Positions 1 to 63,626 of a DNA stretch of 63,626 nt are shown here, piece by piece. How positions within the stretch are numbered: position 1 is the stretch's first letter; the number at the start of each line of letters is the position of its first letter. Source of the stretch: Thiocapsa sp. KS1 (GTDB lineage: Bacteria > Pseudomonadota > Gammaproteobacteria > Chromatiales > Chromatiaceae); NCBI RefSeq assembly GCF_001499735.1, contig NZ_LN848257.1, forward strand, positions 3,989,939-4,053,564, written 5' to 3'. The position numbers and the translations under genes were made by a program. A model generated the notes under the pieces. That model saw nothing but the letters and a program-made list of their open reading frames with translations, did no database searches and was not told the origin of the DNA.

Positions 1-55
1 GATCTCCGATGCGCCGATCCGCGCACCTCATCCGATCGCGTTTTCCTGTTTGTTC

Positions 56-83
56 TTGACATTCATTACAGATCGCATAAATT
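56..83 (+). promoter_or_regulatory. Putative sigma70 promoter of the H-NS-like gene
   Basis: A perfect -35 hexamer TTGACA (56-61) is followed after 16 bases by a 4/6 -10 element TAAATT (78-83). It points toward the gene starting at 156. A terminator-like hairpin at 92-120 lies between this promoter and the gene, so the promoter may be attenuated or may be fortuitous. Confidence 0.5.
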
Positions 84-91
84 ATATGCAC

Positions 92-120
92 CGAGCCGAA
101 TTACGGCTCGTTTGATTTTT
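92..120 (+). terminator. Intrinsic-terminator-like hairpin in the 5' leader
   Basis: A 7-bp perfect stem, CGAGCCG/CGGCTCG, with loop AATTA is followed directly by TTTGATTTTT. This is the canonical shape of a rho-independent terminator. It either ends transcription arriving from outside the window or, if the 56-83 promoter is real, sits at the extreme 5' end of the H-NS-like mRNA. Confidence 0.6.
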
Positions 121-155
121 GGGGATCACCCTTAGCATTTTCGGAGGTATTTAAC

Positions 156-563
156 GTGGAGTACGCTAACCTTAGCGTCGACGAGATTCAGCAACAGCTC
201 GCCGAGATCGAAAACAGCAAGGTCGAGCTGATGCGTGCACTGGACGTGCGCCGTCAAGAAGCAAAATCGGAAATCGCTCAACAGATCAAAGGTCTGATCT
301 CCCAATACGGTTACGAATTGGAAGAAATCCTGCCTCTGGTGGAAGCCAAGCGGCGCCGCGCGGTTGCTGCGGTGCGGCGTCCTTCTGCGGGGGGGCGGCA
401 GTATACGCGGTATGTCGATCCGGCGAATGCCGACAACGTTTACGTGCGTGGCGTCCTTCCCGGTTGGATGAAGCAGAAGATGCAGGAGCAGGGGTACGAC
501 CCCGCGTCCAAAACCGATCGCGAAGCCTTCAAGACCAACTATCTTCAGGCGGTCGACGCTTAA
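156..563 (+). CDS. H-NS family nucleoid-associated DNA-binding protein
   Basis: A 135-residue protein with H-NS family layout. The N-terminal half (about residues 5-65) is a charged helical oligomerisation region. A basic linker with KRRRAVAAVRR (about 69-80) follows, then a C-terminal region (about 85-135) in place of the H-NS DNA-binding loop, reading YVDPANADNVYVRG and ending in LPGWMKQKMQEQG. Start is GTG at 156 with GGAGG at 143-147; no ATG competes. Such proteins bind curved AT-rich DNA and act as global silencers; HvrA of Rhodobacter is an H-NS-like regulator of photosynthesis genes, but nothing here ties this copy to that role. The DNA-binding loop is divergent from the usual proline/glycine-rich core, so target preference is uncertain. 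Confidence 0.75.
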   Translation: MEYANLSVDEIQQQLAEIENSKVELMRALDVRRQEAKSEIAQQIKGLISQYGYELEEILPLVEAKRRRAVAAVRRPSAGGRQYTRYVDPANADNVYVRGVLPGWMKQKMQEQGYDPASKTDREAFKTNYLQAVDA

Positions 564-898
564 GACGCGATTGGGTCGGCGCCATTTCGGTATCCATTTC
601 GGCATCGGGCCGGCTTCGGTCGATCGCTCGAAGCCTCTTCAGCTTGGATGCCGGGATGGCGTGTCCGGTCGGTTTTTTTCGGGGCAACACCGGCTCGGAA
701 ACGCACTCTAAATTAGGATAGTCGCGCGGCTGGCTTTCATTGAGTGCATCGCGTAGACTCCGCCTCTCGCATCATCCGGTCGATGCGTCGTGTCGCGGCT
801 GACCCCACCTTTTCTCAAGGCTTCATCCACGAACGCCTCTTTTTCTGCCTAGGCCGGTCCCGTGCTTGCGCGGTTTTAGGCCGGTTTCAGGAGTTTTC
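564..898. other. Intergenic region, H-NS-like gene to rhlE
   Basis: 335 bases without a convincing gene. Short overlapping reading frames here have no recognisable product. The last bases carry the CAGGAG ribosome-binding site (888-893) of the helicase. No clear promoter or repeat is seen. Confidence 0.5.
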
Positions 899-2188
899 AT
901 GTCATTCGATTCACTCGGCCTTCAGGCCGACTTGCTGCGTGCCGTGGCAACGCAGCGTTATGCCCGTCCGACCCCCATTCAACTCCAGGCAATACCTGAG
1001 ATTCTGGCCGGACATGATCTGCTGGCCGGTGCCCAAACCGGAACCGGCAAGACGGCCGCCTTCGTGCTGCCCGTCTTGCAGCGGCTCTCCCAAAAGGGTC
1101 ATCCGCAACGTCATCCGCGGGCACTGATCTTGACGCCGACGCGCGAGCTCGCGGCCCAAGTCGGCGAGCGTGTGCATGCCTACGGCCTGCATTTGCCTTT
1201 GCGCTCGGCAATCGTCTTCGGCGGCGTCGGTATGCAGCCTCAGATCAACCAATTACAACGGGGCGTCGACGTGCTGATCGCGACCCCGGGGCGCCTCCTC
1301 GATCACGCCGGCCGGCGCACCGTCGACCTGTCCCGTGTCGAGATCCTCGTCCTCGACGAGGCCGATCGCATGCTGGATATGGGTTTCATCCACGATATCC
1401 GGCGAATCATTCAGCTGCTCCCCGAAAAGCGCCAGAACCTGCTGTTCTCGGCGACCTACTCGGACGACATTCGGCGTCTCGCCGACGGACTGCTCAAGCG
1501 TCCGAAGCTGATCGAGGTCGCCCGCCGCAATACCGCGGCGGAAACGGTCACGCAGGCGGCTCATCCGGTCGACAAGGCCCGCAAGCGCGATCTGCTGGCG
1601 CACCTCTTCCGGAGCGAAGGCTGGCATCAGGTGCTGGTCTTTACACGGACCAAGGCCGGCGCCAATCGGCTGGTCGAGCACCTGGGCCGAGAGGGCATTA
1701 CGGCCGCAGCCATCCACGGCAACAAGAGCCAGTCGGCCCGAACGCGTGCGCTGGACGATTTCAAGCGCGGGAGTGTGCGGGCCTTGGTCGCGACCGATAT
1801 CGCGGCGCGGGGATTGGATATCGTCGATTTGCCCCAAGTGGTGAACTTCGAGTTGCCGAACGTGGCCGAAGACTATGTCCATCGTATCGGGCGGACTGGG
1901 CGGGCGGGCGCCGGTGGACGTGCTCTTTCTTTGGTGAGTCACGACGAGCGGGGTTTACTCGACGGCATTCAGCGACTCCTGCGCAAGGAGATTACGATGG
2001 ATCCCGTCGTCGGTTTCGAGCCATCGCTCGTTCCGCCCGAAACCGAGCCCGATCGAAGCCTCGGCGGTCGCCGCGATTCGCGCGGGCCGAGCCGACCGGC
2101 GCGCAAGCCGACGCCTGCCGCTGCCTCGCCGGCGGCGAAACGGCCATGGCGTGGCGGCGATCGGCGCGGGCGCGGCGTGACGCCGTAG
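899..2188 (+). CDS. rhlE: DEAD-box ATP-dependent RNA helicase, RhlE type
   Basis: A 429-residue DEAD-box helicase that unwinds short RNA duplexes in ribosome maturation, mRNA decay or cold adaptation. The Q motif (FDSLGL... [10 protein letters not shown]) leads to Walker A AQTGTGKT (about 45-52), PTRELAAQV, the DEAD box [16 protein letters not shown], then helicase C motifs [11 protein letters not shown] and [11 protein letters not shown] basic Arg/Pro/Ala-rich tail of about 50 residues follows, typical of RhlE RNA-binding tails. Start is ATG at 899 behind CAGGAG; a TTG 33 bases upstream would add a tail foreign to the family. It is followed by an RRM protein, an RNA-metabolism pairing that suits cold-shock physiology. 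Confidence 0.9.
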
Positions 2189-2202
2189 ATGTCGTGTGAC
2201 CA

Positions 2203-2233
2203 TCGCGGGAATCGGGTCAATCCGACCCCGCGA
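2203..2233 (+). terminator. Stem-loop after rhlE
   Basis: Outer stem TCGCGGG/CCCGCGA with an inner TCGG/CCGA stem, 15 bases after the rhlE stop. There is no T-run after it, so it may be a weak or factor-assisted terminator or an mRNA 3' stabiliser. Confidence 0.4.
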
Positions 2234-2337
2234 CAACTTCGTCTCCAACGGTTGGGGACAAAGACCGTCGAAACAGTTGCGTATTGATTTTTCGACCGTT
2301 CTCTTTTCTCTTCAATGCGCTCTCACGGAACTCTTGA

Positions 2338-2613
2338 ATGATGAATATTTACGTTGGCAACCTGGCCTACGGCGTGACCCAAGACGAGCTGAAGACCGCA
2401 TTCTCCGCCTACGGCGAGATCTCGAGCGTAAACTTGATCACCGACAAGTTTACCGGCGAGTCAAAAGGCTTCGGCTTTGTCGAGATGCCGAACAACTCCG
2501 AGGCCGATGCCGCCATCAAGGGGCTGAACGAGACGCCGCTGAAGGGCCGCAACTTGAAGGTCAACCAGGCCAAGCCACGCGGCGAGCGCCCCTCGCGCGG
2601 GCCGCGCTGGTAA
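2338..2613 (+). CDS. Single-RRM RNA-binding protein
   Basis: A 91-residue protein consisting of one RRM (RNA recognition motif) and a short Arg/Gly-rich tail. The RNP2 motif IYVGNL is at residues 4-9 and RNP1 KGFGFVEM at about 43-50; both aromatic positions that stack on RNA are present. The tail (RGERPSRGPRW) resembles glycine-rich cold-inducible bacterial/cyanobacterial Rbp proteins. Two consecutive ATGs (2338, 2341) could start it. The T-rich stretch upstream (about 2285-2325) would fit a structured, cold-responsive 5' leader, but that is inference. It lies 149 bases after the RhlE helicase; the two may act on the same RNAs. Confidence 0.85.
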   Translation: MMNIYVGNLAYGVTQDELKTAFSAYGEISSVNLITDKFTGESKGFGFVEMPNNSEADAAIKGLNETPLKGRNLKVNQAKPRGERPSRGPRW

Positions 2614-2724
2614 GCTGACTTCGACCTCGAGCTATTTGCCCGAGGTCGTTTTCCGCGCTGTCCTCGACATATTCGAAAGCCTCGTCCTTTTTTTGCTGCC
2701 TTTGTCGCCTCCCGTGCCTTTCCG

Positions 2725-4542
2725 ATGTTGTCCGATCTGACCTATCGCGTTCGCCCCGCCGATCCGTACGCCCACCGTTTCCACGTCGATATCGAGATCC
2801 CGAATCCGGACGTCGAGCTTGTCGAGCTCTCATTGCCGGCGTGGATTCCCGGCAGCTATATGATTCGGGACTTCTCAAGAAACATCCTGACATTGGTCGC
2901 CGAATCGGCCGACGGGATGCCGCTTGATTGTCGAAAGCGCGATAAGCAAACCTGGATCTGTCGGACGACGGGCGGTCCAATCAGGGTCCGCTATCAGGTC
3001 TACGCCTGGGAGCTTTCGGTCCGCGCGGCGCACTTCGATACCACCCACGCCTATTTCAACGGTCCGGGACTCCTGCTGCGCGTTCACGGCATGGATCACC
3101 GAGCGTGTTTGCTCGACCTATTGCCTCCGGCCGGGTCCGTCGAGGGGGATTGGGAGGTCGCAACCAGCCTCGTTCCGGAGCGTATCGACGAGCAGGGTTT
3201 CGGACTCTATCGTGCCGAGGACTATGAGGATCTGATCGATCATCCGGTCGAGATGGGCTGCTTCGATCGGGTTGCATTCCATCTCGACGGCGTACCGCAT
3301 CGCATGGCGATCACGGGGCGTCACCGCGCCGACATGACGCAGCTCCAGACCGACCTTACGCGCATTTGTGCCGAGCATGCAGCCCTGTTCGGCGAATTGC
3401 CGATCGATCGCTATCTCTTTCTCGTCACGGCGGTGGGCGAGGGTTATGGCGGATTGGAGCATCGCTTCTCGACCAGTCTGCTCTGTTCGCGCAACGACCT
3501 GCCTCACGCAACGGACGAGAAGCGGACCGAGTCGTACGTCCGCTTCCTGGGACTGTGCAGCCATGAGTATTTCCATCTGTGGCATGTCAAGCGCATTCGT
3601 CCATCGGTGTTGATGAGCGGCAGACTGGATCGGGAGATGCACACGCGCACGCTGTGGGCCTTCGAAGGCATCACGTCCTACTACGACGAGCTCGCCTTGG
3701 TGCGCAGTGGCTGTATCGATGCGCGGAGCTATCTGGGCTTGCTCGCCGCGACCATCACCCGTCTGTTGCGAACGCCGGGACGCGAGGTACAGACCCTGGC
3801 CGAGTCGAGCTTCGATGCCTGGACCAAATTCTATAAACAAGACGAGAATGCGCCGAACGCCATCGTGAGCTATTACGTCAAGGGCGCCCTGGTGGCTTTG
3901 GCATTGGACTTGACGATTCGCGCAGGTACGCAGGGCAGGGTCTCGCTCGACGACGTCATGCGCGCATTGTGGCTGCGCCACGGCCGCACCGGTCTCGGCG
4001 TTCCGGAGCAGGGTGTCGAGGCGATCGCGACCGAGGTGTCCGGGCTCGACCTCGCAGAGTTCTTCTCGACGGCGCTGGACGGGACAGCCGAGCTGGACCT
4101 CGAGCCGCTCTTGGCCGGGGTCGGAATCGGCATGCGGCTGCGGCCTGCCGGCGGACCGAAGGATTCGGGCGGGTGCGTGGAATCCTTTGATCCTCGGGAG
4201 GCGCGTCCGACCCTCGAGCTGCGCCTGCGCCCCGGCGGCACCGAAGCGATCGTGCAGCATGTCATCCGCGGCGGTGCCGGCGAGCGCGCCGGTATCGCGC
4301 CCGGGGATGTCGTGGTCGCGGTCGACGGTCTGCGGGTCAACGCCGAGAATCTGGACGCCATGGTTGCGCGCTCCGCAGGTACATCCGGGGTGTCCATCCA
4401 TCTCTTCAGGCGCGACGAGTTGATCCAAGTGTTTGCCTTTCCGGCACCGGCGCGCTCGGATACCTGCGACCTGATGCTGCTGGAGTCGGTGCCCGAGACC
4501 GTGCTCGATGCACGGGCGCGCTGGCTTGCCGGCGTGGCTTGA
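2725..4542 (+). CDS. M61 family peptidase with C-terminal PDZ domain
   Basis: A 605-residue member of the M61 glycyl aminopeptidase family. The N-terminal beta domain (about 1-185) is followed by the catalytic domain with the GGLEH motif (242-246) and zinc-binding HEYFH (280-284). A PDZ domain occupies about 500-580 (RGGAGERAGIAPGDVVVAVDG). The family cleaves Gly/Ala N-terminal peptides and is common in Gammaproteobacteria; the PDZ domain may position substrates. No signal peptide is evident, so it is predicted to be cytoplasmic. Start ATG 2725 matches the family start (LTYRVRPADPYAH). It ends 19 bases before birA and may be co-transcribed with birA-coaX. Confidence 0.9.
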   Translation: MLSDLTYRVRPADPYAHRFHVDIEIPNPDVELVELSLPAWIPGSYMIRDFSRNILTLVAESADGMPLDCRKRDKQTWICRTTGGPIRVRYQVYAWELSVRAAHFDTTHAYFNGPGLLLRVHGMDHRACLLDLLPPAGSVEGDWEVATSLVPERIDEQGFGLYRAEDYEDLIDHPVEMGCFDRVAFHLDGVPHRMAITGRHRADMTQLQTDLTRICAEHAALFGELPIDRYLFLVTAVGEGYGGLEHRFSTSLLCSRNDLPHATDEKRTESYVRFLGLCSHEYFHLWHVKRIRPSVLMSGRLDREMHTRTLWAFEGITSYYDELALVRSGCIDARSYLGLLAATITRLLRTPGREVQTLAESSFDAWTKFYKQDENAPNAIVSYYVKGALVALALDLTIRAGTQGRVSLDDVMRALWLRHGRTGLGVPEQGVEAIATEVSGLDLAEFFSTALDGTAELDLEPLLAGVGIGMRLRPAGGPKDSGGCVESFDPREARPTLELRLRPGGTEAIVQHVIRGGAGERAGIAPGDVVVAVDGLRVNAENLDAMVARSAGTSGVSIHLFRRDELIQVFAFPAPARSDTCDLMLLESVPETVLDARARWLAGVA

Positions 4543-4561
4543 GGCAAAGGGATCTCGGCGC

Positions 4562-5557
4562 ATGGACCGTGGCTCCCAGTTGATTCGCCTGTTGGCCGAT
4601 GGCGAGCTTCACTCGGGCGAGACGATTGCCGAGCAGCTGGGGATGACCCGTGCCGCGGTCTGGAAGGCGTTGCGCAAGGCCTGCGACCGGCAGGGCTTGA
4701 CCGTCGAGTCCTTACGCGGTCGGGGCTATCGCCTGGCCGCGCCCCTTGAGCTCCTCGATGCGGAGCAGATCCTGGCGGCCCTGTCCCCGCGGGGTCGCCG
4801 GGCGGTCGCACGTCTGGAGATTCACGAGGAGATCGACTCGACCAATCGTCACCTGATGCGCGAGGCCGCGACGGGCGCGCCCTCGGGGACGCTCTGTCTC
4901 GCTGAGCGCCAGAGTGCGGGGCGCGGACGTCTCGGTCGTCCCTGGATCTCGCCGTTCGGGGCCAATCTCTACCTCTCGATGCTCTGGCGCTACGGCGCAC
5001 CTCCGGCTGCGCTCGGCGGCTTCAGTCTGGTCGCGGGGGCCGTCGTGGCTGACGTGCTGCGCCGGGTCGGGGTCGAGGGGCTCGCACTCAAATGGCCGAA
5101 CGATCTGCTCTGGGGGCGGCGTAAGCTCGGCGGCATGCTTCTGGAGGTGGCCGGCGAGGCACAAGGCCCCTGCGCCCTGGTGGTCGGAATCGGGATCAAT
5201 CTGCGAATGGCGCCCGATCATGGGCGGGCGATCGACCAGCCGTGGGTGGATCTCGCGGAGGTGCTCGGAGGTCCGGGCATCGGCCGCAACGCGCTGGCTG
5301 CGCTGGTCGCCGACGCCTTGATCGATGCACTGGAGCGCTTCGGTCGCGAGGGCTTGGCCCCGTTCCTCGTGCTTTGGGACGCGTTCGACGCCTTTCGGGG
5401 CGAGCAGGTGCGGCTGCTGATCGCCGACCGGGAGAGTCGCGGCAGGGTGCTCGGAATCGCCGCGGACGGTGCCTTGCGGCTCGACACCTCCGACGGCGAA
5501 AGACGATTCCACGCCGGAGAGGTCAGTCTGAGACGCGAGGATGAGGTGGAGCCATGA
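4562..5557 (+). CDS. birA: Biotin--[acetyl-CoA-carboxylase] ligase / biotin operon repressor
   Basis: A 331-residue bifunctional BirA. An N-terminal winged helix-turn-helix (about 15-60, GETIAEQLGMTRAAVWKAL) precedes the ligase domain. The biotinyl-AMP loop GRGRLGRPW and KWPNDLLWGRRKLGGML are both intact, as is the C-terminal SH3-like domain. It activates biotin to biotinyl-5'-AMP and transfers it to the carboxylase carrier BCCP. ATG 4562 is chosen because a longer form would start inside the preceding gene and add 18 residues foreign to the family. It overlaps coaX by ATGA, indicating translational coupling. Confidence 0.93.
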   Translation: MDRGSQLIRLLADGELHSGETIAEQLGMTRAAVWKALRKACDRQGLTVESLRGRGYRLAAPLELLDAEQILAALSPRGRRAVARLEIHEEIDSTNRHLMREAATGAPSGTLCLAERQSAGRGRLGRPWISPFGANLYLSMLWRYGAPPAALGGFSLVAGAVVADVLRRVGVEGLALKWPNDLLWGRRKLGGMLLEVAGEAQGPCALVVGIGINLRMAPDHGRAIDQPWVDLAEVLGGPGIGRNALAALVADALIDALERFGREGLAPFLVLWDAFDAFRGEQVRLLIADRESRGRVLGIAADGALRLDTSDGERRFHAGEVSLRREDEVEP

Positions 5558-6306
5558 TGCTGCTGCTTGATATCGGCAATACGAACCTGCGCTGGACGCT
5601 GTCGGACGGCGGTCCTCCCGGCGAGGTGCGGGTCTTGCGCCACGGCGGTGCCGTGCCGCTCGACCTCCTGGCCGACTGGGAGCGGTTGGCCGCGCCCGAG
5701 CGCGTGGTTGCGAGCAACGTGGGCGGCGCCTCGGTTGCCGCCGCGATCGGTCGCACGACGCAAGCCTACTGGGGGCTCGACGTGGAATTCGTGCGGACCC
5801 GAGCGCACTTCGGCGCCCTGCGGATTGCGTATGCCGATCCGGAGCGCTTCGGTGTCGACCGCTGGCTCGCCCTGGTTGCCGCCCATCGCCTGGTCCCGGA
5901 TGCGGCGCTGGTCGTGGATGCCGGAACGGCGGCCACCTTCGACCTCCTGCTTGCCGACGGCCGTCACCTCGGCGGCCTGATTCTCCCGGGGGTCGAGATG
6001 ATGCGGGCGAGTCTGCTGGCCGGTACCCGAATCCCGCGGATCGAGTCGGAGCCGACCGACGAGTCCTGGGCGATCGACACGGGCCCCGCCGTCGCGGCCG
6101 GCAGCCTTCAGGCGCTCGCCGCGTTGGCGAGTCGGCTTTACGATCGACTGGAACAACGAGTGCAGGCTCAGCCGTCCCTGGTTCTGACCGGAGGCGACGC
6201 CGAGCGTCTGATCCCGGCGATGGATCGGCCCTATCGGGTGATGCCTGACTTGGTCCTGCGAGGGCTTGTCGAGGTCGCGACGGGCGACGCCCCGGGTATC
6301 GGGTGA
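5554..6306 (+). CDS. coaX: Type III pantothenate kinase
   Basis: A 250-residue ASKHA-fold kinase that phosphorylates pantothenate in the first step of coenzyme A synthesis. Phosphate-1 motif DIGNTNLRW lies at the N-terminus, the central FGVDRWLALVAA motif at about 107-118, and VVDAGTAATFD at about 128-138. Type III enzymes are insensitive to CoA feedback and need a monovalent cation. The birA-coaX overlap (ATGA, 5554-5557) is a widely conserved gammaproteobacterial arrangement. A second ATG at 5557 would remove only one residue. Confidence 0.93.
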   Translation: MMLLLDIGNTNLRWTLSDGGPPGEVRVLRHGGAVPLDLLADWERLAAPERVVASNVGGASVAAAIGRTTQAYWGLDVEFVRTRAHFGALRIAYADPERFGVDRWLALVAAHRLVPDAALVVDAGTAATFDLLLADGRHLGGLILPGVEMMRASLLAGTRIPRIESEPTDESWAIDTGPAVAAGSLQALAALASRLYDRLEQRVQAQPSLVLTGGDAERLIPAMDRPYRVMPDLVLRGLVEVATGDAPGIG

Positions 6307-6387
6307 ATGCTCGTCTCGGGGAGCAGAGAGTCGGGCGGTCTTCGTTGCGTTCAGCTCCGGCGTGCGTAGCTCGGTGTCTGTGCAGAT

Positions 6388-6464
6388 TGGTGCCCTCGAC
6401 AGGATTTGAACCTGTGACCTACCGCTTAGGAGGCGATCGCTCTATCCAACTGAGCTACGAGGGC
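6388..6464 (-). tRNA. tRNA-Arg (anticodon CCU)
   Basis: On the minus strand a full cloverleaf is visible: acceptor GCCCTCG/CGAGGGC, D arm GCTCAGTTGGATAGAGC, anticodon loop CTCCTAA giving anticodon CCU, T loop TTCAAAT, and an encoded CCA (6388-6390 on the plus strand). It decodes AGG, rare in this GC-rich, CGN-preferring genome. Confidence 0.95.
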
Positions 6465-6603
6465 GTGCTGTCGTGCGCCATCGGCTCTAGTGTAACCCGG
6501 GGAGTGGTCGCAGGCACCGGTCGCAGTCCCTGCGCGCGCCGATTTCGGTTGAAGTCCATTCGAGAAGCGATGATGATTGAATCGTGATCAGGTCTATACG
6601 TCC

Positions 6604-7977
6604 ATGTCCATGACCAACCTGGCCCAGCCCGACGTCACGATCTTCCTCGATTACGCGGGTGTGATCCGCCGGGCGGCGCTGTCGCCTGCGATCCCCGCCG
6701 AGGTATTGGACGCGTGGGTCGGGCGTCCTTGGACCGAAACGGTCGAGTCGTTCGGGAGCGAGAGCCTGCAAAGCCTCGTCGACGACGCGCGGGATCTCGG
6801 CGTTTCGGCCTTCCGCCAGGTGAACCAGATCTTCCCGTCGGGAATGCGGCTGCCCATCGAGTATACCGCGGTGCGTCTGGGCGAGGATGCCGGTCTGATC
6901 GCGATCGGCCGGAGCTTGCAGGCCGTGACCGAACTGCAATCGCGCCTCGTCGAGGCACAGCAGACGATGGAGCGGGATTATTGGAAGCTGCGCGAGGTCG
7001 AGACCCGCTATCGGCTTTTGTTTGGATCCTCCAGCGATGCGGTCATTCTGCTGCGGGTCAACGGTCTCGCAATCCAGGATCTCAACCCGGCCGCATCGCG
7101 TGTCCTCGGCAGACCGACCGGCGGGCCTCGATCCTTGGTCGGCAAAGATTTCGCCGGCGAGCTTCTCGACAGCGAGCGCGACGTCTTTCACGCGATGCTT
7201 CAACGGCTTGCCGATCAGGGCAGTGCACCGGGGATTCTCCTGCATCTCGGCGCACAGCGAGCGGCCTGGATGGTGCGTGCTTCGCGACTCGCGTCGGAGG
7301 CGGGATCGCTGTACCTTCTCCAACTGACCGCCACGCAGGCGGTCTCGACGCGCGAGCAGTCCTCGGACGGGGAGCTCACGGATATTCTGATCGAGCGCTT
7401 GCCCGACGGCTTTGTCGTGACCGACAGAGAGGGTCTGATCCGCTGGGTGAATCCGGCCTTTCTCGACCTCGTTCAAATGCCGAGCTCCAGCGGGGTGATG
7501 CAACAGAGCCTGGGACGTTGGCTCGATCGGCCGGGTGCGGATGTGGGTGTGCTGCTGGCGACGATCGCGCGACTCGGCGTGGTGCGTCCCTTCCTGACCA
7601 GGCTCCGCGGCGAGCTCGGTGCCGAGACGGAGGTCGAGCTCTCGGCGGCCGGCGATCTGGACACCGAGCCGACCTCCATCGGTATCCTGTTTCGGGATGT
7701 CGGCAGGCGCCTGCCTCGGCGCGACAACGACGAGCGTCTCGGCGGACGACTGGCCGCCTTGACCGGGCGGATCGGTAAAGGCCCCTTGCGTGCGCTGGTC
7801 GAAGAGGCGGTCAGCGTGCTCGAGCAGCACTATATCGAAGAGGCATTGGACCTCACGCGCGGCAACCGCACCGCAACCGCCGACCTGCTGGGTTTGAGTC
7901 GTCAGAGTCTCTACGTCAAGCTCAAACGGTACGGGATGGATCAGGACGCAACCACGGATCCAGGACATCGGCCTTAA
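6604..7977 (+). CDS. ppsR1: PpsR/CrtJ-family transcriptional regulator, cysteine-free paralogue
   Basis: A 457-residue PpsR-family protein: an N-terminal PAS-like domain (about 10-120), a Q-linker helix (LVEAQQTMERDYWKLREVETRYRL is its core, shown only in part: VEAQQTMERDYWKL), two further PAS domains (about 135-250 and 260-370) and a C-terminal Fis-type helix-turn-helix with GNRTATADLLGLSRQSLYVK. Family members repress bch, crt and puc genes aerobically by binding TGT-N12-ACA. No cysteine occurs anywhere in the protein; the redox-active Cys of the Rhodobacter PpsR HTH is Tyr here (EQHYIEEAL). It lies 19 bases upstream of the bacteriophytochrome gene, suggesting light rather than thiol control. 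Start is uncertain: ATG 6604, ATG 6610 or TTG 6577. It resembles the PpsR2 encoded at 12734-14158. Confidence 0.9.
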   Translation: MSMTNLAQPDVTIFLDYAGVIRRAALSPAIPAEVLDAWVGRPWTETVESFGSESLQSLVDDARDLGVSAFRQVNQIFPSGMRLPIEYTAVRLGEDAGLIAIGRSLQAVTELQSRLVEAQQTMERDYWKLREVETRYRLLFGSSSDAVILLRVNGLAIQDLNPAASRVLGRPTGGPRSLVGKDFAGELLDSERDVFHAMLQRLADQGSAPGILLHLGAQRAAWMVRASRLASEAGSLYLLQLTATQAVSTREQSSDGELTDILIERLPDGFVVTDREGLIRWVNPAFLDLVQMPSSSGVMQQSLGRWLDRPGADVGVLLATIARLGVVRPFLTRLRGELGAETEVELSAAGDLDTEPTSIGILFRDVGRRLPRRDNDERLGGRLAALTGRIGKGPLRALVEEAVSVLEQHYIEEALDLTRGNRTATADLLGLSRQSLYVKLKRYGMDQDATTDPGHRP

Positions 7978-7996
7978 GCATCGGAGTGCAGCCCAA

Positions 7997-10192
7997 TTGA
8001 CCCCCGATCTTTCCTCCTCGCCGGCGTTCGGGCACGCCGATCTTTCCAATTGCGAGCGCGAGCAGATCCAGCTCGCCGCCTCCATCCAGCCGCACGGCGC
8101 CCTGATCGTCCTGTCGGAGCCGGATCTCGTCGTGATCCAGGCGAGCGAGAATGCGCGCCGTCTGTTGCGGCTCGACAGGGATCCGATCGGGTGTCGGCTC
8201 GACGACCTTGCTCCGGTCCTGGCTGCGCGGGTCCGGCCAAGGCTCGACGATGATTTGGCGCAGATCCCGCTGGTGTTGCGAACCCCGGTGGGTGTGCATC
8301 CGGAACGCGATTTCGATGCCATCGTCCATCGTCCGCCGGCGGGGGGCTTGGTTGTGGAGCTCGAGCCGTCGGGGGCCGCGGTCGATCTGTCCGGGCAGAT
8401 CAATGCCGCGTTGCAGACGATCATCGCCTCGGCTTCGCTGCGCGCCTTGTGCGACGATGCCGCTCGGATCTTCAAGGCGATCGCGGGCTACGATCGGGTC
8501 ATGGTCTATCGGTTCGACGACGAGGGCCACGGGGAGGTCTTTTCCGAGCAACGCGAGCCCGAGCTCGAAGCCTATCTCGGCAATCGTTACCCGGATTCCG
8601 ATATCCCGCAAATCGCGCGTCGGCTCTATGAGCGGAACCGGATCCGCCTCTTGGTCGATGTCGACTACACGCCGGTGCGTCTGCATCCCCGCGCCTCGCC
8701 CCTGACGGGCGAGGATCTGGATATGTCGCTCTGCTCCCTGCGCAGCATGTCGCCGATCCACATGCAGTATTTGAAGAATATGGGCGTCGGGGCGACCCTG
8801 GTGGCATCGCTCTTGGTTGGCGGCAGGCTGTGGGGCCTGATCGCCTGCCATCATTGCGGACCGCGCTTCGTGCAGTACGAGATTCGAGCGGTCTGCGAGC
8901 TTCTGGCCGAGGCGGTCGCGACCCGGATCGCCGCCTTGGAGAGCTTTGTCCAGGCCCAGGCCGAGTTGTCCGTGCGGCGACTGGAGCAGCGGATGGTCGA
9001 GGCGATCTCGCGCGAAGGCGACTGGACATCGGCGCTCTTCGACGATCCGCGAACCCTGCTTCAGACCGTCGATGCGGCGGGTGCGGCCTTGCTCTGCGAC
9101 GGACGAATCCTGACGGCCGGCGAGGTCCCCGGCACCCGTGACCTGCGCGAGATCGGCGCCTGGTTGGATGCCCTGCCTCAGCATGCGGTGATGGCGACCG
9201 CATCGCTGCGGCGCGACGAGCCTCGTCTCGCCCATCTGACCCCGGTGGCGAGCGGTATCCTCGCGGCGCCGGTTTCGAGCTGTACGGGCGAATATCTCAT
9301 CTGGTGTCGTCCGGAGCGTGTACGCACCGTCACCTGGGGCGGCAATCCGTTCAAGCCCGTCCTGAGCGGAGACGACCCGTCGCAGCTCTCGCCGCGGCGT
9401 TCATTCGCACAATGGCATCAGGTCGTCGAGGGGACATCCGATCCCTGGACCGCTGCGAATCTGGCGACTGCCAGACTGATCGGCGAATCCGTCGGGGACG
9501 TCATCCAGCAGTTTCGCTCGGTTCGTGTGCTGATCGCGCAGGCGCAGCTCGCCCAAGTCCGTTCGCAGGTCGGGGTCTCCGAGCAGCCGATCCTCATCGC
9601 CGATGCGGACGGCGTTTTTTTGCTGACGACCGAGTCCTTCGAGCGGCTCCTGCATCCGGATCAAGCGCGTCCCCGATGCCTTGAGGATCTGCTTGCCTTG
9701 TTCTCGGAGCCGACGCAGGACGAGGCGCGCCGCCGTCTCCATGAGCTGACGACACATCGTCGGGCTTGGCGTGGAGAGGTGGACTTGAACACCAGGGATG
9801 TCGGCCTTCGCCCGTTTCTGGTGCGCGCCGATCCCGTTTTTTCCTCGCCGGAACGGGTCTTGGGCTTTGTCCTCTTGCTGACCGATCTGAGCGAGCGCAA
9901 AAGGGCCGAGGATGCCCGGCATCGGGTTCAGGCCGGCCTGCTGGAGCAGCAAAAGATGATGCGCCAGCAGCTGCAATGGAGTGCCAATCCCCTGTACCGC
10001 GAGCTGCTCTCGGCGATTGTCGGGAATGCGCAGCTTGCCGCGCTCGAGGTGACCGACGGCGTCGATCTCGCCCGCGTGCCCGCTTTGGTCGAGGCCGTGC
10101 AATCATCGGTTCAGCGGACCACCCAGCTCCTCGAGCACCTCGCCTGGTATTCGGCTCAGCACACCAAGGCCGATCCCCCCGCCCGCAACTGA
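7997..10192 (+). CDS. bphP: Bacteriophytochrome photoreceptor with PAS/helical non-kinase output (BphP1 type)
   Basis: A 731-residue red/far-red photoreceptor. The PAS domain (about 15-125) holds Cys19 (SNCEREQIQ), the biliverdin attachment site of bacteriophytochromes. The GAF domain (about 140-315) has PDSDIP at 199-204 and chromophore His255 and His285. The PHY domain (about 325-505) has the tongue motif PRRSF (466-470). A second PAS (about 525-635) and a helical C-terminus (about 640-731) follow. No HATPase or H-box catalytic region exists, so it is not a histidine kinase. This order matches BphP1 of photosynthetic Bradyrhizobium/Rhodopseudomonas, which antagonises PpsR2. Start is TTG 7997 with GGAG at 7983-7986. 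No haem oxygenase gene for biliverdin is seen nearby. Confidence 0.93.
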   Translation: MTPDLSSSPAFGHADLSNCEREQIQLAASIQPHGALIVLSEPDLVVIQASENARRLLRLDRDPIGCRLDDLAPVLAARVRPRLDDDLAQIPLVLRTPVGVHPERDFDAIVHRPPAGGLVVELEPSGAAVDLSGQINAALQTIIASASLRALCDDAARIFKAIAGYDRVMVYRFDDEGHGEVFSEQREPELEAYLGNRYPDSDIPQIARRLYERNRIRLLVDVDYTPVRLHPRASPLTGEDLDMSLCSLRSMSPIHMQYLKNMGVGATLVASLLVGGRLWGLIACHHCGPRFVQYEIRAVCELLAEAVATRIAALESFVQAQAELSVRRLEQRMVEAISREGDWTSALFDDPRTLLQTVDAAGAALLCDGRILTAGEVPGTRDLREIGAWLDALPQHAVMATASLRRDEPRLAHLTPVASGILAAPVSSCTGEYLIWCRPERVRTVTWGGNPFKPVLSGDDPSQLSPRRSFAQWHQVVEGTSDPWTAANLATARLIGESVGDVIQQFRSVRVLIAQAQLAQVRSQVGVSEQPILIADADGVFLLTTESFERLLHPDQARPRCLEDLLALFSEPTQDEARRRLHELTTHRRAWRGEVDLNTRDVGLRPFLVRADPVFSSPERVLGFVLLLTDLSERKRAEDARHRVQAGLLEQQKMMRQQLQWSANPLYRELLSAIVGNAQLAALEVTDGVDLARVPALVEAVQSSVQRTTQLLEHLAWYSAQHTKADPPARN

Positions 10193-10202
10193 TACGGCCG
10201 GG

Positions 10203-10469
10203 TCAGGGGCGCCAGCGCAGAGCCAAATCGGCGAGATGCGCGACCAAGGCAAAGGCCAGCCAGAGGCCAATCCAGACCCACCCGGCACCCGTCAGAGCCG
10301 CACGCAAGGCGACTAGCAGGAATGTCCCGGCGAGCAGCAGACCGACCAGATCGCGCGGGGCGACACCTTTTCCGGTCAGGCGGTGGAGAAGCGTCAGAGC
10401 GATCGCCTCGATCAGGACCAGGCCGATGATCAGATCGATCAAGCGTCCGCTTGCGAAGAGCTCGGCCAT
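10203..10469 (-). CDS. Small hydrophobic membrane protein (unknown) downstream of bchP
   Basis: An 88-residue protein with three likely transmembrane helices (about 8-28, 38-58 and 62-82), and charged residues between them. Initiation at ATG 10469 is preceded by AGGAGG-like sequence (revcomp of cgcctcctt, 10475-10483). It is the last gene of the minus-strand set ppsR2-bchG-bchP-orf88, 48 bases after bchP. Its stop is only 10 bases from the end of bphP, so the two operons converge tightly. No catalytic motif is visible. Its position suggests a role in bacteriochlorophyll esterification or pigment-protein assembly at the membrane, but this is inference only. Confidence 0.75.
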   Translation of the reverse strand: MAELFASGRLIDLIIGLVLIEAIALTLLHRLTGKGVAPRDLVGLLLAGTFLLVALRAALTGAGWVWIGLWLAFALVAHLADLALRWRP

Positions 10470-10517
10470 GATGGCGCCTCCTTGGGTGATCGCGGCGCTC
10501 GCGTCCGCGGCGTCGCG

Positions 10518-11723
10518 TCAGCGTGCCGAGACGAAACCCAAGAGATGCGCCATGTCCTTGAAGAAGACACGCAGATGGGCGGCCGGCTTGGCGCGGACCA
10601 GACGCTTGTTCATGTAGGCATCCCAGGTCAGCGATTGCACGTCCGGGTCCTTGCACATGCTCACGAAACGCTCGCGACGCTTGTCGCTGGAGTACCAAAA
10701 GTACTGCATCATCCCCAGCACCCAGAAGACCTTGCCGTGGGACTTCATGAAGCGGGCCCGCGCGGTCTTGAGCGCGCGCGCATCGCCGGTGGAGAGAAAG
10801 GTGTCGACCGCGTCCCCGGCCAGCCGTCCGCCGACCAGCGCGTAATAGATGCCTTCGCCCGAAGCGGGAGCCACCACACCGGCGGCATCGCCGGCCAGCA
10901 CCAGGTCGCGTCCGTTGTCCCAGCGCTTCAACGGTTTCAACGGGATGGGCGCACCCTCGCGACGCAGGGTCTCGGCGTGTTCCAGCCCGGCGCGGCGACG
11001 CAGCTCGGTGGTCGCGCTCTTGAGCGAGAAGCCCTCGACCGCGGTGCCTACGCCGACGCTGGTCGTGTCGCCGTGCGGGAAGACCCAGCCGTAGAAGTCC
11101 GGGGAGATGTCGCCTTGGTAGTAGACGTCGCAGCGCGTGCCGTCGAAATCGGCCGGGCCGCCGTTGGCCGGGGTGCGCACGATCTCGTGATAGGCGGCGA
11201 CATACTTGATCTTGTCCGCGCCCGGGACGCACTGCTTTCCGACCGCCGAATGGGCTCCGTCGGCGCCGATCACGGCCCGCGCGCGGACCCGCTCGGATTC
11301 GTTGCCGCTGCGCCCGGCGCCCGGTCGATAGCGGATCAGGGCCACACCGTCGGTGTCGCGCTCGACCGCCTCGAAGGTGCCGGTGCGCCGCTCGGCTCCG
11401 GCCTGGGCGGCACGCTCGCGCAGCCACTCGTCGAAATGCTCGCGATCCACCATGCCGACATAGCCGCCGTTGATGGGCATGTCCACACGCTGATCGGACG
11501 GGGAGACCATGCGGGCTGAGTTGACCTGGTTGGCCAGCATGGATTCCGGGATATCGAACTCACGCATCGCCTGCGGCGGAATGGCGCCGCCGCAGGGTTT
11601 GATGCGTCCGCCGCGATCGAGCAGAAGGACGCGACGTCCCCGCTTGGCGAGATCGGTTGCGGCGGTCGCACCGGCGGGTCCGCCGCCGATCACCACGACA
11701 TCGAAGGTTTCGAGGTTTGTCAT
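10518..11723 (-). CDS. bchP: Geranylgeranyl diphosphate/geranylgeranyl-bacteriochlorophyll reductase
   Basis: A 401-residue FAD-dependent reductase that saturates three double bonds of the geranylgeranyl tail to give phytol. The N-terminal dinucleotide-binding motif VVVIGGGPAGATAA is followed by PCGGAIPP, characteristic of ChlP/BchP. The central GADGAHSAV and late LAGDAAGVVAPASGEGI flavin motifs are intact. Start ATG 11723 gives the family N-terminus (MTNLETFDVVV); a longer frame upstream lacks support. It lies 96 bases downstream of bchG on the same strand, the order in which the two enzymes act. Confidence 0.95.
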   Translation of the reverse strand: MTNLETFDVVVIGGGPAGATAATDLAKRGRRVLLLDRGGRIKPCGGAIPPQAMREFDIPESMLANQVNSARMVSPSDQRVDMPINGGYVGMVDREHFDEWLRERAAQAGAERRTGTFEAVERDTDGVALIRYRPGAGRSGNESERVRARAVIGADGAHSAVGKQCVPGADKIKYVAAYHEIVRTPANGGPADFDGTRCDVYYQGDISPDFYGWVFPHGDTTSVGVGTAVEGFSLKSATTELRRRAGLEHAETLRREGAPIPLKPLKRWDNGRDLVLAGDAAGVVAPASGEGIYYALVGGRLAGDAVDTFLSTGDARALKTARARFMKSHGKVFWVLGMMQYFWYSSDKRRERFVSMCKDPDVQSLTWDAYMNKRLVRAKPAAHLRVFFKDMAHLLGFVSAR

Positions 11724-11819
11724 TGGATAATGGCCCTGAGCTTGGGGTAAGCCGATGTGTTCATGCGCCCTGCGCAACGGCGCCGGGCAGACGCGATTCG
11801 GCATTCGGTCGGGTCCGGG

Positions 11820-12728
11820 TCACGCGAGAAGCCCGCGCACGGCGAAGGCGCTGATCATCATCCCGGTGACGTAGACGCTGACGCCGAGACCGCTGAACCA
11901 GGTTGCCCGCTCGCGCGGACTTTGCAGGAAGCGAACCATGAGAAGCAGTTGGATCAGCAGGACCACGCCGACGGCGATCCCGTGGGCTGGTTTGTCCCAA
12001 GCGAGCAGCAGCGCGATTACGATCGCCTGAGGCACGGCCATCACGATGCTGGCCAGGCGCGCGGCCCCGTCGACACCGAGCTGAACCGGCAGCGAGCGCA
12101 CGTTCATCTGCTTGTCGCCCTCGATCGCCTTGAAATCGTTGAGCGTCATAATGCCGTGGGCGCCGATGCTGTAGAGCACCGCGAGGGCAAGGATCCGCCA
12201 GTCCGGCATGGCGCCGCCGAGCATGACGGCCGCCCCGGTGACCCAGGCCAGTCCTTCGTAGGAGAAGCCGACCGCAAGGTTGCCCCACCAGCCGTTGCCC
12301 TTGAGTCGAAACGGCGGCGCGCTGTAGGCCCACGCGAGCGCCATGCCGATCAGGGATGCCCCGAAGACCCAGGGGCCGAGCACCCAGGCGAGCAGCAGCG
12401 AGAGCGTGGTCCAGATGAGCGCAAGATAGAGCCCCCAGCGTCCGGGGATACGGCCCGAAGGGATCGGACGATTCGGCTCGTTGATGGCGTCGACATGGCG
12501 GTCGTACCAGTCGTTGACGACCTGGCTCGTTCCGCACATCAGGGGGCCGGCCAGCAGAACGCCCGCGATCAGGAGCCACCACTGTTGCAGGACGGGTGCG
12601 CCTGAGGAGACGACCCCGCACGCGAAGGCCCACATCGGCGGGAACCAGGTGATGGGATGCGACACTTCCAGGATCGCGGGCATGGACGGACGTGCGGACG
12701 CTGCCGCGGGTAATGCGCTTGGATTCAT
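11820..12728 (-). CDS. bchG: Bacteriochlorophyll synthase (bacteriochlorophyllide a prenyltransferase)
   Basis: A 302-residue UbiA-superfamily membrane prenyltransferase that esterifies bacteriochlorophyllide a with geranylgeranyl or phytyl diphosphate. The first Asp-rich motif NDWYDRHVDAINEPNRPIPSG and the second motif NDFKAIEGDKQMNVRSLP are both present, with eight or nine predicted membrane helices. The start is ATG 12728, 5 bases after the ppsR2 stop; the same frame stays open upstream through ppsR2, but that extension has no family match. The ppsR-bchG-bchP order is conserved in purple bacteria, but the PucC-like gene (orf428/bch2) found between bchG and bchP in Rhodobacter is missing. 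Confidence 0.95.
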   Translation of the reverse strand: MNPSALPAAASARPSMPAILEVSHPITWFPPMWAFACGVVSSGAPVLQQWWLLIAGVLLAGPLMCGTSQVVNDWYDRHVDAINEPNRPIPSGRIPGRWGLYLALIWTTLSLLLAWVLGPWVFGASLIGMALAWAYSAPPFRLKGNGWWGNLAVGFSYEGLAWVTGAAVMLGGAMPDWRILALAVLYSIGAHGIMTLNDFKAIEGDKQMNVRSLPVQLGVDGAARLASIVMAVPQAIVIALLLAWDKPAHGIAVGVVLLIQLLLMVRFLQSPRERATWFSGLGVSVYVTGMMISAFAVRGLLA

Positions 12729-12733
12729 GCCGC

Positions 12734-14158
12734 TCACTTGTCGTCTGGCGCCGATGGCTCGGCGGCTTGGTCGGTAATGCCGTAACGGTCGATTTTGACG
12801 TATAGGCTTTGGCGGCTCAACCCCAGCAGCTCGGCGGCGGAGGCGCGGTTGTCGCCGGTCAGCTTCAGCGCCGCCTCGATGCAGAGCCGCTCGATGGTGT
12901 CGGTCGATTCGCGCACCAGCTCTTTGAGCGGGACCCGTCCGACGCGGTCGGTGAGCTGATCGAGCCACCGCGGCTGCTCGGGGCTCGTGGGCTGCTCGGC
13001 GTTGAGTCGACGGCCGACATCGCGGATGAAGAAGCCGAAATAGGGCCGCTCGCCGTTGCGGACCGCGGCGGCCGAGATCTCGATATCCGTCGTCGAGCCG
13101 TACTCGCCGCGCAAGGTGGTTGCGAAGAGCCGGACCGTGTCGTGCTGACGCAGGTTGGCCATGAGGACGTTGAGATCGACGCCCGGACGTCCGAGCCAAC
13201 GATCGAGCGACTCGCCGCGCGCCTGCTGCTCGGCCGCGATCTCGGTCAGGGCCAGGAAGGTATTGTTCGCACTCAGGACCCGCCCGTCCGCGTCCGTGAT
13301 GACGACACAATCCGGGGCATTCTCCAGGACGCGCAGATAGCGCGCCCGGTTCTCCGGCAAGGTGGAGGTGGAGGTCTCGGCGAGTATCGGCGACAGCCGA
13401 ACCAAGAGGAAAGAGAGGTTCTCCTGGCGCAGCAGCGACGCGGACACCAGGAACTCCTGCATGCCGTCGGCGAGCTTGGCCCGCACGTCGTCCGCCCGGC
13501 CGGCGGCACGTACGCCGGCCAAGAGGCCGTTGATCGCCTGTGTACCCTCGGTGTCGAAACCTTCCGGGAAGGGGCGGCCGATGACCCGCGTCGGCGACTC
13601 GCCGAGGAGCTGACCGGCAGCCGGGTTTGCCTCCACCACCCTCTGGGTCGGCGCGTCGATGATGAGGATCGCCTCGGAGACCATGCGAAACAACAGCCGA
13701 TAACGCGTCTCGACTTGGCGGAACCGCCAATAATCGCGCTCCAATGCCTGCTGTGCATCGACGAGCTGCTGTTGCAAGGCGGCCATGCTTTGGAGATTGC
13801 GCCCCAGCGCCACCACACTGCTTCCGAGACGCAGGGCTCGGTATTGGATCGGGATATCGGTGCCGCGGATGGTTGGATGGCTGACTTGCCGCCACCGGGT
13901 GACCTGGCGGCCGGATGCCTCTTTGAGCAATGCTTCGAGGTTCGCACGGCTCTCGGGCAGGACGGTGGTCAGCCAGGGTTGTCCGATCCAGTCGCTGCTG
14001 AGCTCGCTCGACAGATCCTCGCTGCCGAACGCGATGTCGCAGACGATCCCCGCCTGGTCGACCACGACGGCAATGTCGGTTGCGCCTTCTACCAGCGCCG
14101 CCGCCGTTTCGGCATCGAGGACGCCGAACGATTCCTTCGGGGCTCTGAACGGACTCAC
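12734..14158 (-). CDS. ppsR2: PpsR/CrtJ aerobic/redox repressor of photosynthesis genes
   Basis: A 474-residue PpsR: N-terminal PAS-like domain, Q-linker (AQQALERDYWRFRQVETRYR core), PAS1 (about 155-265), PAS2 (about 275-385) and a C-terminal Fis-type HTH with NRASAAELLGLSRQSLYVK. Three cysteines are visible: about Cys40, Cys284 and Cys426. Cys426 sits in the HTH (RLCIEAALKL) where Rhodobacter PpsR has its redox-responsive Cys. The chosen start is GTG 14158, with GGAGGG ten bases upstream and a length close to Rhodobacter PpsR (464). Upstream ATGs (14182, 14278) lack a ribosome site. It is first gene of ppsR2-bchG-bchP, so the regulator is co-transcribed with pigment genes. Confidence 0.93.
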   Translation of the reverse strand: MSPFRAPKESFGVLDAETAAALVEGATDIAVVVDQAGIVCDIAFGSEDLSSELSSDWIGQPWLTTVLPESRANLEALLKEASGRQVTRWRQVSHPTIRGTDIPIQYRALRLGSSVVALGRNLQSMAALQQQLVDAQQALERDYWRFRQVETRYRLLFRMVSEAILIIDAPTQRVVEANPAAGQLLGESPTRVIGRPFPEGFDTEGTQAINGLLAGVRAAGRADDVRAKLADGMQEFLVSASLLRQENLSFLLVRLSPILAETSTSTLPENRARYLRVLENAPDCVVITDADGRVLSANNTFLALTEIAAEQQARGESLDRWLGRPGVDLNVLMANLRQHDTVRLFATTLRGEYGSTTDIEISAAAVRNGERPYFGFFIRDVGRRLNAEQPTSPEQPRWLDQLTDRVGRVPLKELVRESTDTIERLCIEAALKLTGDNRASAAELLGLSRQSLYVKIDRYGITDQAAEPSAPDDK

Positions 14159-14332
14159 GGCGACCAGACCCTCCAATGCCATGGGGCGCGCCGGGTCGAC
14201 CCCGCCTCGGGGTCGGCAGCGGCCGGCTCGCCGGAACGATCCTGACGGGTCGCCATGCCCTTCGGCATCCGGCACCATTGCGCCAGGCGACTTCGCGCGG
14301 ATCTCTCGATATGCCTTCCGGCTCTCGCCTGT

Positions 14333-14350
14333 TGTGCGCCGATGATCACA
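14333..14350. promoter_or_regulatory. Candidate PpsR box upstream of ppsR2
   Basis: TGT-GCGCCGATGATC-ACA fits TGT-N12-ACA exactly, about 175 bases upstream of the ppsR2 start. The inner bases (TGTGC/TCACA) differ from the preferred TGTCA/TGACA, and a six-base motif occurs by chance several times in a window of this size, so autoregulation is only a suggestion. Confidence 0.3.
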
Positions 14351-14594
14351 GGAAACCGCTTGCGCTGCTCGGGGCCGAAAGTCATCAAACGAAAATTACG
14401 CCGAGGCGCTGGCTGCGGGGTCCGAGCGATCCTTAGCCGATCGCCGGGGCCCCGCCGTTGCTCGGAGTCCGCATTTGGAGGTGTTGCAGCGGGATGAAGC
14501 GTGCTGCCGGGCGCAGCTGCACCCGAGGGCAATGCAGAAACGCCAGTCCACCGGTGTCGGGCTCGCTACCCTATTGTGGTGCCTGGCGCGGGGT

Positions 14595-14651
14595 TGTCAA
14601 GTCAGGTTTACGTAAAGTTTGGTTGACGCATCCCTGAAAGCGGACTAGATT
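14595..14651 (+). promoter_or_regulatory. bchF operon promoter with adjacent near-PpsR site and palindrome
   Basis: The -35 TTGACG (14623-14628, 5/6) is 17 bases from -10 TAGATT (14646-14651, 4/6), about 50 bases upstream of the bchF start. Just upstream lies TGT-N12-ACG (14595-14612), one base off a PpsR box, overlapping the perfect palindrome TTTACGTAAA (14608-14617). PpsR or another dimeric regulator may bind here. Confidence 0.6.
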
Positions 14652-14663
14652 CGTCTTATGTAG

Positions 14664-16496
<1,833 letters not shown>

Positions 16497-16500
16497 CACG

Positions 16501-18070
16501 ATGCAGCTCACACTTTGGTCATACGAAGGACCCCCGCACATCGGCGCGATGCGGATCGTCGCCTCCATGGAAGGTGTGCATCTGGTCCTGCATGCGCCTC
16601 AGGGCGATACCTACGCCGATCTGCTTTTTACCATGATCGAACGGCGCGGCACCCGTCCGCCCGTGTCCTACACGACCTTTCAGGCGCGCGAGCTCGGCAG
16701 CGACACCGCGGAGCTGGTCAAAACCAGCGTCGCCGATGCCTTCGAGCGCTTCAAGCCGCACGTGCTTCTGGTGGGCGAGGCCTGCACGGCCGAGCTGATC
16801 CAGGATCAGCCCGGCGCGCTGGCGCGCGGGATGGGTCTGCCGGTGCCGGTTCTGTCGCTCGAGCTGCCGGCCTATGCCCGCAAGGAATGCTGGGGCGCCA
16901 ACGAGACCTTCTATCAACTGGTCCGTGGTCTGCTCAAGCCCCGCGTCCCGGAAGCCGGACGTCATCCCGAGCCGAGACCGGCCGATCGGCGCCCGCGTGC
17001 GAATCTGCTCGGCCCCACGGCGCTGGGTTTTCGCTGCCGCGACGACGTCGAAGAGGTCACTCGGCTGCTCGCGTCGGTCGGCGTGGATGTCCATGTGGTC
17101 GCGCCCTTGGGTGCCACCCCGGAAGACCTGCTCCGCATCCCGGAGGCGGATTTCAACGTCTGTCTCTATCCGGAGACGGCCGATCAGACCTGTCTTTGGC
17201 TGGAGCGGATGTTCGGCCAGCCGACGGTGAAGACGGTGCCGATCGGCATCGGCGCGACCCGTGATTTTCTCGACGAGGTCGGGCGCATCGCCGGGATCGA
17301 CGTGACTGATGCCAAGTCGCCGATTTCGTCTAGAATGCCCTGGTACTCGCGATCCGTCGATTCGACCTACCTGACCGGCAAGCGTGTCTTCATCTTCGCC
17401 GACGCCACCCATGCGGTCGCCGCGGCGCGGATGTGTGCCGAAGAGTTGGGCTTTACCGTTGTCGGCATCGGGACCTATGCCCGCGAGTTTGCGCGCGACG
17501 TGCGCGAGTGTGCCAAGCGCTACGGCGTCGAGCCGCTGATCACGGACGACTATCTCGAGGTCGAGAAGCGGGCGGCGGAGCTTCAACCCGAGCTGATGTT
17601 GGGCACCCAGATGGAGCGCCACATCGCCAAGCGGTTGGGTATTCCCTGCGCGGTGATCTCGGCGCCCGTGCATGTCCAGGATTTTCCGGCGCGGTATGCG
17701 CCGCAGATGGGTTTCGAAGGTGCGAACGTGATCTTCGACACCTGGGTCCACCCTTTGATGATGGGGCTCGAAGAGCATCTCATCACCATGTTCCGGGAGG
17801 ACTTCGAGTTTCACGATGCGGCCACGGCGTCGCATCTCGGATCGCGGGTCGGGGCGAGTCGGCCGGCCGAGGCCGGATCCGAGTCGCAAGCAGCGGCAGA
17901 ACCGGCGGATTCGCCGATGCAGGCCGATGCTTCCACCGTCATTTGGGCAGCGGAAGCCGAGCAGGAGCTGAAAAAGATCCCGTTCTTCGTGCGCGGCAAG
18001 GCGCGTCGGAATACCGAGCGCTTCGCGGCGGAACAGGGCATCCAGACCATCACTGTGGAGACGCTCTACG

Positions 18071-18096
<26 letters not shown>
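16501..18096 (+). CDS. bchB: Light-independent protochlorophyllide reductase subunit B
   Basis: A 531-residue NifK-like partner of BchN. The N-terminus [19 protein letters not shown] and Asp at about 36 (GDTYADLLF), the unusual cluster ligand of this enzyme, are present, and the conserved [14 protein letters not shown] follows. The catalytic core ends near residue 440. An Ala/Ser/Glu-rich linker (about 445-485) joins it to a C-terminal PCP-reductase-like domain ([18 protein letters not shown]...). The 3' end overlaps bchH by 26 bases. Confidence 0.95.
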
Positions 18097-22715
<4,619 letters not shown>

Positions 22716-22716
<1 letters not shown>

Positions 22717-23417
22717 TGGCAAACGGCTCGTATCAAGAGCGCCGCGAAGAGATCGAAACCTACTTCGATCGCACCGCCGCCGACGCCTGGCGCAAGCTGA
22801 CATCCGACGTGAAGGTCAGCCGCATCCGAGCCACCGTGCGTGCGGGTCGCGACGACATGCGGGCGACCCTGTTGAACTGGCTGCCCGCCGACCTGACCGG
22901 CAAGCGTCTGCTCGACGCCGGGTGCGGGACAGGTGCACTGGCCTTCGAGGCGGCGCGGCGGGGTGCGGAGGTCGTTGCCATCGACGTCGCTCCGACCCTG
23001 ATCCAGATTGCGCAGGAGCGCACCCCGAAGGATCTCGGCCCCGGGTCGGTCCATTTCGAGGCCGGGGACATGCTGGATCCGGCGCACGGACGCTTCGATC
23101 ACGTGGTCGCCATGGACTCTTTGATCCATTACGTGCCGGCGGATGTCGTGAGGGTGCTGGCCGGGCTTGCCGGACGGACCGGCGGCTCGATCCTCTTCAC
23201 CTTCGCGCCGAAGACGCCGGCGCTGGCGGTCATGCACGCGGTCGGGCAGCTCTTTCCGCGCGGCAACCGATCGCCCGCGATCGTGCCGGTCGGACCGGAT
23301 CGCCTGCGCGCGCTCTTGGCTGCCGAGCCGGCGCTTGCGGGTTGGTGTCCGCAGCGAACCAGGCGGATCGCCGTCGGATTTTATACATCGCAGGCACTCG
23401 AGCTGGTGCCGGCGTGA
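22716..23417 (+). CDS. bchM: Mg-protoporphyrin IX O-methyltransferase
   Basis: A 233-residue SAM-dependent methyltransferase that esterifies the ring C propionate of Mg-protoporphyrin IX, the substrate of BchE. SAM motif I LLDAGCGTGALAFEAARRG (about 64-82), a later acidic motif VVAIDVAPT, and MDSLIHYVPADV (post-motif) are clear. ATG 22716 shares one base with the bchL stop; a TTG three bases earlier is also possible. It closes the bchFNBHLM block. In other purple bacteria lhaA commonly follows; here the next gene is puhA. Confidence 0.95.
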
Positions 23418-23654
23418 GCAGTCGAGTGTGGTGTTTCTCGAGACTGCCGTTTGTGCGCCCCTGCACAGGATGCCGCGGTCGGTTGCGGCTAGGCACTCGG
23501 GCGTGGGTTCGGCCCGGCCTCGGCCGGTCCTTTCATTGGCTAGGGAGTCGTCAATCACATCGATATTCAGAGCGGTTTTTCCCACGTTGGTCGACATTGA
23601 TCGGCTTGTCGCTCCCCGAGCGAATCCGATCATCGACGGTCATCGCGCTTCGGC

Positions 23655-23674
23655 CTAACCGGCGTCCCGGTTAG
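23655..23674 (+). terminator. Perfect stem-loop between bchM and puhA
   Basis: An 8-bp perfect stem CTAACCGG/CCGGTTAG with a 4-base loop (CGTC), followed by TCTTTCGTCC, ends 26 bases before the puhA start and 14 bases before its CGGAGG ribosome site. It may end bchM transcription partially or protect the 5' end of puhA mRNA, letting reaction-centre H levels differ from the bch genes. Confidence 0.5.
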
Positions 23675-23699
23675 TCTTTCGTCCTACGGAGGTCACATC

Positions 23700-24467
23700 A
23701 TGTCAGCAGCCATTACCAGTTATATCGACGTCGCTCAGCTCGTCCTCTATGTCTTCTGGTTCTTCTTTGCCGGGCTCGTCTTCTATTTGCATCGCGAGAA
23801 CAAGCGCGAAGGCTATCCGCTCGAGTCCACGCGTGGCGGCACGATCAAGATCGAAGGCTTCCCGTCCATGCCCAAGCCGAAGACCTACCTGCTGCCGCAC
23901 AACGGCGGTACGGTTTCCGTGCCTCGCGCCGAGCCGGTCCAGAAGGTCAATGCGACGCCGGCCCAGCCCTTCTCGGGCTCGCCGTTGATCCCGAACGGCG
24001 ATCCGATGCTTTCCGGTTTCGGACCGTCCGCCTCGCCCGATCGCGAGAAGCATCCCGATCTGACCTTCGAGGGCGCACCCAAGATCGTTCCGTTGCGGGT
24101 TGCGACCGATTTCTCGATTGCCGAGAAGGATCCGGATCCGCGCGGTATGACGGTCGTCGGGTTCGACGGCGAGGTCGGCGGTACCGTGACCGACGTCTGG
24201 GTCGACCGCTCCGAGCCGCAGATCCGCTATCTCGAGATGAAGGTCGCCAAGACCGGGAAGCAGGCGCTGTTGCCGATCAACTTCACGCGCTTCGACAAGA
24301 AGAACCGCAAGGTCAACGTCAAGTCGATCGCAGGCAAGCACTTCGCGAACGTGCCGGGTCTGGCCAAGCCCGACCAGGTCACCCTCTACGAAGAAGACAA
24401 GATCTGCGCCTACTACGCCGGCGGTCAACTTTACGCAGCTGCGGATCGGTCTGAGCCTCTGCTGTGA
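23700..24467 (+). CDS. puhA: Photosynthetic reaction centre H subunit
   Basis: The 255-residue H subunit, which caps the L/M pair on the cytoplasmic face and governs proton delivery to QB. A single transmembrane helix lies at about 12-32 ([20 protein letters not shown]), followed by the charged segment [12 protein letters not shown] typical of the family. The cytoplasmic PRC-barrel domain (about 135-245) includes [26 protein letters not shown] lies at 23686-23692. It overlaps puhB by GTGA. The hairpin at 23655-23674 precedes it. Confidence 0.97.
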
Positions 24468-25135
24468 GAGAGCATGAGTTCGAGCCCATTCGGGGCTTGC
24501 CCGAGCATCTTCCTCCCGGCGAGGAGATGCTCTGGCAGGGTGCGCCGCGCTGGACCGCTTTGGCGCGGCGCGCCTTCCATGTCCGGAAGGTCGCCGTCTA
24601 CTTCGCCATTATTCTTGTCTGGCGGGTCCTCGCGGATCTCTCCGCGGGGGAGACCACGGCGGAGGTCGTGGTCGGCGCGCTCTGGACTCTGGCTCTCGGC
24701 GTCGTCTCGATCGGCGGTCTTCTGCTGCTGGCCTGGGCGATGGCGAGGTCCACGGTCTACACCATTACCTCGCGCCGCTTGGTGATGCGTTTCGGTGTGG
24801 CATTGCCGATGATCGTGAACTTCCCCTTTGCGCAGATCCACTCCGCGCAGATGAAGCGGCATCGCGACGATACCGGAGACATCCCCATTATCCTGGTCCC
24901 GTCTACGCGCACCTCTTACACGGTCCTGTGGCCGCATGTGCGTCCTTGGCATTTTTCCAGACCGCAACCGATGCTCCGGGCGATTCCGGACGTCGCCAAG
25001 GTCGCCGAGATCCTGTCCGCTGCGCTGAATTGCTTTGTAGCCCAGTCGGGCACGGCGTCCGAGCAAGGCGGGGATCCGGCTGTCGAGGGGCAGACATCCG
25101 GTGCCACCCTTCACCCCGACGAGGTCGACTCTTGA
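24464..25135 (+). CDS. puhB: Reaction centre assembly protein PuhB
   Basis: A 223-residue protein matching PuhB, needed for efficient reaction-centre assembly. The N-terminal motif [18 protein letters not shown], two or three hydrophobic segments (about 44-58, 66-92), and a PH-like domain ([16 protein letters not shown]..., about 95-150) are seen. The last 35 residues are hydrophilic and look variable. Start GTG 24464 overlaps puhA (GTGA), and its own stop overlaps the puhC start (TTGA), so puhA-puhB-puhC form a coupled unit. Confidence 0.9.
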
Positions 25136-25587
25136 CTGAGCTGCATGATCGCCCCTTTCCGCGGGGCGTCCTGATCGCGCTTGCCTCTCTGATCGTGTTT
25201 ACGATCCTTGCCGTCGCGATCGCAAGACTGACCGGCTACGATCCGAGCCAGGCACCTCTCTCGCCCGCGGTCGCGGTTCGCGATCTGACCTTCGTCGAGG
25301 TCGGCCAAGGCGACTTGGCGGTCCATGACGCGGCGACGGGCGAGCTGCTGGAGACGCTCCCTCCCGGCGAGGACGGGTTCATTCGGGGTTTGCTTCGCAC
25401 CTTGGCGCGCGAGCGCCGAATGCACAGCGTCGACGCGGACGGACCCTATCGCTTGAGTCTTCGCGAGAACGGCCGCTATACCTTGGAAGATCAGGCGACC
25501 GAATTCTTCATCGACCTCAGGGCCTTCGGCCCGACCAACGAAGCCGCCGTCGGCCGATTCCTGCCGGCACCTCCGACGGCTCGGTGA
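25132..25587 (+). CDS. puhC: Photosynthetic complex assembly protein PuhC
   Basis: A 151-residue protein with one N-terminal transmembrane helix (about 12-34) and a periplasmic domain containing the family motif VRDLTFVEVGQGDLAVHDAATGE and, later, GFIRGLLRTLARER. PuhC promotes reaction-centre/LH1 assembly in Rhodobacter. The start is TTG 25132, sharing TTGA with the puhB stop; no ATG or GTG gives the full helix. Confidence 0.88.
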   Translation: MTELHDRPFPRGVLIALASLIVFTILAVAIARLTGYDPSQAPLSPAVAVRDLTFVEVGQGDLAVHDAATGELLETLPPGEDGFIRGLLRTLARERRMHSVDADGPYRLSLRENGRYTLEDQATEFFIDLRAFGPTNEAAVGRFLPAPPTAR

Positions 25588-25873
25588 CAGGCTGGCATGG
25601 TGATCGCGGGTAAGGGGGCCGCAAGCAACGCCTCCTTGCCGGGCCAACGCAGCGCGTCGCGATGCAGGGAACCCGTGCCGGTGCGGCAGCTCGCCTGTTA
25701 TCATCCCGGCTCTCCGACCTCGATACCCCGCGCTCGCGGGATCGGATCCATCCGAGCATTATCGCCGGTCGATCCTTGACCCGACGATGGCAGGGTGCAT
25801 CGCTGCGGGGAAGGTGTGATCCCCAAAGCGGTGGTGATCCGATCGCCACCGGCCAGAGAATAGGGCGCAATGC

Positions 25874-26755
25874 ATGCTCGAATATGGTTATCCCGTCCTC
25901 TACGCGCTCGGGCTCTGGTGGTTCAGCACGGGCCTCGTTCTCTATCTGGATAATCTGCCGGGGCGCACCTTCGGTTGGACGATGCTCGGCGGTACCGCGG
26001 TCTTGGCGGTTGCCGTCTTCGCTTTGGTCGTCAGCAGCACCTCGACATCCCTGGCGTCGGCTTACGTCGCCTTCACCTCCGGCGTCGTGGTCTGGGGTGT
26101 CCTGGAGATGAGTTATTTCACCGGGCTTTTGACCGGGCCGCGCAAAACGCCCTGTCCGCCGGGTTGCGTTGCATGGAGACGCTTCGGTCTTGCGATTCTC
26201 ACCAGTCTCTATCATGAGTTTGCCGTCCTCTCGGCAGTGGCCTTCCTGGTCCTGATCTCGTGGGGCGAGCCCAATCAGATCGGAACCTGGACCTTCATCG
26301 TCCTCTGGTTGATGCGCTGGAGTGCGAAGCTCAACCTCTTTCTCGGTGTCCCGAACCTGAACGATTGGTTGCCCGAGCACCTCGCCTACCTCAAGACCTA
26401 CATGCCCAAACGGAGCATGAATCTCCTGTTTCCGATTTCGGTCACCGTGCCGACCCTGATCGTCGTCTTGCTGGTATCTCGGGCCCTGAGTCCGGATGCG
26501 AGCGAGTTTGCGGTGGTGGGCCTGATCCTGGTGGCGAGTCTCCTGGCGCTGGGGATCCTTGAGCACTGGTTCCTCGTGCTTCCGCTGCCCGACGAGGCGC
26601 TGTGGGCTTGGGCACTGCCGTCGCGGGATGTGGAAGGGGGATGCGATAACGGCGGCGCTCCATCCGAGGGAAGGGTTCAGAAGACGGTCGCCTTCCGGCC
26701 GACGGCCGGTCATCGGACGGCGCCCGGGGATCCGCAGACGCGCGCGGCCTCGTGA
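25874..26755 (+). CDS. puhE: Putative photosynthetic complex assembly protein PuhE
   Basis: A 293-residue integral membrane protein with seven or eight predicted helices, matching PuhE (DUF3623, Orf292/AscD family). The family stretch RKTPCPPGC (about 90-98) and the hydrophilic segment FLGVPNLNDWLPEHLAYL (about 156-173) are present. PuhE influences bacteriochlorophyll production and complex assembly in Rhodobacter; its biochemical action is unknown. The last 50 residues are hydrophilic. It is separated from puhC by 286 bases with no supported gene. Confidence 0.88.
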   Translation: MLEYGYPVLYALGLWWFSTGLVLYLDNLPGRTFGWTMLGGTAVLAVAVFALVVSSTSTSLASAYVAFTSGVVVWGVLEMSYFTGLLTGPRKTPCPPGCVAWRRFGLAILTSLYHEFAVLSAVAFLVLISWGEPNQIGTWTFIVLWLMRWSAKLNLFLGVPNLNDWLPEHLAYLKTYMPKRSMNLLFPISVTVPTLIVVLLVSRALSPDASEFAVVGLILVASLLALGILEHWFLVLPLPDEALWAWALPSRDVEGGCDNGGAPSEGRVQKTVAFRPTAGHRTAPGDPQTRAAS

Positions 26756-27146
26756 GCTGCCGAGTTCGGCGGCGGCAGCGCTCGATACGAGCCGGCCTGC
26801 TTTGATTCGAGCCCTGGACTCGGCTAGGCTTATCGGGGTGTCGGTCGAGGCGAGAGACGGAGGGGGTCTCGCATCGCCCTACCGGGTTGACCCTAATCAT
26901 ATCGGGCTGCTCGGGAATCAGCTAAAGTACGAAGCAATGCGCGCTCGGATGGCGCGTCGAATTGACTCGATTCAGATGCGGCCGAGCTCAAGGCCATCGC
27001 GACAGCCCGTCGGAAGCCGGACCGCCACGCGGCGGTCGCGAGCCGCGGCGCCGATGTCTCGAAGAGCTCGGCCTCTCCCACGATTGGACTGAAGCGGTCC
27101 GGCTGTGGTGTCCGCTTCCCGTTCGACCCGTTCCTGAGGAATTCTC
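26756..27146. other. Intergenic region puhE-bchE
   Basis: 391 bases without a supported gene. No perfect PpsR box or clear sigma70 promoter is recognised. A plausible ribosome site (TGAGGA, 27134-27139) precedes bchE. The bchE gene is anaerobically expressed in other purple bacteria, so an oxygen-responsive promoter is expected here but not identified. Confidence 0.4.
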
Positions 27147-28802
27147 ATGCGTATATTGATGATCCAGCCGAACTATCACTGCGGTGGTGCGGAAATCGCC
27201 GGAAACTGGCCGCCCGGTTGGGTCGCCTATATCGGCGGTGCGCTCAAGCACGCGGGCATGACGAACATCCGGTTCATCGATGCCATGACCTACGACCTCT
27301 CCGACGAGAAGCTGCGCGAGATCATCCGGGTCAACCAGCCCGATGTTGTCCTGGCCACCGCCATCACCCCGCAGATCTACAAGGCGCAGACCACGCTGCA
27401 GATCGCCAAAGAGGTGCTCCCGAACTGCGTCACCGTGCTCGGCGGTATCCATCCGACCTTCATGTATACCCAGGTCTTCAGCGAGGCGCCCTGGATCGAC
27501 TATATCGTCCGGGGCGAAGGCGAGGAGATCGCCGTCGCGCTCCTGCAGTCCATCGAGGCAGGCACGCATCGGAAAGATCGCAAGCGCATCTGGGGGATTG
27601 CCTACATCGACGACGACGGCCAGGTTGTCGCAACCCCGGCGCGTCCCGTCATCGAGGACCTGGATACCTTGACGCCGGATTGGTCCTTGCTCGACTGGGA
27701 CAAATACATCTATACCCCGCTCAACTGCCGGGTCGCCGTACCGAACTTCGCGCGCGGCTGTCCCTTTACCTGCCGTTTTTGCTCGCAGTGGAAGTTCTGG
27801 CGCAAATACCGGCACCGCGATCCGAAGAAGTTCGTCGACGAGATCGAGACCCTGGTGCGCGACTACAACGTCGGCTTCATGATCCTCGCCGACGAGGAGC
27901 CGACGATCTTTCAGAAGAAGTTCGTCGCGCTCTGCGAAGAGTTGATCAAGCGCGATCTCCCGCTTTACTGGGGCATCAATACCCGCGTGACCGACATCAT
28001 GCGCGATCGCGATCTGTTGCCGCTGTACCGCAAGGCCGGACTGGTCCATGTCTCGCTCGGCACCGAGGCGGTCTCGCAGTTGAACCTCGACACCTTCCGC
28101 AAGCAGACCACGGTCGAGCAAAACAAGCTGGCGGTCAAGCTCCTGCAGCAGGCGGGGATCGTCGCGGAGGTCCAGTTCATCATGGGTCTCGAGAACGAGA
28201 CGCCCGAGACCATCGAGGAGACCTACAAGCTCGCCCAGGACTGGAAGCCCGATATGGCGAACTGGAATATGTACACGCCATGGCCCTTCGCGGAGCTGTT
28301 CGAGGAGTTGGGCGACAGGGTGGAGGTTCGCGACTACTCGAAGTACAATTTCGTGACGCCCATCATGAAGCCCGAGGCGATGACGCGCGAGCAGGTGCTC
28401 AAGGGGGTACTCAAGAACTATGCGCGTTTTTACATGCGCAAGAGCTTCCTGGAGTATCCGTGGATCAAGGACAAGTTCCGCAGGCGTTACATGCTCGGCT
28501 GCCTCAAGGCCTTCGCGAAGACGACCGCGTCCAAAAAGTTCTATGACCTCGAGCGACTCAAGATGAAGGGGATGTCCGCCGAGGTGGATCTCGGGTTCGA
28601 TGCCTCCAAGGTTTTGACGGCAGACGAGATCGCGCAGTTGAAGCGGGATCGCCCCGAGCTCTCGGCCGATATGAATTTCAAAGGGACACCGGTCAAGGTC
28701 GTCGCGTGCGGTGCCCCGGATGATCTGCAGGTCTCGGATTCGGATCTGCCGGTCAGGGCGGCCGTTTCCAAGCCCAAGATGACAGCGGTCCAACCTGATT
28801 AA
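27147..28802 (+). CDS. bchE: Anaerobic Mg-protoporphyrin IX monomethyl ester oxidative cyclase
   Basis: A 551-residue B12-binding radical SAM enzyme that forms the isocyclic ring of protochlorophyllide using water-derived oxygen. The N-terminal B12-binding-like domain (about 1-140) precedes the radical SAM cluster CPFTCRFC (205, 209, 212). The anaerobic route is encoded here; the oxygen-dependent AcsF is not in the window. ATG 27147 follows TGAGGA. A hemN-like gene starts 13 bases after its stop. Confidence 0.96.
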
Positions 28803-28815
28803 CCGGGTTCACGAC

Positions 28816-30177
28816 ATGGCGCCTCCACTGCCTTCCAGCCTGCCGCTTGAGCTTCTCGAGCGGTTCGGACATTTACCTCCGGGGTGCGCACTATCGGCCT
28901 CGCAGATGGGTGGCGATGCGAGCTTCTCGGATTTGAGCTACAAGGAGGCGCTGGCTGGGCTTCGCACGAATCCCGGCGAGCACCTTGCCGTGTATGTGCA
29001 CGTACCGTTCTGTCACGTCCGCTGTCTCTATTGCGCATGCAACACCACCATTACCCACAGCGAGGAAAAGGTCGATCAGTATCTCGACGCTCTCGATCGC
29101 GAGATGACGTTGGTCACGGACATCATCGGTCGCGGTCGGGTAACGGACCAGCTGCATGTCGGCGGCGGCACCCCGAACCATCTCAACGAGCCTCAGTTGG
29201 CACGGTTGATCGAGATCGTCGAGCGGCATTTCCGCATCGACGATCACGCCTGCACCTCGATTGAATGCAATCCTCGCCGGACCTCGGCCGGGCAGCTCGA
29301 TCTTCTCTACGGGCTCGGGTTCAAGCGCATCAGCTTCGGCGTTCAGGATCTCAACTCGGACGTGCAGCGCGCCATCGGTCGCGTACAGTCCCTCGACATG
29401 GTGCGCGACGTCTTTCTGACGGCGCGAGACACGGGATTCGACAGCATCAACCTCGACCTGATCTACGGCTTGCCGTTCCAGACCCGGGAGGGGTTTCAGG
29501 CAACGCTCGATCAGATCGTCGAGCTCGGACCGGATCGCATCGCTTGTTTCAGCTACGCCCACGATCCGATAAGCCGACCCCATCAGCACGCCATCAGCGT
29601 GGATCACCTGCCCTCGGCGACCGAGAAGCTGGCCTTGTTCCATCAGGCCGTGCAGTCCTTCTCGGCGGCCGGCTATCGGTGGGTCGGTCTCGATGTGTTC
29701 GCGCGGGAGGCCGACGAGCTGACCAGCGCGCAGGACGAGCGGCGTCTTTACCGCAATGCCATCGGCTACACGCCGATGCCCGCAAAACAGGTGCTTGCGT
29801 TTGGCCCGAGCGGGATCGGCGAGGTCGGCGGCGCACTCGTCCAGAACGCCCCCGATCTGAAGACCTGGCAGCAGTGTGTGGGCACGGGGCGTCTCCCCGT
29901 TGCTTGGGGGCGCCGGTTGAGCGATCAGGATCGCCGCCGCCGAGAGGCCATTCTCTATCTCATGTGCAATCTCGAGCTGCCCGCCGCGTCCGCGCAGGGT
30001 CTTGAGCGCGAGTACGAGAGCCTCTGTCGAAACGGCGGCGGTGGTTTGCTCGAGGTGACGGACGACGGTATCCGGGTGACTCCGGAAGGCCGTTATTTGT
30101 TGCACGGGCTCTGTGTCGAGCAGGACGCGTCTGTCGACTGGGGAAGTGCCCAGTGGCGCGCGACGGCTGGGCCTTGA
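28816..30177 (+). CDS. hemN: HemN-like radical SAM enzyme (oxygen-independent coproporphyrinogen III dehydrogenase family)
   Basis: A 453-residue member of the HemN family, which decarboxylates two propionates of coproporphyrinogen III without oxygen. The radical SAM motif VPFCHVRCLYCACN has Cys66, Cys70 and Cys73, plus the additional HemN Cys75. GGGTPNHL (about 117) and the HemN C-terminal domain (about 360-450) are present. Full-length HemN (about 455 residues) rather than the short HemW fits. Placement between bchE and bchJ gives an anaerobic tetrapyrrole module. The 3' end overlaps bchJ by 25 bases. Confidence 0.9.
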   Translation: MAPPLPSSLPLELLERFGHLPPGCALSASQMGGDASFSDLSYKEALAGLRTNPGEHLAVYVHVPFCHVRCLYCACNTTITHSEEKVDQYLDALDREMTLVTDIIGRGRVTDQLHVGGGTPNHLNEPQLARLIEIVERHFRIDDHACTSIECNPRRTSAGQLDLLYGLGFKRISFGVQDLNSDVQRAIGRVQSLDMVRDVFLTARDTGFDSINLDLIYGLPFQTREGFQATLDQIVELGPDRIACFSYAHDPISRPHQHAISVDHLPSATEKLALFHQAVQSFSAAGYRWVGLDVFAREADELTSAQDERRLYRNAIGYTPMPAKQVLAFGPSGIGEVGGALVQNAPDLKTWQQCVGTGRLPVAWGRRLSDQDRRRREAILYLMCNLELPAASAQGLEREYESLCRNGGGGLLEVTDDGIRVTPEGRYLLHGLCVEQDASVDWGSAQWRATAGP

Positions 30178-30779
30178 GCGCGCTCGCCGAGTCCGGTGCG
30201 GTCGCGAGGGTCGGGCCAAATGCCGTCATCCGTGTCGCCGAGGCATTGGAGCAGGCTTGCGGGTCGGAGTCCGTAACCCAGGTGTTCCAGGCTGCCGGGC
30301 TCGGACATTACCTGGCGGCGCTGCCGAGCGAGATGGTCGACGAGCGCGAGGTGACTCGCCTCCAGGCTGCGCTGCGCGAGCGGTTGGGTATCCCTGTCGC
30401 GCGCTCGGTGTCGCACGATGCCGGATTGCGCACCGGCGATTATCTGCTCGCCAACCGTATCCCGCGTCCGGTCCAGCGTCTTCTTACCGTCCTTCCGGCC
30501 CGCCTCGCGAGCCGCGTCCTCATTTCGGCGATTCGCCGCAACGCCTGGACCTTCGTCGGCAGCGGCGTCTTCGACGGCACGCCCGGTCGCCCGACCAGGC
30601 TCTCGGTGATGGACGGTCCGATCTGCCGGGGCGCTTCGGCCGACGAGCCGCTGTGTGACTTCTACGCCGGGAGCTTCGAGCGGTTGTTCTCCCGGCTCGT
30701 GCATCGCGATGCGCGGGTCACCGAGATTGCCTGCCAGGCCAACGGCGCCGAGGCCTGTGTCTTCGAGGTCCGCTGGTAG
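30153..30779 (+). CDS. bchJ: Bacteriochlorophyll biosynthesis protein BchJ (V4R domain)
   Basis: A 208-residue protein with a C-terminal V4R (4-vinyl reductase) domain, ending CQANGAEACVFEVRW, the domain signature. It was once thought to be the 8-vinyl reductase; BchB/ BciA-type work indicates BchJ is rather an accessory that supplies substrate, so the exact function is open. Start GTG 30153 lies inside the hemN-like gene (25-base overlap), as expected for coupled translation. Confidence 0.88.
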   Translation: MARDGWALSALAESGAVARVGPNAVIRVAEALEQACGSESVTQVFQAAGLGHYLAALPSEMVDEREVTRLQAALRERLGIPVARSVSHDAGLRTGDYLLANRIPRPVQRLLTVLPARLASRVLISAIRRNAWTFVGSGVFDGTPGRPTRLSVMDGPICRGASADEPLCDFYAGSFERLFSRLVHRDARVTEIACQANGAEACVFEVRW

Positions 30780-30845
30780 AGTAACCTGCTCGACACCCCG
30801 GCGCGCTCGACTCCCTCTCGCAGACCCCGACTCAGTCACCGCCGA

Positions 30846-32234
30846 GTGTCTCCCTTCCTCTCCTTGTCCGATCGATTCGGTCTTGACGGCAGCATTCTTG
30901 CCGACCGCATCCGTCCGGAGCGGAGCGGGCGAGAGACGCGGGTACGCGAGCGCCTTGCCGAGCTGAAAGGGCAGGGCCTTCGGCCCGGTCAGGTCGTCCT
31001 CTGTCCGGATACGCCCGTCATGGAGACGGTGTTGATGAGCCTGGCACTCATGCGGTTCGGCGCGGCCTTGCTGCCCTACCGCACCGGTCTGGATTCGGAC
31101 GCTGTTCTTGGCCTGGCCGCCGCGACCGGGGCCGAGTGGCGTTGGTGTCTCGAGTCCGCGGCGCTGATCGCCACCGGGATCGCATCCCCCTGTCCCCTGT
31201 CCTCGGATTCGACGCTGGCCTTGCTCGTGAAGACCAGCGGCAGCAGCGGCGGGCCCAAGGTCGTGATGTTGACCCGCGAGAACCTCCTTGCCTCGGCTGC
31301 GGCGGTCAATCGGCGTCTCGGTTTCGGCGCCGGCGATGTCTGGCTCTGTTGTCTGCGTTTGAGCCATATCGGCGGTCTGGCGATCATCCATCGCTGGGCG
31401 CTCGCCGGGGCGACCCTGATCCTGCACGAGGGATTCGATGCCCAGGCCGTGGCGCGGGATCTGCGTCGTCACGCCGTCACCCATGTCTCCCTGGTACCGC
31501 CGATGTTGGGTCGGTTGCTCGACACGGGTGTCGCACCGCCACCGTCGCTGCGCGTCGTGCTGGTGGGCGGCCAAGCCCTGAGTCCGTTGCTGGCCGAGCG
31601 CGCACTCGACGCAGGATGGCCGCTCTTCCTCACCTACGGCATGACCGAGACCACATCCCAGATCGCGACCTCGACGCGTGCGCTGGAGCGCGTGCCCGCC
31701 GATGGCCGCGTGGGTCCGCTGCTTCCGGGTGTGGAGATCGATCGGTGCGACGGACTGGACACTCCGAGTCGACTGCGGGTCCGCGGACCAATGCTCATGG
31801 CCGGATACGCCAATCCCGCACGCATTCCGGGTCAGGGGCTCGACGACGGCTGGTTCGAAACCTCCGACCTGGGCGGCATCGACATGGCGGGCGAGCTCAG
31901 GGTTGTCGGACGCGCCGACGACGTCTTGGTCATCGGCGGCAACAACATCTCGCTGACCCGCGTGGATGGGCTGCTCCGCGCGGCCCCCGGGGTCTCGGAT
32001 CTGGCCGTCGTCGCTCTCGACGATGCGGTCTGGGGCCATCGTTTGGTGGTGGTCTACAGCGGCGATCTCGACGAGCAGGCCTTCGCGCGCTGGTGCGACG
32101 GTTCCGTCTCGGGCGCCGAGCGACCCCGCGCCTTCAAACGGGTAGGCAGGCTCCCGCTGCTGGATTCGGGCAAGTATGACCGGATCGCGATCCGTGCCCT
32201 GGCACTGGAATATGGATTCGGCCGTTCAACCTAG
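30846..32234 (+). CDS. AMP-dependent acyl-CoA ligase, MenE-like
   Basis: A 462-residue ANL-superfamily adenylating enzyme. The P-loop-like A3 motif KTSGSSGGPKVVMLT (about 120-134), A5 LTYGMTETTSQIAT, A7 GWFETSDLG, A8 GRADDVLVIGGNNIS and the C-terminal A10 lysine (LDSGKYDRI) are all present, so it should be active. Size and motif spacing resemble o-succinylbenzoyl-CoA synthetase (MenE) of menaquinone synthesis. No other men genes are here, so the substrate is inferred only. Start GTG 30846. It ends the bchE-hemN-bchJ set, 66 bases after bchJ. Confidence 0.8.
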   Translation: MSPFLSLSDRFGLDGSILADRIRPERSGRETRVRERLAELKGQGLRPGQVVLCPDTPVMETVLMSLALMRFGAALLPYRTGLDSDAVLGLAAATGAEWRWCLESAALIATGIASPCPLSSDSTLALLVKTSGSSGGPKVVMLTRENLLASAAAVNRRLGFGAGDVWLCCLRLSHIGGLAIIHRWALAGATLILHEGFDAQAVARDLRRHAVTHVSLVPPMLGRLLDTGVAPPPSLRVVLVGGQALSPLLAERALDAGWPLFLTYGMTETTSQIATSTRALERVPADGRVGPLLPGVEIDRCDGLDTPSRLRVRGPMLMAGYANPARIPGQGLDDGWFETSDLGGIDMAGELRVVGRADDVLVIGGNNISLTRVDGLLRAAPGVSDLAVVALDDAVWGHRLVVVYSGDLDEQAFARWCDGSVSGAERPRAFKRVGRLPLLDSGKYDRIAIRALALEYGFGRST

Positions 32235-32661
32235 AGATCCGGCAGTTGACCGCTTCGTGCTTCATGCAAGGCTTTGACTGCCTTGAAGATCGCGGCCGTC
32301 CGAGGGCTCACCCGCCGGGTGATGGCCGCTATGCCCCCTGGGGCACGCCCCGCGCGGCGCCCGACTGGCGTTGCAACTTGTTGTCGTAGAACCACTACGC
32401 CGCCTCGTTGCGCCTTGCCGGACACCGCGCGGGACGCACTCCAGGGGCCGTTCAACTTCCGGATCTAGGTTAAGCCGCAAGTCGATGTTCCTTGAGACAG
32501 GACAAGAACAACGTGCACGGATGCGCGATCGCCATCAGCCGTAGGTTGGGCAAAGCGCAGCGTGCCCAACTGATCCCTGCGATGACGGCGCGGGTTGGGC
32601 ACGCTGCGCTTTGCCCAACCTACAAGTTCATGTTGATGTTGACTCGTTCCTTGATGTCTCC
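32235..32661. other. Intergenic region between the convergent AMP ligase and crtC
   Basis: 427 bases with no supported gene. It holds a segment bounded by an 11-bp direct repeat (GGCCGTTCAAC at 32220-32230 and 32446-32456) with flanking near-inverted repeats (32230-32242 and 32457-32469), and a long perfect inverted repeat at 32541-32623. Confidence 0.6.
32541..32623. repeat. REP-like 30-bp perfect inverted repeat
   Basis: Two 30-base arms (32541-32570 and 32594-32623) are exact reverse complements, separated by 23 bases. The arm begins GTAGGTTGGGCAAAGCGCAG, a sequence type that is familiar as a dispersed intergenic palindrome in Gammaproteobacteria. It lies between convergent genes and could end transcription from both sides. 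No transposase is nearby. Confidence 0.85.
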
Positions 32662-33579
32662 TCAGCCGCCGATGCGCGGCATCCGAAACGGCAGCATCAA
32701 TTGGACGATGGGCGAGGCAAAGCGGTCGAGCGAAAGGCTCTCGTGCACGCAGTTTGCGGTCTCGCCGGCCAGGTGTGTCTCGACGAGCGAGCGCGCATAG
32801 AAGGGCGTGTCTTCCAGCGTCTCGACCACGCGGGCCTGATACCCCGGCTCGCACTGGGTCCCGCGCTTGATGCGCCAGATCCCGGTCGTGGGCAGTCGCA
32901 CCCGCGGCGGTGGGGTGAATTCCTCGACCTCGCCCGCGGCATTGAAGCGCAGCGCGAGCCCGGCGCCCGTCCCGTGACGCGCGGTCACGTCGTAGAGCAT
33001 GGTGGTGCCCGACGGCGTGTTGGCGCGCGACCAGTCCCAACACTGGAAGGCGTCTTCGAGCGGCTCCTCCCCGCGATTGGAGTCGAGATAGGCGTGCCCG
33101 CTCCAGCGCAACGCCGGTTTTTCCAGATCGACCTCCACGCGCGAGATGGGCGCGATTGGCCACCAGACATGACGTCCCGCCTGATCGAGCGTGAACTCGC
33201 GCGTGTTGACGGCAGCCGGGATCACCCGAATCCGCCCACGCACCCGCGAGGGGATGGGTGCGGTGATCTCGTTGACCTCGATGGTCAGCGCCGTGCCGTC
33301 CCAGGTCAGATGGCTCGGCCCGATATCGAGCCGCCCCGACGCCTGGCGCAGCGCCTTGCGCCCGCGCTCGGTCATGGTCCAGCGCTTACCGGCCTTGCCG
33401 TAAAGCGCGACATTGAGCGCGCAGTGATCGAGCGGGTCCGGGTTGCCGCGCCGCCGCGCCCACGCGTAGTAGGGCGAGAAGACGCTGCCGAGCATGGCGA
33501 TGATGGTCAGACCGTGGTCGCCGTCATCGCTCAACGCATCCACGTACCACCAGAGATAGCCGCCGGGCGTGATCTTCAG
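32662..33579 (-). CDS. crtC: Hydroxyneurosporene/acyclic carotenoid 1,2-hydratase
   Basis: About 305 residues matching CrtC, which hydrates the psi end of neurosporene/lycopene to give 1-hydroxy carotenoids. Family stretches PGGYLWWYVDALSDDGDHGL and IAMLGSVFSPYYAWARRRG open the protein, and WSGHAYLDSNRGEEPLE lies in the middle. The start is problematic: no ATG, GTG or TTG precedes the conserved PGGY motif until ATG 33732, 157 bases inside crtD. A CTG at 33579 overlaps the crtD stop as CTGA and would give the shortest complete domain, so that position is used. Operon crtD-crtC is minus strand, divergent from crtEF. Confidence 0.85.
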   Translation of the reverse strand: MKITPGGYLWWYVDALSDDGDHGLTIIAMLGSVFSPYYAWARRRGNPDPLDHCALNVALYGKAGKRWTMTERGRKALRQASGRLDIGPSHLTWDGTALTIEVNEITAPIPSRVRGRIRVIPAAVNTREFTLDQAGRHVWWPIAPISRVEVDLEKPALRWSGHAYLDSNRGEEPLEDAFQCWDWSRANTPSGTTMLYDVTARHGTGAGLALRFNAAGEVEEFTPPPRVRLPTTGIWRIKRGTQCEPGYQARVVETLEDTPFYARSLVETHLAGETANCVHESLSLDRFASPIVQLMLPFRMPRIGG

Positions 33580-35072
33580 GTCGAAGCGAGGTCCGCGAGC
33601 AGGGTCGCTGCCGCCAGGCGTCCCGACATGGCCGCCATCGGCACCCCGGCTCCCGGATGCGCGCTCCCCCCCGCCAGATAGAGACCCGGCACCTTGCTGC
33701 GCGACGGGGGACGCGTGAAGGAGGCCCTCCATCCGTGTGACGCTTGGCCGTAAAGGGCTCCGCCCGTCGCCGGGAAGAGCTGGTTGAAGCCGGCCGGCGT
33801 CGTCACGACGCTCGTCTCGGGTGTCCGATGAACCTGGAGCCCACAGCGCTCCAGGAGTGAGAATGCCCGCTGCTCGCATTGCTCGATCTCCGCGGTGTCG
33901 AATGGGTGCCGATCGCCCTTTGCCGGGGCGTTGAGGAGGCAGAGGAGGCGCTCGGGCCCCTGCGGCGGGGCATTGTCGCAATCGCCGCGGTCCTGGGCGC
34001 AGATATAGATGGTGCCTTCGCGGGGGACCTGCCCGCGGCCGAAGATGTCTTCGAATTCGGCGGCATAGTCCCGGCAAAAAAAGACGCTGTGACGCAGCAG
34101 GGGAAAGCCCTCGGTTTGCGCCACCAGGCTCCAGGTGATGGCCGAGAGCGAGCGCTCGGCCGGCGAGGTCTTGGCGACCGCGCGACCGACGCCGGGCCCG
34201 AGGTGTCCGTTGGCCAGTGCTGCGGCGTCGCCGTTGAAGACGACGGCATCCGCTCGGATGCGTTCACCCGAGCCGAGACGCACGCCGCTCGCACGTCCGT
34301 GCTCCACCAGGATCTCGGCCACGTCCGCCCCGTAGGTGATGCTCGCGCCGAGGGATTCGGCCAACCGCGCCAAGGCCACGGCCGTCTGGTGCATGCCGCC
34401 TTCGACCGACCAGACGCCTTGTCGCTCCACGTGTGCGATCAGCATCAGGGTCGCGGGGGCGAGGAAGGGCGAGGATCCGCAATAGGTCGAGTAGCGCCCG
34501 AAAAGCTGGCGTAGTCGCTCGTCCTTGAAGTGCTCCCCCAAGGCTTGCCAGAGGCTGTCGAAGGGTTTGATGCGGCGCAGCCCCGGAAACCCCTGCAGAC
34601 CGCAGCGGCTGACCAGGCTCAGCGGGTTGGGGCGCGAGGAGCGGATGAAGGGTTCGTCGAGGGTCTCGAAGATGGTGCGTGCATGCTCGCAGAAGCCGCG
34701 GTAGCGCTTTGCCTCGGCTGAACCCGCGAAGTCGCCGATGGACTCGACGGTGCGCTCCTCGTCGGCGTAGAGATCGAAGCGCTCATGCTCGCTCCAAGCG
34801 TGGCGTGCTAAGATCTCGAACGGCTTCAGGGTCAGGTAGTCCGTGAGGGACGCGCCGGCTTCGGCGAAGATTTCCTCGAAGATCCATCGCATCGTGAAGA
34901 CAGTCGGTCCGGCGTCGATGCGTTGCGCGCCGACCTGGACCTCCCGCATCTTTCCGCCGGGTGCTCCGGCGCGCTCGAGGACACTGACCTCGAGGCCGCG
35001 CGAGGCCAGTTGGATCGCGGTGACAAGCCCGCCGATGCCGGCGCCGACGACGATGACTTTTTTTGTGGGCAT
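33576..35072 (-). CDS. crtD: Methoxyneurosporene (1-hydroxycarotenoid 3,4-) dehydrogenase
   Basis: A 498-residue CrtI/CrtD-family FAD desaturase that introduces the 3,4 double bond of spirilloxanthin-series carotenoids. The N-terminal motif KKVIVVGAGIGGLVTAIQLA and the C-terminal YLAGGSAHPGAGVPMAAMSG, the carotenoid desaturase signature, are intact. ATG 35072, behind GAAGAGG, gives the expected length (Rhodobacter CrtD 494); an ATG at 35141 would run across a PpsR box. It is divergent from crtE across two PpsR boxes. Confidence 0.93.
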   Translation of the reverse strand: MPTKKVIVVGAGIGGLVTAIQLASRGLEVSVLERAGAPGGKMREVQVGAQRIDAGPTVFTMRWIFEEIFAEAGASLTDYLTLKPFEILARHAWSEHERFDLYADEERTVESIGDFAGSAEAKRYRGFCEHARTIFETLDEPFIRSSRPNPLSLVSRCGLQGFPGLRRIKPFDSLWQALGEHFKDERLRQLFGRYSTYCGSSPFLAPATLMLIAHVERQGVWSVEGGMHQTAVALARLAESLGASITYGADVAEILVEHGRASGVRLGSGERIRADAVVFNGDAAALANGHLGPGVGRAVAKTSPAERSLSAITWSLVAQTEGFPLLRHSVFFCRDYAAEFEDIFGRGQVPREGTIYICAQDRGDCDNAPPQGPERLLCLLNAPAKGDRHPFDTAEIEQCEQRAFSLLERCGLQVHRTPETSVVTTPAGFNQLFPATGGALYGQASHGWRASFTRPPSRSKVPGLYLAGGSAHPGAGVPMAAMSGRLAAATLLADLAST

Positions 35073-35122
35073 CCGATTGATGGCCTCTTCGTCCAATTTG
35101 GATTTGACGCCGTTGGCGTCGG

Positions 35123-35166
35123 TGTCTATTGTACATGACACTAGTAAGTGTCAACTAATATTTACA
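35123..35166. promoter_or_regulatory. Tandem PpsR/CrtJ operator between crtD and crtE
   Basis: Two perfect TGT-N12-ACA boxes: TGTCTATTGTACATGACA (35123-35140) and TGTCAACTAATATTTACA (35149-35166), centres 26 bases apart. The second has the favoured TGTCA half. A TGACAC-N6-GTGTCA palindrome (35136-35153) bridges them. The AT-rich spacer lies between divergent starts (crtD 35072, crtE 35209), so one operator can control both carotenoid operons. Confidence 0.85.
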
Positions 35167-35208
35167 TGCGGCCGAAGTGATCCGCACTTGGCTACCGGGA
35201 GATCGGCG

Positions 35209-36075
35209 ATGGATGTCACCACGCGAATCGAGCAGGCTTTGGACGCGGCCTTGGAGTCGGTGACGACACCGGCCTGTCCGCCGAGGCTTGCCGAAGCGGT
35301 CCGCCATTCCGTCTTTCCGGGCGGTGCGCGCGTGCGGCCGAGGCTGTGTTTGGCTGTTGCCGCAGCCTGCGGAAGCCGCGATGTCGAGGTCGCCGATGCG
35401 GCTGCCGCTTCGATCGAGCTGCTGCATTGTGCCTCCCTGGTGCACGACGATCTGCCGTGTTTCGATGACTCGCCGCTGCGGCGCGGTCTGCCCTCGGTGC
35501 ATCGCGCGTTCGGCGAGCCCTTGGCCGTACTGGCCGGCGATGCCCTGATCGTCCTCGCCTTCGAGAATCTGGCGCGGGTCTTGGGCAAGAGCCCCGAGCG
35601 CTTGGCTCCGCTCTTGATGACCGTCAGCCGCGCCGTCGGGATGCCGTCCGGGATCGTTGCGGGTCAGGCCTGGGAGTGCGAGCCGCGGGTCTCGGTCGCC
35701 GACTATCATCGGGCGAAGACGGGTGCGCTCTTCGCGGCGGCGACCGCCGCGGGCGCCCAGGTCGCGGGCGCCGACGCCGATGCCTGGCGCGTGGTCGGGG
35801 ATCGCATCGGCGAGGCCTACCAGGTCGCCGACGATCTGCGCGACGTCGCCGCCAGTGCCCAGGAGGTCGGCAAACCGGTCGGTCGCGATGCGGTCCTGAA
35901 CCGCCCGAGCGCGGCCGGCGAGCTCGGCGTCGACGGTGCGGTCGAGCTGCTTCGCGGGTTGGTGAGGGGCGCAATCGACGCCATCCCGCCCTGCCCCGGG
36001 TCGAACGAGCTCGCCGCCGTCCTGATGGCCGAGTCGCGCCACATCATGCCGAAAGGTCTGGCCGATCGGGCGTGA
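35209..36075 (+). CDS. crtE: Geranylgeranyl diphosphate synthase
   Basis: A 288-residue trans-prenyltransferase that makes C20 GGPP, the precursor of carotenoids and, via BchG, of the bacteriochlorophyll tail. First Asp-rich motif DDLPCFDD lies at about 80-87 and second DDLRD at about 207-211. ATG 35209 follows GGGAGA (35197-35202), 43 bases after the second PpsR box. It heads the crtEF-bchCXYZ-puf run, a superoperon layout known in purple bacteria. Confidence 0.95.
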   Translation: MDVTTRIEQALDAALESVTTPACPPRLAEAVRHSVFPGGARVRPRLCLAVAAACGSRDVEVADAAAASIELLHCASLVHDDLPCFDDSPLRRGLPSVHRAFGEPLAVLAGDALIVLAFENLARVLGKSPERLAPLLMTVSRAVGMPSGIVAGQAWECEPRVSVADYHRAKTGALFAAATAAGAQVAGADADAWRVVGDRIGEAYQVADDLRDVAASAQEVGKPVGRDAVLNRPSAAGELGVDGAVELLRGLVRGAIDAIPPCPGSNELAAVLMAESRHIMPKGLADRA

Positions 36076-36099
36076 TCCGCTTGATCCGCTTGATCCGCG
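36073..36099 (+). repeat. Three tandem 9-bp repeats after crtE
   Basis: TGATCCGCT, TGATCCGCT, TGATCCGCG run head to tail from the crtE stop codon (TGA is the first repeat's start). An AT-rich stretch (36172-36210) follows before crtF. No known function. Confidence 0.6.
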
Positions 36100-36225
36100 T
36101 TTTCGAGTGATCTTGTGCGTTCCATGTCGATGAACCCTCCGGCGGCTTGAACGGACCTCGGCGTCACGCGCTTTAAATGAATAGCAACTCACTAAAAATC
36201 CTAAAAATCTACCGAGGTTTGTGAC

Positions 36226-37341
36226 GTGTCGATCTTCGATTCCTGGCTGGGCGTGCGCAATCGGTTATTGGCGAGCCCCGGTTTTCAGCGTTGGGCCTCG
36301 ATCTTTCCCTTGACCCGCCCCATTGCCCAGAAACGCGCGCGCGAGCTGTTCGACATCGTCGCCGGGTTCGTCTACTCGCAGATCTTGTTTGCCTGCGTGC
36401 GCTTGAAGCTCTTCGAGATCCTTTCGGAGGGTCCGCAGACCACGGAGACCTTGGCCAAGCGGATGGATCTTCCGCCGGAGGGCGCGATCCGTCTGCTGCG
36501 TGCGGCTGTCAGTCTTCGCCTCGTCGCGCTCTGCGGCGACAAGCGCTACACGCTCGGCGAGCTGGGTGCCGCCATGATGGGAAACCCCGGGATCGCGGCG
36601 ATGGTCGAGCATCACTCCATGGTCTACGCCGATCTTGCCGATCCGGTTGCGTTGCTGCGCGGCGAAACCAAGCGCACCGAGCTGTCGAGCTATTGGTCCT
36701 ACGCGGCCAATGCAGACGCGGCGAGCGTGGACGCCCAGTCGATCGACGGCTACACGGCGCTCATGTCCGACAGCCAGTCTCTGGTCGCGGGGGACGTCCT
36801 GGATGCCTATTCCTTGAAGAATCACCGCTGTCTGCTCGACGTGGGCGGCGGCGACGGGACCTTTCTGGTCACCGCGGCCAAGCGTTGGCCGCACCTGAAG
36901 GTGATCCTGTTCGATCTCCCGGCGGTCGCCGAGCGGGCGCGCGCCCGCTTCGAGCGCGAGGGGCTTGCGGATCGTGCGACCGCGGTCGGCGGAGACATGA
37001 TGCGCGATCCCTTGCCGGAGGGCGCCGACGTGGTCTCGCTGGTCCGAGTGCTGCACGATCACAACGATGCCGAGGCGCTCGAGATCATCAAGGCGGCCCG
37101 GCGCGTCCTGCCGACCGGCGGAACCCTGCTGGTGGCCGAGCCCATGTCCGGGACGCCCGGCGCCGAGCCGATCGGGGATGCCTATTTCGGTCTCTACCTC
37201 TTGGCGATGGGCAGCGGTCGTCCACGCACGCCGGTGGAGATCGAGAACATGCTGCGGGTCAATGTCTTCGATCCGGTTCGCTTGGCCCCCACGGCCAGAC
37301 CGATCCTGACCCGGCTGCTGGTCGCCACTCGCATGGCGTAG
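36226..37341 (+). CDS. crtF: Demethylspheroidene (1-hydroxycarotenoid) O-methyltransferase
   Basis: A 371-residue SAM-dependent O-methyltransferase of the plant-COMT type that makes the 1-methoxy group of spirilloxanthin-series carotenoids. The N-terminal dimerisation domain (about 30-140) has ELFDIVAGFVYSQIL; SAM motif I LLDVGGGDGTFLVTAAK starts at about 203. Late HDHNDAEALEIIKAAR is typical of the catalytic region. Start GTG 36226 follows CGAGG. It is 150 bases after crtE. Confidence 0.94.
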   Translation: MSIFDSWLGVRNRLLASPGFQRWASIFPLTRPIAQKRARELFDIVAGFVYSQILFACVRLKLFEILSEGPQTTETLAKRMDLPPEGAIRLLRAAVSLRLVALCGDKRYTLGELGAAMMGNPGIAAMVEHHSMVYADLADPVALLRGETKRTELSSYWSYAANADAASVDAQSIDGYTALMSDSQSLVAGDVLDAYSLKNHRCLLDVGGGDGTFLVTAAKRWPHLKVILFDLPAVAERARARFEREGLADRATAVGGDMMRDPLPEGADVVSLVRVLHDHNDAEALEIIKAARRVLPTGGTLLVAEPMSGTPGAEPIGDAYFGLYLLAMGSGRPRTPVEIENMLRVNVFDPVRLAPTARPILTRLLVATRMA

Positions 37342-37436
37342 GGCAGAGCCCACGCGAAAATAGTGCATATTCCGCAGGACGCGGTTTAGTTGGTTACACT
37401 GCAACCTCTTGCCGCCGCCACCATCCGGGTCGAACA

Positions 37437-38390
37437 TTGAACCTTGATACCCTCGCCGTCGTTCTCGATCAGCCTGAATCCCTTGCCCTGAAGCCGCTGA
37501 CGCTCATCCCGCCGGGCGATGCCGACGCACTCGTCGCGATCGAGTGGAGCGGCATCAGCACCGGCACCGAGCGTCTGCTTTGGTCCGGGCGCATGCCGAG
37601 CTTTCCCGGCATGGGCTATCCCTTGGTCCCGGGCTACGAGTCCGTCGGTCGCGTGACCTGGGCCGGCGAGCGCGCCGGGGTCTCGGTCGGAGACCGGGTC
37701 TTCGTCCCCGGTGCGCGTTGCTACAACGAGGCGAAGGGCCTGTTCGGCGGCGCCGCGTCCCGTGTGGTCGTGCCCGGCGAGCGTCTCGTTGCCGTCAGCG
37801 AAGGGCTCGGCGAGGAAGCCGTGCTGCTGGCGCTTGCCGCCACCGCGCATCATGCCATCCGCGGCCTGGATGCGAAGCCCGTCGACCTGGTCGTCGGCCA
37901 CGGTGTACTGGGCCGTCTGGTCGCGCGCATTGCCGCGCTCGCCGAAGGCGCTCGCCCCACCGTTTGGGAAACGAATCCTGAACGTGCCGAGGGCGCGGAA
38001 GGGCATGGTTATCAGGTCGTCGCCCCGGATCAGGACCACCGTACGGACTATCGGCGCATCTGCGACGTCAGCGGTGACTCGGGGATTCTCGACACCCTGA
38101 TCTCGCGCATGGTGCCGGGCGGGGAGGTCATCCTCGCCGGATTCTACAGCCAGCCCTTATCCTTCTCGTTTCCGCCGGCCTTCATGCGCGAGACCTGCAT
38201 CCAGGTCGCCGCCGAATGGCGTCCGCCGGATATCGTCGCGGTCAAGCAGCTGATCGATTCGGGACGCCTGTCGCTCGACGGGCTCATCACCCATCGCGAG
38301 CCCGCAACCCGTGCCGATGCGGCCTATCGCACCGCGTTCGGCGACCCCAACTGTCTGAAAATGATCCTGGATTGGAGATCGATCTCGTGA
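37437..38390 (+). CDS. bchC: Bacteriochlorophyllide a dehydrogenase (3-hydroxyethyl)
   Basis: A 317-residue MDR-family oxidoreductase that oxidises the C3 hydroxyethyl group to acetyl, the last macrocycle change to bacteriochlorophyllide a. ISTGTERLLWSG and LVPGYESVGRV lie in the N-terminal catalytic domain. The nucleotide-binding stretch VVGHGVLGRLVARIAAL is at about 144-160. Start TTG 37437 is chosen because the family N-terminus begins here and the frame upstream runs through crtF. Its stop overlaps the bchX start (GTGA). Confidence 0.92.
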   Translation: MNLDTLAVVLDQPESLALKPLTLIPPGDADALVAIEWSGISTGTERLLWSGRMPSFPGMGYPLVPGYESVGRVTWAGERAGVSVGDRVFVPGARCYNEAKGLFGGAASRVVVPGERLVAVSEGLGEEAVLLALAATAHHAIRGLDAKPVDLVVGHGVLGRLVARIAALAEGARPTVWETNPERAEGAEGHGYQVVAPDQDHRTDYRRICDVSGDSGILDTLISRMVPGGEVILAGFYSQPLSFSFPPAFMRETCIQVAAEWRPPDIVAVKQLIDSGRLSLDGLITHREPATRADAAYRTAFGDPNCLKMILDWRSIS

Positions 38391-39385
38391 GCGTACCCGT
38401 CAGAAGTCCCGCATTGGCGCCCGGGCGCCAATCGACCAAGGATCCGGTTGCCGCACCCTCGATCGCCACGCCCTCCATCAAGGAGACCCAGATCATCGCG
38501 ATCTACGGCAAGGGCGGCATCGGCAAGAGCTTCACGCTGGCCAACCTCTCCTACATGATGGCGCAGCAGGGCAAGAAGGTCCTGCTGATCGGCTGCGACC
38601 CCAAGAGCGACACCACGACCCTGCTGTTCGGCGGGCGTGCCTGTCCGACCATCCTGGGGACCTCGGGCGAGAAGAAGCGCGCCGGCGACAAGGTCAGCAT
38701 CGGCGACGTTTGCTTCAAGCGCGACGGTGTTTTCGCGATGGAGCTGGGCGGTCCGGACGTGGGCCGGGGCTGCGGCGGTCGCGGCATCATCCACGGCTTC
38801 GAGCTGCTTGAAGGCATGGGTTTCCACGAGTGGGACTTCGACTATGTCCTACTCGACTTCTTGGGCGACGTGGTCTGCGGCGGCTTCGGTCTGCCGATCG
38901 CGCGCGATCTCTGTCAAAAGGTGATCGTGGTCGGATCGAACGATCTGCAGTCGCTCTATGTCGCCAACAATGTCTGCTCGGCGGTCGAGTATTTCCGCGG
39001 ATTGGGCGGCAACGTCGGTGTGGCGGGCATGGTGATCAACAAGGACGACGGCACCGGGGAGGCGCAGGCCTTCGCCAAGTCCGTGGAGATCCCGATCCTG
39101 GCCACCATCCCGGCCCACGACGAGATCCGGCGCAAGAGTGCGAACTACGAGATCATCGGCCGACCGGGCGACCGCTGGGGTCCGCTGTTCGAGGAGCTGG
39201 CGACCAATGTCGCGCTGGCACCGCCGATCCATCCCAAGCCGCTTGATCAAGACGGGCTCCTGGGGCTTTTCACGGGCGACGTGGTCGGCCGCCATGTGGT
39301 GCTCGAGCCGGCGCGGCCCGAGGACATGTGCAGTGCCGAAACCTTCAAGAAACCCTCGCTCGAGGTAATCTACGACGATGTCTGA
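38387..39385 (+). CDS. bchX: Chlorophyllide a reductase iron protein subunit X
   Basis: A 332-residue NifH-like ATPase that passes electrons to BchYZ, reducing ring B of chlorophyllide. P-loop [10 protein letters not shown] (40-49), cluster cysteines in GRGCGGRGI and DVVCGGFGL are present. A Pro/Ala-rich N-terminal extension of about 34 residues, as in other BchX, precedes the fold. Start GTG 38387 overlaps bchC by GTGA; its 3' end overlaps bchY by 8 bases. Confidence 0.95.
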   Translation: MSVPVRSPALAPGRQSTKDPVAAPSIATPSIKETQIIAIYGKGGIGKSFTLANLSYMMAQQGKKVLLIGCDPKSDTTTLLFGGRACPTILGTSGEKKRAGDKVSIGDVCFKRDGVFAMELGGPDVGRGCGGRGIIHGFELLEGMGFHEWDFDYVLLDFLGDVVCGGFGLPIARDLCQKVIVVGSNDLQSLYVANNVCSAVEYFRGLGGNVGVAGMVINKDDGTGEAQAFAKSVEIPILATIPAHDEIRRKSANYEIIGRPGDRWGPLFEELATNVALAPPIHPKPLDQDGLLGLFTGDVVGRHVVLEPARPEDMCSAETFKKPSLEVIYDDV

Positions 39386-40895
39386 GCAACCCGTCGAGAC
39401 CGGCCCGACAGGACATCGTCCCCAGAAGACAGCGCCGTTGGACCTTGCCGGAGTTGAAGGCAGCGGCTGTCACGGCGGTGCGGAGACCTTGCGCGCCGCG
39501 GCCGATGCGTCCGGAAATCGGGAGCTGTTGGAGCGGTTTGCCGAAGACTATCCCAAAGGTCCGCACGATCAGCCCCAGACCATGTGTCCGGCGTTCGGCG
39601 CCTTGCGCGTAGGTCTACGGATGCGGCGCACGGCCATGGTGCTCGCAGGCTCCGGCTGTTGCGTCTACGGTCTGACCTTCACCTCGCACTTCTACGGGGC
39701 GCGGCGCTCGGTCGGCTATGTGCCCTTCGACTCCGAATCCCTGGTTTCCGGCGCCCTCTTCGAGGACGTGCGCGAAGCCGTTCTGAAGCTTGCCGATTCC
39801 GCGCAGTACGACACCGTCGTGGTCATCAACCTCTGTGTGCCGACCGCCTCGGGCGTACCGCTGCGTCTCTTGCCCAAAGAGCTCAACGGCGTGCGCATCC
39901 TCGGTATCGACGTGCCCGGATTCGGGGTGCCGACCCATGCCGAGGCAAAGGACGTGCTCGCCGGTGCCATGCTGCACTATGCGCGGACCGAGGCCGAGCA
40001 GGGCCCGGTGCAGGCGCCCCGCGGCGGTCGCAGCGAGCGGCCGACCGTGACCTTGCTCGGGGAGATGTTCCCGGCCGATCCCGTCGGGATCGGGATGATG
40101 CTGGAGCCCATGGGGCTGGCCCCCGGCCCGGTCGTGCCGACCCGCGAATGGCGCGAGCTCTACGGAGCACTCGACTGTCGAGTCGCCGCCGCCATCCATC
40201 CGCAATACACGGCGAGCGCGCGCGAGTTTGCTCTGGCTGGTCGTCCCGTCGTCGGGTCCGCGCCGGTCGGGTGCGAGGGTACGGCGAGCTGGCTCGATGC
40301 GATCGGAGCGGCTTGCGGGATCGCACAGGACAAGATCGACTTGGCCAAGAACAAAATCCTGCCGGCCATTGCCGGCGCCCTGTCGGGCAGTCCGATCAAG
40401 GGCCGGATCACGGTCTCCGGTTACGAGGGCTCCGAGCTGTTGGTCGCGCGACTCCTGATCGAATCCGGCGCGGAGGTTCCCTATGTGGGCACCGCCTGCG
40501 GTCGGACACCCTGGTCCGAGTCGGATCTGGCCTGGCTGGAGGCGCGGGGCGTCCCGGTTCAGTTCCGCGCATCGCTGGAGCAGGACATCGCGGCGGTCGA
40601 GGCGCTCGAGCCGGATCTCGCGATCGGCACCACGCCGGTCGTCCAGAAGGCCAAGGAGCTGAGCATCCCCGCGCTCTACTTCACCAATCTCATCTCGGCG
40701 CGTCCGCTGATGGGTCCCGCGGGTGCCGGTTCTCTGGCGCAGGTCATCAATACGGCGCTGGCCAATCGGCATCGCTTTAACGCCATGCGCAGCTTCTTCG
40801 AGGGCGTCGGCGCAGGAGAGACCTGCGGGATCTGGGATCAGCCGCCCGTGTCGGTCGCCGTGCCCGCCCCATCCCCAGTCGTCAAGCCGCTATGA
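39378..40895 (+). CDS. bchY: Chlorophyllide a reductase subunit Y
   Basis: A 505-residue NifD-like subunit of the chlorophyllide a oxidoreductase. The N-terminal cluster region has [14 protein letters not shown] and [12 protein letters not shown], consistent with the ligands of the YZ [4Fe-4S] cluster. A Gly/Ala-rich leader (about 1-60) holds the family motif [13 protein letters not shown] 39378 overlaps the bchX 3' end by 8 bases. The bchZ start lies 25 bases after its stop. Confidence 0.95.
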
Positions 40896-40920
40896 GTCCG
40901 GTCACGAGGACGTTTTACCC

Positions 40921-42360
40921 ATGTTGATCAACGACCTCGACCGCGCCGGCGGTTATTGGGGCTCCGTCTACGTCTTCGCGGCCATCAAGGGCCTGCAGGT
41001 CATCATCGACGGGCCGGTCGGCTGCGAGAACCTACCTGTCACCGCCGTCCTGCACTATACGGACGGTTTGCCGCCGCACGAGCTTCCGGTCGTCGTCACC
41101 GGTCTTGGCGAGGAAGAGCTGGGCCAGAAGGGGACCGAGGAGGCGATGCGTCGCGCCTATGCCACCCTGGATCCGAAGCGGCCCGCCGTGGTGGTCACCG
41201 GCTCGATCGCCGAGATGATCGGCGGCGGCGTCACCCCGGAAGGCACCAACATCCATCGCTTTCTGCCGCGGACGATCGACGAGGATCAGTGGCAGAGCGC
41301 CAACCGCGCCATGTATTGGCTGTGGACGCAGTACGGTCCGAAGAAGGGCGCGATTCCGAAGGTCAAGCCGCGCAAGCCCGGCGAGCCGCCGCGCGTCAAC
41401 ATCATCGGACCCATGTACGGGACCTTCAACACCCCGTCGGATCTCGCCGAGATCAGGCGCCTGGTGGAAGGGATCGGGGCGACGGTCAATCAGGTCTTCC
41501 CGCTGGGGAGCCATCTGGATCGGGTGCCCGAGCTGGTCAATGCAGAGGTCAATATCTGCATGTACCGCGAGTTCGGGCGCAGCCTCTGCGAGGCGTTGGA
41601 GCGGCCCTTTATCCAGGCCCCGATCGGTCTGCACAGCACGACCAAGTTCCTGCGCACCCTCGGCGAGCTGCTCGAGCTGGATCCCGAGCCCTTCATCGAG
41701 CAGGAGAAGCACACCACGATCAAGCCGATCTGGGATCTCTGGCGGTCGGTGACGCAGGACTTCTTCGGCACGGCGAGCTTCGGCGTGGCGGCGACGGACA
41801 CCTACGCACGGGGCCTGCGTCACTTCCTCGAAGACGAGCTGGGTTTGCCCTGTCATTTCGCCTTCTCGCGCAAGGCCGGGGTCAAGCCGGACAACGACGC
41901 GGTGCGCGAGGCGGTGCACAAGAAGACACCCCTGATCGTCTTCGGCAGCTACAACGAGCGCATGTATCTGTCGGAGATCGGCTCGCGCGCGACCTATATC
42001 CCGGCGTCCTTCCCGGGGACGGTGATCCGTCGCCACACCGGCACGCCCTTCATGGGCTATTCCGGGGCGACCTACATCGTCCAGGAGGTCTGCAATGCCC
42101 TCTTCGACGCACTCTTCAACATTATTCCGCTGGGAACCGATCTGGACAAGGTCGACGCCACCCCGGCCCGGCTCCACCGCGAGCTGCCCTGGGACGCGGA
42201 TGCGCTTGCCGAGTTCGATCGGATCGTCGATGCCCAGCCCGTGCTGGTGCGGATCTCGGCCGCCAAGCGCCTGCGTGATGCCGCCGAGCGGGCTTCGCGC
42301 AATGCCGGCGATGACCGGGTCAGCCTCGAGCGCGTTGTCGCGGCGCAGCGCTCGGTTTAG
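40921..42360 (+). CDS. bchZ: Chlorophyllide a reductase subunit Z
   Basis: A 479-residue NifK-like partner of BchY. The N-terminus [43 protein letters not shown], and [21 protein letters not shown] regions match the family. ATG 40921 is preferred over the longer frame starting within bchY. It ends the crtEF-bchCXYZ block; 680 bases of leader separate it from pufB1, and read-through into puf is likely in addition to the local puf promoter. Confidence 0.95.
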
Positions 42361-43040
42361 TCGTTACCCTGCCTGCTCGGCGCAAGCCACCGTCCGCACC
42401 GACGCGGTTCGGGCGGTGGCGCGCATCCTCGGCTCTCTTCGCGCCACGTCGGCAGACCAGGCGCTTGTTGCCCCGCCGAGACCTGGTTTCGGTGCCTTCG
42501 ACGATCGTTTCCATCCGTTTGACCGGCTCCGTCCGGCATCTTGCACCCCCCTTTTTTCGTCGCTGTCCTTCCGGCAACCGCGGGCTCCCGCGCGGGCGAT
42601 GCGCTTGTAATTGTCCGCGCGCAGTTGGGTGCGAAACAGGTGTAAATGTAGATTGACATCTACGTCAGTCAAGCTAGACTGACACCTAAATCCAGCCACC
42701 CAGCAAGGCTTTCGTACCGGACCCGTGAGACCCGACCTGATCATCATTCGAACGGACGCTCCGAGCTTCTTGCCGGTTGCGTCGCTCAAGATACCCTCCG
42801 AGGTCGAGGTCCACGGGCGAGGTGCTTTGCCGAGAGCTGGCGAGTTGTGTCTGTCGAGCGAGGTGTCTGCTCCGCTCGACAGGAGTTGCCCGTCCCTGAT
42901 TCGGGGGCGATTGAGTCGAGAGGTTGCTCGGACGATCCGGACAGCTTCTCCGTCGTGGTCGGTTGGTTCACGACGAAACCCCCGCCGCACGGGTTCGGTG
43001 CGGCGTCACTTAGGTTCATCTCCTACTGGAGGATCGATCA
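42361..43040. other. bchZ-puf intergenic region and puf leader
   Basis: 680 bases without a supported gene. No PufQ homologue is seen here, unlike Rhodobacter, where pufQ occupies this place. The stretch holds the puf promoter/PpsR operator (42641-42683) and then about 350 bases of untranslated leader before GGAGG of pufB1 (43028-43032). Confidence 0.65.
42641..42683 (+). promoter_or_regulatory. puf promoter overlapped by a PpsR box and an inverted repeat
   Basis: A perfect -35 TTGACA (42653-42658) is 16 bases from -10 TAGACT (42675-42680). The PpsR box TGTAAATGTAGATTGACA (42641-42658) ends in the -35 itself, so binding would occlude RNA polymerase. A second dyad, GTCAGTC-N6-GACTGAC (42664-42683), covers the -10 and would suit a different dimeric regulator. 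Confidence 0.85.
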
Positions 43041-43184
43041 ATGGCTGAAAACACCAGCATGTCCGGCATGACCGAAGAAGAAGCGAAAGAGTTCCACGGG
43101 ATCTTCGTGCAGAGCATGACCACGTTCTTCGGAATCGTGATCGTTGCGCACATCCTGGCTTGGCTCTGGCGCCCCTGGCTGTAA
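43041..43184 (+). CDS. pufB1: LH1 antenna beta polypeptide 1
   Basis: A 47-residue LH1 beta chain. The N-terminal cytoplasmic part [13 protein letters not shown] is followed by a single membrane helix with the bacteriochlorophyll-ligating His in [18 protein letters not shown] at 43028-43032 precedes ATG 43041. Nearly identical to beta 3 (47173-47316), but more distant from beta 2. Confidence 0.95.
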
Positions 43185-43264
43185 CGGCACCCAATTCAGC
43201 GCTGGCGCCCGAGGGTGCCGGTCGCACGGCAATCTAACTCGTCCTAATTCGAGGAGAAACGCAT

Positions 43265-43477
43265 ATGTTCTCGACCGAAAGCTTGTGGAAAATCTGGCTG
43301 ATCATGGATCCGCGTCGCATCCTGGTCGCCCTGTTTGCATTCCTGATCGTTCTGGGTCTGGCCATTCACATGATCCTGCTCAGCACCGCAGACTTCAACT
43401 GGCTCGAAGACGGCGTTCCCGCCAAGTCCGCAGTCAGTCAGATGCAAGTGACGCCGGTTGTGCCGCAAAGGCAATAG
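43265..43477 (+). CDS. pufA1: LH1 antenna alpha polypeptide 1
   Basis: A 70-residue LH1 alpha chain with [20 protein letters not shown], the helix His in [16 protein letters not shown], and a 23-residue periplasmic tail. The STADFNWL segment has no deletion, unlike the Ca2+-binding 915-nm LH1 of Thermochromatium tepidum, so an ordinary B880-type core antenna is inferred. Confidence 0.95.
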
Positions 43478-43549
43478 CGTCCTTTACGGGGGTGGCAGGG
43501 GAGGCTGGACTTGGTGGTCAGACCCCACCTACCGCCGACAGTGCTAAGA

Positions 43550-43574
43550 GGAGGCAGCCGATTCGGATGCCTCC
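43550..43574 (+). promoter_or_regulatory. pufA1-pufL intercistronic stem-loop
   Basis: Outer stem GGAGGCA/TGCCTCC and inner stem CCGA/TCGG lie between pufA1 and pufL. In Rhodobacter, hairpins at this place protect pufBA mRNA from 3' exonucleases and raise antenna over reaction centre; the same role is inferred. Confidence 0.7.
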
Positions 43575-43592
43575 CCAGCAGAGGATTTTACG

Positions 43593-44429
43593 ATGGCCAT
43601 GCTCAGTTTTGAGAAAAAATACCGCGTCCGTGGCGGGACGCTGATAGGGGGCGACCTATTCGACTTCTGGGTGGGGCCGTTTTATGTCGGCTTCTTCGGG
43701 GTCGCCACGCTCTTTTTCGCCATATTAGGTACGCTCTTGATCGTCTGGGGTGCCACCCTGGGCCCGAATCCCGAGCTTCAAACATTCAATCTCTGGCAGA
43801 TCAGCATCGCTCCGCCTGATCTGAGCTACGGGCTCGGAATGGCTCCGCTTGATCAGGGCGGGCTCTGGCAGTTTATTACCATCTGCGCGATCGGGGCCTT
43901 CGTCTCTTGGGCGCTTCGCGAGGTGGAGATTGCCCGCAAGCTCGGGATCGGCTTCCATGTTCCCTTCGCATTCGCCTTCGCCATTGGTGCCTATATCACC
44001 CTCGTGGTGATTCGTCCCATCTTGATGGGCGCATGGGGTCATGGCTTCCCGTACGGGATTCTGAGTCATCTGGACTGGGTCTCGAACGTCGGCTACCAGT
44101 ACCTGCACTTCCACTACAACCCGGCCCATATGCTCGGGATTACCTTCTTCTTCACCACATGTCTGGCGCTGGCAATGCACGGCTCCCTGATCCTGTCGGT
44201 GACGAATCCCGCGAAGGGCGAGCCGGTCAAGACCGGCGAGCATGAAAATACCTTCTTCCGGGACCTGATCGGTTACTCCGTCGGCGCACTTGGTATCCAT
44301 CGCCTGGGCTTGTTCCTGGCGCTGAGCGCAGTCTTCTGGAGCGCCGTCTGTATCGTGATCAGCGGACCCTTCTGGACGCGCGGCTGGCCGGAATGGTGGA
44401 ACTGGTGGCTCGAGCTTCCGCTCTGGTAG
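43593..44429 (+). CDS. pufL: Photosynthetic reaction centre L subunit
   Basis: A 278-residue, five-helix L chain that holds half of the special pair, accessory bacteriochlorophyll, bacteriopheophytin and QB. The N-terminus [20 protein letters not shown] and the helix D/E region with [17 protein letters not shown] (special-pair/accessory His) and non-haem iron His in [11 protein letters not shown] and LGIHRLGLF are conserved. It begins 18 bases after the stem-loop at 43550-43574 and lies 15 bases before pufM. Confidence 0.97.
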
Positions 44430-44444
44430 GTCTAGGAGACAACA

Positions 44445-45416
44445 ATGGCTGAATATCAGAACATTTTTACAAGCGTGCAGGTGCGCTCTCCGGCTTATCC
44501 CGGAACGCCCATGCCGAAAGGCAATCTGCCGCGGATCGGCAAGCCGATCTTCTCCTACTGGGCCGGCAAGATCGGTGACGCTCAGATCGGTCCCATCTAC
44601 CTCGGTTTCACCGGTGTTGCATCCCTGCTCTTCGGCTTCATCGCCATCGAGATCATCGGCTTCAACATGGCGGCTTCCGTGAATTGGAGCCCGATCGAGT
44701 TTCTGAAGAACTTCTTCTGGCTGGCGCTCGAGCCGCCGCCGCCGTCGTATGGCCTCAGTATCCCTCCTTTGGGTGACGGTGGCTGGTGGTTGATCGCCGG
44801 GTTCTTTCTGACGACGTCGATCATTCTTTGGTGGATTCGGACCTACAAGCGGGCAGCTGACCTGGGTTTGAGTCAGTGGCTGTCTTGGGCGTTCGCAGCG
44901 GCGATCTTCTTCTATCTGAGTCTGGGCTTCATTCGCCCGGTTCTGATGGGCAGCTGGGCGGAAGCCGTGCCTTTCGGCATCTTCCCTCACCTTGACTGGA
45001 CGGCGGCCTTCTCGATTCGGTACGGGAACCTCTATTACAACCCGTTCCACATGCTGTCGATTGCCTTCCTTTACGGCTCGGCTCTGCTGTTTGCCATGCA
45101 TGGTGCGACCATCCTCGCCGTTAGCCGGTTCGGTGGCGACCGTGAGATCGACCAGATTACCGATCGCGGCACGGCAGCCGAGCGTGCAGCACTCTTCTGG
45201 CGCTGGACGATGGGCTTCAATGCCACGATGGAGTCGATCCATCGCTGGGCTTGGTGGTTCGCGGTATTGACCGTCATCACTGCCGGTATCGGGATCCTCC
45301 TGACCGGGACCGTGGTCGACAACTGGTATCTGTGGGCCGTGAAGCATGGTGTCGCTCCTGTCTATCCGCTTGAGGGCACTACGGACCCGACGCTGTTGCA
45401 GGGGGTTTCGCAATGA
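44445..45416 (+). CDS. pufM: Photosynthetic reaction centre M subunit
   Basis: A 323-residue, five-helix M chain pairing with L. The N-terminus [10 protein letters not shown], the special-pair region [22 protein letters not shown] and the iron ligand [12 protein letters not shown] are present. The stop overlaps the pufC start (ATGA). Order pufLMC with a cytochrome agrees with purple sulfur bacteria. Confidence 0.97.
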
Positions 45417-46492
45417 AGATGGTTAAGTACACATCGATCCCGCTGGCTGCCGTCGTCGCTTCGGTCTTTGTTGCGGGCTGCGAGGCGCCGCCCCCGGAGA
45501 CCGTACAGTTGGGCTACCGCGGTTTGGCCATGGAGCACGTCCAGAACCCCGGGGACTTGGCTCGCAACTACAAGGCGAACCAACCGCCCGCGGTCATCCC
45601 GGCGGCGCCCCCCGGCGGGCCGAAGGTCTCCGAGGTCTATCAGAACGTACAGGTTCTGAGCGATCTCACCGTTGCGGACTTCACCCGTCTGATGGTGGCC
45701 GTAACGACTTGGGTCGCTCCGGAGCAGGGCTGCAACTATTGCCACGTTCCCGGAAACTGGGCGTCGGACGACATCTATACGAAGGTCGTGTCGCGTCGGA
45801 TGTTCCAGATGACGCAGCAAACGAATTCGGCATGGAAAGACCATGTCGCGCAAACGGGTGTGACCTGCTATACGTGCCATCGCGGCAAGCCGGTTCCCGA
45901 ATATGTTTGGACGACCGATCCGGGTCCGGACCTGCCTTCGGGCGTGTCGCCGACGGGGCAGAACATTGCGTCTTCGACGGTCGCCTATGCGTCGCTGCCG
46001 TTTGATCCTTTCACTCCGTTTCTCGATCAGGCAAACGAGATTCGTGTGATCGGCAATGCGGCTTTGCCGAGCGGTAACCTGGCGTCGATCAAGCAGGCGG
46101 AATGGACCTACGGTCTGATGATGCAGATCTCCGACGCACTCGGGGTCAACTGCACCTTCTGCCACAACAGTCGCTCCTTCTTTGCTTGGGATCAGAGCAC
46201 CCCGCAGCGCACGACCGCCTGGTATGCGATTCGGCATGTGCGTGAGATCAACCAGGAATACATCTGGCCGTTGAACGAGGTGTTGCCCGCGACGCGTAAG
46301 GGTCCGCTGGGCGATCCCTACCGCGTGAGCTGCGTGACCTGTCACCAAGGGGCCTACAAGCCGCTTTACGGTGCGCAGATGCTAAAGGACTATCCCGCAC
46401 TCGCAGGGCCCACCCTGATTGCGGCGCCCGCGGAAGCGGCTCCGGTCGAGCCGGCGGCTCCGGCTCCGGCAGCGCAACCGAAGCAAATGTAG
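45413..46492 (+). CDS. pufC: Reaction centre tetrahaem cytochrome c subunit
   Basis: A 359-residue lipoprotein that re-reduces the photo-oxidised special pair. A lipobox FVAGC (Cys23) after a hydrophobic leader predicts a lipid anchor on the periplasmic face. Four haem sites are seen in order: CNYCH, CYTCH, CTFCH and CVTCH. The C-terminus is Ala/Pro-rich. ATGA overlap with pufM. A GGCCGG/CCGGCC hairpin (46500-46516) follows the stop. Confidence 0.96.
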
Positions 46493-46499
46493 CAAAGGA

Positions 46500-46516
46500 G
46501 GCCGGCTCGGCCGGCC
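46500..46516 (+). promoter_or_regulatory. Stem-loop after pufC
   Basis: GGCCGG-CTCGG-CCGGCC, 8 bases after the pufC stop, between the reaction-centre genes and the second antenna pair. It probably sets relative mRNA stability of LMC against B2A2B3A3. Confidence 0.5.
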
Positions 46517-46674
46517 GCAGGGCAGGGACGCCTAAAGCAGCGCCGGATTCCGGTTCGGCGCACGTCGGGTGAGATGATTCAGCAGGCCGTACCCAACCGA
46601 TTCCTGCCGTAAGGTAGCTCGGGCGGGGCAGACCATCCGAAGGGATGGGTTCCGGCCGAGGTGAGGAGATATCG

Positions 46675-46821
46675 ATGGCTGACCAGATGAGTATGACAAC
46701 GGGTCTGACAGACAACGAGGCAGAGGAGTTTCACGGCATCTTCGTGTCCAGCTTTGTCGCGTTTACGTCGATCGTGGTCGTCGCGCACATTCTGGTTTGG
46801 CTGTGGCGCCCTTGGCTCTGA
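46675..46821 (+). CDS. pufB2: LH1 antenna beta polypeptide 2
   Basis: A 48-residue LH1 beta chain, more divergent than beta 1 and 3: the membrane helix begins [20 protein letters not shown] instead of [20 protein letters not shown]. The ligating His and WRPWL end are kept. GAGGAG at 46661-46666 precedes ATG 46675. Confidence 0.93.
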
Positions 46822-46904
46822 TCGGGCAGCGGGGCGGCGATTGATGGCCCACCGGGCGTTTGCTGATCCAGCAACACCCATCTGTTAGTCACTGGAGTAC
46901 GCAG

Positions 46905-47039
46905 ATGCATAAAATTTGGCAGATCTTCGATCCGCGCAGAACACTCGTAGGCTTGTTCGGATTCCTGCTCGTCCTTGGTTTGTTGATCCACTTCATCCTG
47001 CTCAGCAGTCCGGGCTTCAACTGGCTCGGGGGCGTTTAG
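46905..47039 (+). CDS. pufA2: LH1 antenna alpha polypeptide 2, short form
   Basis: A 44-residue alpha chain that begins [20 protein letters not shown] and has the helix His in [10 protein letters not shown]. It ends at FNWLGGV, lacking the 23-26-residue periplasmic tail of alpha 1 and alpha 3, and has SSPGFNW in place of STADFNW. Stop TAG 47037 is not near any sign of a frameshift. Confidence 0.93.
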
Positions 47040-47172
47040 TCTGGTGTTCGCATCGGGGGCGTCCGCGGTGTCCGGCAGGGCGCCCGGACGATCCGATCCA
47101 CTGTGGTCCCCGCCGCGGGGAAGATCGCGGTAACGGCCAACTGGCCAAAACATGACAAGTGAGGGTAATTCC

Positions 47173-47316
47173 ATGGCTGAAGCAAAAAGCATGACCGGTC
47201 TGACCGAAGAAGAGGCGAAGGAGTTTCACGGCATCTTCGTGCAGAGCATGACCGGGTTCTTCGGCGTCGTTATCGTCGCCCACATCCTTGCCTGGCTCTG
47301 GCGCCCCTGGCTGTAG
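47173..47316 (+). CDS. pufB3: LH1 antenna beta polypeptide 3
   Basis: A 47-residue beta chain almost identical to beta 1 ([20 protein letters not shown] against [20 protein letters not shown]). The His ligand and WRPWL end are conserved. GAGGG at 47161-47165 precedes ATG 47173. The similarity suggests recent duplication or gene conversion with pufB1. Confidence 0.94.
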
Positions 47317-47401
47317 TCGAGCGCAGTAGACTCGTGATGGATTTCGACGGGAGGAGCAGCGATCTGCACCGTCCCGCTTTACGTCTTTAGGAGATAAACT
47401 C

Positions 47402-47605
47402 ATGCATAAAATTTGGCAGATCTTCGATCCGCGCAGAACGCTGGTTGCTTTGTTCGGTTTCTTGTTGGTGCTCGGGCTGTTGATTCACTTTATCCTGCTC
47501 AGCACGGCCGACTTCAACTGGCTGTCCGACGGCACGCCTGCCGCGGGTAAGGCTGCTGCCGTGACGCCTGCCGCGCAGATGGCTCCCCTGCCTGCCGGCC
47601 GTTAA
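47402..47605 (+). CDS. pufA3: LH1 antenna alpha polypeptide 3
   Basis: A 67-residue alpha chain whose first 35 residues match alpha 2 but for V-G to V-A near position 16, while the [11 protein letters not shown] segment and long Ala/Pro tail resemble alpha 1. Such a mosaic suggests exchange among copies. GGAG at 47390-47393 precedes ATG 47402. Confidence 0.94.
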
Positions 47606-47630
47606 ATCAGGCCGCGAGTTGCGGTCTCGG

Positions 47631-47661
47631 GCGGGCGGCGTGCAACGCCGGCGCCGCCCGC
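47631..47661 (+). terminator. Strong stem-loop at the end of the puf operon
   Basis: A 10-bp perfect stem GCGGGCGGCG/CGCCGCCCGC with an 11-base loop, 25 bases after pufA3. There is no T-run, so it may be a 3' stability hairpin or factor-dependent terminator before yjbQ. Confidence 0.6.
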
Positions 47662-47686
47662 GATCGCAACGCACGAAGCTCAGCGC

Positions 47687-48115
47687 ATGTTTCTGCCCTG
47701 CGAATCGATCGTCCTGCGCACCGCTGCACCGATCGAGATCATCGACATTACCGCGACCGTCCAGACACGATTCCAGCAGAGCGGGGTCAGGCAAGGTCAA
47801 TTGACCTTGTATTCGCCCCATACGACCGCATTCGTGTGTTTGAATGAAAGAGAGCAGATGTTGCAGCGCGACATGCTCGACTTTCTTCATCGCCTCGTTC
47901 CCGCGGATGCGGATTATCGTCATAATCTCGACCCGGTCGACGGTCGTCTGAACGCACATTCCCACCTGCTCGGGCTCTTTATGAACGCCTCGGAGACCAT
48001 TCCGGTTGCCGATGGACGTTTGCTCTTGGGCGGTTGGCAATCGATCTTTTTCATCGAGCTGGATGGCCCGCGCGACGAGCGTCGGCTTCTGATGCAGATC
48101 AGCGGAGAGCAATAG
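47687..48115 (+). CDS. yjbQ: YjbQ family protein (UPF0047)
   Basis: A 142-residue YjbQ-fold protein. Conserved SPHTTAFVCLNE (about 43-54) and the histidine-rich AHSHLLGLFM (about 86-95) plus LGGWQSIFFIELDGPRDER are all present. The family has weak secondary thiamine-phosphate synthase activity; the physiological role is unknown. It ends 3 bases before the RubisCO-like gene and is probably co-transcribed with it. Confidence 0.85.
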   Translation: MFLPCESIVLRTAAPIEIIDITATVQTRFQQSGVRQGQLTLYSPHTTAFVCLNEREQMLQRDMLDFLHRLVPADADYRHNLDPVDGRLNAHSHLLGLFMNASETIPVADGRLLLGGWQSIFFIELDGPRDERRLLMQISGEQ

Positions 48116-48118
48116 GGG

Positions 48119-49420
48119 ATGACGGCAGCCGATCTCAAAGGGTTTTTCGCCGATGCGGACACCCTGGATCCCGACGCCTATCTGCGTCTCGACTATTATC
48201 TTGAGTGCCGCGGAGATCCGCGCGTCGCCGTTGCACACTTCTGCTCGGAGCAGTCGACCGCCCAGTGGCGCCGCGTCGGCTCGGGCGAAGACCTGCGCGG
48301 GGAGTTCGGCGCGAAGGTTGTCCATCTTCGCGTCGATGCGACACTGCCGGACTTCAGCTACGGGTTGACGGCGCCGGGCGAGGGCGAGATTCATGCGTGT
48401 CGCGTCCGTATCGCCCATCCGCATCGCAATTTCGGTCCCCGAATTCCGAATCTCCTGAGCGCCGTCTGTGGCGAGGGCACCTTCTTCTCGCCCGGCGCCC
48501 CGGTCGTCAAGCTGCTCGATATCCATTTTCCCGACGCTTACCTGCGTTGCTTCGACGGGCCGCGCTACGGTGTCGAGGGTTTCCGCGACCTGCTCGGGGT
48601 CTACGATCGCCCGATCTTCTTCGGCGTCATCAAGCCCAATATTGGATTGGCGCCGGAGGATATGGCCGAGCTTGGTCTCCAGGGGTGGCTCGGTGGGCTG
48701 GACGTCGCCAAAGACGACGAGATGCTTTGCGATACCGATTGGTGTAGCCTCGAGCGGCGCTCCGCGCTCCTGGGTGCGGCCCGTCGGAGAGCGGAAGCGG
48801 AGACCGGCGTTCCGAAGATCTACCTGGCCAACGTGACGGACGAGGTGGGTCGTTTGGCCGAGCTGCACGATCTGGCGGTCGGCAACGGCGCCAATGCCCT
48901 GCTCGTGAACGCCCTTCCGGTTGGCTTGAGCGCCGTGCGGATGTTGGCGCAGCACACTCAAGTGCCCTTGGTGGCGCATTTCCCGATGATTGCGGCCTTG
49001 AGCCGGTTGGAGCGTTTCGGCATCAGCTCCTTGGTGATGACCAAGTTGCAGCGCCTTGCCGGATTCGACGTTATCATCATGCCCGGGTTCGGCGGTCGAA
49101 TGTTCATGTCGGATGCCGAGGTTTGCCGCAACGCCGCCGCGTGCCTCGAGCCGATGGGCGGACTTCGGCCGAGTCTGCCGGTGCCCGGCGGAAGCGATTG
49201 GGCCGGGACACTGAAGCTGGTCCACGACAAGCTCGGGACGCGCGATTTCGGCTTCGTGCCGGGGCGCGGTGTTTTCGGGCACCCGATGGGGCCGCGCGGC
49301 GGCGCAGCAAGCATCCGTCAGGCGTGGGACGCCGTCGATGCAGGCATCCCGATCGAGGATCACGCCCATCATCACGCCGAGCTGAGCGCTGCGATCGGAG
49401 CCTTCGGCCGCAACGCCTGA
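48119..49420 (+). CDS. RubisCO-like protein (form IV)
   Basis: A 433-residue RubisCO-fold protein that is not a CO2-fixing enzyme. The active-site Lys172 ([10 protein letters not shown]) and KDDE (198-201, including the carbamylated Lys and Mg ligands) are kept, but Lys of KPK is Asn here and the loop 6 GKxEG of true RubisCO is absent (MPGFGGRM). This is the pattern of form IV proteins; a photosynthesis-linked subtype (IV-Photo), as in Chlorobium and Allochromatium, is the best guess. Such proteins act in sulfur-metabolite isomerisations or oxidative stress in known cases. Flanked by yjbQ (3 bases upstream) and idi. Confidence 0.9.
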
Positions 49421-49468
49421 GTCGGATTGCGACGACGTCGCGATGAGTCGTTTCGTTGGAGGTCATGC

Positions 49469-50041
49469 TTGAGTGCCCGAATCGTACCGCCGCTTGCGGC
49501 CGACGACCTGGAGCGTGCATCGCAGCGCGACGCCTCCGAGCAGGTCATTTTGGTCGACGACCGGGACCGCGCCCTCGGGTGCGCCGGCAAGATCGATGCG
49601 CATCGCGAAGGTCAGCTGCATCGTGCCTTCTCCGTCCTGGTGTTCGATGCGGACGAGCGACTCCTGCTGCAACGACGTGCCGATGCCAAATACCATTTCG
49701 CGACGCGTTGGTCGAACACCTGTTGCGGTCATCCCAGACCGGATGAGCCGACGATGCAGGCGGCCGGTCGACGTCTGAAGGAGGAGTTCGGAATCCGCGT
49801 GCCCCTCGTCGAGCGTGCCCAGCTCGTTTATCGCGCGGAGGATCAGGCGTCGGGCCTGATCGAGCATGAGTATCTCCATGTCTTCTTCGGCGTCTATGCC
49901 GGCGATCCACGGCCTGATCCCTCGGAGATCGGGGCATGGCGCTGGATGTCCGTCCCGGCCATTCATCGTGCACTTGCGCATCGGCCCGATTGGTTTACAC
50001 CCTGGTTCGGACTCCTGATGGATCGCCTCTTCCCGCGGTGA
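49469..50041 (+). CDS. idi: Isopentenyl-diphosphate delta-isomerase, type 1
   Basis: A 190-residue Nudix-fold isomerase interconverting IPP and DMAPP. The catalytic Cys motif [12 protein letters not shown] and the Glu motif [10 protein letters not shown] are intact. The start is TTG 49469, 6 bases after GGAGG (49458-49462); no in-frame ATG suits. An out-of-frame ATG at 49464 lies between, a possible annotation trap. idi supplies the crtE/bchG route; in Rhodobacter it also lies in the PGC. It follows the RubisCO-like gene by 48 bases. Confidence 0.9.
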
Positions 50042-50294
50042 AGGCGCCGTCGGCGCCTTTCGCCGGATCATCATTCTTCCCGGCGCGCACGCCGTGCTCG
50101 CATGCAGGCTGGTGATCGCCGAAGCGCGCCCCAACCTCCCCCGAACCGACGCGATGAAAGCTCCCGGTCGCACCGCTAGCCTATTGACTCCGTCGCCCGG
50201 CGAATACCCCCCATTCGCGGCCGAGGCCGGAGACGCTGCCCCCGATGCACGCTGTCTCCCGACGTCTGCTGCCTCAAGGATTCACGAACCAGCC

Positions 50295-51290
50295 ATGCCT
50301 TCCGAACAGCCTCTCGACGCCCCTTCGCGGACCACGCCCGAGACTCACCAGCGCGGGCACGACAAGGTCTCGCGAATCCCGGTCAAGATCGAGCCCGCGA
50401 CCGAGATCCTGCGTAAACCCGCTTGGATCCGAGCCAAAGCGCCGGTCGGCCCGGGGGTCAGCCGGATCAAGGGCCTGCTGCGCAAGGGCAAGCTCGCGAC
50501 CGTCTGCGAAGAGGCGATGTGCCCCAACCTCGGCGAGTGCTTCAACCACGGCACAGCGACCTTCATGATCCTGGGCGACATCTGCACGCGGCGCTGCCCC
50601 TTCTGCGACGTGGCGCACGGGCGACCCCGGCCTCTCGATCCGGACGAGCCGAGACATCTGGCCGAATCGATCGCGGCCATGGGCCTGCGCTATGTGGTGA
50701 TCACCTCCGTCGACCGCGACGACCTGCGCGACGGCGGGGCTGCGCACTTCGCCGCCTGTTTGACCGCGGTTCGGGAGACGAGTCCGACGATCAAACTGGA
50801 GGTCTTGGTGCCGGATTTTCGCGGTCGGGAGGCGGTCGCGCTTGCGCAATTCGTCGGCGCCGGCGTCCCTGATGTCTTCAACCATAATCTGGAGACCGTG
50901 CCGAGACTCTATCGAGAGGCTCGCCCGGGTGCGGATTACGCCGGCTCGCTTCGGTTGCTTGCCGCGTTCAAGGTCGCGCACCCCGGTGTGCCGACCAAGT
51001 CGGGCTTGATGCTCGGGCTCGGCGAGACACGCGAGGAGGTCTGCGAGACCTTGCAGGATCTGCGCGCGCACGGTTGCGACATGCTGACCTTGGGCCAATA
51101 CCTCCAGCCCAGTCGCGACCACCTGCCCGTCCGGCGCTACTGGACCCCGGACGAGTTCGAAGACCTGAGGCTCTTCGCCGAGTCGATCGGGTTCTCCAAT
51201 GTCGCAAGCGCTCCGATGGTGCGCTCGTCTTATCATGCCGATCGTCAGGCGAGCGAGGTCCTGGACGGTCCGGAGTCGACGACGGTCTGA
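50295..51290 (+). CDS. lipA: Lipoyl synthase
   Basis: A 331-residue radical SAM enzyme that inserts two sulfurs into octanoylated carriers. Auxiliary cluster motif [12 protein letters not shown] and radical SAM motif CTRRCPFC are both present, and the C-terminal RSSYHADRQ completes the family. ATG 50295 gives normal length; the frame upstream for 67 codons has no family match. No lipB is in the window. Confidence 0.95.
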
Positions 51291-51356
51291 GGGTCGGCGT
51301 CGGCGACACCCGGGCGGACGTCGCCGGCATCCTCGCACCGGAGCCGGGAGCGATGT

Positions 51357-52391
51357 TCAGTCTTCGGTCGGCAGATGGTCGCTGTAGCGTTCCATCAGAT
51401 AACAGAGACAATCCTGGCGGATCACGGCCTGATTGCTCGTGAGCATCGAGGGCATCACGGGCTGACGCAGCCGTAGCTCGTGATCCTCGACATGAAAATA
51501 GCGCTCGCCGACATCCCTGCCTTGCTCGTCGCGGACGTCCAGCCCGATCCCCAAGCCCGGCTTGACGCGGCCGAACGCCATGCCCCGAGGCAGCTCGCAG
51601 AAGTTGAGGTGCTCCAGTGTCGGATTGAGCTGAAGCTCGGCCTCCTCGGGCGAGAATCCGAAACCCACATCCTCGCGAATCTTGACCTGAGCCACCGTGT
51701 GGAAGAGATCGATATCCTGCGCCGCGACCGGATGGGGCGAGATGCGGGCGAGATTGAGCGCGGCCTCGATGAAGCCGCGGGCATGCTCGATCCCCTGCTC
51801 CTCGCCGACCTTGCCGCACTCCACCGTCACGGATGGGCACAGCTCGGCCATCGCGAGCGATTGAACCCCGGTCGGCCGGGTGAAATAGACGACGATGCGC
51901 CCGAACAGGGTCGCGAGGTTCAGAAATCGGTTGTCGATGCGATTGACGCACGCGTAGTGCGGATTGGAGCCGGTGTTGTTGTGCAGGTCCAGGCTGGCGA
52001 AGAGCCCGCGCTCGGCCATGACGCGCACGACCTTCGCCATGAGATCCTGCTCGGGGGTGTGCGCTCGGTCGGTGCCGGGCCAGACGCGGTTATAGTCCGG
52101 CTGTCCGGGCAGATGGCGCACCCGCGAAGCCGCCGCGCTGACGTTGCCGATGAAGAGGCTCAGTGCGCGCGGCAGTCGCGGCTCGCCGAAGCGTTCGAGC
52201 CGGTCACGCAAGAGCGCGCGGACTGCCTCCCAGCCGACGGTCTCGTTGCCGTGCATCAGCACCGAAACAAAGAGCGCGGGCTCGCGCGCGCCGGGCAGAT
52301 GGATCAAGGTCGGTGCGCCGAGCAGCCGATCCAGCTCGTGACTTTCGGCCTCGAGAATGCCTTCAGGAAGGTGGTCGAGCTCTTGAAGCAT
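51357..52391 (-). CDS. Succinylglutamate desuccinylase/aspartoacylase family (M14) protein
   Basis: A 344-residue zinc carboxypeptidase-fold hydrolase of the AstE/aspartoacylase group. Zinc ligands HGNE (47-50) and DLHNNTG (about 140-146) and the catalytic VECGK (about 192) are visible. Substrate is unknown: the family removes acyl groups from amino acids, or cleaves peptides. It lies 102 bases after a GCS2-type ligase on the same strand, which suggests a shared pathway for a glutamyl-type small molecule. Confidence 0.85.
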   Translation of the reverse strand: MLQELDHLPEGILEAESHELDRLLGAPTLIHLPGAREPALFVSVLMHGNETVGWEAVRALLRDRLERFGEPRLPRALSLFIGNVSAAASRVRHLPGQPDYNRVWPGTDRAHTPEQDLMAKVVRVMAERGLFASLDLHNNTGSNPHYACVNRIDNRFLNLATLFGRIVVYFTRPTGVQSLAMAELCPSVTVECGKVGEEQGIEHARGFIEAALNLARISPHPVAAQDIDLFHTVAQVKIREDVGFGFSPEEAELQLNPTLEHLNFCELPRGMAFGRVKPGLGIGLDVRDEQGRDVGERYFHVEDHELRLRQPVMPSMLTSNQAVIRQDCLCYLMERYSDHLPTED

Positions 52392-52493
52392 GGCGTCTTG
52401 GTCGTCGATTCGCGAGTCGGTTGAAGGGTCCCCCGGCGTTCGGTCGCTCTCGCCGCGGTCGGTGGACGAAGCCGAGGGCCCGGCACGAGCCGA

Positions 52494-53918
52494 TCAGCCG
52501 GCCAAGGCCCACTCGTGTACCGGCCGCCCTGTGCCTTGTTGGTCCAGGTAGGCGGCGGCGAGGCCGGTCATATCGGCGCCGTGGCGCTCGACCCAGGCAC
52601 GTTGCCAGCGGGCACCGGTTCGGCCCGACCCGAGCCTCCGCTCGATGATGCCGAGCCAATGCGCGACCTCGGGCGGGTCGATGTCCGCAGCCCGCAGTCC
52701 GCGCCGCGCCCTCGGCAGAAGATCCTCTCCGAGGATGCGCGCGACCGGCAGGATTGCGCCGTCGAGCCAGTGAATCTCGGCATTGAGCCCTTCGCGTGCA
52801 CAGCTGTAAAAGGCCGCGCGCGTCTGCACGAAGGGGATCCGCGACTCGGGCGGCTCCTTTTCACCGGCCAGATCGCGCACGGCACCCAGATACAAGGCCG
52901 CATTCGCGATCATGTCCGACACCGTCGGGCCGGCCGGAACAACACGGTGCTCGATGCGCAGATGCGGTCGTCGTTCCGCGTCGAAGCCGAGCAGCGGGCG
53001 ATTCCAGCGCCAAATGGTACCATTGTGAAGACACAGATGAGCCAGCGCCTGCGGTGCCTCTGTCATGAGCTGCGGCAACAGGATCGGATAGCGGTCCAGG
53101 TTTGCGCGAAAGGTCTCCATGATCGAGCGCTCGGCATACCGGAACCCGAAGCTCACCCGTTCCTGAAGGATGGGTCCGCCCGGGGAGACCGCCTGCTCGA
53201 AGAGCGGGATCCGGGTCTCGTCCCAAAGGTCGCGCCCGAAGAGATAGGGCGAGTTCGCCGTGATGGCGACCATGGGGCCGCTGATGAGCTTCGATGCGTT
53301 GTAGACGCGCGCCGCTTCGTCGGGGGTTACCTTCAGGTGGATTTGAAACGAGGTCGAGGCGGCCTCCAACATGACATCGTGCCACTCCAGCGCGAGACGG
53401 TCGCGACCCGCGATCTCGAGCTTCAATGGACGGTCGTGGCGCAGGGCGAAGATCTGGTCGTTGAGGGCGCGGTAGCGCTGCCGCGGTGTCATCGCGGAGA
53501 GGCCGAGGTGCTGCGGGCGCAAGGTCGGAAGGATGCCGATCGTCAAGAGGCGGGCTCCAAGGCCCGCCGCGACGCGGTCGCACCGTTCCAGCGTCGCGGC
53601 CAGCTCGGCGGCGAGTCGAGACAGGCAGTCGCCGGTCAGCGCCACCGGCGCGCCGTTGATTTCCGCGTTGAAGGTCGCGAGCTCCGCGACGATCAAGGGG
53701 TCGTTCAGACCCGCGAGCAGCGACTCCACCTGCGGTGCCGGCTGCATTTGCGGATCCACGAGACAAGCCTCGAGCTCGAATCCGGCAGTCGGCGCGGAGT
53801 CATCCAGCCGATCGGCTTCGAGCCAGTGTTCCAAGAGCGCCGTTTCCTCCCGCAGGCGGGCGGCGAACTCGACGAAGTCCTGCTCGGTGAAATGCGCTCC
53901 GGCAATCTCCCGGCCCAT
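52494..53918 (-). CDS. Glutamate-cysteine ligase family 2 (GCS2-type) protein
   Basis: A 474-residue carboxylate-amine ligase-like protein. Family features include GFELEACLVD (about 44-53, metal/ATP Glu), ASTSFQIHLKV (about 208-218) and RIEHRVVPAGPTV (about 331-343). It is larger than YbdK (about 370) and lacks close fit to true GshA, so a gamma-glutamyl ligase with an unknown acceptor is likely. Upstream of and co-oriented with the M14 hydrolase. Confidence 0.78.
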   Translation of the reverse strand: MGREIAGAHFTEQDFVEFAARLREETALLEHWLEADRLDDSAPTAGFELEACLVDPQMQPAPQVESLLAGLNDPLIVAELATFNAEINGAPVALTGDCLSRLAAELAATLERCDRVAAGLGARLLTIGILPTLRPQHLGLSAMTPRQRYRALNDQIFALRHDRPLKLEIAGRDRLALEWHDVMLEAASTSFQIHLKVTPDEAARVYNASKLISGPMVAITANSPYLFGRDLWDETRIPLFEQAVSPGGPILQERVSFGFRYAERSIMETFRANLDRYPILLPQLMTEAPQALAHLCLHNGTIWRWNRPLLGFDAERRPHLRIEHRVVPAGPTVSDMIANAALYLGAVRDLAGEKEPPESRIPFVQTRAAFYSCAREGLNAEIHWLDGAILPVARILGEDLLPRARRGLRAADIDPPEVAHWLGIIERRLGSGRTGARWQRAWVERHGADMTGLAAAYLDQQGTGRPVHEWALAG

Positions 53919-54023
53919 CCCGTGTCCCCCGTCAGGGTTGACTTAGGTCTCATTATGGTCGGATGTCGGGCCGGTCGATAGGGCGCCGAGGATTTCGAGC
54001 TGTCGCCGCCGACGGCTTCCCCG

Positions 54024-54848
<825 letters not shown>

Positions 54849-54866
54849 TTAGGGAGCGTCTCCGAG

Positions 54867-55685
54867 GTGTTCAAGATTATTTCCTTCAATATCAACGGAA
54901 TTCGTGCGCGCCCCCATCAGCTCAAGGCGATCAAGGCCGCCCATGATCCGGATGTCCTGGGTTTGCAGGAGTGCAAGGTCGCGGATGACGCCTTTCCGCT
55001 CGATCTGGTGCAGGGGCTCGGGTTTGCGACCCACTTCCACGGTCAGAAGTCGCACTACGGCGTCGCGCTCTTGAGCAAGGTCGAGCCGATCTCCATCGCC
55101 AAGGGCATGCCCGGGGACGCGACCGACGCCCAGCGTCGTGCCATCATCGGGCGCTATCCCTTGCCGCGAGGCGGCGAGATCACGGTCATCAACGGCTATT
55201 TCCCGCAGGGCGAGAGCCGTGACCATCCGACCAAGTTCCCGAGCAAGCGGAAGTTCTATGCGGACCTCGCGTCCTATTTGCGCGAATCCTGCTCCCCCGA
55301 TCAGAATCTGGTCGTGCTCGGCGACATGAATGTTGCCCCGCTGGACCTGGACATCGGCATCGGCGCGGACAACGCCAAGCGCTGGCTGCGCACCGGTAAA
55401 TGCAGCTTCCTGCCGGAGGAGCGCGAATGGCTCAAGAGCTTGACCGATTGGGGTCTGGTCGATGCCTATCGGGTGGTGCATCCGCAGGTCGACGACCGCT
55501 TCAGCTGGTTCGATTACCGCTCGCGCGGCTTCGAGCGCGATCCGAAGCACGGTCTGCGCATCGATCATCTGTTGGTGACCGCGCCGTTGCGCGAGCGGCT
55601 CCTGGATGCCGATATCGACTACAGCATTCGCGGCATGGACAAACCCTCGGACCACTGCCCGGTGTGGGCGCGGTTCGATCTGTGA
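54867..55685 (+). CDS. xthA: Exodeoxyribonuclease III
   Basis: A 272-residue AP endonuclease/3'-5' exonuclease of base-excision repair. [23 protein letters not shown] (catalytic Glu), [22 protein letters not shown] and C-terminal SDHCPV are all present. Start GTG 54867 lies 10 bases after AGGGAG; the longer frame from 54702 adds 55 unrelated residues. Confidence 0.94.
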
Positions 55686-55792
55686 AGCCTCGCCCCCGGC
55701 ATCCGGCGAGCGTCTTGCCTCCGGACATCACACTGATCTTCGTTCCCGGCCATGATGCACACTAATCACTCTTCGGCACGAGCAGGCATCCC

Positions 55793-56653
55793 ATGAGGTC
55801 GCATCGGCCGATCGGCGTCTTCGACTCGGGCGTAGGCGGGTTGTCGGTCCTGCGCGAGATCCGTCGCGAGCTGCCGGACGAGGACCTTCTCTATGTCGCC
55901 GACTCGGGTTATGCACCCTACGGCGATCAGTCGACCGATGCGATCGAGCGACGCGCCGTCGCCATTACGGAGATTCTGCTCGCACGCGGGGCGAAGGCGA
56001 TTGTCGTAGCCTGCAACACGGCGACGGGCGCAGCGGCCCGGGTGCTGCGGACCCGGTATCCGGTACCGGTGATCGCCATGGAGCCCGCGGTCAAGCCGGC
56101 CATCCAGCGGACCCGCTCGGGTGTGGTCGGTGTCCTGGCCACGCGCCAGACCTTGGCGAGCCACAACTTCAAGCGGCTGCTTGCGCGACTGGGGGAGGGA
56201 CCCGAGATCCTCCTGCAAGCCTGTCCCGGCCTGGTCGAACGGGTGGAGGACGGCGACCTGGAGGGCGAAGGGACGCGAGCCCTGTTGGCCGCCTACGTCG
56301 AGCCCCTTTTGGCCCGGGGCGCCGATACCCTGGTGTTGGGGTGCACCCACTATCCGCATCTCGGCAGGCTGATCGGGGAGCTTGCCGGACCCGAGACGGC
56401 GGTGCTGGATTCCGGCGCTGCCGTTGCGCGACAGGTGCGCCGCCGTCTGGCCGAGGCCGGTTTGCTGGCGCTGCCGGGCCGTGACGGGGGCGAGCGCTTC
56501 TTCACGAGCGGCCAGCCGACCAAGGTCCGTCCGGTCATGGAGAGACTCTGGGGTGCGCCTCTGGATCTCGCTTCCTTGACGTCGGGCGCCGCGACACCCT
56601 TCTTCAGCGATGAGGCGGCCCCGATCGCCCGAAGCGCCGGGTGCAGCGGATGA
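55793..56653 (+). CDS. murI: Glutamate racemase
   Basis: A 286-residue cofactor-free racemase that supplies D-glutamate for peptidoglycan. IGVFDSGVGGLSVL, the first catalytic Cys in VVACNTATGAA (about 72) and the second in LVLGCTHYPHL (about 184) are intact. ATG 55793 follows GCAGG. It overlaps the next gene (ATGA). Confidence 0.95.
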   Translation: MRSHRPIGVFDSGVGGLSVLREIRRELPDEDLLYVADSGYAPYGDQSTDAIERRAVAITEILLARGAKAIVVACNTATGAAARVLRTRYPVPVIAMEPAVKPAIQRTRSGVVGVLATRQTLASHNFKRLLARLGEGPEILLQACPGLVERVEDGDLEGEGTRALLAAYVEPLLARGADTLVLGCTHYPHLGRLIGELAGPETAVLDSGAAVARQVRRRLAEAGLLALPGRDGGERFFTSGQPTKVRPVMERLWGAPLDLASLTSGAATPFFSDEAAPIARSAGCSG

Positions 56654-57243
56654 TGTCCAGGACCCGACAACAGCTCTCCGGAGGCACGGTGCGCGGGATA
56701 AACGGTATCCGAATCGCTGCGCTCCTGACGCTGCTCGTGGCCGTGTGCGCCGCTTCGGGCGCCTTCGCCAACGAGCCCTGCCTGAAGATGGTGTTCGGCC
56801 GTTACTGCTTGGGCGGTGAAGTCGGTCCGCTGTTGCAGGCCGTCCCGCCTCCGCTCGTGCGCCAGGACGAGGGTGCGAGCCTGGCCCTGGTGTTTGTCGA
56901 TGGCCCGGACCGTCTCTACGTGCTCGCCTTCGACCGCAAGATCTATAAGGTCGTGCGGGCCTTCGCCGTCTCCACGCAACTGCGTTACGAGGAGACCTAT
57001 GCCGCCTTGCGCGACATCTACGGTCTCGGGGAAGACCGCAGCCGCTTCCCTGCCGATGCGACGACGCCCGGCCGGCGTCTGGTGGCCATCCGTCGCGGCG
57101 AAGGGATCGCCATGCATGTCTGGACGCCGGCGCCGACCTGGCGCATCGAGCTGTCTTGGACGCGCGAGATGGGTCTCTCGCTTGCCTACGTGGCTACCGA
57201 TTTGAGTGCCGCGCGCGCTGCCCAGATCGACGGGGGTCTCTGA
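56650..57243 (+). CDS. Exported protein of unknown function
   Basis: A 197-residue protein with a predicted Sec signal peptide (basic start, hydrophobic AALLTLLVAVCAASGAFA, cleavage after AFA at about 41). The mature part starts NEPCLKMVFGRYCLGGE with two Cys that could form a disulfide. No catalytic motif is recognised. ATG 56650 shares ATGA with the murI stop; GTG 56641 is a second option. Confidence 0.65.
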   Translation: MMSRTRQQLSGGTVRGINGIRIAALLTLLVAVCAASGAFANEPCLKMVFGRYCLGGEVGPLLQAVPPPLVRQDEGASLALVFVDGPDRLYVLAFDRKIYKVVRAFAVSTQLRYEETYAALRDIYGLGEDRSRFPADATTPGRRLVAIRRGEGIAMHVWTPAPTWRIELSWTREMGLSLAYVATDLSAARAAQIDGGL

Positions 57244-57286
57244 GCCCTGTCTCGGCGCGAGGTTTCCGAGCCAGGTCTCGAGTGGC

Positions 57287-58618
57287 TCAACCCGGCGTCC
57301 CGGTGCGCTGATCCCGCGGATCGATCGGGCGACCGATCAGCGTGCGTCCTTCGCTATCCAAGCCGGTCAGCGCGACCTTGACGAGGGCATTGCCGTCGAT
57401 CGTAGCCTCGTGCGCCGCGACATGGACCGGCAGATAGTTGGGGGTGTAGCCGAATCGCGTCTCCCGCCGCTCGCCGTCCGGGTTGCCCTCGCAAAGGACC
57501 TCCACAGTCCTGCCGATCTGCTCGCGCAGGACCGCGTGTCTCATACGCAATCCGATGTCCCGCAGCGCGTCGAGGCGCTCCCGCTGGGTCTTGCCGTCGA
57601 CCCGGCTCGGCATCTCGGCTGCCCGGGTTCCGACGCGCGGAGAGTAGGCGAAGGCATGGATGTGCCCGAATCGCATCGACTCGGCGAAGGCCAGCGTCCG
57701 AGCCCAATCCTCCGCGTCCTCGCCGGGAAAGCCGACGATGATGTCGGTCGTGAGGTTGATGTCGGGCACGCGTGCACGACCTTGCTCGACGAGGCTTGCG
57801 AACTCTGCCGTCTTGCAGCGCCGCGCCATGCGGCGCAGGACGCGGTCCGAGCCGCTTTGCAGCGGCAGGTGCAGATGCGGCATCAGGCGCGGATCCTCGA
57901 AGTTTCGCCAAAAGGCATCGCCGAGATCCCAAGGTTCCAACGAGCCGAGGCGCAGACGGGGGATCTCGGTCTCGCCGAGGATGCGCGCAACCAGGTCGAC
58001 GAGGTTGCTCCCGAGGTCGCTGCCGTATCCGCCGAGATGCACGCCGGTCAGGACCACCTCGCGGATGCCCTGCTCGACCAGCCGGTCGATGGCCCGGATG
58101 ATCTCGGCGTGGGTCCGGCTGCGCTCGGCACCCCGCGCGACGGTGGTGATGCAGAAGGTACAACTGTAGCGACAGCCGTCCTGAATCTTGATGAAGGCAC
58201 GCTGACGGCCGCGCGCGAAGAGTGCTCCGGCGGCGTCGGTGGCGGCTGTTTCGGGCATGGCCGGAAGGCTCAGGGTGGCGAGCGCGATCTCGACCAAACG
58301 GTCCTTGTCGCGATTGGCGACGATCAAATCGACACCGGTCTCGGCCGAGACGGCGCTATCCCCGAGTGTGGCGAGACAGCCGCTGACGATGAGTCGCGCC
58401 CCTGGATTGGCGCGTTGGCTACGCCGCAGGACTCCGCGCGATTTGCGCACCGCCTCCTGCGTGACGGCGCAGGTGTTGACGACGACCAAGTCCGCCGGGG
58501 AGTCTGCATCGACGACACGAAAGCCCGCGTCCCGAAAACGCTCTGCCCACTCCTCCGACTCGGCCTCGTTGAGCCGACAGCCGAGAGTCGTGATATGGAC
58601 GCGTCGACCGAGGCTCAT
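57287..58618 (-). CDS. mtaB: tRNA (N6-threonylcarbamoyladenosine-37) methylthiotransferase
   Basis: A 443-residue MiaB-family radical SAM enzyme making ms2t6A37 in ANN-decoding tRNAs. The N-terminal UPF0004 domain has Cys14, Cys50 and Cys81, the auxiliary cluster. The radical SAM motif is CRYSCTFC (about 150-157), and a TRAM-like domain ends it. MtaB rather than MiaB or RimO fits VHITTLGCRLNEAES. ATG 58618 chosen; an upstream start overlaps no supported homology. Confidence 0.9.
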   Translation of the reverse strand: MSLGRRVHITTLGCRLNEAESEEWAERFRDAGFRVVDADSPADLVVVNTCAVTQEAVRKSRGVLRRSQRANPGARLIVSGCLATLGDSAVSAETGVDLIVANRDKDRLVEIALATLSLPAMPETAATDAAGALFARGRQRAFIKIQDGCRYSCTFCITTVARGAERSRTHAEIIRAIDRLVEQGIREVVLTGVHLGGYGSDLGSNLVDLVARILGETEIPRLRLGSLEPWDLGDAFWRNFEDPRLMPHLHLPLQSGSDRVLRRMARRCKTAEFASLVEQGRARVPDINLTTDIIVGFPGEDAEDWARTLAFAESMRFGHIHAFAYSPRVGTRAAEMPSRVDGKTQRERLDALRDIGLRMRHAVLREQIGRTVEVLCEGNPDGERRETRFGYTPNYLPVHVAAHEATIDGNALVKVALTGLDSEGRTLIGRPIDPRDQRTGTPG

Positions 58619-58646
58619 GACGGGCCGGCTGCGATCGGATCGGTTC

Positions 58647-59048
58647 TCAAACGACCCCGGGAGCACCCTGCATCTGTGGCCCAGGCGCGTTTTGGTGGAT
58701 CAGCAGACGCCAGCCGTCGGCTCCTTGCCTGAAGATGTTGGTCCCGTAGATCGCAGGCCCCGGCTGACCGGCGGGGCCGCCTTGGGCGCGCTCCTCGATC
58801 AGGTGGATCACGGTATTGCCGCATTCGATCCAGGCGAGGTGTCGCACCTGGAGATCGAAGGCGCCGGCCTGCTCGAAGATGGACCGCCAAAGCTCCAGAA
58901 CCTCCCGCCCCATCACGAGCGGTGTCATGGGCAGGAGGCAGGCGATGCTCTCCGAGTCCTCCCACACCTGCGTCATGGCCGCGGCGTCGCCCGCCTCCAG
59001 CGCATCGTAGAAGGCGTCCTCGGCATCCTGAGGTGTCTCGAAGGGCAT
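58647..59048 (-). CDS. SnoaL/NTF2-like (SgcJ-type) protein
   Basis: A 133-residue protein of the NTF2/SnoaL fold. The opening FETPQDAEDAFYDALEAGD and the WEDSESIACLLPM segment match the SgcJ/DUF4440 group. Function unknown; these folds bind small ligands or catalyse. ATG 59048 is preceded by AGGA; ATG 59111 has none. It lies 28 bases upstream of mtaB on the same strand. Confidence 0.75.
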   Translation of the reverse strand: MPFETPQDAEDAFYDALEAGDAAAMTQVWEDSESIACLLPMTPLVMGREVLELWRSIFEQAGAFDLQVRHLAWIECGNTVIHLIEERAQGGPAGQPGPAIYGTNIFRQGADGWRLLIHQNAPGPQMQGAPGVV

Positions 59049-59216
59049 CGGCGTGGGTTCCTGATTGAAGGGTTGGTCGTGTTGCCGGTTCTCGGCTGTC
59101 GCAACAGTCATGAGGTCAGCGGGCGTTCGCGCTTTACCGATCCATGAGTCGATCGAGCCGACATCCTGCCGTCGCGTCGCGTCCGATCGCCGAAAGCGTG
59201 TTCCGGACGGCGTCGC

Positions 59217-59897
59217 TCACTCCGGCCCGGACTCGGGGCGGGCTGATTCGGCGTTCCGGTCCGGCCGGGACGGGGTTGCCCAAGGCGCGGGTCGGCGCGG
59301 ATCCATCCGCGGGACGCGCAGCTGAATGCGGTCTGCCGTCACCTCGCGAGACATGGCCGCAACGTCGGCGTCCGGCGGCAAGGGCAGACGCTGACTCGCG
59401 GAGCCGCTCACGATGCTGTAGCCCTGTCCATAGCCTCCGTCGAAGGTGTCTTGCCGAAACTCTTCCGCCCGCGTCCGGTAGGCGATCCGCAATCCCCGCC
59501 CTTGGGGGAGGATCTGAACCTCCTCGGGATCGATGTTTCCGAGCCGGATCTCGACGAGGTAGGCGTCGGGCGTCGCCCGTCGCGAGATCGACAGGTGTCT
59601 GGATCCCCGGTCGAAGGCTCCGGGTTGCATCGGAGGCGTCCTGGACGGCTCGGCGAAGGGGGGGGCTGGAGGCGCAAGGAGCCCGGGCGGGTCGATCCAC
59701 GGGGGAGGTCCGAAAGGCATCGTCCCGTAAGGATTTCCCGGGTACGGGAAAGGGCCCGGGTTGCCCCGAGCGCCGGGCCAAGGCGAGCCCGGTGGAAACG
59801 CGGATCCCGGCGGAATCGGCCCGAACGAGTCCCGGGCGAAGGTCGGGGCGGCAACGGCGATGATCAAAATCGCGGCGGTCAGGTGGGGGATACGCAT
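59217..59897 (-). CDS. Exported proline-rich protein with an Hsp20-like domain
   Basis: A 226-residue protein with a signal peptide (hydrophobic ILIIAVAAPTFA, cut after about residue 22), a Pro/Gly-rich spacer (about 25-90), a small-heat-shock-like beta domain (about 97-200, with YLVEIRLGNIDPEEVQIL and SQRLPLPPDAD) and a charged tail. Exported Hsp20-like proteins of this shape are seen in other Chromatiales; an envelope chaperone role is inferred. No partner gene nearby. Confidence 0.7.
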   Translation of the reverse strand: MRIPHLTAAILIIAVAAPTFARDSFGPIPPGSAFPPGSPWPGARGNPGPFPYPGNPYGTMPFGPPPWIDPPGLLAPPAPPFAEPSRTPPMQPGAFDRGSRHLSISRRATPDAYLVEIRLGNIDPEEVQILPQGRGLRIAYRTRAEEFRQDTFDGGYGQGYSIVSGSASQRLPLPPDADVAAMSREVTADRIQLRVPRMDPRRPAPWATPSRPDRNAESARPESGPE

Positions 59898-59930
59898 CGG
59901 TGGCTCCTACGTCTGCGGGTGTCCGACACC

Positions 59931-60452
59931 TCAAGTATAGGGCGGCCGAGGAGATTGACGCACTCGCCAGGTCGGGCGTCCGAGCGGATCGATGAGGCCA
60001 TGCCCCGAGAGCCAGAGCCGGGCATCCTCGGCGTCCTGCTCGAACCAACCCTTGGTCGAGCCCAGCCGAAAGCTGTAGCCCCAAGCGTCCATCTCCGCGA
60101 ACAGACGCTCGCGTCCAAGGCCGGGGATCGCGTCAGCCAACAGCACCTGGAGATAGCAGACGGCATTCTCTTCGGCATCGTCGCCACCGACATCCGTATG
60201 CACCCGCTCGCGTCGGATCGGATCCATGCAGATCCAGTGACAGGCCTCATGCAGGATCGAGTGGAGCGGCGTCTCGCGCTTGGCATACAGCCTGTCGCCG
60301 ACCAGCCCGGCCTCCGGATCGCCCCAATAGGAGCCGGGGATGGGGTTTCCGTCATCCACGCATGCGAGCTCGAGTCCGAAGCGCCCGAGCAAAGCCGCGA
60401 TCAAGTCTGTGCCTCGGGGTAGCGTATCGAGTGTCGAGGCGGCTTGAGTCAT
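59931..60452 (-). CDS. Conserved protein with a putative metallopeptidase HExxH motif
   Basis: A 173-residue protein. HEACHWI (about 68-74) matches HExxH, and DDAEENAVCYLQVLLADAI supplies a downstream Glu that could be the third ligand, as in gluzincins. ATG 60452 (MTQAASTLDTL) is preferred; the frame upstream to 60635 runs into the tRNA gene. Substrate unknown; inactive or structural zinc binding cannot be excluded. Confidence 0.7.
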   Translation of the reverse strand: MTQAASTLDTLPRGTDLIAALLGRFGLELACVDDGNPIPGSYWGDPEAGLVGDRLYAKRETPLHSILHEACHWICMDPIRRERVHTDVGGDDAEENAVCYLQVLLADAIPGLGRERLFAEMDAWGYSFRLGSTKGWFEQDAEDARLWLSGHGLIDPLGRPTWRVRQSPRPPYT

Positions 60453-60607
60453 ACACTGACGTGACCGAGGACTGTCGCGAAGCCGCGAGCGGCGATCGGG
60501 GGAGAAGATCGAGGATGCTGCCCGAGTGACGGCGAGCGCGGGAAAGCCGATAGGAAGAACCCGCGTCGACCGGAGCACGGGGCTGGCCTCTTGAGGCGCG
60601 CCTAAAA

Positions 60608-60697
60608 TGGCGGAGAGGGTGGGATTCGAACCCACGGAAGGCTTGCGCCTTCTCTTGATTTCGAGTCAAGCCCGTTCGGCCACTCCGGCACCTCTCC
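60608..60697 (-). tRNA. tRNA-Ser (anticodon CGA)
   Basis: On the minus strand: acceptor GGAGAGG/CCTCTCC, D arm with GTGGCCGAACGGGC, anticodon loop CTCGAAA giving CGA, a long variable arm AGAAGGCGCAAGCCTTC, T loop TTCGAAT and encoded CCA. Decodes UCG. Confidence 0.95.
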
Positions 60698-60860
60698 GAG
60701 ATACTCCGTCGCCTGGCTCCCCACGCGACAGACCGGTAAGTCTAATCGTCGATCGTCGTGTTGTCCATCGCCGTCGGAACGCTGCCGGGAGCGGTGGTCG
60801 GCACAGAGCGGGTAGGGCTATGATCGAGCGGCTTCCACCAACAACGATCGAGAGTCTCGG

Positions 60861-61970
60861 ATGACAAAGCAACACCTCCTTCTCTGCCGTCTCGCCACGT
60901 TCGGGATGTTCCTGAACCTATCGACAGCGATCGCCTGCACCGGCGGCGCACTCACGGCCAAGGATGGCGGCACTGTGGTCGGCCGTACCCCGGAGTTCGG
61001 CGTGCCCCTTGACTCGAATCTGGTCGTCTGGCCGGCGGGCTCGTCCTTTCAGGGCACCACCGCGACCGGCAGGAACGGACTGGCCTATCAATCCAAGTAC
61101 GGGTTCATCGGCATGTCGGCGGCCGATATGTTCGACCAAATCGTCGACGGAATGAACGAAAAGGGCCTCAACGTCGGCCTCTTCTATTTTCCGGGCTACG
61201 CCGAGTATGCCGAGCCGACCCCGGAGAACGCCGTCAAGGGTCTGTCGCCCGGCCAGGTTTCGACCTGGATACTGGCGAATTTCGCCACGGTCGACGAGGT
61301 GAAGCAGCATATCGACCGGATCGCGGCACTGCCCGTGGTCATCGATATCCTCAAGTCGGTGCCCGATGTCCATTACAAGGTGCAGGATGCGAGCGGCCAG
61401 GCCATCGTCATCGAGCCCGTGGATGGGCAATTGAAGGTCTACGACAACCCGGTTCGCGTGCTGACCAATGCCCCGGGCTTTGAATTCCATCTGACCAATC
61501 TCAACACCTATCTCGACCTCTCTCCCGGCTATCCCCAATCACGCGCGATCGGCGATCTGAAGTTGGTGCCGTTCGGGATGGGGGCCGGCGCCGTCGGCTT
61601 GCCGGGCGACTTCACGCCCCCTTCGCGCTTTGTCCGCATGGCGTTCTTCACGCAAAACGTGCCCGAGCAGCCCGATACGACCGCAGCCACGGCAACGCTT
61701 TTCCATCTGCTCAATAACTTCGACGTTCCCGTCGGATCGGCCCAACCGCCCGCAGGGACCGCCGAGGTGACATCCGACTATACGACCTGGACGGCGGTCA
61801 GCGACCTGAAAAAGCTCCAATTCCATTGGAAGACCTTCGGCCACCAGACCGTACGTGTGGTTGATCTGCACCAGGCTCTGAAGACGGCCGGCCACAAGAT
61901 GATCCACATGAGCGCAGGTCCTCAGGCCCAGACAGACGTCTCGCATTCGGTTCCGACGCAGATCAAGTAA
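60861..61970 (+). CDS. Choloylglycine hydrolase-like (Ntn) amidase, exported
   Basis: A 369-residue linear amide C-N hydrolase of the bile salt hydrolase/penicillin V acylase family. The signal peptide ends STAIA|CTGG, leaving Cys26 as N-terminal nucleophile in the mature enzyme. The family regions GRTPEFGV, the Asn-containing GMNEKGLNVGLFYF, and VLTNAPGFEFHLTNLNTY agree. Periplasmic substrates may include acyl-homoserine lactones or N-acyl amino acids; not determinable here. Confidence 0.85.
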   Translation: MTKQHLLLCRLATFGMFLNLSTAIACTGGALTAKDGGTVVGRTPEFGVPLDSNLVVWPAGSSFQGTTATGRNGLAYQSKYGFIGMSAADMFDQIVDGMNEKGLNVGLFYFPGYAEYAEPTPENAVKGLSPGQVSTWILANFATVDEVKQHIDRIAALPVVIDILKSVPDVHYKVQDASGQAIVIEPVDGQLKVYDNPVRVLTNAPGFEFHLTNLNTYLDLSPGYPQSRAIGDLKLVPFGMGAGAVGLPGDFTPPSRFVRMAFFTQNVPEQPDTTAATATLFHLLNNFDVPVGSAQPPAGTAEVTSDYTTWTAVSDLKKLQFHWKTFGHQTVRVVDLHQALKTAGHKMIHMSAGPQAQTDVSHSVPTQIK

Positions 61971-62104
61971 GACCTCGTCGCGATATCGAGATCGCTCGGA
62001 CAGAGCACGACTTGGTCGGACGCGCCCTGCCTGATTGCTCGTCATGCCCGCTCAATGTATCGGCCGAGGCCGCCATAGGCCGCGGGAGAAGAGCCGACAC
62101 CGGC

Positions 62105-62275
62105 GACAGCATCTACGCCGGCGCGGCCGGTGCTCGGGAGATCGCCACCAAGCAGCGGATCGGCAAGCGCGACGAGGTGCTGAGGCGGCAAAGCGCTTGG
62201 CGAGTCGATCGACACGGACGGGTTCACACACCTGTCCGTTACACATCTGATGCGGTTTCCTCCCGCTGGCGGCCG
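62105..62275 (+). pseudogene. VapC/PIN-domain toxin remnant 1
   Basis: One frame reads AREIATKQRIGKRDEVL, the recognisable core of VapC-type PIN toxins. After a frameshift near 62185 another reads GKALGESIDTDGFTHLSVTH, which fits the next part of the same fold. The first acidic region and the C-terminus are missing. Not functional. Confidence 0.55.
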
Positions 62276-62331
62276 AGGGCAGGGTCGTCACCGAGGAGAC
62301 CCTTGAGTGTCTGCGCGAGCAAGATGGGATC

Positions 62332-62455
62332 TCATACACGCTCCTCGAGGTGAACCTGCTGATCGCGCTGCTTCACCGGCAGTCGCGCCGCGCGCTGGTT
62401 CGAGCGCGCAGACGCCGGCGCGGCTGCACCCGAGCCGATCCACCGGTTAAGTGAT
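62332..62455 (+). pseudogene. VapC/PIN-domain toxin remnant 2 (N-terminal piece)
   Basis: LLEVNLLIALLHRQ matches the start of PIN toxins, with Glu in place of the usual catalytic Asp. After a frameshift near 62383 the other frame reads AARWFERADAG, as in the HxxAxxWF helix of such proteins. Truncated and inactive. Confidence 0.5.
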
Positions 62456-62788
62456 TTCAAGACCCCTGTAGGCCGGCCCTTCCGTCGCCCCGGCATCCGC
62501 CGGACCCCTGCACCCCCGACGATCGGTCCGTCACGATTCCCATCCGACAGGTCGTGACGCATCCGAATGATCCAATAGGCCCTTCACCCGGATCCAATCC
62601 GCCCGAAAAAATGCTCGCCGGAAAACACGCGAAACGGGGTTCATCGTTTGACCGATCGAGAGCCGCCGGTCACCGGATGCCCGAGACCCGAAGACCATCG
62701 AGCTGCGGACCCGCCGCAGCGTCATCGCAGGATCCGGCACCGGCCCGACGACGGTCGACGTCTTCAACCTTGGCAGAGAGAGCAAAGA

Positions 62789-63626
62789 ATGATGAGCCAG
62801 CACCCGCATCGCACCCTGTGGCGTCGTGACTTCGGCGTCGTTCCGGCCGCCGAGCGTCGTCTCGCCCGTTTTGCCCTGCAGGCGCTCGACAGCAGCCCGT
62901 CGACTCGGGCTGCGATGAACGATGAAAGCGGCGTCGGGGTCATGTGGCAGTTGATCCTGCCGCTGCTCGAACCCGATGCGGTGGCGCGCGCCTTGCCGCC
63001 GCCGAATCACCCTGCGCCGCCGGACGGCGACACCGACGAATCCGGGTGGTACGCATGGCACCTTGGCTGTCAGCTTGCCGGGGAGCTCACGCACGACATC
63101 CTCGAGTGCGAGGAGCCGACGCTCGACAGTCGCCAGAAGTATTGGATCCGCGGGTTCCTAAAGACCTTGCCGCGCTGGGTCATGACCCGTCTGGCCAAGG
63201 CCGACGGGCGGGCGCCGATCTCGTCGACTGTCGCCCTGCTCGGCGAGGTCCTCGGACTCGACGAGGCCAGTCTCTGCGTGCTCGATTTCCTGGAGCAGCG
63301 CGAGCAGTCCGACGCGCTGCGCAGTGTCTTGCGCACGAGCAGCCGAAGCGGCAGGCGGATCAATCTGGAGCGCTTAGCCGGGGTTCTGGGGCTCGATCGG
63401 AGTGCCGTGCGCGAGGCCTTGGCCAAGCGCGGCCCGCTGTGCAGTCTCGGTCTGGTCGACCGACAGCACCGTCACGAGACCGACCTGGAGGACTACCTGG
63501 CCCCGCAAAGCCTCCTGCGCGACGTGCTCGATGCCGCCCCGCGTGACGGCGAGGCGCTGCTTGCGCTCCTGATCGAGCCGGCGCCCGTCGGGGCCTGGCG
63601 CCTGGATGCCTTCCCGCATCTGGCCG
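62789..63626 (+). CDS. Partial gene of unknown function, cut by the window end
   Basis: An open frame of 279 codons without a stop, starting MMSQHPHRTLWRRDFGVV. The visible part is helical and Leu/Ala-rich, with a motif LGLDEASLCVLDFLEQREQSD around 150-170 and a helix-turn-helix-looking stretch RINLERLAGVLGLDRSAVREAL at about 190-211. No catalytic motif is seen; the C-terminal domains are beyond the window. AGAGAG lies just before ATG 62789. Codon use agrees with neighbours. Confidence 0.7.
   Translation, partial: MMSQHPHRTLWRRDFGVVPAAERRLARFALQALDSSPSTRAAMNDESGVGVMWQLILPLLEPDAVARALPPPNHPAPPDGDTDESGWYAWHLGCQLAGELTHDILECEEPTLDSRQKYWIRGFLKTLPRWVMTRLAKADGRAPISSTVALLGEVLGLDEASLCVLDFLEQREQSDALRSVLRTSSRSGRRINLERLAGVLGLDRSAVREALAKRGPLCSLGLVDRQHRHETDLEDYLAPQSLLRDVLDAAPRDGEALLALLIEPAPVGAWRLDAFPHLA

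Follow-up and report, generated by a model that had tools for sequence, protein, structure and literature searches.

A BphP1/PpsR2-type gene pair beside the bacteriochlorophyll genes of Thiocapsa sp. KS1, and BphP1 orthologues without a bilin pocket among its relatives

A stretch of 63,626 nucleotides from Thiocapsa sp. KS1 (contig NZ_LN848257.1; hereafter the window) carries a regulator gene, ppsR-A, followed by a phytochrome gene, bphP. Two trees, the gene neighbours, the domain plan and the conserved residues of pocket and output strongly support these genes as orthologues of the BphP1/PpsR2 pair, and Thiocapsa very probably has here the light switch that anoxygenic phototrophs operate through BphP1 and PpsR2. 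The preliminary description of this DNA had inferred such a switch in a gammaproteobacterium, but the Thiocapsa pair is already known in print: the introduction of PMC5362033, citing Kovacs 2005 and Jaubert 2004, places ppsR2 upstream of bphP in T. roseopersicina and gives as the supposed role the light-dependent disruption of PpsR2 binding. The window belongs to the same genus and has the same gene order, with 94% identity to T. roseopersicina DSM 217 in BphP (whole length) and 89% in PpsR-A. New here are BphP1 orthologues in the same family that have lost the bilin pocket. The literature searched, mostly outside subscription journals, yielded neither experiments on the Thiocapsa pair nor a paper on pocket-less phytochromes in Chromatiaceae. 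The pair comprises the following features.

6604..7977, + strand: ppsR-A (PpsR2 orthologue), 457 aa, ATG start, no Cys; N domain, Q-helix, PAS1, PAS2, Fis-type HTH
7978..7996, + strand: spacer of 19 bases; GGAG precedes the TTG start codon of bphP
7997..10192, + strand: bphP (BphP1 orthologue), TTG start, 731 aa; PAS-GAF-PHY photosensory core, PAS, two-helix output (HOS)
8051..8053, + strand: codon of Cys19, the biliverdin attachment site predicted by homology
9989..10165, + strand: helices of HOS, near residues 665-723, including NAQLAALE at residues 677-684, from structure model and alignment

The ppsR-A product is a PpsR/CrtJ equivalog with a Fis-type HTH, scoring 431 bits against the TIGR02040 PpsR-CrtJ model in an NCBIfam profile search (cut-off 275). 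Its HTH lacks the redox cysteine, as reported for PpsR2 of wild R. palustris strains in PMC6899989, and the whole protein is free of cysteine, as first described. The absence of cysteine is not a defining mark of clade-A PpsR, because, of the 70 clade-A rows in the PpsR alignment, 54 have Y and 9 have C at the HTH cysteine column. In the PpsR tree, clades A and B lie on two sides of one branch (SH-aLRT 100), and PpsR-A falls with PpsR2 of Rhodopseudomonas and Bradyrhizobium, apart from the bchG-linked PpsR. The name PpsR1, first given to the gene at 6604, must therefore be exchanged for PpsR2 orthologue; the PpsR1 equivalent is the gene at 12734-14194. PAS1 is 34% identical to its R. palustris counterpart, and the linker leading to the HTH 16%. 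The Q-helix, delimited manually as residues 106-130, is 76% identical to that of R. palustris and 88% to that of the Bradyrhizobium clade-A PpsR, versus 56% to that of PpsR-B in the window; such conservation would agree with a complex of phytochrome and PpsR2.

In the phytochrome, Pfam found PAS_2, GAF, PHY and PAS_4 and none of the HisKA and HATPase domains of type-1 histidine-kinase bacteriophytochromes, which bears out the kinase-free C-terminus originally noted; as controls, the same scan of seven further phytochromes from the family gave HisKA and HATPase in five, an HWE kinase in one and GGDEF in one. The NCBIfam BphP model scored 360 bits, far under its cut-off of 1040. The core contains the N-terminal Cys19 and the PDSDIP motif (P199-D-S-D-I-P204), both recognized from the start, as well as the PRxSF motif (P466-R-R-S-F470). 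Among 19 positions of pocket, tongue and GAF domain, 18 are identical in all 91 pocket-bearing rows of an alignment in which some genomes were entered twice, and the Cys19 position holds Cys in 90 of these rows and a gap in one. A single-chain AlphaFold2 model, in which residues 444-455 and 470-477 of the tongue and residues 657-663 are weak, places helices after the last PAS at 632-658, 665-686 and 694-723. Across bacterial classes the HOS stretch hardly varies: all 35 rows of alignment A3 have N677, A678, Q679, A681, A682 and E684. The PHY domain is the only one in the whole genome, and a gene for a haem oxygenase, an enzyme that makes biliverdin and was proposed earlier as a check on this reading, is present. 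By analogy with the model systems, the protein is predicted to bind biliverdin and to have a far-red-absorbing dark state.

Its best solved relative by sequence is RpBphP1 (4gw9, 795 bits; 58% identity), the best structure match other than RpBphP1 and engineered fragments scoring 327 bits, and RpBphP1 is also the closest solved relative of the BphP model by fold. Two BphP trees were built, one of 75 rows and one full-length of 23 rows. The PpsR-linked rows form one clade apart from the seven kinase, HWE and GGDEF phytochromes (SH-aLRT 100), and both trees place the window BphP inside the clade of Rhodopseudomonas and Bradyrhizobium BphP1, away from the kinase types sampled. Clustering with kinase types, named at the outset as a result that would count against this reading, is not seen among those sampled. 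The phylogeny suggests an old unit common to alpha-, beta- and gammaproteobacteria and not a speciality of Rhodopseudomonas and Bradyrhizobium. A recent transfer from these two genera was considered and is not supported: their rows form a separate alpha/beta group of eight, sister to the window's group of 11 in the 23-row tree.

A PpsR-A-type gene lies directly upstream of bphP in the window and in 77 of the 80 relatives kept, and two of the other three are at contig ends; among BphP1 genes of the family with a full pocket, the adjacency holds in 20 of 20. The 19 bases first counted between stop and start are indeed those at 7978-7996, and the spacer is no longer than 50 bases in 64 of the 77 homologous pairs (median 18); ppsR-A and bphP are probably one transcript. 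Both genes are absent from 3 of 11 Thiocapsa genomes, in one of which the flanking tRNA-Arg(CCT) is still present, and PpsR-A occurs without BphP1 in five genomes of the family. Viral contigs gave no match to the query patterns. The surroundings of the pair are as follows.

6388..6464, - strand: tRNA-Arg(CCT), flanking the ppsR-A/bphP pair
10518..11804, - strand: bchP, geranylgeranyl reductase (TIGR02023, 519 bits); next gene, convergent with bphP
11820..12728, - strand: bchG, bacteriochlorophyll synthase, 302 aa; ORF with the same neighbours in relatives
12734..14194, - strand: ppsR-B (PpsR1 orthologue), TIGR02040 525 bits, clade B, Cys438 in the HTH
14701..15213, + strand: bchF, first gene of the bch cluster; ORF with the same neighbours in relatives

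Here the name bchG follows from the sequence and from adjacency to bchP and ppsR, not from a family search, and the name bchF from sequence and gene order. Farther on, bchM was confirmed at 22713, crtD was recognized by NF045637 (725 bits) and the divergent crtE-like gene as a polyprenyl synthetase (PF00348, 161 bits), and pufL, pufM and pufC were identified, with antenna genes preceding pufL. The start codon of ppsR-B may be at 14278.

The R. palustris system RpBphP1-RpPpsR2 shares with the window orthologous proteins, the PAS-GAF-PHY-PAS-HOS plan, a ppsR directly ahead of bphP and, at its locus, bchP, bchG and a second PpsR nearby. However, the R. palustris pair is on the same strand as bchP, whereas the Thiocapsa pair is tail to tail with bchP and has bchF on the other side. 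Bradyrhizobium likewise keeps three regulators, BrBphP1, PpsR2 and PpsR1, within its photosynthesis cluster, in the order BrBphP, ppsR2, cycA, bchP, an MFS gene, bchG and ppsR1 according to PMC10569730. By comparison, the pair is turned round in the window, no cycA or MFS gene intervenes, and the HTH of PpsR-B has Cys where the one Bradyrhizobium locus compared has S.

Spectra, complex, repression, direction of response and the redox role of PpsR-B are inferred by analogy with R. palustris and Bradyrhizobium. As in R. palustris, the phytochrome with its biliverdin would rest during darkness in the far-red-absorbing form, its HOS helices paired, and PpsR-A would occupy tandem TGTN12ACA operators of the puf, crt and antenna genes and repress them. 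Far-red light would convert the phytochrome and free the HOS helices, the phytochrome dimer would then remove PpsR-A from DNA, and the photosystem genes would be expressed; PpsR-B, with its HTH cysteine retained, would provide redox control. PMC6899989 describes the BphP1-PpsR2 complex as formed via HOS with a 2:1 ratio. In four loci of Rhodopseudomonas/Bradyrhizobium type the corresponding clade-B column is S, not C, so what would mark PpsR-B as a redox regulator is Cys438 of the window protein itself. The trees give phylogenetic support for purple sulfur bacteria having the far-red switch of BphP1 and PpsR2. Thiocapsa pairs would add to the candidates for optogenetic switching by far-red light and would open the light-quality control of antenna genes in a sulfur phototroph to testing.

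Candidate operators through which PpsR-A may repress photosynthesis genes were found at puf, crt and antenna genes. Sites in the window, among them weaker ones between ppsR-B and bchF, include the following.

35123..35166, no strand: tandem PpsR-type operator TGTN12ACA-N8-TGTN12ACA, 0 mismatches, between the divergent crtD and crtE-like genes
42641..42684, no strand: tandem PpsR-type operator with 1 mismatch, ahead of the puf genes
14595..14628, no strand: two overlapping PpsR-like sites, weaker candidates, between ppsR-B and bchF (matrix scores 18.0 and 15.1)

With up to two mismatches the window contains 3 tandem operators (0.30 expected), and with up to one mismatch the genome contains 7, versus 2 in a backward control; these seven genomic sites were used to build the scoring matrix. 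For single TGTN12ACA sites the window shows no clear enrichment (7 versus 4.04 expected, with 14 of 100 shuffles as high), the TGTCN10GACA form is not enriched (17 versus 20.9 expected), and a 7-base spacer gave no hits. Ahead of the ppsR-A/bphP pair there is no strong operator (best matrix score -1.4). The candidate sites are not attributable to PpsR-A in preference to PpsR-B.

Which PpsR the phytochrome addresses admits a different answer, namely that it antagonises PpsR-B, or both proteins, rather than PpsR-A alone. The mirror-tree partial correlation over 30 loci points that way, being higher for BphP/PpsR-B (0.461) than for BphP/PpsR-A (0.315), so that it failed as proof of PpsR-A specificity; five genomes, moreover, keep a BphP1-like gene with a single PpsR, of clade-B type. 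Those five, however, all belong to the pocket-less group, in which PpsR-A is lost in 5 of 7 genomes versus 0 of 20 with pocket, and the adjacency in 77 of 80 relatives, together with one genome (G132) in which the pair forms a unit of its own, some 55 kb away from the ppsR-B cluster, speaks against this alternative; we consider it unlikely. Less likely still is that PpsR-A is an activator or regulates another gene set, the phytochrome setting activation instead of derepression. One of the two Bradyrhizobium PpsR proteins, PpsR1, is indeed an activator according to PMC10569730 and PMC3899966, but judged from its place beside bchG it is of clade-B type, and PpsR2, whose clade PpsR-A shares, is named a repressor in both model systems in the former source. 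Finally, PMC6899989 regards HOS as distantly homologous to the DHp domains of kinases, yet a kinase-type phytochrome that recently lost both its kinase and its signalling to PpsR is highly improbable and is rejected by the BphP tree with its seven other types sampled, the Pfam scans of these serving as positive controls. The near-invariant HOS stretch also speaks against it, as does a dN/dS of 0.075-0.100 for bphP against three other Thiocapsa (0.124 for HOS in the one Thiocapsa pair split by domain).

Seven genomes from three genera of the family (g27, g23 and g49) carry an open BphP1 orthologue of 696-727 aa in which the bilin pocket is gone: Asp202 of DIP and the PRxSF motif are missing in all seven and Cys19 in six. 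Their dN/dS, covering g27 and g23 of the three genera, is 0.10-0.17 in three g27 pairs and 0.19-0.28 in three g23 pairs. We regard it as a real possibility, though we hesitate to favour it, that a light sensor has here become a light-independent co-regulator of PpsR (responding to redox or a ligand, or constitutive), perhaps repeatedly, and acts on PpsR-B in genomes that have lost PpsR-A. The light-insensitive bacteriophytochromes of R. palustris, which reportedly act without light sensing and which we take to be other BphP types, are comparable to these seven Chromatiaceae proteins and not to the window BphP. The pocket-less sisters would let one family test chromophore-free phytochrome function, with the pocket-bearing form as control. 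On single or repeated loss of the pocket, the 23-row full-length tree unites the five degenerate rows in one group with support of 89/93, and an alternative tree with the g27 row outside this group was not rejected (p-AU 0.135).

The gene pair occupies the positions assigned to it in the preliminary description, with both genes on the plus strand and 19 bases between them:

6604-7977, plus strand: ppsR-A, ATG start, 457 aa, no cysteine
7997-10192, plus strand: bphP, TTG start, 731 aa

The product of ppsR-A matches the NCBIfam PpsR-CrtJ model (431 bits, cut-off 275), and the earlier reading of it as a cysteine-free PpsR holds. The second gene had been described as a phytochrome with Cys19 and PDSDIP and without a kinase, and so it proved: Cys19, PDSDIP and PRRSF are all found in its product, and Pfam revealed PAS_2, GAF, PHY and PAS_4, with no kinase domain. 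The source genome belongs to Thiocapsa: over its full length, the phytochrome is 94% identical to that of T. roseopersicina DSM 217 (the nearest named record), 92-93% to those of Thiocapsa MAGs and 91% to that of T. marina 5811. Beyond bphP, the genes bchP, bchG and a second ppsR, ppsR-B, follow on the minus strand, with bchF after these on the plus strand; PpsR-B carries Cys438 in its HTH. Further along the window, family searches confirmed bchM, puhB, bchE, crtD, bchX, bchY, pufL, pufM and pufC, and the crtC match was below cut-off. Three pufBA-like antenna gene pairs were observed at 43029-47524, the first preceding pufL and the other two following pufC, and downstream of the puf genes a RuBisCO-like protein is encoded (48119-49420), for which the best NCBIfam models scored below their cut-offs. 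The genome assembly (G000) comprises 10.38 Mb in 43 contigs, the other ten Thiocapsa genomes compared are 3.3-6.1 Mb, no 16S match was found in G000, and all 12 of its antenna matches are on contig C1; the assembly is possibly mixed.

In a PDB sequence search, RpBphP1 of R. palustris was the top match to the phytochrome (4gw9, 795 bits; 5oy5, 700 bits). Engineered near-infrared proteins derived from RpBphP1, miRFP entries among them, came second at 374-379 bits, and the next BphP reached 327 bits. Fold comparison again placed RpBphP1 first, with a TM-score of 0.61 (normalised by query) and an rmsd of 18, indicating that domain placement differs between the two. At the C-terminus of the AlphaFold2 model (mean pLDDT 77), a PAS domain is followed by a linker helix and by helices 665-686 and 694-723; in the first output helix, N677, A678, Q679, A681, A682 and E684 are invariant among 35 BphP1-type proteins (BphP of the window and 34 chosen from the loci of the 80 best relatives).

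A tree of the photosensory module (75 rows, omitting near-duplicates and short pieces, 22 of the 80 loci, and several family loci repeating named ones) separated 68 BphP1-type rows (SH-aLRT 100) from seven further family phytochromes, namely five kinases, one GGDEF protein and one HWE kinase. The window phytochrome thus stands apart from the kinase types sampled; clustering with such types had been named as a refuting outcome. Within the BphP1-type rows, Chromatiaceae branch first and 51 rows from other groups are nested above them (92). Full-length sequences gave a 23-row tree in which the 11 rows of the window's group (100/100) have eight alpha- and betaproteobacterial rows (100/99) as their sister group, the joining branch being supported at 98/96. 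The PpsR tree (107 rows, omitting the same 22 loci, eight more and pieces below 350 aa) falls into two clades, A with 70 rows and B with 37, at a support of 100. Clade A genes adjoin bphP, or bchP where bphP is missing, and those of clade B come from the bchG/bchF region; PpsR-A falls in clade A together with the bphP-adjacent PpsR (PpsR2) of Rhodopseudomonas and Bradyrhizobium. At the HTH cysteine column, clade A has Y 54, C 9, H 3, S 2 and gap 2, and clade B has C 30, S 6 and A 1. An HTH without cysteine is thus usual in clade A and not universal, and it also occurs in some clade B proteins, including the sampled ones of Rhodopseudomonas and Bradyrhizobium.

Among the best 80 of 433 relatives found in a scan of genome contigs, 77 have PpsR-A encoded directly upstream of bphP on the same strand, with a median gap of 18 bases (50 or fewer in 64 of the 77). 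Two of the three exceptions begin less than 600 bases from a contig end, and the third, a Beijerinckia locus (L163), has a clade B PpsR alone. Some of these 80 bear improbable taxon labels (Myxococcota, Solirubrobacterales, Frankia) and are possibly misbinned or misnamed. The pair in Thiocapsa, L104 and L105 is turned round relative to ppsR-B, bchG and bchP; in three other Chromatiaceae loci (L154, L206, L077) it lies on the same strand as these genes, which is the orientation seen in alpha- and betaproteobacterial loci.

A search of 210 genomes in the window's family found PpsR-like matches (E 1e-50 or better) in 75 and, judged by identity and coverage in the match table, BphP1-type genes in 27. 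The bilin-pocket residues are intact in 20 of these 27, two of which have broken frames, their residues being taken from separate pieces: a frameshift breaks bphP in L069 (G123, Thiocapsa), and an in-frame stop interrupts it in L077 (G121, a Chromatiaceae MAG). Both genes are missing between coaX and bchP in three of 11 Thiocapsa genomes (G102, G166, G168); in G102 the tRNA-Arg next to the pair site is retained (99%), and 175 unaligned bases stand where no match to window 6465-10207 was found. Five family genomes (G035, G107, G127, G187, G083) have PpsR-A without BphP1, which counts against PpsR-A depending strictly on the phytochrome. Two genomes, G021 and G069, carry a second clade A ppsR adjoining bchP without a phytochrome (L072, L074), besides the ppsR-A/bphP pair elsewhere.

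The Thiocapsa pair was already known for its gene order and supposed role, since the introduction of one study names Bradyrhizobium, R. palustris and Thiocapsa roseopersicina as carrying ppsR2 upstream of the gene for a bacteriophytochrome-like BphP, and supposes light-dependent disruption of PpsR2 binding (PMC5362033). The main text of the Thiocapsa bogorovii genome paper contains neither "ppsR" nor "phytochrome" (PMC10892978). RpBphP1 is described as binding RpPpsR2 2:1 through its HOS helices after far-red light, and wild PpsR2 as lacking the HTH cysteine, whereas PpsR1 is a redox sensor (PMC6899989); the BphP1 binding partner QPAS1 consists of the PpsR2 Q-helix and PAS1 (PMC13058837). The Q-helix of PpsR-A is 76% identical to that of R. 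palustris and 88% to that of Bradyrhizobium, compared with 56% to PpsR-B of the same window. Given the published mechanism and this identity, the same far-red BphP1/PpsR2 switch is the best explanation for the pair in Thiocapsa. A mirror-tree comparison over 30 loci, some of them near-duplicates, with BchP and BchG distances removed, gave a partial correlation of 0.315 for BphP and PpsR-A (5 of 2000 permutations as high) versus 0.461 for BphP and PpsR-B (0 of 2000), which counts against PpsR-A as the sole partner of BphP.

Seven genomes of three Chromatiaceae genera, g27 (G027, G075, G104), g23 (G070, G122, G101) and g49 (G049), have pocket-less genes of the BphP1 clade adjoining bchP, with open frames of 696-727 aa (L099, L181, L182, L083, L084, L066, L065). 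All seven proteins have lost Asp202 and PRxSF, and six have lost Cys19, a Cys aligning at that position in G049. Part of the HOS stretch is retained in g27 and G049, and it is lost in g23. By simple NG86, dN/dS in six pairs, within g27 and g23 only (G049 having no close partner), was 0.097, 0.159 and 0.174 in g27, and in g23 0.186 for G070/G122 and 0.283 and 0.285 when G101 was compared with each of them; the range in pocket-bearing controls was 0.075-0.197. PpsR-A adjoins bphP in all 20 pocket-bearing cases, the window included, and is kept in two of the seven pocket-less genomes (G049, G101) and absent from the other five (20:0 versus 2:5; Fisher one-sided 0.00026, among kin genomes with few independent events). 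The pocket-less proteins look like functional, light-blind regulators, which may respond to redox, to a ligand or to no signal. In G125, G022 and G087, from the same genera, neither gene is found at this place.

The proposed search for a haem oxygenase in the genome yielded a 299-aa ORF some 199 kb before the start of the window (PF01126, 53 bits, cut-off 23; no NCBIfam match), and one PHY domain was found in G000. No strong PpsR-like site was found ahead of ppsR-A, and the window shows no enrichment of single sites (TGTN12ACA, 7 versus 4.04 expected; TGTCN10GACA with one mismatch, 17 versus 20.9); with a 7-base spacer there were none. The tandem TGTN12ACA-N8-TGTN12ACA with at most two mismatches occurs three times in the window versus 0.30 expected, a count reached in 0 of 100 shuffles, the third site, at 58923, having two mismatches and not being relied on. 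Genome-wide, seven tandem sites with at most one mismatch were found versus two for the backward pattern. These candidate operators lie at crtD/crtE, at puf, at crtI (overlapping the first codons of the ORF as listed), once at one antenna cluster and twice at another, both outside the window, and at L198:4521-4564 (G000:C1:1889520-1889563). By their place, these antenna genes outside the window are taken to be LH2-type; of the two tested against NCBIfam, both were named LH1-type, one under its cut-off. The L198 site stands 60 bases ahead of a gene for an AraC-family regulator (FeaR-like match, under cut-off), which is possibly an unexpected member of the PpsR regulon.
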